Virus record (IMG/VR): IMGVR_UViG_3300028844_003721
Location: 1 to 38,638 of that record
Source of the DNA: a virus
Strand: one strand, 5' to 3'
Length of the DNA: 38,638 bases
The notes under the pieces were generated by a model. The model ran no database searches. It was not told where the DNA came from and saw only the letters and a program-made list of their open reading frames with translations. Positions 1 through 38,638 of this stretch are shown here, piece by piece. Within the stretch, counting starts at the first letter, position 1, and the number at the start of each line of letters is the position of its first letter. A program made the translations under genes and the position numbers.

Positions 1-1857
1 ATGAGTTCACACAGACTAGACATATCAGAATTAGATTTTGAAAATATAAAAGGTTCACTTAAAAGATTTTTATCAAATCAAAACGAATTTAAAGATTACG
101 ATTTTGAAGGAAGTTCTCTTTCAATCTTATTAGACTTACTTGCTTACAATACACACTATTTGGCTTACAATGCTAACTTTGTTGCCAATGAAATGTTTTT
201 AGATACAGCACAGTTAAGATCAAGTGTTGCATCGTTGGCTAAATTAGTAGGTTATACACCTAACTCTGCTCGAGCACCAATTGCTGATTTAAAATTAGTT
301 ATTAACGATGGTACAGGATCATCAATAACAATTCCAGCAGGTACAAAATTTACATCATCAATAGATGATCTTACCTATTCGTTTGTTACAGTTGCTGATA
401 ACACAGTTCAACCTATTGATGGAGTTTATACTGCACAAAGTTTAAATGTTTATGAAGGAACTTATGTAAGTTACAACTACACTTATGATGAACAAGACAT
501 TGATCAAAGATTTTTAATCTCAAGTGATAGGGTTGATACAACTACAATTAAGGTTGTAATTCAAAATAGTGCTGCTGATGTTACTACAAATGTTTATACA
601 AAAGCAACCTCAATTACAGAATTAGATGGCACATCAAAAGTCTTCTTTTTACAAGAAGCAGAGGATGGTCAATACGAAATTTATTTTGGTGATGGTGTAA
701 TTGGTAAAAAATTAGATGATGGAAATATTATAAATGTAAGTTATGTTGTAACCAATAAAACAGAAGCAAATGGAGCTACAGCATTTACTCTTGCAGGTTC
801 AATTTCAGGATTTACAGACATCACCGTTACAGTAAATTCATCAGCACAAGGTGGTGCTGAACCAGAGTCATTACAAAGTATAAAGAAAAACACTCCCGAT
901 TTTTATTCATCACAAGATAGAGCTGTAACAATAGAAGATTATAAATCAAAAGTAAAACAACTCTATGCAAATACACAATCAGTTTCTGCTTGGGGTGGTG
1001 AAAACGCTGAAACACCTTTTTATGGTCGAGTTTATATTTCTATTTTACCAACAAGTGGTTCTAATCTTACTGAGTCAACAAAGGCAAGAATAGTAACAGA
1101 CTTAAAAAAATATTCAGTTGCTTCAGTAACACCTGTAATTGTCGATCCAGAAATTACAAATGTGCTATTAACCTCAACAGTTAAGTTTGATGAAAAATCA
1201 ACAACAAAAGTAGCAGACACAATTAAATCTGATATAATAACAACAATTACAAATTACAATTCAAACACGTTACAAAAGTTTGATACAATCTTTAGACATT
1301 CAAAACTTACAGGTCTAATTGATGATACAGATGAAAGTATTTTATCAAATATAACTACAGTACGTTTAAGAAAATCTTTTGTACCAACAATTGGTAGTTC
1401 TACAAAATATACAATTAACTTTGCAAATGCATTATACAATCCTCATAGTGGCCATGCTTCTGTTGAAGGTGGTATATTATCTTCAACGGGATTTAAAGTA
1501 GATGGTGATACTACAAACATTTGGTTTTTAGATGATGATGGCCAAGGCAATGTAAGAAGATATAGAATGGATGGTTCTGTAAGGTCATATGCTAATAGTA
1601 CACAAGGCACAATTAATTACTTAACAGGTTTAGTTGAAGTAAATTCCTTAAATGTTTCAAACATAGAAAATATAAGGGGTGCAGCTTCAACAGTTATTGA
1701 AATTACAGTAAAACCAAATTCAAATGATTTAGTTCCAATACGAAATCAAATATTGGAAATAGATGTTGCAAATAGTTCGGTCACAGTAGAGGCTGATACA
1801 TTAGTTGGAGGCTCAGCAAACGCTGGTATTGGTTATACCACGACTAGTAGTTATTAA
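1..1857 (+). CDS. gp6: T4 gp6-like baseplate wedge protein
   Basis: This is a 618-residue protein of the T4 gp6 / baseplate J-like type, a component of the baseplate wedge that links wedges in the contractile tail. The N-terminus (about residues 1-100) has the pattern usual in marine T4-like gp6 proteins: an early 'DFEGSSLSILLDLLAYNT' helix segment followed by 'LRSSVASLAKLVGY'. The middle is beta-rich, and a region around 'YFGDGVIGKKLDDG' (about residues 228-241) matches the J-like core. T4 gp6 is about 660 residues, so this copy is close to full length. The ATG is the first base of the window, so the upstream signal cannot be judged. It is followed after five bases by the next structural gene, as expected for a tail operon. 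The family call comes from recognising the pattern, not from an alignment. Confidence 0.85.
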   Translation: MSSHRLDISELDFENIKGSLKRFLSNQNEFKDYDFEGSSLSILLDLLAYNTHYLAYNANFVANEMFLDTAQLRSSVASLAKLVGYTPNSARAPIADLKLVINDGTGSSITIPAGTKFTSSIDDLTYSFVTVADNTVQPIDGVYTAQSLNVYEGTYVSYNYTYDEQDIDQRFLISSDRVDTTTIKVVIQNSAADVTTNVYTKATSITELDGTSKVFFLQEAEDGQYEIYFGDGVIGKKLDDGNIINVSYVVTNKTEANGATAFTLAGSISGFTDITVTVNSSAQGGAEPESLQSIKKNTPDFYSSQDRAVTIEDYKSKVKQLYANTQSVSAWGGENAETPFYGRVYISILPTSGSNLTESTKARIVTDLKKYSVASVTPVIVDPEITNVLLTSTVKFDEKSTTKVADTIKSDIITTITNYNSNTLQKFDTIFRHSKLTGLIDDTDESILSNITTVRLRKSFVPTIGSSTKYTINFANALYNPHSGHASVEGGILSSTGFKVDGDTTNIWFLDDDGQGNVRRYRMDGSVRSYANSTQGTINYLTGLVEVNSLNVSNIENIRGAASTVIEITVKPNSNDLVPIRNQILEIDVANSSVTVEADTLVGGSANAGIGYTTTSSY

Positions 1858-1862
1858 ATGAA

Positions 1863-3872
1863 ATGGCCGACTTTAAAGATAAAATATCAAATCTTCTAAA
1901 TTCACAAGTACCTGATTTTGTACTTGAAGATCATCCATTATTTTTAGACTTTGTAAAAGCATATTATCAACTTTTAGAATCAGCAGAAATTACTTTAACA
2001 AACATTGGTGATCCAGATCATCTTCAATTAGATAGTGCCACTGGTGCAACAAACTTTATATTGTTAGATGGTACAAATGTAAACAAAGATGATTCTACAG
2101 ATAGAATACTTTTAGAAGATACATCATATGGTGATTTTTTAAACGGTGAATTAATTACAGGTGCCACATCAGGCGCTACTGCTACAATATTAGTAGAAGA
2201 TGTAGATGCAGGTTCTCGTTTATTTGTTTCACATCAAAATAAATTTATAGAAGGTGAATTGATTACAGGTTCATCTTCAGGTGCTCAGGCAAACATTGGT
2301 AAGTACAGAGCAAATCCAGTTCAAAACATACAACAACTTTTAGATTACGCTGATGTGGATAAAACTATATCAGGATTTTTAACCAAATTTAGAAATTCAT
2401 TTTTAACTTCTATACCTGATACACTAGATGGTGATGTTAACAAAAGAAACCTAATTAAAAATATTAAATCACTTTATCAAGCAAAAGGTACAAAACGTGC
2501 AAGTGAAATATTCTTTAAACTATTATTTAATGAACAGGCAGAAATAAGATATCCAAAAGATAATATTTTAAGAGTATCCGATGGTAAATGGGATACAAAA
2601 AAAATATTACGTTGTTTAGAAATAGGAAGTTCAGACGCTACAAATCTTGTAGGACAAACAATAACTCAAGCAAATAATCCAACAAGTCCATCTATTAATC
2701 AGGCCACAGCTGTAGTTGAAGATGTATTTAAATTTATTATTGGAGGTGTCACTGTTGTTGAATTAGTTTTAGGAGATACGTCTGTAAATGGTACTTTTAT
2801 TGCTGGTCAAACAATTACAGGTGTTGACAATACAGACTCAGATGTAACTGTATCTGTTACTATTACAGGTATTATTGATAATAAGATTATTACAAATGAT
2901 GGTGCATTATATAATGAAGGTGATGATATTGCACTTACAGCTGGAGGTACAGGCTCTTCATTAAAAATAGGACCAGTTGGACCAGGTTCTATACAAGAAG
3001 TTGTAATTGACGATGGTGGTACAGGATACGAAATGGGTGATGTTGTTAACTTTAGTTCAGGTAATGCATCAGCAAAAGTTTCTGTGGTTAATGGTGGCGT
3101 TACATTAGAAGATGGAACAGGAGATGGTCAATTAATTTTAGAAGGTGGTACTACTGTAAGTGATCCATATCATGGAGACAAAGTTGTACAAGAAAGTGGT
3201 ACAGGTGTCGGAGATATTACAGACGTAAGAATGATTGATAATGGAAATGGATTTACTTCATTACCAACATTAACTGTAAGTTCAACGTCTGGTACTGGTG
3301 CAAAAGTTTTAGCATACGGATCTGAAATAGGAAGAGCTTTAACAATAAACGTTGTAGAGGCTGGTTATAATTATCAAGCTTCTCCACTACCAACTGTGAC
3401 TCTTCCAACTTATCTTTTAGTTTCAGACATAGTGGGTGCTTTTACTATAGGTGAAAGTGTTTCAGGTTTAGGTTCGGATGGTTCTTCTACAATAACTGCA
3501 ACAGTAGTTTCACTTAACACAAATACAAATGTTTTAAAATTATCTGATGCCTCAGGCACATTTGGTACAGATATAACAATTACAGGATCTGGTGGTGCTA
3601 CAGCTACAATAAGAAGATTGCAACAAGGCACAGCTACAGTTGGTGTTTCAGCAACAATTACAACTGATGGTGCTTTTTTAAATGAAGATGGTTGGGTGTC
3701 TGAAGATACAATGAGAATACAAGATAGTTTGTTGTATCAGGACTACTCATACATTATTAGAGTTGGAAGATCAATCAATGAATGGAGAGATAGTTACATT
3801 AAAACACTTCACTCTGCTGGTTTTTATTTTCAAGGTGAGATTTCTGTAGAAACAAGATTAAATGCAGATTAG
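1863..3872 (+). CDS. Virion structural (baseplate/tail) protein, N-terminal part of an apparently frameshifted gene
   Basis: This 669-residue reading frame starts at an ATG just after the gp6-like gene and ends at a TAG in front of an open continuation in the -1 frame (to 4384). Residues 1-60 are conserved in style with marine T4-like structural proteins that follow gp6 ('VPDFVLEDHPLFLDFVKAYY'). Two copies of a short beta motif, GELITGxxSGAxAxI, lie at residues 95-109 and 131-145, with weaker glycine/threonine-rich copies further on. Residues about 170-240 form a more ordinary globular block ('LIKNIKSLYQAKGTKRASEI'). The C-terminus ('DYSYIIRVGRSINEWRDSY') looks like the middle of a domain, not an end. 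It is probably a baseplate-associated structural protein; the exact T4 counterpart is uncertain. The true product may be about 840 residues if the two frames are joined. Confidence 0.75.
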   Translation: MADFKDKISNLLNSQVPDFVLEDHPLFLDFVKAYYQLLESAEITLTNIGDPDHLQLDSATGATNFILLDGTNVNKDDSTDRILLEDTSYGDFLNGELITGATSGATATILVEDVDAGSRLFVSHQNKFIEGELITGSSSGAQANIGKYRANPVQNIQQLLDYADVDKTISGFLTKFRNSFLTSIPDTLDGDVNKRNLIKNIKSLYQAKGTKRASEIFFKLLFNEQAEIRYPKDNILRVSDGKWDTKKILRCLEIGSSDATNLVGQTITQANNPTSPSINQATAVVEDVFKFIIGGVTVVELVLGDTSVNGTFIAGQTITGVDNTDSDVTVSVTITGIIDNKIITNDGALYNEGDDIALTAGGTGSSLKIGPVGPGSIQEVVIDDGGTGYEMGDVVNFSSGNASAKVSVVNGGVTLEDGTGDGQLILEGGTTVSDPYHGDKVVQESGTGVGDITDVRMIDNGNGFTSLPTLTVSSTSGTGAKVLAYGSEIGRALTINVVEAGYNYQASPLPTVTLPTYLLVSDIVGAFTIGESVSGLGSDGSSTITATVVSLNTNTNVLKLSDASGTFGTDITITGSGGATATIRRLQQGTATVGVSATITTDGAFLNEDGWVSEDTMRIQDSLLYQDYSYIIRVGRSINEWRDSYIKTLHSAGFYFQGEISVETRLNAD

Positions 3873-4384
3873 GAACTGAAACCGATGGCACTACATTAAG
3901 AGCAAATGCAAAATTAGGTGTATCAGCTGATTTGGATGATGGCACAATTACACAGTTTGATAAAACAACAAGAGATGTTACTTTAAAAACACAACCTATT
4001 AATATTGACTATGTAAGTAGAGTTAGAAGAAATTTATCCAACTCATCAGGTGGTCTAACAAATGTAAGACAAGGGTTTGCATATGCTGGTCCAAGATTTG
4101 GTGTTTTAAACAGATTTATTAATACTGCTTTTGGGGTTACTGCAAATTCAGGTCTAAGTAGCAGTGGTATTACTTTTGCAATATTAAATGATATTAAAGT
4201 ACAAGGAACTAGAACATCATTAGATGGATCAAACGCCATCTTTTTAATGACTTCAAGTGTTGAGGGAAGAAAACTTAAAACAAACTTTACAATTCCTGCA
4301 CAAATAGGTGATATATCACAGGATACTATGGATGAAACAACAACGACTTTTGATAATACTAATATAACAATGGATGCAGGATAA
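3872..4384 (+). CDS. C-terminal continuation of the preceding structural protein, in the -1 frame
   Basis: This frame is open from 3839 to its stop at 4384 and reads naturally as the end of the upstream structural protein. Past the upstream TAG it begins 'LGTETDGTTLRANAKLGVSA' and runs on into 'IDYVSRVRRNLSNSSGG'. The only in-frame start before the conserved part is a TTG at 3932, with no clear ribosome binding site, so independent translation looks unlikely. One extra base between 3864 and 3870 would fuse the frames as ...RLNA-x-LGTETDGTT.... No canonical X XXY YYZ slippery heptamer is visible in the overlap. The choice between a sequencing or assembly deletion, a recent mutation and non-canonical frameshifting cannot be made here. 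It is followed by a late promoter box at 4387. Confidence 0.6.
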   Translation, partial: GTETDGTTLRANAKLGVSADLDDGTITQFDKTTRDVTLKTQPINIDYVSRVRRNLSNSSGGLTNVRQGFAYAGPRFGVLNRFINTAFGVTANSGLSSSGITFAILNDIKVQGTRTSLDGSNAIFLMTSSVEGRKLKTNFTIPAQIGDISQDTMDETTTTFDNTNITMDAG

Positions 4385-4386
4385 CA

Positions 4387-4394
4387 TATAAATA
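4387..4394 (+). promoter_or_regulatory. T4-type late promoter box TATAAATA
   Basis: A perfect TATAAATA lies in the 23-base gap between the structural protein and the fibre-like gene that starts at 4408. In T4 late promoters transcription starts about 13 bases after the first T of the box, here near 4400, which would leave a leader of about 8 bases (agagagtt) with a weak purine-rich binding site. The assignment rests on the consensus and the intergenic position. Confidence 0.7.
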
Positions 4395-4407
4395 GTAAGA
4401 GAGAGTT

Positions 4408-5535
4408 ATGGCAAAACAAACAATAAACATCGGAACAATTGCAAATGACGGCACAGGTTCAACACTTCGAGCCGCTGGTGATTTAGTTAATGATAATTTT
4501 AATGAAATTTATACAGCAATAGGTGATGGTACGACATTAAATTCAGATGTACTAACAGCATCATCTACACATATTTTAACAAACAAGTCAGGTAATATAT
4601 CACAATGGACAAATGACTCAGGATATATAACTTCAGTTTCAGAAACAAATGATTTAACAGCAGCAGTTACATGGGCAAATGTTCCTGATGCAAACATCAC
4701 ACAAAGTTCAGTAACACAACACGAGGCTGCTTTATCTATAACTTCATCACAAGTAAGTGATTTAGCAAGTTCTACAATATCATTTACAAACAAAACTTTT
4801 GACGCAAACGGTACAGGAAATTCAATTTCAAACATTGAAGTTGCTGATTTAGCGTCTGGTGTTTTAGATACAGATTTAAATTCAGTTGCAGGTACAGATA
4901 CTACACTTGCTTCAGCAAAAGCAATTAAAACTTACGTAGATACAATTGCAGCTGCAGGTATTCATTACCATGATCCTATAAGGGTAGAGTCTCCAATAAA
5001 TTTAAATGCTTCATATGATAACGGTACTTCAGGTGTAGGTGCAACTTTAACTAACACAGGTACTTTAGCAGCCATTTCAATTGATGGTGTTGCTTTATCT
5101 TTAAATGATAGAGTTTTAATTTACAATCAAACAAATGCAGCTCACAATGGTGTATATTATGTATCAACTGTTGGTGATGGTGCGACTGCTTGGGTATTAA
5201 CAAGAACAACAGATACAGACAGTTATGGTGCTTCTGATCCAGATTCTTTAGGAGAAGGTGATGCATTTTTCGTAAGAGAAGGTGATACAGGTGCTGGTGA
5301 GTTATATGTAATGACTACAAATGGTACAATTACATTTGGTACTACAGATATTACATTTTCTGTAATTGCTGAAACAGCAGTTTATTCTGCAGGTACAGGA
5401 TTAACACTATCAGGAACACAATTTTCAGTAACAGCAGGTTCTATCAGTTCTACACAGTTAACAAGTGCCGTTACTTTAGAAATATTAGACTCAACAGGAT
5501 CAGCAGTTAAAACAATAATAGGAGCAGGATCATAA
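4408..5535 (+). CDS. Tail fibre-like virion protein
   Basis: This is a 375-residue protein that opens with 'INIGTIANDGTGSTLRAAGD' followed by 'VNDNFNEIYTAIGDG', an N-terminal pattern common in fibre-like proteins of marine T4-like phages. The middle (residues about 185-310) is a beta-rich region with aromatic and glycine-rich stretches. The C-terminal 26 residues, beginning 'QLTSAVTLEILDS', closely match the C-terminus of the fibre-like protein at 13374-14204, so the two share a terminal module. It has its own late promoter box at 4387-4394. The likely role is as a host-facing or accessory tail structure; which T4 fibre it replaces cannot be told. No enzymatic motif was seen. Confidence 0.7.
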   Translation: MAKQTINIGTIANDGTGSTLRAAGDLVNDNFNEIYTAIGDGTTLNSDVLTASSTHILTNKSGNISQWTNDSGYITSVSETNDLTAAVTWANVPDANITQSSVTQHEAALSITSSQVSDLASSTISFTNKTFDANGTGNSISNIEVADLASGVLDTDLNSVAGTDTTLASAKAIKTYVDTIAAAGIHYHDPIRVESPINLNASYDNGTSGVGATLTNTGTLAAISIDGVALSLNDRVLIYNQTNAAHNGVYYVSTVGDGATAWVLTRTTDTDSYGASDPDSLGEGDAFFVREGDTGAGELYVMTTNGTITFGTTDITFSVIAETAVYSAGTGLTLSGTQFSVTAGSISSTQLTSAVTLEILDSTGSAVKTIIGAGS

Positions 5536-5546
5536 TAGATTTTGAT

Positions 5547-5554
5547 TATAAATA
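5547..5554 (+). promoter_or_regulatory. T4-type late promoter box TATAAATA
   Basis: A perfect TATAAATA sits in the gap between the fibre-like gene and the gp8-like gene. The expected start, about 13 bases from the first T, falls near 5560, just at the purine-rich AGAGGAAT that serves as ribosome binding site for the ATG at 5570. The leader would therefore be very short, with the binding site at the 5' end of the transcript. Confidence 0.75.
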
Positions 5555-5569
5555 TAAAGAGGAATAACA

Positions 5570-7066
5570 ATGCCAGCAATAATAACAAACAAATTTAGAA
5601 TGAACAATGCGGAACAGTTTCAGGAATCATTTTCTGAAGCTTCTCCAACAGTTTACTACTTAGGAATAGGTAGAGCACAAGAATTTGGTACTTTAACAAG
5701 ACCAGATGGTAGAACAGACTACGAAGGTACAGAAACAGCACCTACTACACCAGGTGATAGTGTACTAAATGAATTTAAAAACTATGATGATCTGCTGGCT
5801 GCAAAAAAGATCACAGGTTCAGACGTTTCATTTGTTATTCCTAGAAGAAACTGGACATCAGGTACAACATACGATATTTACAGACACGATTACGAGGAGT
5901 TTGTAACAGGTAGCACATCAACAAGGATTACATCAAATAGTGGTGCAACAACTTTGTTTGACTCTACTTTTTATGTAATAACTTCAGACAGAAACGTTTA
6001 CAAGTGTTTAGACAATGATGGTAATACTACTTCGACAGTAGAACCAACAGGTACTGGTACAACTTTAATTACAACTGGTGATGGATACAAGTGGAAATAT
6101 ATGTACACTTTATCGGCGACACAACAATCAAATTTCTTATCAACTGACTTTATGGCAGTTTCAACTGACTCAACTGTATCATCAGCTGCTGTTGATGGCG
6201 CACTAGACGTAGTAAAAGTTAAAACTGGTGGATCAAGTTATACAGTTTCAGGTGGTGGTACATCAGGAACAATAACTGCTGTACCAATTAGAGGTGATGG
6301 TAGTGGTGGTGTTTGCTCTGTAACTTTAACTTCAGGCGCTATAACTGCTGTATCTATAACAACCGCTGGTACAGGTTACACTTCAGGTTATATTAGAAAT
6401 GCTGACATCATTGCAGCTACAAATGCTGGTGGTGCTGGGTCAGGTGCAGAATTAGACGTAATCATTCCACCAAAAGGTGGTCATGGTTTTAACGCTGTAG
6501 AAGAATTAGGTGGATTCTTTGTTATGTTAAATACAACATTAGAAGGAACTGAAAGTTCTAACTCTGGTGATTTTACGGCTGCAAACGACTTTAGAAAAAT
6601 TACTTTAATTAAGAATCCAAACAACGCAGCTGGTTCGGCTGCTTCTGCGTCAACATTAAGAGGCACATCTGCTGTTAAAATTAATACTTCACCCACTCCA
6701 GGAACATTTGTTGCTGATGAAGAAATTAATCAGGCAAGTACAGGTGCTGTAGGTAAAGTTGTTGAATGGGATGCTACAAATAAAATTTTATATTATGTTC
6801 AGACTAGACACAATGACGCTGGTGCTGATACAAATGGTAACGTTACTGCTTTTAGTGGTACAAATGTAATTACTGGACAAACATCTAGTGCTACAGGTAC
6901 TCCTGAAAATACTACTTCAACTGTTAACAATGTTTCATTTACTTCTGGTTATGCTGCTCCTGAATTGAAACATGATACTGGAGAAATCTTATACGTTGAA
7001 AATAGAACAAAAATTGCAAGAGCGACTGACCAAACTGAAAACATCAAACTCATCATTGAGTTTTAA
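5570..7066 (+). CDS. gp8: T4 gp8-like baseplate wedge protein
   Basis: This 498-residue protein resembles the marine T4-like form of gp8, a baseplate wedge subunit. Recognisable segments are 'SEASPTVYYLGIGRAQEF' near residue 25, 'VIPRRNWTSGTTYDIYRHDY' near residue 85, 'DRNVYKCLDN' near residue 140 and 'GDGYKWKYMYTLS' near residue 170. The C-terminal segment 'GEILYVENRTKIARATDQTE' is also typical of these proteins. T4 gp8 is about 334 residues; the extra length here is low-complexity Gly/Thr/Ser-rich sequence in the middle (about residues 210-470). It is preceded by a late promoter box and a good AGAGGA site, and followed 16 bases later by the giant DUF4815 gene with an AAAGGA site. Confidence 0.8.
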   Translation: MPAIITNKFRMNNAEQFQESFSEASPTVYYLGIGRAQEFGTLTRPDGRTDYEGTETAPTTPGDSVLNEFKNYDDLLAAKKITGSDVSFVIPRRNWTSGTTYDIYRHDYEEFVTGSTSTRITSNSGATTLFDSTFYVITSDRNVYKCLDNDGNTTSTVEPTGTGTTLITTGDGYKWKYMYTLSATQQSNFLSTDFMAVSTDSTVSSAAVDGALDVVKVKTGGSSYTVSGGGTSGTITAVPIRGDGSGGVCSVTLTSGAITAVSITTAGTGYTSGYIRNADIIAATNAGGAGSGAELDVIIPPKGGHGFNAVEELGGFFVMLNTTLEGTESSNSGDFTAANDFRKITLIKNPNNAAGSAASASTLRGTSAVKINTSPTPGTFVADEEINQASTGAVGKVVEWDATNKILYYVQTRHNDAGADTNGNVTAFSGTNVITGQTSSATGTPENTTSTVNNVSFTSGYAAPELKHDTGEILYVENRTKIARATDQTENIKLIIEF

Positions 7067-7082
7067 TAAAGGAAAATAAATT

Positions 7083-10000
7083 ATGCCAAGTCCAACTGAT
7101 TTCAATGTCAGTCCTTACTATGACGATTTTACAGAGTCAAAAAAGTTCCATAGAGTTCTTTTTAGACCTGCGTTTGCTGTTCAAGCTAGAGAATTAACTC
7201 AATCTCAAACACAATTACAAAATCAAATAGAAAGAATGTCAGATCACCTTTTTGATAAGGGATCAATGGTCATTCCTGGTGAAATTGGTTACGATTTAAA
7301 ATACTATGCTGTTAAGTTAACATCTAAATCTGCTTCAACTGTAGATAGTTATATTGACACCACACTAACAGGTGGTACTTCAGGCGTTACTGCTAAAGTT
7401 GTAAACGCTGTTGCTACAGACGGTACTGATCCAGATACACTATTCGTTAAATACATGAATACTGCTTCTGATGGTGCACAAATTCCTTTTACACATGGTG
7501 AAACAATAACATCATCTAATACTTCAACAGCTGTTGTTGCTTCTTGTCATACAGGATCAGCTGCACAGATTAAAGAAGGTGTATATTACATCAATGGTTT
7601 TCACGTTCAAGTATCTGCACAAACTTTGATACTTGAAAAATATTCAGATACACCTAGTTATAGAGTTGGTTTATCAGTAACAGAATCTTTTGTCACACCT
7701 GGTGATGATACATCTCTAAACGATAACGCACAAGGCGTATCAAACTCAAACGCTCCTGGCGCTCACAGATTTAAAATACTTTTAACATTAGGCAAAAAAG
7801 CATTAAACAATACTGAAGATAGTAACTTCTATGAATTGTTAAGATTGTCAAGTGGTGTATTACAAAACCAAGTTAGAACAACTGAATACGCTGTATTAGA
7901 AGATACACTTGCTCGTAGAACATTTGACGAAAGTGGTGACTATGTTGTAAGACCTTTTGATATAGATGTTAGAGAACATTTATCTTCAGGCAACAATAGA
8001 GGTATCTTTACATCATCAGCAGGTGGTGACGCAACTAAACTTGCAGTAGGATTCTCTCCTGGAAAAGCATATGTAAAAGGTTATGAGATAGACACAATCG
8101 CAACAACTTTTTTACCTGTAGATAAGGCAAGAGATTTTGACACACAAAATAATTTTAGTACTAGATTTGATGTAGGTAACTTTGTAAACGTAACAAACGT
8201 TTATGGTTCTCCTGACATTTCAACTGCTTCAGGTGTAGAAGGATTTAAAGGTTTAACTTTACACAATACAGCAACAAGTTCACGTGGTACTGCAAACACA
8301 GGATCAAGTTCAGGTATTACCACAATTGGTAGAGCAAAAAGTAGAGGCTTTGAATATTCTTCTGGTACTGCTGCTTCAAACATATTTTCAAGTTCAAGTG
8401 TAACAAGTGCTATTTACAAACATTATCTTTTTGATATAGTTTTATTTACACACTTAAATATTAAAACTGCACAAGCATTTACAACAGGTGAAACTGTAAC
8501 TGGTGGTACTTCAAGTGCTACTGCAACAGTTCAATCTGTATCTACTACAGAAAGTGCTACAATCACAGGTGCAACTGCAGCTGATCCTGTAGTAGTTACA
8601 TCTTCAAACAATTTTAAAGAAGGTCAACAAGTAACAATTACAGGCGTTAGTGGAATGACTGAATTAAATAATAACGTTTATACAGTTAGAAACCCATCGA
8701 CATCAAATTTCGAGTTATATGACACAGACGGTACTACTTCAATTGATGGATCAGGATTTACCGCTTACACTTCAGGTGGTGCAGCTGCACACGGTGTAGT
8801 TATAGTATCAAACGTACAAGGTACTTTTGCTACTGGCGAAACAATAACAGGTGGCACATCAAGTAACACAGCAGTTATTCAAGCAGACGCTGTTGGTTTA
8901 AAAGGTGTTACTGCATTTGATATACCACAAGTTAAACAAATTGCAATGGCAGGTTCGCCTACATTTACTGCTGATACATCATTAGACGTTACAAATGGCG
9001 ACAATGCAACATTAACAGGTACACTATCTATCGCAAATAGTGGCACATCTGTAACAGGTTTCAACACAAGATTTACATCTGAATTATTAGTTGGCGATTC
9101 AATATCATTTACTACAAACGGTGGTACCTCTTTAACTAGAATAGTTGAGGCTATCATTAGTGATAGTTCAATAACACTATCAGCTGCTGTTGGTGGATCA
9201 GACGTATCCACAAAAACAATTGCAACAAGAAGAAGAACAAAAATACAATCACCTGATAAAAATATTTCTATATTTAAACTGCCATATGAAAATATTAAAA
9301 CATTAAAGACTACTGCAAATGGTAATGCTTCAGATACAACTTACACATTTAGAAAACACGAAATTAAAACACTAACTGGTGATGGTATCGCTACATTTTC
9401 TGCTGGTGTAAATGAAACATTTGCTGATTTATCAGAGACCGATTATACTATCTCAATTACAAGTACAGGTTCTGGTGGATCAGGCGCTGTAGGAGATGTA
9501 TTAAGTTTAACAGGTAACAACCATGAAGGTAGTGCTATATTTACATTGAATGGCGCTAAAACTACTTTGACAATTGACTTTGGTGCAAACTACGCTGCTC
9601 ACAATATTAAAGCATTAATTACGTTAAACAAAACGGTAGGTACTTCGAAAACAAAAACACTTAACAGTAATGAAACACTTGCTGTATCTACACAGGCAAC
9701 AATAGAGAGTGGTGTAATTAGTTTAGCAAAAGCAGATGTAATTGCTATCAATTCAATTTACATGGCACCTGACTTTAGTACGGATGCAACAATATCACAT
9801 ACAGACGTTACAGATAGATTTGATTTAGATACAGGTCAAAGAGATAACTTCTATGATGTTGGTAGAATAAAATTAAAAACTGGTGCGTTAACACCAACAG
9901 GTAGATTACTTGTAAACTTTAACTATTACTCTCATAGTGCAGGAGATTATTTTGATGTTGACTCATACTCAGCAATTAATTACGAAGACATTCCTGCTTA

Positions 10001-13000
10001 CACTTCAAACAATACAGGTGTTAGATATGAATTAAGAGATAGTTTAGACTTTAGACCAAGAGTTGATGACGCAAGTACAATCAATTCAGGTAACCAAGAT
10101 AGATCATTTGATGGTACTGGTAATTCAGTAGTACAACCTATCAAATTTAATTCAGACGTTAGATCAGACTTTGAATACTATTTAGGAAGAGTAGATAAAA
10201 TATTTTTAGATAAAGATGGTAACTTTAAAGTATTAAAAGGTGCTAGTTCATTAGAACCAAGAGTACCTGGTACATTAGATAACGCAATGCACCTATACAC
10301 GTTGTTTTTACCTGCATATACATTAGATACATCTGAAGTTGGTATAGAACACGTTGACAACAAACGATATACAATGAGAGATATTGGTAGAATAGAAAGA
10401 AGAATAGAAACTACAGAATACTATACTCAATTATCTCTATTAGAAACAGCTGCACAGAATTTACAAATACAAGACTCAAATGGTTTTGATAGATTTAAAA
10501 ATGGTTTCGTTGTAGATAACTTTACAGGTCACGGTATTGGTGATGTAGGAAATAACGATTACAAAGTTTCTATAGATTACGCAAACGGTGAGTTAAGACC
10601 TACATTCCATGAAGACGCTGTACAACTTATTGAAAGAGATGATGATGGTACTGCAATTACAGCTGATGATAGAACAACACATAACTATCAAAAGACTGGC
10701 GACTTAATAACATTACCATATACTGAGGAAACATTAATAGATCAACCTTATGCAAGTAAGGCTATCAATGTTAACCCATTTGGTGTATTTACATGGATAG
10801 GTGCAATAGAATTAACACCTCCAGGTGATGAATGGAAAGAAACAGAAAGAGCACCTGAATTAGTTATCAACAACCCTAATGGTAGTTGGGACAACTTAAC
10901 TAAAAACTCTGGTAACTCTAATCAGTTATCTGAATTTCCTATGTCAACAGTTTGGAATTCATGGCAAGATACATGGACAGGAAGACCTATTGAAACAGAA
11001 AGAAAAAATGTAGGTACATATAAGAAAAGAGGTGGTCATGGTTGGAGAGTAATTGCAAAAGAAGAAGTAACTACTGCTCAACAAGTATCACAAACAAGAA
11101 CAGGAATTAGAGCAGTTGCTGTACCTGAAACAGTAAGAACATCTATCGGCGATAGAGTTGTTTCAGTTGCATTTGTTCCTTTTATTAGAAGTAGAACATT
11201 AACATTTGTTGCAACAAGATTAAAACCAAATACAAGAGTTTATCCTTACTTTGATAACATAGATGTAACTTCATATGTAACTCCAGACGGTGGTGCATTA
11301 GGCGGCAATCTAGTTTCAGACGCTAATGGTAGAGTTGAAGGTACATTCGCAATACCTGATCCTAAAACTGATTCAAATCCTAGATGGAGAACAGGTCAAA
11401 GATTATTCAGATTAACAAGTTCATCTTCAAACAGTTTAACAAACGCAAACGTAGAAACGGCTGCAAACGTTGAATATGTTGCAAGAGGTCTATTAGAAAC
11501 AGTAAGAGAAACTATTATTTCAAGTAGAGAAGCACGTGTAGAAATGAGAAGTGTTACCGAAAGTCAAAGTATTAGTAGAACATCAACTAGAACGGAAGAA
11601 AGACAAGTTGGTTACCATGACCCACTGGCTCAAACTTTCTTAATTGATGATGAAGGTGGTGTATTCTTAACATCTATTGATGTATTCTTTAGTACAAAAG
11701 ACGCTGCAATACCAGTAACAGTTCAAATAAGAGATGTTGTAAATGGTTATCCAGGTCAGAAAATATTACCATTCTCGGAAGTAACTTTAAATCCAAGTGC
11801 TGTTAATACAAGTACAGATGGTACAACTGCAACTAAATTTACATTTGCAAGTCCTGTTTACATACAATCAAACGTTGAGTATTGTTTTGTTGTAATGGCA
11901 AACTCACAAGATTACAATGCTTATGTGGCAAGAATAGGTGAAACATCTTTAGATACAAATAGAACAATATCTGCTCAACCATATGCTGGTGTATTATTTA
12001 AATCACAGAATGGTATGACATGGTCTGCTGAACAAAATGAAGATATGAAATTCAAATTAAGAAGAGCAGAATTTAGTAACGTAACTGGTACAGTTACATT
12101 AACTAACGATACATTAGGAACAAGAACACTTAAAAATAATGCTTTAAGAACAACAAATGGTTCTAAAGTAATTAGAGTATTCCATCCTAACCATGGTATG
12201 CACGGTACAAGTAATAACGTTACAATCGCTGGTGTACCTAGTGGTTCACACAATGGTCTTGCACACTCTGATATTAATGGAACATATACAAGTATTTCAA
12301 ATGTAACTTTAGATAGTTACGATATTACATCTCCAAGTTCAACAAATGCTACTGCAACAGGTGACATTGGTGGTACTGCTATTACAGCAACACAAAATAG
12401 ATTGTTTGATGTATTAAATTTAGGTGGTATTCAAATAGTAACTTTACCTGATACAAATATTGATTACTTTGTAAGAACAACAACTGGTAGATCAGTACAT
12501 GGATCAGAAACAGAATTTACATTAACATCAGCAACAAATAAACTCGCTGTAATTAATAACGACAATATTGCTTTCACATCACCTCAAATGGTTGCAAGTG
12601 AAATAAACGAAACAAACGAAAGTATATCTGGTGGTAAATCATTCTACACAATATTAGAATTGACAACTACAAATACTAAACTTTCTCCTGTATTAGATAC
12701 TCAAAGAATTAGTGCCTTTACTATTCAAAACAGATTAAATAATCCTACAAGTTCTAACACACCTGATTTTGTTAGTGATACAACAAATACAGGAACATCA
12801 TCAGCTGCTGTTTATTGTACTAAACCAGTATTGCTAGAAAACAACTCAAAAGCGTTAGACATTAGATTAACTGCAAACATAAGAGCAACATCTGAAGTTG
12901 AAATGTACTTTAGAGCTGCAACAGATGGCGATGAATTAAATGATTTAAGTTGGACACCTTTCAATACAGATGGTAGTTCAGACTCATCTATTGTACCTGC

Positions 13001-13151
13001 TGAAGATGATACAACATTTAAAGAATACAAATATACAGCAAGTGATATAAATGACTTTACTGCCTTTCAAATTAAAATAGTTATGAAAGGAAGTAATTCA
13101 TCATATCCACCTGTATTAAGAGATATGAGAGGAATAGCACTGGCGGTATAA
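7083..13151 (+). CDS. Giant DUF4815-type tail/baseplate structural protein
   Basis: This 2022-residue protein begins with the signature of DUF4815 proteins ('YYDDFTESKKFHRVLFRPAF' and 'VQARELTQSQTQLQNQIERM'), which are large baseplate- or tail-associated proteins in T4-like marine phages. A short glycine/threonine motif appears at about residues 96-107, 469-483 and 585-599 (TGGTSxxTAxV), the same motif as in the 1863-3872 protein. The region around residues 930-1100 returns to conserved sequence ('GRLLVNFNYYSH', 'RYELRDSLDFRPRV'). The later part has a second conserved block ('GYHDPLAQTFLIDDEGGVFL', about residue 1510). The C-terminus ('YPPVLRDMRGIALAV') is of a kind seen in related virion proteins. 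The length suggests a fusion of several beta domains. The next gene follows after one base. Confidence 0.8.
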   Translation: MPSPTDFNVSPYYDDFTESKKFHRVLFRPAFAVQARELTQSQTQLQNQIERMSDHLFDKGSMVIPGEIGYDLKYYAVKLTSKSASTVDSYIDTTLTGGTSGVTAKVVNAVATDGTDPDTLFVKYMNTASDGAQIPFTHGETITSSNTSTAVVASCHTGSAAQIKEGVYYINGFHVQVSAQTLILEKYSDTPSYRVGLSVTESFVTPGDDTSLNDNAQGVSNSNAPGAHRFKILLTLGKKALNNTEDSNFYELLRLSSGVLQNQVRTTEYAVLEDTLARRTFDESGDYVVRPFDIDVREHLSSGNNRGIFTSSAGGDATKLAVGFSPGKAYVKGYEIDTIATTFLPVDKARDFDTQNNFSTRFDVGNFVNVTNVYGSPDISTASGVEGFKGLTLHNTATSSRGTANTGSSSGITTIGRAKSRGFEYSSGTAASNIFSSSSVTSAIYKHYLFDIVLFTHLNIKTAQAFTTGETVTGGTSSATATVQSVSTTESATITGATAADPVVVTSSNNFKEGQQVTITGVSGMTELNNNVYTVRNPSTSNFELYDTDGTTSIDGSGFTAYTSGGAAAHGVVIVSNVQGTFATGETITGGTSSNTAVIQADAVGLKGVTAFDIPQVKQIAMAGSPTFTADTSLDVTNGDNATLTGTLSIANSGTSVTGFNTRFTSELLVGDSISFTTNGGTSLTRIVEAIISDSSITLSAAVGGSDVSTKTIATRRRTKIQSPDKNISIFKLPYENIKTLKTTANGNASDTTYTFRKHEIKTLTGDGIATFSAGVNETFADLSETDYTISITSTGSGGSGAVGDVLSLTGNNHEGSAIFTLNGAKTTLTIDFGANYAAHNIKALITLNKTVGTSKTKTLNSNETLAVSTQATIESGVISLAKADVIAINSIYMAPDFSTDATISHTDVTDRFDLDTGQRDNFYDVGRIKLKTGALTPTGRLLVNFNYYSHSAGDYFDVDSYSAINYEDIPAYTSNNTGVRYELRDSLDFRPRVDDASTINSGNQDRSFDGTGNSVVQPIKFNSDVRSDFEYYLGRVDKIFLDKDGNFKVLKGASSLEPRVPGTLDNAMHLYTLFLPAYTLDTSEVGIEHVDNKRYTMRDIGRIERRIETTEYYTQLSLLETAAQNLQIQDSNGFDRFKNGFVVDNFTGHGIGDVGNNDYKVSIDYANGELRPTFHEDAVQLIERDDDGTAITADDRTTHNYQKTGDLITLPYTEETLIDQPYASKAINVNPFGVFTWIGAIELTPPGDEWKETERAPELVINNPNGSWDNLTKNSGNSNQLSEFPMSTVWNSWQDTWTGRPIETERKNVGTYKKRGGHGWRVIAKEEVTTAQQVSQTRTGIRAVAVPETVRTSIGDRVVSVAFVPFIRSRTLTFVATRLKPNTRVYPYFDNIDVTSYVTPDGGALGGNLVSDANGRVEGTFAIPDPKTDSNPRWRTGQRLFRLTSSSSNSLTNANVETAANVEYVARGLLETVRETIISSREARVEMRSVTESQSISRTSTRTEERQVGYHDPLAQTFLIDDEGGVFLTSIDVFFSTKDAAIPVTVQIRDVVNGYPGQKILPFSEVTLNPSAVNTSTDGTTATKFTFASPVYIQSNVEYCFVVMANSQDYNAYVARIGETSLDTNRTISAQPYAGVLFKSQNGMTWSAEQNEDMKFKLRRAEFSNVTGTVTLTNDTLGTRTLKNNALRTTNGSKVIRVFHPNHGMHGTSNNVTIAGVPSGSHNGLAHSDINGTYTSISNVTLDSYDITSPSSTNATATGDIGGTAITATQNRLFDVLNLGGIQIVTLPDTNIDYFVRTTTGRSVHGSETEFTLTSATNKLAVINNDNIAFTSPQMVASEINETNESISGGKSFYTILELTTTNTKLSPVLDTQRISAFTIQNRLNNPTSSNTPDFVSDTTNTGTSSAAVYCTKPVLLENNSKALDIRLTANIRATSEVEMYFRAATDGDELNDLSWTPFNTDGSSDSSIVPAEDDTTFKEYKYTASDINDFTAFQIKIVMKGSNSSYPPVLRDMRGIALAV

Positions 13152-13152
13152 G

Positions 13153-13374
13153 ATGAGCAAATTAAGAGTAGAGGGATTTTCTGGACTAGTAAGAGATACC
13201 AACTCAAATGCCATCGTTAACGTAAATAAAAGTGAATTTCAATTGTATATGTCACGTCACAAGACTAGACAAAAACAAGGTGATGAGTTAAGAGGAGCAA
13301 TAAAAGAAATAAATACTTTAAAACAAGAATTGTTTGAAATAAAAAGATTAATAAAAGAGGTAATTAAAAAGTAA
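13153..13374 (+). CDS. Small coiled-coil protein of the tail module
   Basis: This 73-residue protein starts 'MSKLRVEGFSGLVRDTNSNA' and ends in a lysine/glutamate-rich helix (about residues 43-73: LRGAIKEINTLKQELFEIKR...) with a heptad-like pattern that suggests a coiled coil. It lies between two structural genes with one-base spacing upstream and a one-base overlap (TAATG) downstream, so it is likely translated together with them. Small proteins of this style occur beside the DUF4815 gene in related phages as I remember them, but no function is established here. It could be a small structural or assembly protein. Confidence 0.65.
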   Translation: MSKLRVEGFSGLVRDTNSNAIVNVNKSEFQLYMSRHKTRQKQGDELRGAIKEINTLKQELFEIKRLIKEVIKK

Positions 13375-14204
13375 TGGCTGCACGACAAATAACTGCTACA
13401 CAAACATTAGAAGACTTTAGAACACAGTTTAATGCTCTATCGGCTACTGATTTTGGTGATATTGCTACGTTAGATTCTGGTTTAACCGCAACGTCTGTAA
13501 TAGGCGCTGTTAATGAATTATACGCTGCGATTGCTGGGGCATTATCTTTTACAGTTTCAGATGGCTCAAGTACTCAAACACTTGTAAATGGAAATACATT
13601 ATTATTTAATGGTACAGCAAATCAAATTACAGCAACGGTATCAGCAACAGATACGGTTACATACGCATTAACCGATGATGTAACAATTGCTGGTGAGTTT
13701 ACTGCTTCAGGCACAGGTGCTCACACATTAGGTGAGTTATCATTTACAGGCAGTACGATTGCAAGTTCAGGCTCTACTATCACAATGAGTGATGATGTAA
13801 CTATGCCTGCAGCTAAAACGCTAACTGTAGATAAAATTTCAAGTAATCAGTCATATGTTGAATTTGGAAGTACAAATATATCTACTGATGGATACTTCTA
13901 TACAACTGCTACTACTGGTGGTTTTATATTTGAAGGTGCAACAGCAGACGCATTTGAAACAAGTTTACTAGTAGTTGACCCTACAGCAGACAGAACAATC
14001 ACTTTTCCTGATGTGACAGGAACAGTTATAACTACTGGCGATACAGGTACTATCGTTGGTTCTATGATTGCAAACAACACTATAGGTGAGGCAAATATAG
14101 CTGATGACGCCATAGGGCAAGATCAACTAAAAAGTGTAGTAACCTTGCAGATTTTAAATTCTAGTGGCGTTGTTGTTAAAACAATGTACGCTGCAGGTGC
14201 ATAA
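13374..14204 (+). CDS. Fibre-like virion protein
   Basis: This is a 276-residue, Thr/Ser/Gly/Ala-rich, beta-type protein. Residues 1-55 look like an attachment segment ('TLEDFRTQFNALSATDFGDI'), followed by repetitive short beta strands ('GEFTASGTGAHTLGELSF'). A segment 'DPTADRTITFPDVTGTVITT' (about residues 202-221) is a repeat unit common in marine phage fibres. The last 26 residues, beginning 'QLKSVVTLQILNS', match the C-terminus of the 4408-5535 protein almost position by position. The start overlaps the preceding stop (TAATG). A role in the tail fibre or baseplate periphery is likely; no enzymatic motif was seen. Confidence 0.65.
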   Translation: MAARQITATQTLEDFRTQFNALSATDFGDIATLDSGLTATSVIGAVNELYAAIAGALSFTVSDGSSTQTLVNGNTLLFNGTANQITATVSATDTVTYALTDDVTIAGEFTASGTGAHTLGELSFTGSTIASSGSTITMSDDVTMPAAKTLTVDKISSNQSYVEFGSTNISTDGYFYTTATTGGFIFEGATADAFETSLLVVDPTADRTITFPDVTGTVITTGDTGTIVGSMIANNTIGEANIADDAIGQDQLKSVVTLQILNSSGVVVKTMYAAGA

Positions 14205-14208
14205 ATAG

Positions 14209-14216
14209 TATAAATA
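14209..14216 (+). promoter_or_regulatory. T4-type late promoter box TATAAATA
   Basis: A perfect TATAAATA lies four bases after the stop of the fibre-like gene. The expected start is near 14222, giving a leader of about 50 bases before the ATG at 14272, longer than for other promoters in this window. The leader contains GGTAC (14227-14231) and GTACC (14247-14251), a possible weak 5-bp hairpin, and ends with a GGAG binding site at 14263-14266. Confidence 0.7.
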
Positions 14217-14271
14217 AGTAAAGAGAGGTACTTACTGAAAGACGTGGTACCAGATAAAAAATGGAGAAATT

Positions 14272-15213
14272 ATGGCAGTAAGAAAACCTTTATATGTAGA
14301 TTCAGGTAATCTACGAGAGATGGACACTACTATGGTCGCAGAGATCGTAGATCAGGCTGTCTATCAATATTCATTGAGTCCTAGTGTAGCATTATCTGTT
14401 GTCGGTTCGGGTGGTTCACTTGCGGCAATTAACGACACAAGAAAACAAGCGGGTGCTCAATCAACAAGTACAACTTCAACACCAAGTGAAGCTACTACAG
14501 CAGAACCAAGTACTGTTACAGTTACTTACGATAAAGTATCTGAAACTAGAACAGCAGGATCACCTACGTCTGATACTGGTAAAACTTGGCCTGTGTATTA
14601 CAACACATCTGGTCAGATACAAGCAATGGATTTAACGGATATAAAAGATACATTTTTACATCCAGCAATTGATCTATTGGCTTCAGGATCAACAGGCACT
14701 CAACAAGGTGGAACTTATCACGTTTCAACAAGTGCTTCTGTTGGTGGATCAACTGAAGTATCAGGATCATCAACACCAATCTTTATAGATACTAGAGCAG
14801 ATACATCTCTCTACACAGCAGGTGAAATTCCTGAAACGCTTGACCAACCTACAACTGTTACAAACTATTATTTACAAAGAATTACTGGTTCTCAAATTAC
14901 ATATACTGAACCATATTTTTTAGATGGTTCTAATAATATTAAAGAATTTACAACGGCTGCATTTGATACACTATTACAAGAGTGGATGCAATACACAGCA
15001 GTATCATCTAGTGATGGTTATTCTTTAAGTTATAACATTGGTACTTCTGGCTCTGGTAATACTAGAGGTTCTGGTATGGTTGATACTATATTAGATGGTT
15101 CTGGTAACTATCAAACAAGATTTGTAAATGCTGATGACTATAGAGCACAGGAATTTCCAAATGGATCTGCAACTACAGCTGCAACATATTATTTAAGAAT
15201 ACATAAGTCTTAA
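14272..15213 (+). CDS. Putative virion structural protein
   Basis: This 313-residue protein is the last member of the plus-strand tail module. The start is supported by GGAG five bases upstream. The N-terminus 'MAVRKPLYVDSGNLREMDTT' and a related segment 'TWPVYYNTSGQIQAMDLTDI' (about residues 104-123) look like two copies of one short unit (pxYvds/ntsGnl/qiqxMDxt). A Ser/Thr/Ala-rich stretch lies between them (about residues 60-100), and the C-terminus is beta-rich ('TTAATYYLRIHKS'). No known enzymatic motif was seen. Position and composition suggest a structural protein; the specific role is unknown. Confidence 0.6.
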   Translation: MAVRKPLYVDSGNLREMDTTMVAEIVDQAVYQYSLSPSVALSVVGSGGSLAAINDTRKQAGAQSTSTTSTPSEATTAEPSTVTVTYDKVSETRTAGSPTSDTGKTWPVYYNTSGQIQAMDLTDIKDTFLHPAIDLLASGSTGTQQGGTYHVSTSASVGGSTEVSGSSTPIFIDTRADTSLYTAGEIPETLDQPTTVTNYYLQRITGSQITYTEPYFLDGSNNIKEFTTAAFDTLLQEWMQYTAVSSSDGYSLSYNIGTSGSGNTRGSGMVDTILDGSGNYQTRFVNADDYRAQEFPNGSATTAATYYLRIHKS

Positions 15214-15219
15214 TAGACT

Positions 15220-15227
15220 TATAAATT
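15220..15227 (+). promoter_or_regulatory. Possible late promoter box (TATAAATT, 7 of 8)
   Basis: This near-consensus box lies in the 26-base gap before the epimerase gene. The expected start near 15233 would leave a leader of about 7 bases without a Shine-Dalgarno sequence. One mismatch in such AT-rich DNA makes this weaker than the perfect boxes. Confidence 0.4.
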
Positions 15228-15239
15228 ATATTATGAATT

Positions 15240-15971
15240 ATGAAAATATTATTAACAGGTAGTGAAGGCTTCATAGGTCAACACTTAAATAAATTCTTAA
15301 CAGATCAAAAACACGAAGTAATTTGTCTGGACAAAACAACAGGCAATGATTTACTTTCTTGCGACTTAAAATATTCTGTAGATTTAGTTATACATCTCGC
15401 TGGTTTATCTGGCGTTAGAGATAGTTTAGATAAATCGGAAGAGTATTGGATACAAAATGTAATCGCAGGTCAAAGACTTTTTGATTTTTTCAAAGATACA
15501 AGAATCTTATACGCAAGTTCATCAACAGCACACGAACCTTGGAAAAATCCATATGCAATGAGTAAATATGCTTTAGAGCGTATTGCTCCTGCAAACAGTA
15601 TGGGTATGAGATTTACAACCGTGTATGGTCCTAATGCTAGAGAAACAATGTTGATACCAAGAATATTACGAAATGATGTTCCTTATATCAACACAAATCA
15701 TAGTAGAGATTTTATACACGTTGACGATTTAGTGAGAGGGATAGATACTTTAATTAAATCAAATTTAAGAGGTGTAACAGATTTAGGTTCTGGTACTACA
15801 AACAATCTTGTAGAGTTAATTGAATACTTTGGAATTAATTGTAAACGTGTTGTGGGAGAACAAAACGAAAGATTGAATAACCTTGCTGATAATACACTAC
15901 TAAATAAAATAGGTTGGTCACCTAAAATAAACTTATATGACTATATTAAGGAGAACAAACATGTTAACTGA
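15240..15971 (+). CDS. NAD(P)-dependent sugar-nucleotide epimerase/dehydratase
   Basis: This 243-residue protein belongs to the extended short-chain dehydrogenase family (WcaG/GalE-like). The N-terminal Rossmann motif is TGSEGFIG (G7, G10, G13). 'DLVIHLAGLSGVRDS' (about residues 48-62) is the usual second signature, 'YASSSTAHE' (about residues 91-99) carries the catalytic serine region, and Y105xxxK109 is the catalytic pair. 'GMRFTTVYGPNARETMLIPR' is the typical substrate-domain entry. At 243 residues it is shorter than the usual 300-330, with a reduced C-terminal substrate domain. It probably acts on a nucleotide sugar in the cytoplasm and fits with the glycosyltransferase cluster that starts just downstream on the other strand. 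The precise substrate cannot be read from the sequence. Confidence 0.85.
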   Translation: MKILLTGSEGFIGQHLNKFLTDQKHEVICLDKTTGNDLLSCDLKYSVDLVIHLAGLSGVRDSLDKSEEYWIQNVIAGQRLFDFFKDTRILYASSSTAHEPWKNPYAMSKYALERIAPANSMGMRFTTVYGPNARETMLIPRILRNDVPYINTNHSRDFIHVDDLVRGIDTLIKSNLRGVTDLGSGTTNNLVELIEYFGINCKRVVGEQNERLNNLADNTLLNKIGWSPKINLYDYIKENKHVN

Positions 15972-16455
15972 AGAATATTTAAAAGAACATTTTATAACTG
16001 CTCATTTTTGTGACAACGAAAGACAAAACATTGAGATATTAATGACAAATGAAGATAAGACAGCAACAATACCATATTACATTCCTTTTGATGAAAATGA
16101 TGTAAAATATAAAGCATTATCAACCGTTATGAATTTAGATCAATTGCATGAGGCAACGTATCAGAAAAAGAAAGACGAAAGACGAGATTTTGAAAATACG
16201 GTTTTAGAAATTGCAAAAAAAGACGGTCTAATAATGGACTCAAATAAGATTGACACTAAATTTTATCCTAGAGTAGTAGAAGCTATTTTTGGTGATGAAG
16301 AAAATTTAGATCACGTTTTTGCTTTAAAACTTGCAATATTTGAGTTAGACGGAATTAAGGATTCTAAAAAAGAAGAATTGAAGAAAAAGCTAAGACAATC
16401 AAAAACTAAAAGAGATATTATTGCTACTGCTTGTCAGATTTTAGAAAATAGTTAG
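15961..16455 (+). CDS. Unknown protein, 164 residues
   Basis: The start at 15961 is chosen because AAGGAG (15948-15953) lies seven bases upstream and the first residues 'MLTEEYLKEHFITAHF' look like a natural N-terminus. An earlier in-frame ATG at 15937 would lie inside the epimerase gene. It overlaps the epimerase by 11 bases and the convergent glycosyltransferase gene by 32 bases. The N-terminal half is mixed alpha/beta ('NIEILMTNEDKTATIPYYIP'). The C-terminal half is charged and helical, ending 'KRDIIATACQILENS'. No family was recognised and no catalytic motif was seen. Confidence 0.6.
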   Translation: MLTEEYLKEHFITAHFCDNERQNIEILMTNEDKTATIPYYIPFDENDVKYKALSTVMNLDQLHEATYQKKKDERRDFENTVLEIAKKDGLIMDSNKIDTKFYPRVVEAIFGDEENLDHVFALKLAIFELDGIKDSKKEELKKKLRQSKTKRDIIATACQILENS

Positions 16456-17002
16456 AATACCAACCAGTCCAACCTTTTTCCATTATATGTTGCATTTGAC
16501 CAAGTGTAATCATACTGTAGGACAAAGGTTTATAATAGAGATAGTCTTTAATTGAAGGACATACTCTTTCATACGTTTTATAGTCAATGAATTTATAGTA
16601 CCATTCATCACTTCCTCTAGTGTAGGTATCCACGTAGAAAGAGTCTTGTTCTTTAAACTTATCCCATATATAAGATACATCACCAGTCCATGATACTATA
16701 GATGAGTTTAAAGGTGTGTGAGCAGGTTCTCTCCACCACGTATCATCTAATAACGTAAAATCTTTTCTTACTAGATTAGGTAACTTGTTGTAGATAATCA
16801 TATCTAAATCAAAATACAGGTTCTCCCCATCTCGGAACCTATCGTACATCTGAAATTTGTTAAACCAATTACCATATAGGTCGTCTTCTATAACTTCAAA
16901 ACTATCATACTTTAGACCAGAGTATTCATCTATCATATGTTTTAAGTTATCAACGTGCCATTGAGTAAACTTATTACCAAATCTACAACAAATAATTCTC
17001 AT
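16424..17002 (-). CDS. Putative GT-A-type glycosyltransferase, short
   Basis: This 192-residue protein is the promoter-distal member of the 13-gene minus-strand cluster. A DxD-type motif, 'LYFDLDMII' with D65 and D67, follows a short N-terminal alpha/beta segment ('MRIICCRFGN'), as in GT-A glycosyltransferases where it binds the metal and sugar nucleotide. Downstream are Trp-rich segments ('LLDDTWWREPAHTPLNSSIV') that resemble the acceptor side of such enzymes. The start overlaps the preceding gene by 20 bases with a GAAAGAT-type site upstream. Its end overlaps the convergent gene at 15961-16455. It is small for the fold, and the donor and acceptor are unknown. Confidence 0.6.
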   Translation of the reverse strand: MRIICCRFGNKFTQWHVDNLKHMIDEYSGLKYDSFEVIEDDLYGNWFNKFQMYDRFRDGENLYFDLDMIIYNKLPNLVRKDFTLLDDTWWREPAHTPLNSSIVSWTGDVSYIWDKFKEQDSFYVDTYTRGSDEWYYKFIDYKTYERVCPSIKDYLYYKPLSYSMITLGQMQHIMEKGWTGWYSNYFLKSDKQ

Positions 17003-17702
17003 TTATCTTTCTTCCTACACCTGTAAAGTGTACTACTTTTAATTTTTCGTTTACTTCTTTATCTAATATCATAAAGTCAGTATCAAACTTTTGCATATAC
17101 ATTTGATTTAGTTTTAAATTTTCATTGTAGTCATCTGTATATTTCGCAATCCATTCACTAGGTGTTTTAGTTAGTTTTGCTTTATGTTCTAATATCTTCC
17201 ACTTGACATAATTTTGTTCGCCATAATATTTCTTATGTACTGTTCCTTCGTTATAGAAATGTAATTGCCAGTATTCAGGATTAAGTGCAAAGTCATCCCA
17301 TAAAAATTTTAAACTACCTGATTTAAACTTATAGAAACCACCATTGATACCTAGTTTGTTTTCCCACCATTGACCATATGTTACTAATTCATTATCTGAT
17401 ACAGGATGGCCTAGTAAATCATCTATATTACTTACTATGACTTGATCTATATCCATAATGATTATATCATCATCTGGTTTCTGATATGCAAATTGAGGAC
17501 TAAAGAATTTTAGTTTATGCCAATGTTTTACTATATTACTATGATGATTGTAAGGTAGAACTAAATCTGCTTTGACATCTGTATCACTTAAACATACAAA
17601 CTCAAAGTCTATTGATGAGTGTTTACGTAAACTATCGTGTAGTCTTTCAACGTAATCAGGTGTGTAAAAACCATCAAAGTATACCGTACATATTTTAAGC
17701 AT
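16983..17702 (-). CDS. Putative GT-A-type glycosyltransferase
   Basis: The start at 17702 gives 239 residues beginning 'MLKICTVYFDGFYTPDYVER'. It is chosen because GGAGAA lies just upstream and the overlap with the preceding gene is then 8 bases, like others in the cluster; the longer frame up to 17807 would overlap by over 100 bases. The DxD motif is 'IIIMDIDQVIV' with D84 and D86. 'GINGGFYKFKSG' follows, and a histidine-containing C-terminal segment 'KVVHFTGVGRK' matches the usual 'hxHxxG' ending of glycogenin/GT8-like proteins. It likely transfers a sugar in the cytoplasm; donor and acceptor are unknown. Confidence 0.7.
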   Translation of the reverse strand: MLKICTVYFDGFYTPDYVERLHDSLRKHSSIDFEFVCLSDTDVKADLVLPYNHHSNIVKHWHKLKFFSPQFAYQKPDDDIIIMDIDQVIVSNIDDLLGHPVSDNELVTYGQWWENKLGINGGFYKFKSGSLKFLWDDFALNPEYWQLHFYNEGTVHKKYYGEQNYVKWKILEHKAKLTKTPSEWIAKYTDDYNENLKLNQMYMQKFDTDFMILDKEVNEKLKVVHFTGVGRKINENYLL

Positions 17703-18558
17703 TAAGTCTTCTCCACACAAGATCAAAGTCTTTGTTGATAGTGTGGCAAAGTATAGTATCTTTAGGTATGAATCCTTGTTGATATAAAAAATAATGCCAC
17801 TTGTCATCTAACCATTGTACAGATACATTGTTTTCTTTTATTTTAAATGAAAATAATGTTTCATTATCCCAACCAAAATATTGTAATACTTTTTTAGGGA
17901 ATATATCACTGCTATTTTTTAATTCAGACATCATAGCTAAATTATCTTTAAAATTTTCAAAGTAGTTTAGTTTTACTAAATGATCTTTGTTAATACCTAC
18001 GATACCTGTATTAATAACATCATTTTTAGGACTTAATCCTTTTTCTATCAACATTGCCTGAGTATTGAAATATTTTGATGATGGACTTCTTATTGTTTGT
18101 GATGTATCTGTAACTGAATCTATTTTTGTGATTTTATTATTATTGTTTAGTACAGCAATACCTTTTGTTAAATCCCACACCTCAAAAAAGTTTTCATTTT
18201 TCATAGGCACAACATCAAAATCTAAAAATAATATTTCATCATATTTCGTAGATAGTTCATACATTAAATGTATCTTATAAAAATTTATTATATTATACAT
18301 TGTAAGGTATGGATATTGTTTTTTTATATTTTCTGACCATAATGTAAAGTTTGTATCATATTCATATAAAATAAAATCAGCACCAATAGCGTCAGCGTAG
18401 ATTTGTTTACAAGCACATAGATCACCATAATGTTTTGCGAATTGCTCTTTAGTTCTTATGTTCATAGGTGTATCACCTGTCTTCAAAATGTTTTTATCAA
18501 AAATATCAATATCTTCTGAAGGTATATCAATATACAAACTAAAAATTACTCTTTTCAT
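17695..18558 (-). CDS. Putative GT-A-type glycosyltransferase
   Basis: This 287-residue protein has a DxD motif in 'EILFLDFDVVPMK' (D113 and D115), preceded by an alpha/beta nucleotide-binding segment and 'YNIINFYKIHLMYEL', the helix that normally precedes the DxD strand in galactosyltransferase/GT34/GT8-type folds. 'VINTGIVGINKDHL' (about residue 180) corresponds to the 'N.GvmgG' segment on the acceptor side. The C-terminus 'DTILCHTINKDFDLVWRRLN' contains a histidine that may complete the metal site. The start ATG overlaps the methyltransferase stop (ATGA). It is the first of three consecutive related glycosyltransferases. Confidence 0.7.
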   Translation of the reverse strand: MKRVIFSLYIDIPSEDIDIFDKNILKTGDTPMNIRTKEQFAKHYGDLCACKQIYADAIGADFILYEYDTNFTLWSENIKKQYPYLTMYNIINFYKIHLMYELSTKYDEILFLDFDVVPMKNENFFEVWDLTKGIAVLNNNNKITKIDSVTDTSQTIRSPSSKYFNTQAMLIEKGLSPKNDVINTGIVGINKDHLVKLNYFENFKDNLAMMSELKNSSDIFPKKVLQYFGWDNETLFSFKIKENNVSVQWLDDKWHYFLYQQGFIPKDTILCHTINKDFDLVWRRLNA

Positions 18559-19286
18559 AATATTTTTCCTATTAATGTAAATCTTGTTCCTCTTTCATCA
18601 TTAATTTCATCTTCAACAAGCACTTCGGTGTTTTTAGGTAATTGTGTTTTAAATTCATCAATATTGTTTACACAATTTATATGTGTATCTATATTGAACA
18701 TGTCATTTGATTGAAAGGCAAAGTGTGCTGTCTTTTTCATTCTTGTCCACCATGGCACTTTACGTGTGACAGGCACACCAAATTTTGAATTGAAATATAG
18801 TGATTTAGGTCCTATAGGTCCCCATTCAGACATTGGTCGCATATGTTCACACGAAGTATTAATAAACAAATCAGTTTTTTCATATTCGTTTCTAAAATCT
18901 TTGAATATGTCATCTGATATAAAGTTTACATTTTCATAGTTGTAAAATAATTTATTTTTTGCAATCTTTATAACTCTATCGTCCATATCTATTGCTGTAA
19001 TCTTTTTTACTCTAGGTGCCAATGCAGGTACTAGAATACTGCCAAACCAACAACCGAATATTGTTATTTCTGATTGATCTGTTATTAAACCAAGTTTATC
19101 ACAATGTTTTACAATATTCATCTTTGCGTTTAATTGAGGAGTACTAAAAGAGTCTAGTATATTATGTTCTAAATCAGGCTCTTCTTTAATAGTATAAATT
19201 ATTTTTTCCAATAAATTATAATCTATATGATTATTATGTAAACTCAATATATTTTTTAAATATTGTAATTGATCTCTTTCTATCAT
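18555..19286 (-). CDS. Class I SAM-dependent methyltransferase-like protein
   Basis: This is a 243-residue protein. The Rossmann motif I is unusual: 'ITIFGCWFGSILVPALA' (GCWFGS at residues 78-83 in place of the common GxGxG), followed by 'ITAIDMDDRVIKIAKNK' (acidic residues at 100-103), which is the expected motif II and binds the ribose of SAM. 'VNFISDDIFKDF' corresponds to the next strand with its acidic adenine contact. The later part ('TSCEHMRPMSEWG') may contribute the active site. Starts and stops overlap by four bases on both sides. The substrate is unknown; a sugar or small metabolite is plausible from context. Confidence 0.65.
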   Translation of the reverse strand: MIERDQLQYLKNILSLHNNHIDYNLLEKIIYTIKEEPDLEHNILDSFSTPQLNAKMNIVKHCDKLGLITDQSEITIFGCWFGSILVPALAPRVKKITAIDMDDRVIKIAKNKLFYNYENVNFISDDIFKDFRNEYEKTDLFINTSCEHMRPMSEWGPIGPKSLYFNSKFGVPVTRKVPWWTRMKKTAHFAFQSNDMFNIDTHINCVNNIDEFKTQLPKNTEVLVEDEINDERGTRFTLIGKIL

Positions 19287-19987
19287 TTAACCCAACTTAC
19301 TATATCTGATAATGGCGGACATGTGTCTAATCCCAATTGATTCTTTTTCTCTAGCCATTGCTGTCTTGTTTCTTCAGCATAACCACAACTCATCATTAAT
19401 ATAGGTCTTCTTTTTACCCAACTAAAACCTAAATCATGCCATTGTTTTACATCTCTTATAAAACAAATATTGTACGATACATCTAATCCTTCTTCTAATA
19501 GATAACTTGATAGATTGGTTGCAAACATTCCTACTTCTAAAGCGATATGATCTATAATTTTTTCTACGTATTCTGGATATTGCTCATCTGCCGTATGACT
19601 ACCATTGTCTATCTGTTTTTGATAGAACGCATTTGGTTTATGCACAACTCTGCTATGAAATGCAAACAAGTAAGGATTAGTTCTTACATGATTGTAGTTT
19701 GGATTAGGATTCTTTTTTGCGTCATGTGTTACTTTAGATAAACCTAAAGCATTTGTATCTTTGTCAACTTGTATATGATTTCTATTAGATAAAGTCCATA
19801 TCTTTTCTTTCCATTCTTGTTGTTCAGGACCATAGACATTTATTCTATATGCAAACATATTATTTTTAGATGATGTTGTTATTAATGCTTTTTCTAAAGC
19901 TCTATCTATGATTTCTTTTGGTGGAACATCTTTTTTATAAGTGATAACGTGTCTTCGTTTATCTTTTAATAAGTCGTAGTGTTTCAT
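19283..19987 (-). CDS. Nitroreductase-like flavoprotein
   Basis: The start at 19987 gives 234 residues beginning 'MKHYDLLKDKRRHVITYKKD' and an ATGA overlap with the carbamoyltransferase stop; the longer frame to 20086 would overlap by about 100 bases. The pattern follows the nitroreductase fold: an N-terminal 'KRRHVITYKKDVPPKEII' (FMN phosphate-binding arginines), 'ALITTSSKNNMFAYRINVYG' (the A.xxPSxxNxQPw region), a middle 'VGMFATNLSSYLLEEGLDVS' (the FMN-contacting helix) and a terminal 'ILMMSCGYAEE' (the p..iiGy motif). Family members reduce diverse substrates with FMN and NAD(P)H, and some are oxidases or dehydrogenases in natural-product pathways. Its role in this cluster is unknown. Confidence 0.7.
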   Translation of the reverse strand: MKHYDLLKDKRRHVITYKKDVPPKEIIDRALEKALITTSSKNNMFAYRINVYGPEQQEWKEKIWTLSNRNHIQVDKDTNALGLSKVTHDAKKNPNPNYNHVRTNPYLFAFHSRVVHKPNAFYQKQIDNGSHTADEQYPEYVEKIIDHIALEVGMFATNLSSYLLEEGLDVSYNICFIRDVKQWHDLGFSWVKRRPILMMSCGYAEETRQQWLEKKNQLGLDTCPPLSDIVSWVK

Positions 19988-21498
19988 TTTTTTATTACCC
20001 AATCTCCTATTACTAACATGTTCAATGCTGTTCTTTTGAAAGTTCTTAATGCGTGTTGAGGTGTTTCTACGATAGGTTCCTGACAATTAAAACTTGTATT
20101 CAATAACATCGGTATACCTGTAATTTTGTAAAACTCATTCACTATATTATAAAACTTCTCATTGTCTTTTATATTTATAGTCTGTATTCTAGCAGTATTA
20201 TCAACGTGTGTAATGCCTGGTACTTTATCAGTTTTTACTTTACATATCCTAGACATGTAAGGACTAGGACCACCTCTTGTATCAAAGTATTCTTGGTAAT
20301 GTTCTTCTAATACTACAGGTGCAAATGGTCTAAAGTCTTCTCTCATCTTTATAGTGTGATTAATAATATTCTTTATATCAGGATTACGAGGGTCTGCTAA
20401 TATGCTTCTATTACCTAATGCTCGATTACCACTTTCTGATTTGCCTTGAAACCAACCTATAATAGAACCATCTGCTATTGCTTGTGCTACTTCTTTATAA
20501 TTTACTTTTTCTTCACCTACATAATCATACTCCTTACCAGCATACAATTCTGATTTATGTACATTTTTATTTAAGACAAAATCAGCGTGTTGATATGCAC
20601 CAATGGCTTGTCCCTCATCACCAACTGCAGGTGGTACAAATACATTGTTATAATGTTTAGTAAATTCTTCATTCATATAACCATTGTAAGCAACGCCACC
20701 TGCAATACATAAGTTATCACAAGTCTTTAATGGATATACATGTTCTTTTATTTTATCTAAAGTAAATCTTTGTAGTGTGTATGCTAAATCATCTACACCG
20801 TGCGTATCAACATCTATTTGCTTAAAGTGTTCTTGTTTCTTTTCAGTTATAGGACCATCAAGTATAACTTCAAAACATGTATAGTAATATCTACTAAACT
20901 TACCATATCCTACTTTACCCATAAGTTTACTTGCACCTAATGTACCAAAACCTGTAAGACCAGACATGTGATTCCATAACCAACCTATAGGTAGTTTATC
21001 TGATAGATCAATTAAGTTTTGTTCTTTATCAAAAAATACACATCTAAATTTAGAACCTATGCCATCTATCGCAAGTATATCAGATTTTTCATAACCTGAA
21101 TTAAGAAACGCATAAGCAGCATGTGATTGATGATGATCTATAAAGTAAACATTATCTTTGTAATAGTGATCCCATAGTTTTTTAGGATTGTAATTAAATA
21201 TCTCATCATGCCCTTTTAATATTGTACTCCACAATTCTTCTTTTGATTTTCTAATACCACCAAACGTATATGTAAATGCTAGTATGGCGTCATCTGGTTT
21301 TTTAAAGTATTGTTCAGTAAACTCATCATTCAATCTATAATCACTTACGTTAAGTATATCTGATTGATGAGCATACGCCTCAGCGTGATATGGTAGATTA
21401 TGTTTAAATCTAGTTTCTCTTTCTCTTTGATTATGATACACACCATCATATGTATTATGATCGTGTAGATTTAAAGCAACTGCAAATATTTTATCCAT
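19984..21498 (-). CDS. Carbamoyltransferase (NodU/CmcH/TobZ family)
   Basis: This 504-residue protein has the main family landmarks. 'DHHQSHAA' (residues 121-128) is the metal-binding histidine motif of the Kae1-like domain. 'LAIDGIGS' (142-149) and 'GGVAYNGYMN' (267-276) are the phosphate- and nucleotide-binding loops, and 'VGDEGQAIGA' follows at 292-301. 'QGKSESGNRALGNRSILADP' (351-370) and 'REDFRPFAP' (386-394) mark the C-terminal half. Such enzymes move a carbamoyl group from carbamoyl phosphate via carbamoyl-adenylate onto a hydroxyl of a sugar, Nod factor or antibiotic. It is slightly shorter than the usual 550-600 residues. It lies between the radical SAM and nitroreductase-like genes with 8-base and 4-base overlaps. 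It is one of the surest calls in the cluster. Confidence 0.9.
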   Translation of the reverse strand: MDKIFAVALNLHDHNTYDGVYHNQRERETRFKHNLPYHAEAYAHQSDILNVSDYRLNDEFTEQYFKKPDDAILAFTYTFGGIRKSKEELWSTILKGHDEIFNYNPKKLWDHYYKDNVYFIDHHQSHAAYAFLNSGYEKSDILAIDGIGSKFRCVFFDKEQNLIDLSDKLPIGWLWNHMSGLTGFGTLGASKLMGKVGYGKFSRYYYTCFEVILDGPITEKKQEHFKQIDVDTHGVDDLAYTLQRFTLDKIKEHVYPLKTCDNLCIAGGVAYNGYMNEEFTKHYNNVFVPPAVGDEGQAIGAYQHADFVLNKNVHKSELYAGKEYDYVGEEKVNYKEVAQAIADGSIIGWFQGKSESGNRALGNRSILADPRNPDIKNIINHTIKMREDFRPFAPVVLEEHYQEYFDTRGGPSPYMSRICKVKTDKVPGITHVDNTARIQTINIKDNEKFYNIVNEFYKITGIPMLLNTSFNCQEPIVETPQHALRTFKRTALNMLVIGDWVIKK

Positions 21499-22345
21499 TT
21501 AGTACACTCGCATATTTTGATAAAGGAAAATGACCTTTAGGTTCAACCCATTCCATACATGTTTTACAATAGTTCTCATATTTAAATAATCTAAAATTCA
21601 TCATCTTATCTATATTCTCCTGTGTTATGTCAAATGTTCTGGAGTGAATTGCGTTATTGGCAAACTTCTTACTACAATGTACAAGTTTTTTTGTTTCAAA
21701 ATTGATAACAGGTACCATAGGAAAAGCTGCACACATCTTACGATCTATTTCTGCAGCTTGTTCGTGTACTGCTGTAACATCATCTTTATTAGGTGTTCTA
21801 CCATTAAATGATTTCCACATTGTGTTTTTATGATTTAACTTTTTCATTTCTTCAGGAAACTTATCTTTGTATTTAAAGTAATTAGGTGTTTTTACACATA
21901 GATTGTAATTGTTATAATCATTGGGTTGTATGAAACCATAAGGCTCTAATCTATCTAAATTACCTAGTTTCTTAATACCGTCTTCGTAAAAATCTAATAT
22001 GTTATGTTCAACATAAAGTATATCAGGATCTTTTAGTATATGTGGATATCTTTTACGTACAAAAGAGTTTGATAGTACTGAACATACGTGATTAGGTCTA
22101 CTTTTAACTTCAGCAATTACATCATCTAAATTTTTAATTAGTCCTGGCTCACCACCTAAAAGACAAACACGTATCTTATAATTTTTTAAATAGTCTAGTG
22201 TTTGTTTTAGGAAATCCATATCAACTGTTAAGTTTCTCATCTCTAAAGTATAACTTGTACAGTAATGGCAATCTTTATTACAAGACATAGACATAAAAAA
22301 ATCTATGGCTAAATAATTCTGTTGTATTTCTTTTAACGTTATCAT
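21491..22345 (-). CDS. Radical SAM protein with C-terminal cysteine motifs
   Basis: This 284-residue protein carries the radical SAM 4Fe-4S motif CxxxCxxC at C22, C26 and C29 ('SCNKDCHYC') and the 'GGEP' SAM-binding motif at residues 64-67 ('CLLGGEPGL'). Near the C-terminus are extra cysteines in 'KKLVHCSKKF' and 'NYCKTCMEW', a reduced SPASM-like arrangement that could hold another cluster. Radical SAM enzymes with such ends often act on peptides or small molecules. The start overlaps the stop of the small unknown gene by four bases. Whether it acts on a sugar, a peptide or an amino acid cannot be told. Confidence 0.8.
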   Translation of the reverse strand: MITLKEIQQNYLAIDFFMSMSCNKDCHYCTSYTLEMRNLTVDMDFLKQTLDYLKNYKIRVCLLGGEPGLIKNLDDVIAEVKSRPNHVCSVLSNSFVRKRYPHILKDPDILYVEHNILDFYEDGIKKLGNLDRLEPYGFIQPNDYNNYNLCVKTPNYFKYKDKFPEEMKKLNHKNTMWKSFNGRTPNKDDVTAVHEQAAEIDRKMCAAFPMVPVINFETKKLVHCSKKFANNAIHSRTFDITQENIDKMMNFRLFKYENYCKTCMEWVEPKGHFPLSKYASVLNG

Positions 22346-22662
22346 CTATTATCAAATTTAGTAAAAAATAATTTATTAAATGCTATTAGTAATTGTTCCT
22401 TTGCTAATGTTTTAAATCTTGTTTGTTTAAATAAAAAGTCTTCTCTTTCATAAGCCTTTTCTATAAGATACTCGTAAATATCTTCATTGTGTTTTTCTAC
22501 TAATGCTCTATCCAAAATTATATCATCACCAAACAACCACTTTGATCTCTTTACAAATTTAAGCAACCTTTGAGGTATCTTATCTGTTATATCAATCATA
22601 TTATTGTTATCATCTACATAACAAAAACTAGTGACATTTGGACTTATAATTATTTCATTCAT
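22342..22662 (-). CDS. Unknown small protein, 106 residues
   Basis: This protein begins 'MNEIIISPNVTSFCYVDDNN' and continues with an acidic/hydrophobic segment ('DITDKIPQRLLKFVKRSKWL') and a helical, charged second half ('IYEYLIEKAYEREDFLFKQT'). It overlaps the aminotransferase stop and the radical SAM start by four bases each, so it is translated as part of the chain and is probably real. No family was recognised. Its place between an aminotransferase and a radical SAM gene would fit a small partner or substrate-binding protein, but that is only a guess. Confidence 0.55.
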   Translation of the reverse strand: MNEIIISPNVTSFCYVDDNNNMIDITDKIPQRLLKFVKRSKWLFGDDIILDRALVEKHNEDIYEYLIEKAYEREDFLFKQTRFKTLAKEQLLIAFNKLFFTKFDNR

Positions 22663-23714
22663 ATTGTTGCCATTATAATATTACATGTATTATCCACCTC
22701 ATTATCCGTTAAATATGGATGAATAGGTAATGTTAGTATTGTATCACATATTAACTGGGAATTCAAGCAGTTATCTTTTCTATGTATGTGTGTTTTATAC
22801 AAGGGGTTTTCTGATATAGGTATAGGATAATGTACATTAGCGTTAAGTCTTTTCTTTAGTAAATCCCTTGTTTCTTTGTTTTCTAATCTTATGACGTATT
22901 TGTGATAACAATGATTTACAGCCTCATCAACATGTGGTATAATTACAGGTAGATTTTTTAAATTGTTAGTATATCGTTTTGCAATTCTAAAACGTTTATC
23001 TTGCCATTCGTGCATTTTGTCCATTCTATGACTAATAAACTCAGCATTGATTGCTAACATTTTAGAGTTATAACCTAATACATCACCGTTGCCGTGTCTT
23101 CTTACTTTTCTTAAAAATTCTGCTTGTTGTTTACCATCTAGTAAAATAGCACCACCACCTGATATACCTGCAACAGGTTTATTTGCATTGAAACTTAATG
23201 TTGCAATATCGCCAAATGTACCTGCATATTGACCATTTCTACTTGCACCAAATGATTGACAAGCGTCCTCTATGAGTGGGATGTTTTTTTCTTTACAAAA
23301 GTTTTGTATTTCTGTCATGTCAGATATATTACCAAATAAATGAGGATATACAATTGCTTTTGTTTTGTCTGAATACATACGTTTAATGCTATCAATTGAC
23401 ATATGATTTGTTTTTGGGTCAACATCACAAAATACAGTTGTTGCACCATTCATAGCTACACATGACGCTGAAGATATCCATGAGAAGTTTGTAACTAATA
23501 CTTCATCGCCAGGTTTTATAGCATATGCCATAAGAGCATATTGTAAAGCGTCTGTACCACTAGCACAAGCAACGACATACTTTCTATTGATAAGTTTTTG
23601 TATTTTCTTTTCTAAAAACTCAATGTTTCTTTCATTTTCTTTTTGCATAACATTATCAAAAAGTTTTAAATATTCATCTTTGTTTGCTAGATAATCTCTA
23701 TCCCAACCTGTCAT
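22659..23714 (-). CDS. DegT/DnrJ/EryC1-type PLP aminotransferase
   Basis: This 351-residue protein has the family order of motifs. 'VACASGTDALQYALMA' (about residues 48-63) binds the PLP phosphate. 'GDEVLVTNFSWISSASCV' (69-86) and 'IVYPHLFGNISDMTEI' (121-136) follow. 'IPLIEDACQSFGA' (about 145-157) holds the aspartate and glutamine that contact the cofactor ring. K179 in 'TLSFNANKPVAGISGGGAIL' is the expected Schiff-base lysine. Family enzymes transaminate nucleotide-linked keto-sugars to amino sugars. This suggests the cluster makes an amino-deoxy sugar, perhaps from a product of the epimerase at 15240. The start overlaps the end of the hydrolase gene by 17 bases, with GGAG about ten bases upstream. 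Confidence 0.87.
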   Translation of the reverse strand: MTGWDRDYLANKDEYLKLFDNVMQKENERNIEFLEKKIQKLINRKYVVACASGTDALQYALMAYAIKPGDEVLVTNFSWISSASCVAMNGATTVFCDVDPKTNHMSIDSIKRMYSDKTKAIVYPHLFGNISDMTEIQNFCKEKNIPLIEDACQSFGASRNGQYAGTFGDIATLSFNANKPVAGISGGGAILLDGKQQAEFLRKVRRHGNGDVLGYNSKMLAINAEFISHRMDKMHEWQDKRFRIAKRYTNNLKNLPVIIPHVDEAVNHCYHKYVIRLENKETRDLLKKRLNANVHYPIPISENPLYKTHIHRKDNCLNSQLICDTILTLPIHPYLTDNEVDNTCNIIMATI

Positions 23715-24525
23715 ATATTAACTCCGCTATTTTCTGTTGTCCTACTGCATTAGGGTGTCTATCTTGTTCAGATATTCTATATTCTTCAGTTAGATATTGT
23801 TCAATCATATATCCACCTAGTGACTCATCTGTAGGCCAACCTAAAAAATGTTCATTAAATTTATATTTACTTTTTTTCAAAGTGTCTATATATGCTTCTG
23901 TAAGCATATCACGTACAAATTCTCTTCCATATTTTTGCAATTCTGCAAATTGTTGAAACTTATCTAGTTTCATTTGTAAATCATTTTCTTCTAAACCTGA
24001 ATAATCTAAATTGTTTATTACTTCCCAAATATGTCCTTTGATTAAACTTATCATTTGAACTTGATTGTAAAAAAGTGCTTGATCGGCAACTCTAGTTTTT
24101 TGTTGTTCCATTAAATTTTGAAACGCATATTGGTATCTTATAGTTTTTCTAATCCAATATTGCAAATCGCCTTTTGCGTCTGTTCTAATATTGTGCCATC
24201 TTTTAACTTTTTTCACATTCTTAACATCTCCAAATTTTGCACCTCTCCACATATCTGTTTTTTCATAGTCACGTCTTGGTGCTGATGTCCATGCAGCTAT
24301 AACATAACCGACTTCATTAATATCAATTTCTGATAGCACATCTGATATAGAACTATAGATATATTCTTGTCCCATTCCTGACAAGCAAAGATTCATTGGT
24401 TCTAAATTCATCATCTCTGCTAATATTTCAGGCCATTTAGGCCATGTTGTATCCATCGCAGGATGAGGCATAGACATAAAATTAGGATCACCCCAACTAC
24501 AACCACTTACTATAAGTTTCTTCAT
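23698..24525 (-). CDS. SGNH/GDSL-like hydrolase
   Basis: This 275-residue protein begins 'MKKLIVSGCSWGDP', where S10 fits the nucleophile of block I, and 'LCLSGMGQEYIYSS' (about residues 46-59) fits the glycine of block II. 'QDRHPNAVGQQKIAE' near the C-terminus (D255, H257) is the usual block V with the catalytic acid and histidine. The block III asparagine is not obvious: 'VIAAWTSAPRRDY' stands where 'GxND' would be expected. Similar phage proteins lie in glycan clusters and may act as O-acetyl esterases or transferases on sugars. The start overlaps the SPASM-like gene by four bases (ATGA). Confidence 0.7.
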   Translation of the reverse strand: MKKLIVSGCSWGDPNFMSMPHPAMDTTWPKWPEILAEMMNLEPMNLCLSGMGQEYIYSSISDVLSEIDINEVGYVIAAWTSAPRRDYEKTDMWRGAKFGDVKNVKKVKRWHNIRTDAKGDLQYWIRKTIRYQYAFQNLMEQQKTRVADQALFYNQVQMISLIKGHIWEVINNLDYSGLEENDLQMKLDKFQQFAELQKYGREFVRDMLTEAYIDTLKKSKYKFNEHFLGWPTDESLGGYMIEQYLTEEYRISEQDRHPNAVGQQKIAELIYDRLG

Positions 24526-24896
24526 ACTTTATTTTTTACTATTGATTTACCTTTTTCATCTAAATGATGTTCTATTTTTATATTATCATCTGGTCTAATT
24601 AAACAATGATACAGACAATTTTTAGGCACTTTACTATGATCGCCTGCCTCACCGTCTTTCATAATTTGTTCAAACTCTCTCCATTCATCTGACAATACTA
24701 TTTCATCTATGTTTTCTGCCTCACTTACTTTACTTACTTTTAACATTTTTTGAAATAATGGTGTGCTTAATGTCCATTCTTGGTCGCACCAACAACAAGG
24801 TAATAGATGACCTCTATTACTCATAGCCATTTGCATTTTGCCGTTCATACATTGAGCAACAAATTTACCTTCTAGTTTATCTTTTTTATCTGACAT
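24522..24896 (-). CDS. Detached SPASM-like iron-sulphur protein
   Basis: This 124-residue protein has six cysteines arranged like the C-terminal SPASM/twitch part of radical SAM enzymes: C16, then 'GHLLPCCWCDQ' with C34, C35 and C37, and 'NCLYHC' with C94 and C98. It has no CxxxCxxC radical SAM core of its own. It begins inside the end of the preceding radical SAM gene (11-base overlap), which in turn lacks this domain. The pair therefore looks like a split radical SAM-SPASM enzyme. It may bind an auxiliary cluster and work as a complex with its neighbour. Confidence 0.65.
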   Translation of the reverse strand: MSDKKDKLEGKFVAQCMNGKMQMAMSNRGHLLPCCWCDQEWTLSTPLFQKMLKVSKVSEAENIDEIVLSDEWREFEQIMKDGEAGDHSKVPKNCLYHCLIRPDDNIKIEHHLDEKGKSIVKNKV

Positions 24897-25542
24897 TAGG
24901 TCTTACGTATCCTTTATATCCTAAATTATATTCTTTTGATTGAGGTCTTAATGGGTCATCTTCTCCCATCCACCTTGACGAGTGTAACACTATGAACATT
25001 AAACCCTCATCTATTGCCATTTGTTTCGCCTTTTCTAAATTGTGTTCATTGTAACTAAACACTATAAACTGCCAAGATGGCGTTTGTTTTAAGTGTTTCT
25101 TTGCTTCTAACATAACTTCATATAATTTTTTACCATCTTGGTTAACACGATACATGTTACTTTCTTCAGGTAAACCATCTATTGCAAATATCCATTTTGC
25201 TTTAGGGTGTGCCTTAAACGCTTGTACGTACCAACTTTTAGATTTGGCAGATGAGGCATTATGTACTGTAACTTGTATATCTTTATTATACAGGTACCCT
25301 AATATCTCAACAAACTTTGGATGATGTACAGGATCAGATAACTGACCACAAAAATTAAATGATGAAAAATAATCAGATAACTTTCTTATCTCGTCCATTG
25401 TAGCATCCCGACCATAAACTTTTCTGCCTTCAAGTGTAAAGTTAGTTTGTCTTTGACATCTCATACACTCTAAAGGACACCTATTACTTATGTCAATATT
25501 TATTCCTTTCTTTGATCTTCTATAAAATGCTATATCACTCAT
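24886..25542 (-). CDS. Radical SAM core protein without its own SPASM domain
   Basis: This 218-residue protein has the radical SAM cluster motif at C22, C26 and C29 ('NRCPLECMRCQR'). The SAM-binding position that is usually GGEP reads 'FCGQLSDPVHHP' (about residues 64-75), the variant seen in some phage and metagenomic members. 'AKWIFAIDGLPEESNMYRV' and 'SWQFIVFSYNEHNLEKAKQM' follow the barrel strand order of the fold. The protein stops where a C-terminal auxiliary domain would normally begin; that domain seems to be the next gene (24522-24896). The substrate is unknown. Confidence 0.75.
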   Translation of the reverse strand: MSDIAFYRRSKKGINIDISNRCPLECMRCQRQTNFTLEGRKVYGRDATMDEIRKLSDYFSSFNFCGQLSDPVHHPKFVEILGYLYNKDIQVTVHNASSAKSKSWYVQAFKAHPKAKWIFAIDGLPEESNMYRVNQDGKKLYEVMLEAKKHLKQTPSWQFIVFSYNEHNLEKAKQMAIDEGLMFIVLHSSRWMGEDDPLRPQSKEYNLGYKGYVRPNVR

Positions 25543-26402
25543 CTTAAATGTTTTAGTAAATTTTCTATTTTATCTTTTTGTTCAGTTAAACATTTTGCAG
25601 GTCTTTTCCAATATACAGGTCCACCATCTTTAATAGATTTATCTCTTAAATAAATCACTTCTTTTCCTAACCATTTACATTCTTGTATAATTCTAGGTGC
25701 AGGATCAAAGTTAGGTTTAGTGTAAACATATGTGTCAAATAAACCTAATAGATTTTTAACAGGCACGAATACGTGATTATGTTTTTGACTTATGTACTTA
25801 TCTTTGTATGCTATGATACCATGTGACGTATAATTTTTTATATGTTTTTCTACTTCTCTATAATATGTTTTATTTGTTCCTAAAAATAGATATTTAAATT
25901 GTATGTTATCTACTACAGGTTTGTATATACTAAAGTTTATTATCTTTTCAAATTGTTCGCCTACACCATTTACATATACCTCATGGTCGCATAAGTCAAT
26001 TACTTCTTTGGGTTCATAAAAATCTAGTGCGATAGGATATTCTTTAATGTGATTTTCTGAATATACAGATATGAGTTTACCACTAAATAATTGATGTAAT
26101 GTAAATTTTTGTTCTTCGGTATAACTGTTGTAATCAAGGTATGCAAGTGTCAACATACTTCTACCCATAATTAAAGATACATCATCTGACCGTGGCATAT
26201 AGTCATTAAAGACTATGTTTTCAAACTTTGTATAACACTCATTTATGGCGTCTATGTAATCTTGTATTATGTGTTTTTTATTCGGTATGATAATCAGTTT
26301 GGCACTTATACCTAGGTCGTTGAGAAAACAACAATATTCATAACTGTAATGAAACAGACCATCACCTGGTTTACTTGTACATACTATATTTACATTTTTC
26401 AT
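25539..26402 (-). CDS. GT-B-like putative glycosyltransferase, first gene of the minus cluster
   Basis: This is a 287-residue protein starting 'MKNVNIVCTSKPGDGLFHYS', with an alpha/beta N-terminal segment suggesting a Rossmann-like domain, and a C-terminal segment 'FDPAPRIIQECKWLGKEVIY' (about residues 232-251) that resembles the donor-binding 'E..a.G.pvI' region of GT-B glycosyltransferases. The two-domain pattern is plausible but short for the fold, so the assignment is moderate. It is the promoter-proximal gene of the minus cluster and its ATG is only about 20 bases from a near-consensus late box on the minus strand. No Shine-Dalgarno sequence is visible before the ATG. Confidence 0.5.
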   Translation of the reverse strand: MKNVNIVCTSKPGDGLFHYSYEYCCFLNDLGISAKLIIIPNKKHIIQDYIDAINECYTKFENIVFNDYMPRSDDVSLIMGRSMLTLAYLDYNSYTEEQKFTLHQLFSGKLISVYSENHIKEYPIALDFYEPKEVIDLCDHEVYVNGVGEQFEKIINFSIYKPVVDNIQFKYLFLGTNKTYYREVEKHIKNYTSHGIIAYKDKYISQKHNHVFVPVKNLLGLFDTYVYTKPNFDPAPRIIQECKWLGKEVIYLRDKSIKDGGPVYWKRPAKCLTEQKDKIENLLKHLR

Positions 26403-26416
26403 AATATATTATAACA

Positions 26417-26424
26417 TATTTATG
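26417..26424 (-). promoter_or_regulatory. Possible late promoter box on the minus strand (CATAAATA, 7 of 8)
   Basis: Read on the minus strand this is CATAAATA, one base from the TATAAATA consensus, immediately beside the perfect plus-strand box at 26425. The expected start near 26411 would leave a leader of roughly nine bases before the ATG at 26402. A TATAAT (minus strand, 26414-26409) in the same gap could instead be a host-type -10 element. It is the only gap from which the 13-gene minus cluster could obviously be driven. Confidence 0.4.
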
Positions 26425-26432
26425 TATAAATA
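26425..26432 (+). promoter_or_regulatory. T4-type late promoter box TATAAATA
   Basis: A perfect box lies in the 68-base divergent gap between the minus cluster and the ten-gene plus run. The expected start near 26438 gives a purine-rich leader of about 33 bases with the direct repeat AGAGTAGAGTAGAGAG and an AAAGGA binding site before the ATG at 26471. It is the most likely promoter for the genes up to the transport trio. Confidence 0.75.
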
Positions 26433-26470
26433 TCAATAGAGTAGAGTAGAGAGATTAAAGGATAAGTAAC

Positions 26471-28321
26471 ATGAAAAAGGTATATTTTACTCAAATAAAC
26501 AATCTAATTGCTGACGCAACATTCTTACCATTAAGCGTTTGTTACGTATGGGAATATTGTAAGACACAGGTAACAGGTTGGGAACTAGGCGGTATCTTGT
26601 TTGAAAGAGAAACCGTAGATGAATATTTAAAGAAGATTGTTAATCCTGACATTTTAGCATTATCAACATATGTGTGGAACTGGGACATAACTTGTGAGTT
26701 AGCACGAGCAGTCAGAAAGAAATATCCTAATTGTAAAATAGTAATGGGTGGACCACAAGTACCATTCAAACAAAGTTGGTTAGAAGACAATACTGACCTA
26801 TGCGATATTATAGTTACATATGCAGGTGAAAGAGCATTTGCAGAAATACTAAAAGGTAACTACACGTACCCAGGCGTAATGACAAAAGAATCATATAAGC
26901 CACCTAGACCAGATAAAGAAATAAACGATATACCAAGTCCTTATTTAAGTGGACTAATGGATAGTCTTGTACAACCTGGTAAAAAATATAGTGCCATCAT
27001 AGAAACTAATAGAGGTTGTCCATATAGTTGTACATTCTGTGACCAACAAGATTTATATTACAATAAGATCGCTATGTTTGATTACGATAGAGTAATAGGT
27101 GAGATAGATTGGATTGTAGAAAATAAAATTGAGTTTTTATTCTTTGGCGATAGTAATCTAGGTATGTTTAATAGAGATGTTGACTTTTTTAGATACATCG
27201 CTAAACGTAGAAATGAAACTGGTTATCCTAGACAGATAGATTATACTACAGCAAAACAACAACCAAAACGTATTGTAGAGTTAGGTGAAATACTTAACAA
27301 AGAAGCAAAGATGAGGCGTGGTGTTACAATTGCTTTACAAAGTATGAATCCTAAAACATTAAAAGCAATCAAAAGAATGAATCTTGCAAATGAAAAATTA
27401 GAACAAATTGTTAGCGACTATAACAATGCAGGCGTTGAAAGTTATTGTGAGTTAATTGTAGGTTTGCCTGAAGAAACATTAGATACATGGATTGAAGGTA
27501 TAGGTAAGATACTAGAATTAGGAAGTGACCATGCCTTGTTAGTACACCCTTTAAGTATTGTGCCTAATACTCCTTTTTCTGATCCTGAATATAAAAACAA
27601 ATTCGGATACAAATATGCAAAGACACGAGCACCTGCAGGTGGTAATACCTATCCTAAAGATAGTAATGGTGAAAGTGATTATGTTGCATATGAAACTAAT
27701 AGTTTTAGTACACAAGATTATATTGATATGTATTTTTTTGCTAAAGGTCTTGTTATACCACATCACTATCATGGCGTTAGTCAAGTTGCAGCTACATATT
27801 TAAACCGAAAACACAATGTACCATTTATAGAGTTTTATAAAAAACTATTTGAGCATAGTAGATATGGTAATGGCATATTAAATGAAGAATATATAAATCA
27901 CACAAATAGTCTAAAAGAAAGTTTGTTTGAAGGTAAAATATGGGGAAGAACTGTAGAGGGTGGTGATGATTTTCATTTATTTGATACTGGTGCCTCAGCT
28001 GCTTTCTTATATGCAAACATAGACAAGGTACATGAAGAAGTTATAGACATATGTAAGAAAGAATATAATGTTGATGTAAGAGAAGCGTGCCAGTTTAACA
28101 AACATCTCCTTGACACATATGAAAGAGATGATATAGAAAAACAATTTAACAAAAACTGGTATAGTTGGTTTTATGATAACAAACCACTAGTTTCAGTTAA
28201 CAATATCGTTTCTGTAACCGTTTATAAATATAAAGATATAGTAGACCACTCAAAGCATTTATTCTGGTGGGGAAGAAAAGCCAAGAGATGTTTTTTGAAA
28301 TCAAAGGAGATTACGTTATGA
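26471..28321 (+). CDS. Cobalamin-binding-type radical SAM enzyme
   Basis: This 616-residue protein has the B12-binding-domain plus radical SAM architecture. Residues about 1-135 form the Rossmann-like B12 domain ('NPDILALSTYVWNWDITCEL', 'CKIVMGGPQVPF', 'IIVTYAGERAF'). The radical SAM motif is C183, C187 and C190 in 'TNRGCPYSCTFCDQQ', followed by 'FLFFGDSNLGMF', 'VTIALQSMNPKTLKAIKRMN' and 'YCELIVGLPEETLDTWIEGI', the usual barrel segments. The DxHxxG motif for a lower axial histidine is absent, as in many enzymes of this class. Residues 400-616 form a long C-terminal region of unknown function. Such enzymes commonly methylate or rearrange unreactive carbons. It is the first gene of the plus run ending in the transport trio. 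Confidence 0.85.
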   Translation: MKKVYFTQINNLIADATFLPLSVCYVWEYCKTQVTGWELGGILFERETVDEYLKKIVNPDILALSTYVWNWDITCELARAVRKKYPNCKIVMGGPQVPFKQSWLEDNTDLCDIIVTYAGERAFAEILKGNYTYPGVMTKESYKPPRPDKEINDIPSPYLSGLMDSLVQPGKKYSAIIETNRGCPYSCTFCDQQDLYYNKIAMFDYDRVIGEIDWIVENKIEFLFFGDSNLGMFNRDVDFFRYIAKRRNETGYPRQIDYTTAKQQPKRIVELGEILNKEAKMRRGVTIALQSMNPKTLKAIKRMNLANEKLEQIVSDYNNAGVESYCELIVGLPEETLDTWIEGIGKILELGSDHALLVHPLSIVPNTPFSDPEYKNKFGYKYAKTRAPAGGNTYPKDSNGESDYVAYETNSFSTQDYIDMYFFAKGLVIPHHYHGVSQVAATYLNRKHNVPFIEFYKKLFEHSRYGNGILNEEYINHTNSLKESLFEGKIWGRTVEGGDDFHLFDTGASAAFLYANIDKVHEEVIDICKKEYNVDVREACQFNKHLLDTYERDDIEKQFNKNWYSWFYDNKPLVSVNNIVSVTVYKYKDIVDHSKHLFWWGRKAKRCFLKSKEITL

Positions 28322-28902
28322 TAAGAGTTGGCGATATAATACCAGATGTTAAAACTATGCACAAAGATAGTGCAGCCACAAACTGGTATTCTACACACGA
28401 ATTATTTAAAGATAAAAAGATATTACTAATAGGATTGCCTGGTGTATTTCTAGTTGAGTATGCAGCCACACATTTAAAAGCATACGACTTCTATTACAGC
28501 AAGATAAGAGACCTAGGTATTGATGAAGTATATTTTACAAGTGTTGATAATTGTTACGTACAAAACGCATATCACAAAACAGAAAATTTATCTTATTTAA
28601 AAAACTTACCTGACCCTAATGGTGATTGGGCCACATCTATAGGTATGTTAGAGAATATGAGCAAAGAAGGTTTAGGAAATTGTAGTCATAGATACGCCAT
28701 GATTATAGACAATTTAATTATGAAACATTGTAAGTATGAAGACTTTACACACAATCCTATGACGTGTTTTCAAGTATCAGACGCTGATACAATGATTAAG
28801 TATTTAGAAATTATACAAACAAATTATGAAAGGTTTAATGATGACGCCAGAGATAAGGTTGACGTCCTTGGAAGAAACAAGATCAGCACCGTATTGTCGT
28901 GA
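28318..28902 (+). CDS. Peroxiredoxin (Prx5-like) protein lacking the peroxidatic cysteine
   Basis: The start at 28318 is supported by AAAGGAGA seven bases upstream and an ATGA overlap with the preceding stop, giving 194 residues. The order of motifs follows the Prx5/type II peroxiredoxin family: 'IRVGDIIPDV' at the start, 'KILLIGLPGVF' (34-44), 'SKIRDLGIDEVYFTSVDNCY' (61-80), 'LPDPNGDWATSIGM' (97-110) and 'LGNCSHRYAMIIDN' (119-132). The peroxidatic motif, normally PGAFTPTC, reads PGVFLVEY: Y48 stands where the catalytic cysteine belongs and L45 replaces the threonine. The fold is probably kept but the usual peroxidase chemistry should be lost. Other cysteines (C79, C122, C137, C150) are not at that position. 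About 40 extra C-terminal residues follow the family domain. Confidence 0.75.
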   Translation: MIRVGDIIPDVKTMHKDSAATNWYSTHELFKDKKILLIGLPGVFLVEYAATHLKAYDFYYSKIRDLGIDEVYFTSVDNCYVQNAYHKTENLSYLKNLPDPNGDWATSIGMLENMSKEGLGNCSHRYAMIIDNLIMKHCKYEDFTHNPMTCFQVSDADTMIKYLEIIQTNYERFNDDARDKVDVLGRNKISTVLS

Positions 28903-29482
28903 GCTAAAAACTCTTTGGTACGATAGAGAATATCTATTAAATCATTTAGAGAGTATAGATCAAAAGAATTGGTATCTATTTGATTGTGGTCACATAAGAT
29001 GGACTGTACAAGAGGCATTTACTGCTAGAATGGAATGTAAAAACTATCCTTTTAGTGAGTTTCATTATGAGTTGATAAACCTTTTTACACCTGCAATATC
29101 TTTTGATACTGTACTGTACACACAAACAGCAATTGGTGGGGCACCACCACACCAAGATAGAAACAGACCTGCTGCTTTAAACTTTGCAATAAGAGGTGAG
29201 TTTAGCGATACAAGTCCTCAAGTCTTCTATGATAGTTTTGATAGAAGTACAGAAAAGTATAGAATGACATATGAAAAAAATGATATAACAAATGAATTTG
29301 CACCTTGGTTATTTAAAGGTCCTGAAATACATGGTGTAGAAAACAAGACAGAAAAAAATAGAATTATTATAACTTGTGCTTGGCGTCATAACAGTTATGA
29401 AGATATAGAAAAAAAATTACTAGATGGTACGTTAGTAAATTGGGAACAGAATGAAAAAAACAAAAGGATAAAATTTATATGA
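28838..29482 (+). CDS. 2-oxoglutarate/Fe(II) oxygenase-like protein (first of four)
   Basis: The start is taken at 28838, where GAAAGG lies a few bases upstream of paired ATG codons; the frame also contains an ATG at 28826. This gives 214 residues. The double-stranded beta-helix iron site is suggested by 'GAPPHQDRNRPAALNF' (H105 and D107) and 'GPEIHGVENKTEKNRIIITC' (H165, with R175 able to bind 2-oxoglutarate). It overlaps the peroxiredoxin-like gene by about 65 bases. The substrate is unknown; such small phage oxygenases are frequent in marine T4-like genomes. Confidence 0.65.
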   Translation: MMTPEIRLTSLEETRSAPYCRELKTLWYDREYLLNHLESIDQKNWYLFDCGHIRWTVQEAFTARMECKNYPFSEFHYELINLFTPAISFDTVLYTQTAIGGAPPHQDRNRPAALNFAIRGEFSDTSPQVFYDSFDRSTEKYRMTYEKNDITNEFAPWLFKGPEIHGVENKTEKNRIIITCAWRHNSYEDIEKKLLDGTLVNWEQNEKNKRIKFI

Positions 29483-30132
29483 GTAGTGTAGATAGAACAA
29501 ACAAAGCACTTTTAAGACTTTCTACTATGGGTGATTGGTTGCAAATGAAACAACACATCAATACAAGACAGATTATGAAAGACCTTGAGCCATACAAAGA
29601 CTCATGGAAACCATACAATTTAAGAAACCCAAATAACAGGTGGGGATTAAGTGTAACAAGTTTAGATGGTGGATTAAGTGGTATACCTGATTTAGATAGT
29701 TTACTACAATACAATAATATACACGGCACTAATATTACAAATCATCAAATAAAAGAATATACCGAAGTATATAAGAACTCACAAGAATTACAGAAACTCA
29801 TTGAACCATGGAAACCTTGGTTAGGGAGATGTCACTTTTTAAAACTAAACACAGGTGGTTATTTTCCTGAACACTATGATGTAAACAAATTAGAATATGG
29901 TTATGATGAAATAAGATTTATTGCTTTCATTAACAGGTGTGATAAAAAAGATTTAAAATTTATATATGAGGATACAGTTAGAGATGTTAAAGATGGTCAA
30001 ATGTTTTTCTTTAACGCAAATAAAAGACATTCAGTTTTTAGTACATCGGACGAAATTATTATGTTAGTATTCTGTATGAAATTTGATGAACATTTATTTG
30101 AAAGATTAATAGAACAATATAGGTTTGCATAA
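29479..30132 (+). CDS. 2-oxoglutarate/Fe(II) oxygenase-like protein, aspartyl hydroxylase style (second of four)
   Basis: This 217-residue protein has the segment 'FLKLNTGGYFPEHYDVNK' (H132 and D134), 'EIRFIAFINRC', then 'DGQMFFFNANKRHSVFSTSD' with H184. The spacing fits an HxD...H iron site of the aspartyl/asparaginyl beta-hydroxylase-like group. An arginine at the expected 2-oxoglutarate position (about ten residues after H184) is not evident, so co-substrate binding is uncertain. The start overlaps the previous stop by four bases (ATGA) and the end overlaps the next start by one base. Confidence 0.65.
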   Translation: MSSVDRTNKALLRLSTMGDWLQMKQHINTRQIMKDLEPYKDSWKPYNLRNPNNRWGLSVTSLDGGLSGIPDLDSLLQYNNIHGTNITNHQIKEYTEVYKNSQELQKLIEPWKPWLGRCHFLKLNTGGYFPEHYDVNKLEYGYDEIRFIAFINRCDKKDLKFIYEDTVRDVKDGQMFFFNANKRHSVFSTSDEIIMLVFCMKFDEHLFERLIEQYRFA

Positions 30133-30683
30133 TGTGGTATCATAAAAAATTTAATTTACAATACGATAAAAACGTTTTCAATGAGATAATTGAATATGCT
30201 AAAACAGCAACATGGAAACAAGGGTACGATAAAAATAATGCCCTTTGGAACGTTGAAGAACTTCCTTTAGACCCTAAGGAATTTCCTATACTAAATGAAT
30301 TATACGAAGGTCTAAATGCAGAATTTAAAAGTCCATCTTTTTTTATTAGTAATGTGAAACCTGGTGGGTTAGCAAACCATATTGACCACAGGAAGTGGGG
30401 AAATTTAGGTATACCTTTATTAGGGAACTTTGAAAAAACACCTCAGTTTTTTTACGATCAATTTAATCATCCTGTAGAGTCATTTATAGTTGATAGACCT
30501 GTTATATTCAATACACGTATGTTACATGCTGTGCCTAGAGATATAGAAGACACAGGTCCTCGTTGGGTATTGATGATGAATTTATATGAGTGGATTGATA
30601 GGTTGTTTGAAAAGATTGATAACAAAACTATATGGACAGATACAAAGAATTTTAAAGTAGATTTAGTGAGTCTTGGAGAATAA
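30132..30683 (+). CDS. 2-oxoglutarate/Fe(II) oxygenase-like protein (third of four)
   Basis: This 183-residue protein contains 'NVKPGGLANHIDHRKWGNLG' with H83 and D85, and 'PVIFNTRMLHAVPRDIEDTG' followed by 'PRWVLMMNLYEW', where H132 and R144 complete the usual H-x-D...H...R layout with the expected 12-residue spacing. It is short, consisting essentially of the core barrel. The ATG overlaps the previous stop by one base (TAATG), a coupling arrangement seen elsewhere in this run. The substrate is unknown. Confidence 0.7.
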   Translation: MWYHKKFNLQYDKNVFNEIIEYAKTATWKQGYDKNNALWNVEELPLDPKEFPILNELYEGLNAEFKSPSFFISNVKPGGLANHIDHRKWGNLGIPLLGNFEKTPQFFYDQFNHPVESFIVDRPVIFNTRMLHAVPRDIEDTGPRWVLMMNLYEWIDRLFEKIDNKTIWTDTKNFKVDLVSLGE

Positions 30684-30684
30684 A

Positions 30685-31590
30685 ATGATAAACAAATTAA
30701 TATGGAATAAAGTAGAAGAATTATTTTACTGGAACATATCAGTAGATAGCCCTATTAATCAATTACCTTTTACAATGGATTTTATTCTTACTTGTCAAAA
30801 AGAATTTTCTATGACAGTAAGAGATAAAGAATACCCTATACATCTAGGTGGTATAATGGATTGGCATGATAAAACAATGGGCGATTTCGTAAAAGAAATA
30901 GATAAACAATATCAAAGTAATTACTTTGTAGCAGAAAATGGTACAAGTACAACAGGTGTCGTAGGTGAAATAAAAGATGTAAACGATAAACCTATTACTA
31001 ACAAATGGAATATAAGAGGTGACGCTCTTGTTAAAAGATTACAAGCAATGCAAAAAGAAAGACCTAATCTAACAATATTAGATATGGGTTGTGGTGTAAA
31101 CGAATATAAGAAACACTTAAACAATGTTACAGGTGTTGACCCTTACAGAAAAGAAGCAGATATATTGTGTAGTCAAGCAGATTTTAAACCTGCTAACGAT
31201 ATAAAATGGGATGTAATTATATGTTTTGGTCCTCAAAACTGGTATACGTATGATGAACAATATAGAAACTTTATGACGTTAAAGAATTGTTTAGCACCTA
31301 GTGGTTTACTATTATGGTCACATGTTCATAATTACTATAAAGTATTTCAACCAGATCACCCACATGGTCACACTTGGATACATGGTGATTTAGAACATGC
31401 ACAAAAGAATAGTGCATTTTACTTTTATGATAGAAACTGGAAGTACACATGGTACTTTAACTGGACTGAACACGCTGTAAATACACTTGCAGGTCATGTA
31501 GGTTTAAAAATAAACAAAGTAGATTATGACCATTGTAATTTATACAGACCACCTATGTACAGAATATTTACGGAGATGACACATGGTTGA
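30685..31590 (+). CDS. Class I SAM-dependent methyltransferase
   Basis: The start at 30685 is chosen because GGAG (30675-30678) lies six bases upstream; an in-frame TTG at 30673 lies before that site. This gives 301 residues. Motif I is 'LTILDMGCGVNEYKKHL' (DMGCGVN at residues 133-139), followed by 'VTGVDPYRKEAD' (D152) and 'DVIICFGPQNWYTYDEQ' at the motif IV position. The first 110 residues form an extra N-terminal region of unknown role. 'HDHPHGH'-like residues after position 215 ('PDHPHGHTWIHGD') form a histidine-rich patch that may bind a metal. It sits between the third and fourth oxygenase genes. Confidence 0.75.
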   Translation: MINKLIWNKVEELFYWNISVDSPINQLPFTMDFILTCQKEFSMTVRDKEYPIHLGGIMDWHDKTMGDFVKEIDKQYQSNYFVAENGTSTTGVVGEIKDVNDKPITNKWNIRGDALVKRLQAMQKERPNLTILDMGCGVNEYKKHLNNVTGVDPYRKEADILCSQADFKPANDIKWDVIICFGPQNWYTYDEQYRNFMTLKNCLAPSGLLLWSHVHNYYKVFQPDHPHGHTWIHGDLEHAQKNSAFYFYDRNWKYTWYFNWTEHAVNTLAGHVGLKINKVDYDHCNLYRPPMYRIFTEMTHG

Positions 31591-31602
31591 ACAAGGTAAC
31601 TT

Positions 31603-31623
31603 CTTTGTTTACAAATAACAAAG
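31603..31623. other. Short inverted repeat in an intergenic gap
   Basis: CTTTGTT (31603-31609) and AACAAAG (31617-31623) are perfect inverted arms around a 7-base loop, in the 49-base gap between the methyltransferase and the fourth oxygenase. CGTTTTGGAG follows, and the GGAG there is the binding site of the next gene. The stem is AT-rich and weak. It may modulate translation or be chance. Confidence 0.3.
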
Positions 31624-31639
31624 CGTTTTGGAGTATGGC

Positions 31640-32296
31640 ATGAACAGGTGGGATATAACTGTTAAACAAAGTAACTATGATTTCAATCCTTTTAGAGAAA
31701 GTGATCATGGTAAATATTTTAAAACAGTAACAAACATTTATGAGGACTGGTCAAAGGAATTAGAATATGCAAACAAGCAACAATATGATTTCTATTGGCC
31801 TAGTCCTGTAAAACCAGGTGGCGATCATTTTGATTATGAGTATGAAAATAAACTAGTAGAAGATTGGGGTATACCTAAAGACTTTGTAATCTACAGAATG
31901 TGGACTGCAACAAAGAAAGAGTGTCCTATATTATGTGGTCTAGCAGACAGGTTAGGTTTAGAAGACGCACAAGTTAATATACAAACACAAACTACAGGTA
32001 TGATGTTACATTTACATATTGATAGTTTAACAGGTTTAAGAAAAGAAAGAAAAGATCAATCATCAAGCAGAGCAACTGATCCTGAATGGGGTAGAGTTTT
32101 TGTTATGTTAGAAGATTGGAAACCAGGACATATTATTCAATTCGGGAATACATATGTACCACCATGGAAAGCAGGTGATGTAATATGGTTTGATTGGGCA
32201 AACATACCACATAGTACTGCTAATACAGGACCATGGCCTAGAACAATTGCAAAAATAACAGGTAAACAAACGTCTAAATATAAGAAACTATTATAG
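31640..32296 (+). CDS. 2-oxoglutarate/Fe(II) oxygenase-like protein (fourth of four)
   Basis: The start at 31640 is supported by GGAG at 31630-31633, six bases upstream, giving 218 residues beginning 'MNRWDITVKQSNYDFNPFRE'. 'TTGMMLHLHIDSLTGLRK' carries H126 and D128, and 'WFDWANIPHSTANTGPWPRT' carries H191 and R201, so all four residues of the iron and 2-oxoglutarate site are present. 'GRVFVMLEDWKPGHIIQFGN' between them fits the barrel strands and is typical of phage aspartyl-hydroxylase-like oxygenases. It is the last enzyme before the receptor gene, which starts nine bases after its stop. Confidence 0.75.
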   Translation: MNRWDITVKQSNYDFNPFRESDHGKYFKTVTNIYEDWSKELEYANKQQYDFYWPSPVKPGGDHFDYEYENKLVEDWGIPKDFVIYRMWTATKKECPILCGLADRLGLEDAQVNIQTQTTGMMLHLHIDSLTGLRKERKDQSSSRATDPEWGRVFVMLEDWKPGHIIQFGNTYVPPWKAGDVIWFDWANIPHSTANTGPWPRTIAKITGKQTSKYKKLL

Positions 32297-32305
32297 GATT
32301 AAATT

Positions 32306-33934
32306 ATGAGATTACTGATTATATTATTACTTTTATTTGTATCAACAAAAACTTTAGCAGAAAACAATTGTAAATGGCATGATGATATTCCTTGTATTAC
32401 AATATATCCAAAATTAAACAATTCAAACGCATTAGGTGATAGAATAACACCTACAACAACAATTACAAAAACAGAAATAAGAGAACACAATCTAATTGAT
32501 TTACCAAGTGTTTTAAATTACGTATCAACACTAGACGTTACACAATCAGGACCAAAAGGACAAACTGGTTCTGTATTTTTAAGAGGTACAAACTCTAATC
32601 ACACTTTAGTTTTATTGAATGGTATGCCTATTAATGACTCGTCAACACCTACAGGTGTATTTGACGTTGGACAAGACTTTATGTTTAACGTTGTACAAGT
32701 AGATGTATATAAAGGTGGTGCAGGTGCTCATTGGGGTGCAGACGCTGTGGGTGGTGCAATTAATTTAAGAACAACCGTAGATTACGATAAAAGATATAAT
32801 GTATCAGGTAATGGTAATGACAAAACAATAAGTGGTAATTATTATACAAGATTAAATGATTTTGATATATCTGTTTCAGCAGGTGAACATAAATCAAAAA
32901 ACGTTTCTGCCTTATCAGGTGCTGACGAAAAAGATGGTACAAAAAATCAAACTATAGGTGTCAATGTAAGTAAATGGTATGATATGATACATTGGCAAAC
33001 ATCTTGGTTTACAAGAAATACGTTTACAGATATTGATGGTCATAGTCTTGCTATACAAGATGACAAATGGTCTGATAATAGTTTTTATGCTTTTCAAACA
33101 GGTATAGATTACTTTAATAATAGTTTAACTTTTCATACACACGAATATGAAAGAATTTATGATGACGCTAATTATGATAGTCAAAATTGGTCATTAAGAG
33201 GTGTACATCAAAGACAAAATTGGGGAATAGGTTTTGATTATAAACATGATGAAAATTATGGTAAATCTGCATGGTCAGAAAACACAGGCAGAAATCATGG
33301 CATGGGATACTTCTTTAATTTTTCATACAATATATTATCATATCATCATAGATTTGATGAAGACCATGAAACTTATAAAATAGGATTCTTACAAGAATTA
33401 GACGATGGTTTAAGTATAAGTGGTAGTCACTCAACGTCATATAAAAATAAAACATTATACAGCGATGTAGTATATGGTGACTCACAAGAGGTTACATTAA
33501 CTAAAAATAACTTTGCTACTACTATCTTTCAAAATGATATAGGTGATCTGAATACAAATGGTGTAGAGATGTCATATAATACAGGTGATTGGAAACTTTT
33601 TGCAAGTAATTTAACAAGTAAAACAAAAGATGTATTATCATTAAGAAGACCAGAATGGTCACTTGGTTTTATACACAATAAAAAGTTTGAAAATAATTTT
33701 ACTTTAACTACTAACTACAAATACAAAGGTAAACATTTAGATATACATAACTCAAACTGGTCTACAATATCAATGCCAGAAACACATTTAGTTGATTTAA
33801 ATCTAGGTTATAACTATCATGGATTTAATTTTGGTGTAAGTCTAAACAATCTATTAAATGAGAAGTATGAATCACCTCATGGTTTCTCACAAGAAGGTAG
33901 AAAGTTTACTTTAGGTTTTAACAAATCATTTTAA
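32306..33934 (+). CDS. TonB-dependent outer-membrane receptor (BtuB/CirA-like plug and barrel)
   Basis: This 542-residue protein has an N-terminal signal peptide (hydrophobic residues 2-12, probable cleavage after A19). A plug domain spans about residues 42-160, with 'TKTEIREHNLIDLPSVLNYV', 'GSVFLRGTNSNHTLVLLNGM' (88-107), 'VQVDVYKGGAGAHWGADAVG' (130-149) and 'GGAINLRT'. These match the plug pattern of vitamin B12, siderophore and catecholate receptors. The rest alternates aromatic and polar residues as expected of beta-barrel strands and ends with phenylalanine ('RKFTLGFNKSF'), the usual outer-membrane assembly signal. The barrel is short (about 380 residues, against 450 or more in BtuB). 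I could not find a convincing TonB box before the plug. The next gene starts within its stop codon. Confidence 0.9.
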   Translation: MRLLIILLLLFVSTKTLAENNCKWHDDIPCITIYPKLNNSNALGDRITPTTTITKTEIREHNLIDLPSVLNYVSTLDVTQSGPKGQTGSVFLRGTNSNHTLVLLNGMPINDSSTPTGVFDVGQDFMFNVVQVDVYKGGAGAHWGADAVGGAINLRTTVDYDKRYNVSGNGNDKTISGNYYTRLNDFDISVSAGEHKSKNVSALSGADEKDGTKNQTIGVNVSKWYDMIHWQTSWFTRNTFTDIDGHSLAIQDDKWSDNSFYAFQTGIDYFNNSLTFHTHEYERIYDDANYDSQNWSLRGVHQRQNWGIGFDYKHDENYGKSAWSENTGRNHGMGYFFNFSYNILSYHHRFDEDHETYKIGFLQELDDGLSISGSHSTSYKNKTLYSDVVYGDSQEVTLTKNNFATTIFQNDIGDLNTNGVEMSYNTGDWKLFASNLTSKTKDVLSLRRPEWSLGFIHNKKFENNFTLTTNYKYKGKHLDIHNSNWSTISMPETHLVDLNLGYNYHGFNFGVSLNNLLNEKYESPHGFSQEGRKFTLGFNKSF

Positions 33935-35220
33935 TGTACGATACAATATTTTGGGCTGTAATAGGAACTTTAAGTGGTGTCATCTTTGGTGTGATACCAG
34001 GTGCAGGACCTTTTGTTGCAACTGCAACTTTATATCCTTTCTTAACGCATATAGAACCTGTCAATGTTATGATGTATTACGTCACGGTATTGATTGCAAC
34101 AAATTATACAAATAGTGTTACTGCTATTTTGTATGGTATACCTGGTGACGCCTCAGCAATGATGACTGCAAGAAATGGTCATAGATTATTCTTAAAGGGC
34201 TTTGGTAATCTAGCAGTTGCTACTAATGCCGTTAGTAGTACAATAGGTGTTGTATTTGCTTTTACTGTTTTTATTTTTGTATTGCCTTGGATTATAGAAG
34301 TTTTTAGATTTTATAATAGTGTACTACAAACAGTTATTGTTGCAGCTGCAATTATAATGATTACACTATTGACAAAACAAAATAAATTGTTTACAATAGT
34401 ACTGTTTTTATTTGGAGGCATGATTGCAAAAATAGGTATAGACCCTATAACGTTTGACAGTTTTTTGACTTTCAATAACTCATATCTCGCAATTGGGATA
34501 CCTTTTGCAAGTGTGATGATAGGATTATACATAGTGCCAGAACTAACAAAGTTAAATAGTTTTAAAGTAGGAGTACCTAAACGTATAAATACTTTTACAG
34601 TTGGTAAAGATACAACTACGCCTACACTCATAGGAAGTTTTGTAGGATTTTGGTGTGGTCTTATACCAGGTGTAACAAATATTCTTGGCAGTTATGCAAG
34701 TGCAAACATTGTTAAAAGGTTTTTCAAAAAACCTGTACTTAAAAGCATAGCAGCCGCAGAGGCAGCAAATAATAGTGGCGCCTTATCATCACTATTGCCT
34801 TTGCTTATACTAGCGATACCCATTACGGGAAGTGAAGTTTTGATTTATTATATTATGTTAGAAGATGGTTTCGTTTTCAACGCTCAAAATACAGTCAAAC
34901 ATTTAGAAAGTATAATTTATATTATACCCTTTGTTACTGCATTTTGTTTGGGGTTAAGCTGGTACGGTTTCAATCTGTTAGGTAAGATTGCATATCTCTA
35001 TAAACAATATAGAACAATTGCAAACATCTTACTTCTCTCAATAATTAGCATTGCAAGTATATCAATATTCGCCATACGTGAATGGATGATTATCTGTATA
35101 TTTGTTTTGTCTATAATCGGTTTCTTAATTAGACGCTGGGACACTAGTCCTATTATTTACGGATACTTTCTAAGCGATCTATTTTATGAAAATTTAATTA
35201 GAACATTAATAATCTTGTAG
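33934..35220 (+). CDS. tctA: TctA-type inner-membrane permease (tripartite tricarboxylate transporter family)
   Basis: This 428-residue hydrophobic protein has the paired TctA signatures: 'GVIFGVIPGAGPFVATATL' (about residues 15-33), and 'ILYGIPGDASAMMTARNGHR' (65-84), which corresponds to the IPGxxxxxxTxxDGyp segment. A second copy of the first motif occurs at 'GFWCGLIPGVTNILGSYASA', as expected from the internal duplication of the family. Many transmembrane helices are evident. Typical TctA proteins are about 500 residues, so this is shortened, mainly after the second repeat. The start overlaps the receptor stop by one base (TAATG). Family members import tricarboxylates or other organic acids together with TctB and TctC. 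No TctB-like gene is present. Confidence 0.85.
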   Translation: MYDTIFWAVIGTLSGVIFGVIPGAGPFVATATLYPFLTHIEPVNVMMYYVTVLIATNYTNSVTAILYGIPGDASAMMTARNGHRLFLKGFGNLAVATNAVSSTIGVVFAFTVFIFVLPWIIEVFRFYNSVLQTVIVAAAIIMITLLTKQNKLFTIVLFLFGGMIAKIGIDPITFDSFLTFNNSYLAIGIPFASVMIGLYIVPELTKLNSFKVGVPKRINTFTVGKDTTTPTLIGSFVGFWCGLIPGVTNILGSYASANIVKRFFKKPVLKSIAAAEAANNSGALSSLLPLLILAIPITGSEVLIYYIMLEDGFVFNAQNTVKHLESIIYIIPFVTAFCLGLSWYGFNLLGKIAYLYKQYRTIANILLLSIISIASISIFAIREWMIICIFVLSIIGFLIRRWDTSPIIYGYFLSDLFYENLIRTLIIL

Positions 35221-35228
35221 GAGAAAAA

Positions 35229-36005
35229 ATGAAAAAAATAATGTTAATATTAATGAGTATGTTATTCAGTACAATGGCATACGCACAAGTGCAAATTATC
35301 AACCCAGGTTCACAAGAAGGTGTCTTCAGACAAATTCTTTCTACAATAGGTGATACAACTGAACATAACTTTGTTCAGGCAGATAATCCAGTTACTGCAT
35401 ACACTTATATAGAAGGTAAAGGTACACAACCTATCTTAACGATATGGTCTAGTGAATGGCCAGGTGACGATAGTTTAAAAAGTCCGAAAGTATCTAAAGA
35501 TAATATTGTTGCTTTAATGACATATGAAACTCTTATGTGTAGTAGAGCATACAATTCACTTGAAGATATGAGTGGACAAACGGTTAAGATTGCGACATGG
35601 GGATCAGAACCAGTTGCAAAATTTTTAAAAAATTTAGGTGCAAAATATAATGTAAATTTTGTAGTTGTACCTTATTCTGGCAGCGGAAGTACTACTAAAG
35701 GTTATGTTGGCAAAGACGCCGATACTGTCTTTACAATTACTTCACGTCAAGCCGCATTAGAGGAAGATGGATCTAAATGTATTGCCTTTTCAGAAAAAGG
35801 TGAATTAGGTTTTAGATTTGTTGACGCAATCATCACCATTAATGCTAACTACGCCTTAACAAATGAATTACGTTCTGCTGTAACAAACCTCTCTACTACT
35901 ACCGAGTGGAATAGTAAATTCAAAGGCTCTGTAACTTATGTTGGAAATGGTTCTAATCAAACTATAGAAATGTTTGAAGAGGCTGTTGCTAACTTTAGTA
36001 AGTAA
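35229..36005 (+). CDS. TctC-like (Bug family) periplasmic solute-binding protein, short
   Basis: This 258-residue protein has a clear signal peptide (MKKIMLILMSMLFSTMAYAQ, cleavage after A19). 'VKIATWGSEPVAKFLKNLGA' (119-138) and 'VVPYSGSGSTTKGYVGKDAD' (146-165) resemble the TctC/Bug segments that recognise a carboxylate through 'vpYkG' and follow with 'gG.vd'. 'CSRAYNSLEDMSGQTVKIAT' fits the 'dLva.ak..P' stretch. Typical members have about 300-325 residues, so the protein is shortened. An AGGAG site overlaps the TctA stop (TAGGAGAAAAAATG). The order receptor-TctA-TctC supports a role in uptake of one compound. Assignment to TctC rests on neighbour and motif together. Confidence 0.7.
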   Translation: MKKIMLILMSMLFSTMAYAQVQIINPGSQEGVFRQILSTIGDTTEHNFVQADNPVTAYTYIEGKGTQPILTIWSSEWPGDDSLKSPKVSKDNIVALMTYETLMCSRAYNSLEDMSGQTVKIATWGSEPVAKFLKNLGAKYNVNFVVVPYSGSGSTTKGYVGKDADTVFTITSRQAALEEDGSKCIAFSEKGELGFRFVDAIITINANYALTNELRSAVTNLSTTTEWNSKFKGSVTYVGNGSNQTIEMFEEAVANFSK

Positions 36006-37323
36006 TACAATTATGTAAGAGCTGGTTGGCATCCTTATAGTTGTCAAACAGCTCTTGCTGATTTCTACCAGTTATATTAAGATTTACGTTAAACTTCTTA
36101 TTTTGTAGATTTTGAAATTCAGGTATTGTCATACCGACTTCTATTTTTCTATTCAGATAATTCATATATTGTTCAACAACTTCTATATTTTTTATATCTT
36201 TAATTACACCAGGTTTCAATTGAGTACAACCCCATAGTAGGTGAGTTGTTATCTCTGGTTCTTTATTGTTACCTATATTGTTGAATATATTATTACCAGG
36301 TAGTTTATCTAATATATTCATAAACTGACCTATACGTGTGTTAAAATCTATTGCAATTAATTTTTTACCTATTATATGAAATTCAGGTCCTGCAAAGTAC
36401 ATCTCTTTTACTTTTAATTCATCAACCACAGTTTGTACAAAATTATGTATTACTTTTTGTTGTTCTTCATCTACATCACTTGCAGGTAAAGACCATACTG
36501 CTAAATTTTTTGTAATATCACTTTTCTTACTAATTGAATGTTGTTCCATAGGATTTTTATTAAAGTCTAGTACATCACCATATTTAACTTGGGCAGTTCT
36601 AGCATAAAACAAACTATCTATTTTGCCATCTTTGACATAACCAAAAGTACCTATAGATGGTTCTTCAGACCAATAATATTCTTGTGCCATAATCTTACAA
36701 GGCATATAATTAAAATTTTCATTTTGTATACCTTGTTTGTTTATCTCAAAAAAATCATTATGATAATTTAGTTTACTTAAATGATCTAAAAAATGATGTT
36801 TATTGTTCCATCTTCTATACTCTATAATAGGTGTATTCTGATCTGATTTAGGAAAAAAAGAATTACTACCAGTACCAATGTCAGGTTTTGTAAAAAACTC
36901 TTTGCCTTCAAATATATCTAATTGACTATGAAAAGTAGGTGTAATACTTTTAGGCACATGATGGTTTAGACCTATTGATCTAAGGAAATCATCCATCTTT
37001 TGTTTATTTGAAAAGACTTCAGCTGCGAAGGCAGATATATTCTGTATGTCATAATAACTTTCTAATTGTGCTTGAATAGGAAATAAATTTTCTGATACAC
37101 AAAACACTTTATCACAAGATATAATTTGTTTTGTGATTTCTATTATATCAAACTTCTTTGATACAACTAAATCGTCTATGTGTTTTATGAAAGGTTTGTA
37201 GCGATCGCCTGACTTGTTTGGCACCACATCACAAACTAATGTGATGTGGTTATTTAAATTCGCTGTGATAAGACCTTCGGTCTTGTTAAGACTACGCTTG
37301 TGTGATAATATAATTACATTCAT
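35995..37323 (-). CDS. ATP-grasp enzyme
   Basis: This is a 442-residue protein with the ATP-grasp order: a pre-ATP-grasp N-terminal domain (residues 1-100), 'NKQKMDDFLRSIGL' (106-119, with K107), 'EFFTKPDIGTGSNSFFPK' (142-159; K146 and the flexible glycine-rich loop), 'MAQEYYWSEEPSIGTFGYVK' (212-231; adenine-linker region) and 'GPEFHIIGKKLIAIDFNTRI' (312-331; metal-binding E314, D326, N328). These enzymes join a carboxylate to an amine or thiol with ATP, as in amino-acid and peptide ligases. The C-terminal 100 residues are additional. It ends against the TctC-like gene with an 11-base overlap. Substrate unknown; its neighbourhood with transport genes could be coincidental. Confidence 0.8.
   Translation of the reverse strand: MNVIILSHKRSLNKTEGLITANLNNHITLVCDVVPNKSGDRYKPFIKHIDDLVVSKKFDIIEITKQIISCDKVFCVSENLFPIQAQLESYYDIQNISAFAAEVFSNKQKMDDFLRSIGLNHHVPKSITPTFHSQLDIFEGKEFFTKPDIGTGSNSFFPKSDQNTPIIEYRRWNNKHHFLDHLSKLNYHNDFFEINKQGIQNENFNYMPCKIMAQEYYWSEEPSIGTFGYVKDGKIDSLFYARTAQVKYGDVLDFNKNPMEQHSISKKSDITKNLAVWSLPASDVDEEQQKVIHNFVQTVVDELKVKEMYFAGPEFHIIGKKLIAIDFNTRIGQFMNILDKLPGNNIFNNIGNNKEPEITTHLLWGCTQLKPGVIKDIKNIEVVEQYMNYLNRKIEVGMTIPEFQNLQNKKFNVNLNITGRNQQELFDNYKDANQLLHNCITY
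36017..36056. repeat. Inverted repeat just past the TctC-like stop
   Basis: AAGAGCTG (36017-36024) and CAGCTCTT (36049-36056) are perfect 8-base arms, extended by TTG/CAA after one mismatch, enclosing a loop of 16 bases between the inner arms. It lies within the ATP-grasp gene's 3' end and 12 bases after the TctC-like stop codon. No T-run follows on the plus strand, so it is not a standard intrinsic terminator, though it could help end or protect the plus-strand transcript. Confidence 0.35.
37223..37250. repeat. Perfect 11-bp inverted repeat inside the ATP-grasp gene
   Basis: ACCACATCACA (37223-37233) and TGTGATGTGGT (37240-37250) are perfect arms around the 6-base loop AACTAA. It encodes about codons 25-33 of the ATP-grasp protein ('NHITLVCDVV'). 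A second perfect hairpin, AAGACC-TTC-GGTCTT, lies at 37270-37284, and a further AAGAC arm follows at 37288-37292. Confidence 0.6.
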
Positions 37324-37350
37324 TCATAATATATATGTGTTGATTAAATA

Positions 37351-37674
37351 TTAATCGTTTGGTAACTGATCTGTAAACATGCCTTCTTCAGACTCTATAA
37401 GATCATCAATAACTGGTAATTCAGCTGCTTTTGTTTTCCATTCATTGTAAGAATCTGTATCTTTAAATTCTTTTACAACTATTACAGATTTTTTATCTTC
37501 AGATAAAATAGCATACTTGTCTAATACGTATGTTGCTTCGGTATTTAAATATAATTTTATATTGTCTTCGTTAATAACAGTTGATGAGCTTTTATTAAAA
37601 AATTCCTCTACTGATCCAAACGTTAACGACTCGTCTTTATTAGTTAATTTCCATTGTTGGATATGTGTTGCCAT
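37351..37674 (-). CDS. Small phage protein, paralogue of the upstream gene
   Basis: This 107-residue protein contains 'FGSVEEFFNKSS', 'YAILSEDKKSVIVVKEFKDT' and 'YNEWKTKAAELPVIDDLI', which align with the 122-residue protein encoded just upstream: VxEFF, ILxxDKKxVxxVxxF and YNEWKxxxxxLPxID are shared in the same order. The start codon overlaps the preceding stop by one base. The family was not recognised. The acidic C-terminus ('SEEGMFTDQLPND') has no clear role. The pair likely arose by tandem duplication. Confidence 0.6.
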   Translation of the reverse strand: MATHIQQWKLTNKDESLTFGSVEEFFNKSSSTVINEDNIKLYLNTEATYVLDKYAILSEDKKSVIVVKEFKDTDSYNEWKTKAAELPVIDDLIESEEGMFTDQLPND

Positions 37675-38042
37675 TAGTTAAACTCCTCTATTTGTCTTTC
37701 TAAATCTATGTTGCCCCATTGTTTTATGTTTATGAAAAAACCTTCTTGTTCAGATATATTAAAATCTATGTTAGGCAAAACACTTCTTTGTTTTTTCCAT
37801 TCATTGTAATGTGAAGAAGTATCAAACCTTCTTACAGTTACAACTCCTTTTTTATCAGGTGTAAGTATACTCATTCTTTCATATATATAAGTTTTATTTA
37901 ATTCTTCATGTGCCTTTTGTACCTTTAAATCTTCTTCATCTGTAGTTCCAGTATATGTTGGGTCAAAAAATTCATCAACTGATTCATAAGTTTTGTTTGG
38001 ATCTACTAAATTTTTATATAAAAATTGTATATCTATTGCCAT
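37674..38042 (-). CDS. Small phage protein, paralogue of the downstream gene
   Basis: This 122-residue protein contains 'YESVDEFFDPTYT', 'MSILTPDKKGVVTVRRFDTS' and 'YNEWKKQRSVLPNIDFNISE', the same ordered motifs as its neighbour at 37351-37674, with an insertion of about 12 residues between the first two blocks. A GAGG binding site lies about eight bases before the ATG and a perfect minus-strand late box about 29 bases upstream, so expression of the pair is likely late. No known fold was recognised; a virion or late regulatory role is possible. Confidence 0.6.
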   Translation of the reverse strand: MAIDIQFLYKNLVDPNKTYESVDEFFDPTYTGTTDEEDLKVQKAHEELNKTYIYERMSILTPDKKGVVTVRRFDTSSHYNEWKKQRSVLPNIDFNISEQEGFFINIKQWGNIDLERQIEEFN

Positions 38043-38070
38043 AATTTAACCTCAAATTGATTAATACTAT

Positions 38071-38078
38071 TATTTATA
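38071..38078 (-). promoter_or_regulatory. T4-type late promoter box on the minus strand
   Basis: Read on the minus strand the sequence is TATAAATA. The expected start near 38065 gives a 5' leader of about 23 bases before the ATG at 38042, with GAGG as binding site. It forms one half of the palindrome 38071-38088. Confidence 0.75.
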
Positions 38079-38080
38079 CG

Positions 38081-38088
38081 TATAAATA
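38081..38088 (+). promoter_or_regulatory. T4-type late promoter box on the plus strand
   Basis: TATAAATA on the plus strand is the second half of the palindrome. The expected transcription start, about 13 bases from its first T, coincides with the A of the ATG at 38094, so the transcript may be leaderless. Confidence 0.7.
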
Positions 38089-38093
38089 CTACT

Positions 38094-38429
38094 ATGGCAG
38101 CAACAGCTAATTATAATATAGCTCAAGGTACAACTTTCAGTTCAACTGTAACCGTAAGGGGTAGCAGCGGAGATCCGTTAGATTTAACGGGTTATACGGC
38201 AACTGCAAAGATGGCATTGGGATATAGTTCTACAAGAACAAGAACAGATTTAACTATTGTGTTTGATAGTGACAGGACAACTGGAGAAGTTACAATGTCA
38301 CTAACTGCAACACAAACAGCTGCTTTAGAAGCGCCTGCAAGATATGTTTATGATTTAGACGTAACAGATTCTTCAGGTACAGTAACAAGAATAATTGAAG
38401 GTCTAATGACTGTTAGACCTAACGTATAA
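38094..38429 (+). CDS. Small beta-rich protein, probable virion component
   Basis: This 111-residue protein starts 'MAATANYNIAQGTTFSSTVT', contains 'GDPLDLTGYTATAKMALGYS' and ends 'DSSGTVTRIIEGLMTVRPNV'. The alternation of hydrophobic and Thr/Ser residues suggests an Ig-like beta sandwich, similar to the N-terminal domains of some phage baseplate and receptor-binding accessory proteins. The ATG begins only five bases after a late promoter box, without room for a Shine-Dalgarno sequence, and the next in-frame ATG is about 39 codons further. The next gene follows after 20 bases with AAGGAG. The specific role is unknown. Confidence 0.6.
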   Translation: MAATANYNIAQGTTFSSTVTVRGSSGDPLDLTGYTATAKMALGYSSTRTRTDLTIVFDSDRTTGEVTMSLTATQTAALEAPARYVYDLDVTDSSGTVTRIIEGLMTVRPNV

Positions 38430-38449
38430 TAACTAAGGAGAAATATAAC

Positions 38450-38638
38450 ATGAGTAGTGAAAATATCAACTCAACAACAGCACCTGCGACAGAGCAAACT
38501 TTTACAATTGATGGTAAAGACTATAAAAGAAGTGAGTTAAATACAAAAACTTTAAATAGTATTATCATTAGACAAGACCTACAAGCAACTAGAGTTAAGT
38601 TGTCTTTAGAGTTAGAAAAAGTTGCTATTTTACAAAAA
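38450..38638 (+). CDS. Partial gene cut by the window end, unknown
   Basis: An open frame starts at the ATG at 38450, nine bases after AAGGAG (38435-38440), and runs without a stop to the end of the window (63 codons). It begins 'MSSENINSTTAPATEQTFTI' and continues 'DGKDYKRSELNTKTLNSIII', ending in a helical, coiled-coil-like stretch ('ATRVKLSLELEKVAILQK'). The C-terminal part is missing, so no family call is made. Its short disordered N-terminus followed by a helix is a common style for small late phage proteins. Confidence 0.6.
   Translation, partial: MSSENINSTTAPATEQTFTIDGKDYKRSELNTKTLNSIIIRQDLQATRVKLSLELEKVAILQK

Follow-up and report, generated by a model that had tools for sequence, protein, structure and literature searches.

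A BtuB-like receptor gene beside a conserved TctA/TctC cassette in T4-like phage DNA: two putative uptake modules

Why would a marine T4-like phage carry adjacent genes for a TonB-dependent outer membrane receptor, a TctA permease, and a TctC-like periplasmic protein? The trio lies in IMG/VR virus record IMGVR_UViG_3300028844_003721, all 38,638 nucleotides of which are referred to here as the window, and a preliminary description read it as one full import route, installed late in infection, perhaps for a metal-organic acid complex, a corrinoid, or another scarce nutrient. The three genes are as follows.

32306-33934, plus strand: BtuB-like TonB-dependent receptor, type 1 (542 aa, ending in NKSF; assigned from PF07715, TIGR01779, PDB 3rgn, and riboswitch-linked relatives)
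33934-35220, plus strand: TctA permease (428 aa; PF01970; dN/dS, 0.10 to 0.19)
35229-36005, plus strand: TctC/Bug-type periplasmic binding protein by predicted fold (258 aa; VIA-align 2)

The exact coordinates bear out the described arrangement, with one base common to the receptor and TctA open reading frames (ORFs) and an 8-base gap before the TctC-like ORF. Signal peptides were recognized by eye only.

TctA, TctC, and their constant partners

TctA matches PF01970 over its full length (201 bits against a cut-off of 28.9; model positions 1 to 418 of 423), in agreement with the preliminary description. By its predicted fold, the third product is a TctC/Bug-type binding protein. An AlphaFold2 model from 27 sequences (pLDDT, 77.6; pTM, 0.75) replaced a first model from 8 sequences that was too poor (pLDDT, 37), and the first 11 rows returned for it by VIA-align 2 were all of the TctC/Bug type (TphC, TBP, Bug27, TctC, 2dvz, Rpa4515, MatC, and BugD), with Z scores of 12.2 to 15.2 over 232 to 237 residues and 10.7 for the next row; TphC, TBP, Rpa4515, MatC, and 2dvz are entries that we take to be TctC/Bug-type proteins. 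A profile-profile match to 15 bacterial TctC proteins lends weaker support (E = 4e-4 at a probability of only 35%; controls, E = 0.19 to 0.75). The TctC-like designation is therefore upheld by fold but not by family, as the protein matched no Pfam family above cut-off and not PF03401 at an E value of ≤0.1, PF03401 matched none of eight related records at an E value of ≤1, and PDB searches with the 8- and 27-row profiles gave no credible match.

A crude hydropathy scan of ORFs (at least 40 aa long) lying up to 5 kb from TctA found no TctB beside the permease. In the window, TctA alone had at least two transmembrane segments; at other loci DUF6580 and a few other ORFs had at least two, and four loci carried ORFs of 76 to 78 aa with two or three such segments near TctA. 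TctB could be supplied by the host or encoded elsewhere in the phage genome.

Two further genes accompany TctA and TctC; the preliminary description had left them out.

35995-37323, minus strand: o34, RimK-like ATP-grasp ligase, convergent with tctC (profile-profile match; synteny)
29479-30132, plus strand: o27, 2OG-Fe(II) oxygenase-like protein (invariant triad, weak family matches, synteny)

The o34 family matched bacterial ATP-grasp proteins over 273 columns (probability, 96.5; E = 9e-10; controls, E ≥ 0.3), and K146, D326, N328, and R330, which make up the lysine and D-x-N-x-R motifs, are invariant in 33 sequences. Of the Pfam ATP-grasp models, PF02655 weakly matched 3 of the 33 members (best E value, 0.019) and none matched the window protein. 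An alignment of 21 o27 sequences has an invariant H132-x-D134 ... H184, while scores for PF05118 (15.5 bits) and Cupin_2 (20.8 bits) were both under cut-off. Another ORF, o30, was provisionally labelled a 2OG-type protein but has no family support.

These partners are constant. Both the TctC-like gene and the ATP-grasp gene lay within 6 kb of TctA in all 18 TctA clusters with at least 4 kb beyond tctA; among the 5 of 23 clusters left out for having less, L128 had neither partner, L122 had the ATP-grasp gene only, and L121, L184, and L188 had both. For o27, 21 clusters could be scored once the 2 of 23 with <800 nt upstream had been set aside: in 13 a homologue immediately precedes tctA, and in 20 one is present no more than 8 kb upstream or 4 kb downstream of it. 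A comparison with 50,697 deposited phage records gave no match to either the TctC-like protein or the ligase. TctA, TctC, the RimK-like ATP-grasp ligase, and the 2OG-Fe oxygenase-like gene together make up a cassette that is conserved among phages.

TctA family transporters import tri- and dicarboxylates, and TctA and TctC might, with a host TctB, merely import acids of the tricarboxylic acid cycle as fuel for the infected cell, the ATP-grasp and oxygenase genes being unrelated cargo in an island rich in modification enzymes. This account, which concerns TctA and TctC only and overlaps with other readings of the receptor, seems unlikely: the ATP-grasp gene stays within 6 kb in 18 of 18 clusters although the TctA of cassette-bearing phages is as low as 52% identical to that of the window, and such constancy across diverged phages argues against random cargo.

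The receptor and its putative cobalamin associations

The claim of a TonB-dependent receptor is well founded: the protein has a plug domain above cut-off (PF07715, 63 bits against 23.9), a terminal phenylalanine, and, by eye, a signal peptide. Its best NCBIfam model was TIGR01779 (TonB-B12; 84.3 bits, the next non-BtuB model scoring 38.6), and its best PDB match was BtuB (3rgn; E = 1e-19). Two receptor types, about 30% identical, alternate beside closely similar TctA; both miss the BtuB equivalog cut-off (TIGR01779/NF007926; 84.3 for type 1 and 179.2 for type 2 against 599.7), with BtuB still the best-scoring family.

Of the 50 receptor records searched, out of 91 listed receptor loci, 14 have an AdoCbl-II riboswitch (RF01689) ahead of the receptor (69.6 to 85.1 bits; Rfam gathering threshold, 36.5); they come from 6 of 23 receptor clusters. 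None of 40 control tctA records lacking an identified receptor (39 virus records and MAG G013) contained this riboswitch. The riboswitch ended 21 to 82 nt ahead of the first in-frame ATG of the receptor in 12 records and 78 to 95 nt ahead of a DUF6580-receptor pair in 2. Its identity rests on the covariance model rather than on folding stability, which was not unusual for the one riboswitch folded alone (z = −0.88). The window itself has no riboswitch (Rfam up to an E value of 0.5), and none turned up in those of the 50 records that carry the trio. Since the receptor sets were the best 80 of 86 and best 80 of 167 matches, receptor counts lean towards closer relatives.

The window's own gene run opens with a gene of B12 type.

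26471-28321, plus strand: B12-binding radical SAM protein, KedN5-like, candidate methylcobalamin-dependent C-methyltransferase (PF04055, PF02310, NF033712)

Both Pfam domains are above cut-off (PF04055, 47.2 bits against 29.5; PF02310, 37.1 against 32.1). Judged by one representative per cluster, 14 of 23 receptor clusters had a B12-type radical-SAM gene no farther than 5 kb away (15 of 23 by any member), and 3 of 19 TctA representatives without a receptor had one within 6 kb, a contrast that is only suggestive because the two radical-SAM profiles were built largely from receptor-bearing loci and 5 of the 19 had <2.2 kb upstream. Beside many receptors the B12-binding domain of the radical-SAM gene was under the Pfam cut-off, and no B12 marker was seen in 5 of 23 receptor clusters. 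DUF6580 (PF20221) is directly upstream of type 2 receptors and in G002 occupies the receptor's position by itself; no paper linking it to cobalamin was among the matches listed in one open-access library. The TonB plug is absent from G002, G009, and G010 despite B12-binding proteins there. Ribonucleotide reductase large subunits, looked for as a candidate B12 sink, occur in G001, G002, and G011.

Judging by its relatives, the best reading is that the receptor takes up vitamin B12; of the ligands floated in the preliminary description, a corrinoid is the best supported, with cobalamin riboswitches upstream of relatives and BtuB as best family. The idea of one unbroken route, with the receptor supplying a ligand such as a metal-organic acid complex and TctC passing it to TctA, fares worse, and we regard it as improbable. 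The genes are adjacent and codirectional, with a one-base overlap, and all three occurred together in 16 of the 18 TctA loci of one TctA search (L016 has no receptor, and L018 begins inside tctA). Yet a receptor lay within 3 kb of TctA in 4 of 18 TctA clusters and was missing in the other 14, 20 of 23 receptor clusters had no TctA at that distance or nearer, and the two receptor types exchange beside similar TctA and TctC, the constant partners of which are the ATP-grasp and 2OG-oxygenase-like genes. Further, some receptor relatives lie behind a B12 riboswitch, whereas the TctC/Bug ligands named in structure titles (terephthalate, oxoadipate, and malate) are far smaller than cobamides. Co-occurrence counts thus reject the trio as one unit, and the receptor stands apart as a module that can be exchanged.

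TonB-dependent receptors, among them FhuA and BtuB, serve as phage receptors. The phage barrel could accordingly be a surface decoy that excludes superinfection by occupying TonB or the surface ligands of competitors (phages or colicins), uptake being incidental, and type swapping would fit arms-race turnover. We give this little credence: the cobalamin riboswitch in relatives and the B12-dependent-type neighbors point to nutrient sensing, and dN/dS is 0.11 to 0.34 where computable.

Integrity, phage origin, and late-type gene run

The trio genes are confirmed to be real, intact, phage borne, and under purifying selection. There is no sign of the decay that would have told against a functional system: no internal stops occurred in the copies compared, and dN/dS against the window was 0.10 to 0.29 for the receptor, TctA, and TctC wherever dS was computable, one receptor pair being saturated. 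The T4-like assignment comes from baseplate wedge proteins in the window and gp23 in all three large relatives, and the closest isolates in a gp23-region search have Pelagibacter and OM43 as hosts. An assembly chimera or host DNA inside a viral contig has a negligible chance of being correct: relatives are also found in a bacterial MAG, but the MAG contig L076 has, on inspection by eye, ORFs resembling gp32, UvsX, and gp59, the GC content of the trio (31.8%) is close to that of the window (32.1%), and the gene order is repeated in many other contigs, including T4-like ones of 165,693 and 128,678 bp that both carry gp23. Scans of genome contigs for a bacterial donor gave no match with TctC, and TctA picked up two contigs of phage-like character in a single MAG. 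Of 398 genomes from the phylum to which a Rhodobacteraceae MAG belongs, one had matches to the TctC-like protein, and these were confined to two phage-like contigs.

Two promoter-like sites bear on the timing of expression.

26425-26432, plus strand: TATAAATA, T4-late-promoter-like site that heads the codirectional run 26471-36005 (motif placement)
38071-38078, minus strand: TATAAATA, late-promoter-like site upstream of the run 38042-35995, comprising o36, o35, and the ATP-grasp gene (motif placement)

The number of TATAAATA sites in the window is at chance (9 against 8.86 expected), so only placement is informative: the first site is 38 nt ahead of the first gene of its run, six of the nine lie 8 to 80 nt upstream of a same-strand gene start (P = 9e-6 against all-A/T 8-mers), and 17 of 29 in G001 are so placed. 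Expression late in infection, as first suggested, is therefore plausible from motif placement.

A proposed scheme and known systems

Starting from gene content, predicted folds, conservation, synteny, selection, and the riboswitches upstream of receptor relatives, we consider it probable that the locus holds two neighboring uptake modules within one phage operon of late type; the operon, the direction of transport, the ligands, the product, and the service of both modules to one biosynthetic island are inferred. In the first module, the TctC/Bug-type protein would pick up a carboxylated compound in the periplasm for import by TctA; the RimK-like ATP-grasp enzyme may then join the carboxylate to an acceptor in the cytoplasm through an amide or ester bond, and the 2OG-Fe oxygenase-like protein may modify substrate or product. 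In the second, the BtuB-like receptor would carry a cobamide over the outer membrane via host TonB, host BtuCDF (or, in some relatives, the phage DUF6580 protein) would take it across the inner membrane, and it would perhaps supply one or more phage B12-binding radical-SAM methyltransferases. Only tentatively do we extend this to marine T4-like phages at large, which might keep a private cobamide line (riboswitch-sensed BtuB and a DUF6580 inner membrane carrier) that powers radical-SAM methyltransferases and is coupled to phage-only TctA/TctC/ATP-grasp/2OG-oxygenase import of a carboxylate, from the host or the environment, and its ligation into a phage-made molecule.

Seawater holds little B12, and many marine bacteria are unable to synthesize it. 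If a viral B12 receptor, riboswitch sensing, and B12-dependent enzymes do act together, vitamin supply would directly determine infection. Many uncultured phage contigs share the TctA/TctC/ATP-grasp/2OG-oxygenase cassette, whose constant ligase offers a definite starting point for biochemistry. Among the matches listed in one open-access library, there was no report of a phage BtuB with a riboswitch or of the TctA/TctC/ATP-grasp cassette.

Related elements are on record. The marine megaphage Mar_Mega_1 likewise encodes a TonB-dependent receptor, described in the text available as SusC-like, with a proposed carbohydrate role and no B12 link (PMC9723777). A tctA domain was likewise reported on SUP05 single-cell viral contigs as a putative auxiliary metabolic gene, its role being stated as unknown; the available part of that report gives a domain match only and names no TctC, ligase, or receptor (Roux et al. 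2014; PMC4164917). The KedN5 family of B12-dependent radical SAM C-methyltransferases is the best NCBIfam match (NF033712) of the protein encoded at 26471-28321, yet at 180.6 bits against a cut-off of 700. BtuB is the best profile and PDB relative of the window receptor, and in some phage relatives the riboswitch is directly upstream, as described for bacterial btuB (PMC9004378 and PMC12409358). Unlike BtuB, the window receptor is phage encoded within a long gene run, has no riboswitch of its own, falls about 50 aa short of the BtuB chains in the PDB (542 aa against 594 residues), and scores far under the equivalog cut-offs. Like TctABC/Bug systems, the window combines a TctA family membrane subunit with an adjoining TctC/Bug-fold binding protein; in contrast to them, the phage system has no TctB beside TctA, its TctC-like protein falls outside PF03401, and its constant partners are ATP-grasp and 2OG-oxygenase-like proteins.

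Phage origin of the receptor, TctA and TctC-like genes

The finding is real, but the genes fall into two modules and not a single one. The first is an exchangeable receptor of BtuB-like type, putatively for cobamides and associated with phage enzymes of B12 type; the second is a conserved phage cassette that would import and ligate a carboxylate. The genes concerned are the following.

26471-28321, B12-binding and radical-SAM protein, first gene of a co-directional run
29479-30132 (+), 2OG-Fe(II) oxygenase-like protein (o27)
32306-33934 (+), TonB-dependent receptor
33934-35220 (+), TctA permease
35229-36005 (+), TctC-like protein
35995-37323 (-), RimK-like ATP-grasp ligase

The positions of the three open reading frames (ORFs) of the preliminary description were confirmed, with one base common to the first two and an eight-base gap before the third. 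Its receptor and TctA calls also held: the first ORF has a TonB plug (PF07715, well above the cutoff), and PF01970 covers the whole length of the second (201 bits, well above the cutoff).

The trio lies on phage DNA. The window, a 38,638-bp viral fragment from IMG/VR, contains T4-type baseplate genes. IMG/VR scans found 18 loci with TctA, 20 with the TctC-like gene and 16 with the receptor, and the arrangement receptor-TctA-TctC seen in the window recurs in 16 of the 18 TctA loci; the exceptions are L016, which has no receptor, and L018, which begins within tctA. The major capsid region points the same way: gp23 is present in three larger relatives (G001, G002, and G003), two of which (G001, 165,693 bp; G002, 170,818 bp) were read end to end. 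GC content is 32.6% in each of these two, 32.1% in the window and 31.8% in the trio. A search with the 3-kb gp23 region gave Pelagibacter phage Mosig, OM43 phage Melnitz, and Pelagibacter phage HTVC008M as the nearest isolates (69 to 74% nucleotide identity across 49 to 67% of the query). tRNA-Thr(tgt) is present in G001 and G002, and ARAGORN predicts a permuted (two-piece) tmRNA in the latter (L066:8618-8941; tag DNHIDYRMAA).

In INPHARED (50,697 phage records), each search with TctA or the receptor matched six to eight records, all at <60% identity, and we judge these matches to be fragments without annotation or bacterial sequence deposited as phage; the TctC-like, ATP-grasp, and DUF6580 proteins have zero matches in the same records. 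Five records (AGRM01000002, AGRM01000004, AFYI01000005, CAKLQH020000002, and CAKLQF020000003) look bacterial to us: there are Salmonella titles with annotated btuB and 16S rRNA in two and a TctA match in one, and btuB_1 is annotated in two 254-kb "Acinetobacter phage" entries. Such records are a possible origin of false claims of phage auxiliary metabolic genes (AMGs).

The conserved unit around TctA

The preliminary description read the trio as a single three-partner import route, a reading that the wider distribution of the genes speaks against. Deeper scans yielded 70 TctA loci, and the best 80 of 86 TctC-like matches were retained. TctA formed 23 clusters at 90% identity, of which 18 extended 4 kb or more past tctA and were used for partner counts: the TctC-like and ATP-grasp genes each lie within 6 kb of TctA in 18/18 clusters, whereas a receptor lies within 3 kb in 4/18. 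Moreover, two receptor types swap beside similar TctA genes, and receptors without TctA or TctC occur in other contexts (L042 to L047 and L049 to L051).

The place of o27 was scored in the 21 clusters whose sequence extends 800 nt or more ahead of tctA: a homologue immediately precedes tctA in 13, and 20 have one no further away than 8 kb upstream or 4 kb downstream. The sole cluster without one nearby, L015, has only 5 kb upstream. Most distant phages have the gene order o27, TctA, ATP-grasp, and then a convergent TctC-like gene, while in the window's clade o27 is further upstream and TctC is ahead of the convergent ATP-grasp gene. dN/dS against the window is 0.10 to 0.25 for TctA, TctC, ATP-grasp, and o27, where dS was computable.

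The ligase has no credible Pfam match of its own, but its profile aligns to 15 bacterial ATP-grasp proteins (probability 96.5, E = 9e-10) and is RimK-like by eye; four unrelated control profiles gave E values of 0.3 or worse, and the single outlier sequence L300 gave 0.74. The o27 protein has an invariant HxD...H triad, with AspH/cupin matches below threshold. No TctB-like ORF lies beside TctA in the window; small membrane ORFs near TctA elsewhere include DUF6580 proteins and, in four loci, ORFs of 76 to 78 amino acids.

The third gene of the trio would, by sequence comparison, be classed as an orphan: it has no Pfam family above the cutoff, PF03401 included, and PDB profile searches with it fail. 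Among 398 genomes from the same phylum as a Rhodobacteraceae metagenome-assembled genome (MAG), presumably Pseudomonadota, one matched, namely that MAG, and there in two phage-like contigs. An AlphaFold2 model from 27 diverse phage homologues was usable (pLDDT 77.6, pTM 0.75). Its best Foldseek match is Bug27 (E = 8.4e-8), and rows 1 to 11 of VIA-align 2 are all TctC/Bug-type proteins, from TphC (Z = 15.2; root mean square deviation of 3.4 for 233 residues) to BugD at the lower end (Z = 12.2), after which Z drops to 10.7 for other binding proteins. We take TphC, TBP, Rpa4515, MatC, and 2dvz to be of this type; the remaining top-row proteins are so named in their titles. The three best viral matches in BFVD are uncultured Caudovirales proteins, two annotated as PBP2_Bug_TTT and one as Bordetella uptake protein. 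The label "TctC-like" is therefore correct for the predicted fold, although it fails by the family's own Pfam score.

Other genes occur near TctA in some loci. An SbmA/BacA-like protein (L099:13307-14278, minus strand; PF05992, 379 bits), of which a mycobacterial relative imports B12, is encoded ∼4 kb away from TctA. In the TctA phages of one MAG and in relatives, further ORFs lie upstream of o27-tctA: L076 has a porin-like barrel ORF (5062-5862, minus strand) and a membrane permease-like ORF (6222-7187, minus strand), likenesses judged by eye because neither has a Pfam match; ORFs of similar size occur in L123, L125, and L127. L075 and L076 (FZLS01000099 and FZLS01000023), binned as "Rhodobacteraceae bacterium Water_Bin34," resemble T4-like phage by eye, and users of this MAG would take phage genes for bacterial ones.

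The receptor and its association with B12

The receptor's place is occupied by two alternating types, of ∼542 (type 1, as in the window) and ∼595 (type 2) amino acids, about 30% identical. Among the type 2 loci of the first TctA scan (18 loci), the neighboring TctA proteins are 93 to 97% identical in eight, and 88% and 79% identical in the two others, L014 and L015. Both types score best against BtuB models (type 1, 84 bits, next family 39; type 2, 179 bits, next family 64) but far under the BtuB equivalog cutoff, and BtuB ranks first in a phmmer search of the PDB with the window's receptor. G002 has no TonB plug along its whole sequence; at the receptor's place it has a DUF6580 protein (PF20221, 144 bits), relatives of which lie directly upstream of type 2 receptors.

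Of 8 loci searched with Rfam, seven of them with a receptor, 3 have an AdoCbl-II cobalamin riboswitch; so do 14 of 50 receptor records, all of these above the gathering score (69.6 to 85.1 bits versus 36.5). Twelve end 21 to 82 nt before the first in-frame ATG of the receptor; in L266 and L267 the riboswitch precedes a DUF6580-receptor pair, with 95 and 78 nt, respectively, between its end and the DUF6580 ORF. These 14 records represent 6 of 23 receptor clusters (90% identity), from a sample biased to close relatives because the best 80 of 167 matches were kept. No riboswitch was found in the window, in the trio-bearing records among the 50, or in 40 tctA records in which no receptor was identified. 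The riboswitch-bearing contigs are viral, as L266 (242,646 bp) has a terminase large subunit gene ∼3.9 kb upstream of the receptor and the L042 type has tail and island genes in common with the window. In L228 (9615-11311), a riboswitch-controlled receptor has as neighbors a thymidylate synthase of the ThyX type (PF02511) and a binding protein of the PBP_like_2 family (PF12849).

In 14/23 receptor clusters with one representative each (15/23 with any member), a B12-type radical-SAM gene is no more than 5 kb from the receptor, compared with 3/19 TctA representatives without a receptor (within 6 kb). This contrast is suggestive only, because receptor-bearing loci supplied most of the profile sequences and the sequence upstream is short in five of the 19. 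In the window's own gene (26471-28321), both domains are above the cutoff and the nearest relatives are KedN5-type methylcobalamin C-methyltransferases; in the L042-type gene, the B12-binding domain is under the Pfam cutoff. Counting DUF6580, which we infer to be a B12 marker, at least one marker (riboswitch, radical-SAM gene, or DUF6580) accompanies 18/23 receptor clusters and none accompanies 5. B12-binding proteins number two each in G001 and G003. They are also present in the receptor-less phages G002, G009, and G010, so the receptor is not obligatory.

Late expression, neighboring genes and known systems

TATAAATA, which we take to be the T4 late-promoter core, is no commoner in the window than by chance, but 6 of its 9 sites are 8 to 80 nt ahead of a same-strand gene start (P = 9e-6), as are 17/29 sites in G001 and 17/30 in G002. 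One lies 38 nt upstream of the B12 radical-SAM gene heading the run that ends with tctC, and another is upstream of the minus-strand run ending with the ATP-grasp gene. Expression late in infection, as the preliminary description proposed, is therefore plausible, as an argument from motif position.

Positions 15240 to 26402 form an island of small-molecule or glycan modification genes (nucleotide-sugar epimerase-like, Nol-like carbamoyltransferase, radical SAM, and DegT aminotransferase, with nitroreductase-like and methyltransferase-like genes under the Pfam cutoff). The ORF at 30132-30683 (o28) belongs to a family of ∼180 amino acids with no Pfam match; relatives have two more copies in the same gene run, about 23 to 30% identical to that of the window (family members in L003: 1447-1980, 4532-5140, and 5124-5699).

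Among the matches listed in the open-access literature, we saw none that describes a phage BtuB with a riboswitch or a phage TctA-TctC-ATP-grasp set. The cobalamin riboswitch ahead of btuB in the Melnitz paper is that of the bacterial host and not the phage (PMC9004378), and the Vibrio cholerae paper deals with the btuB riboswitch of the bacterium (PMC12409358). In excerpts of two further papers, tctABC and TonB-receptor genes of bacteria are under common extracytoplasmic function (ECF) sigma factors (PMC3445524) and a gene list for an iron regulator includes a TctA gene (PMC7600106), in neither case with such a trio. Closer to the present genes, excerpts describe a marine megaphage with a SusC-like receptor (PMC9723777) and tctA among putative AMGs of SUP05 viral contigs, as a domain match with its role given as unknown (PMC4164917), an observation repeated in part of a review (PMC6359870).
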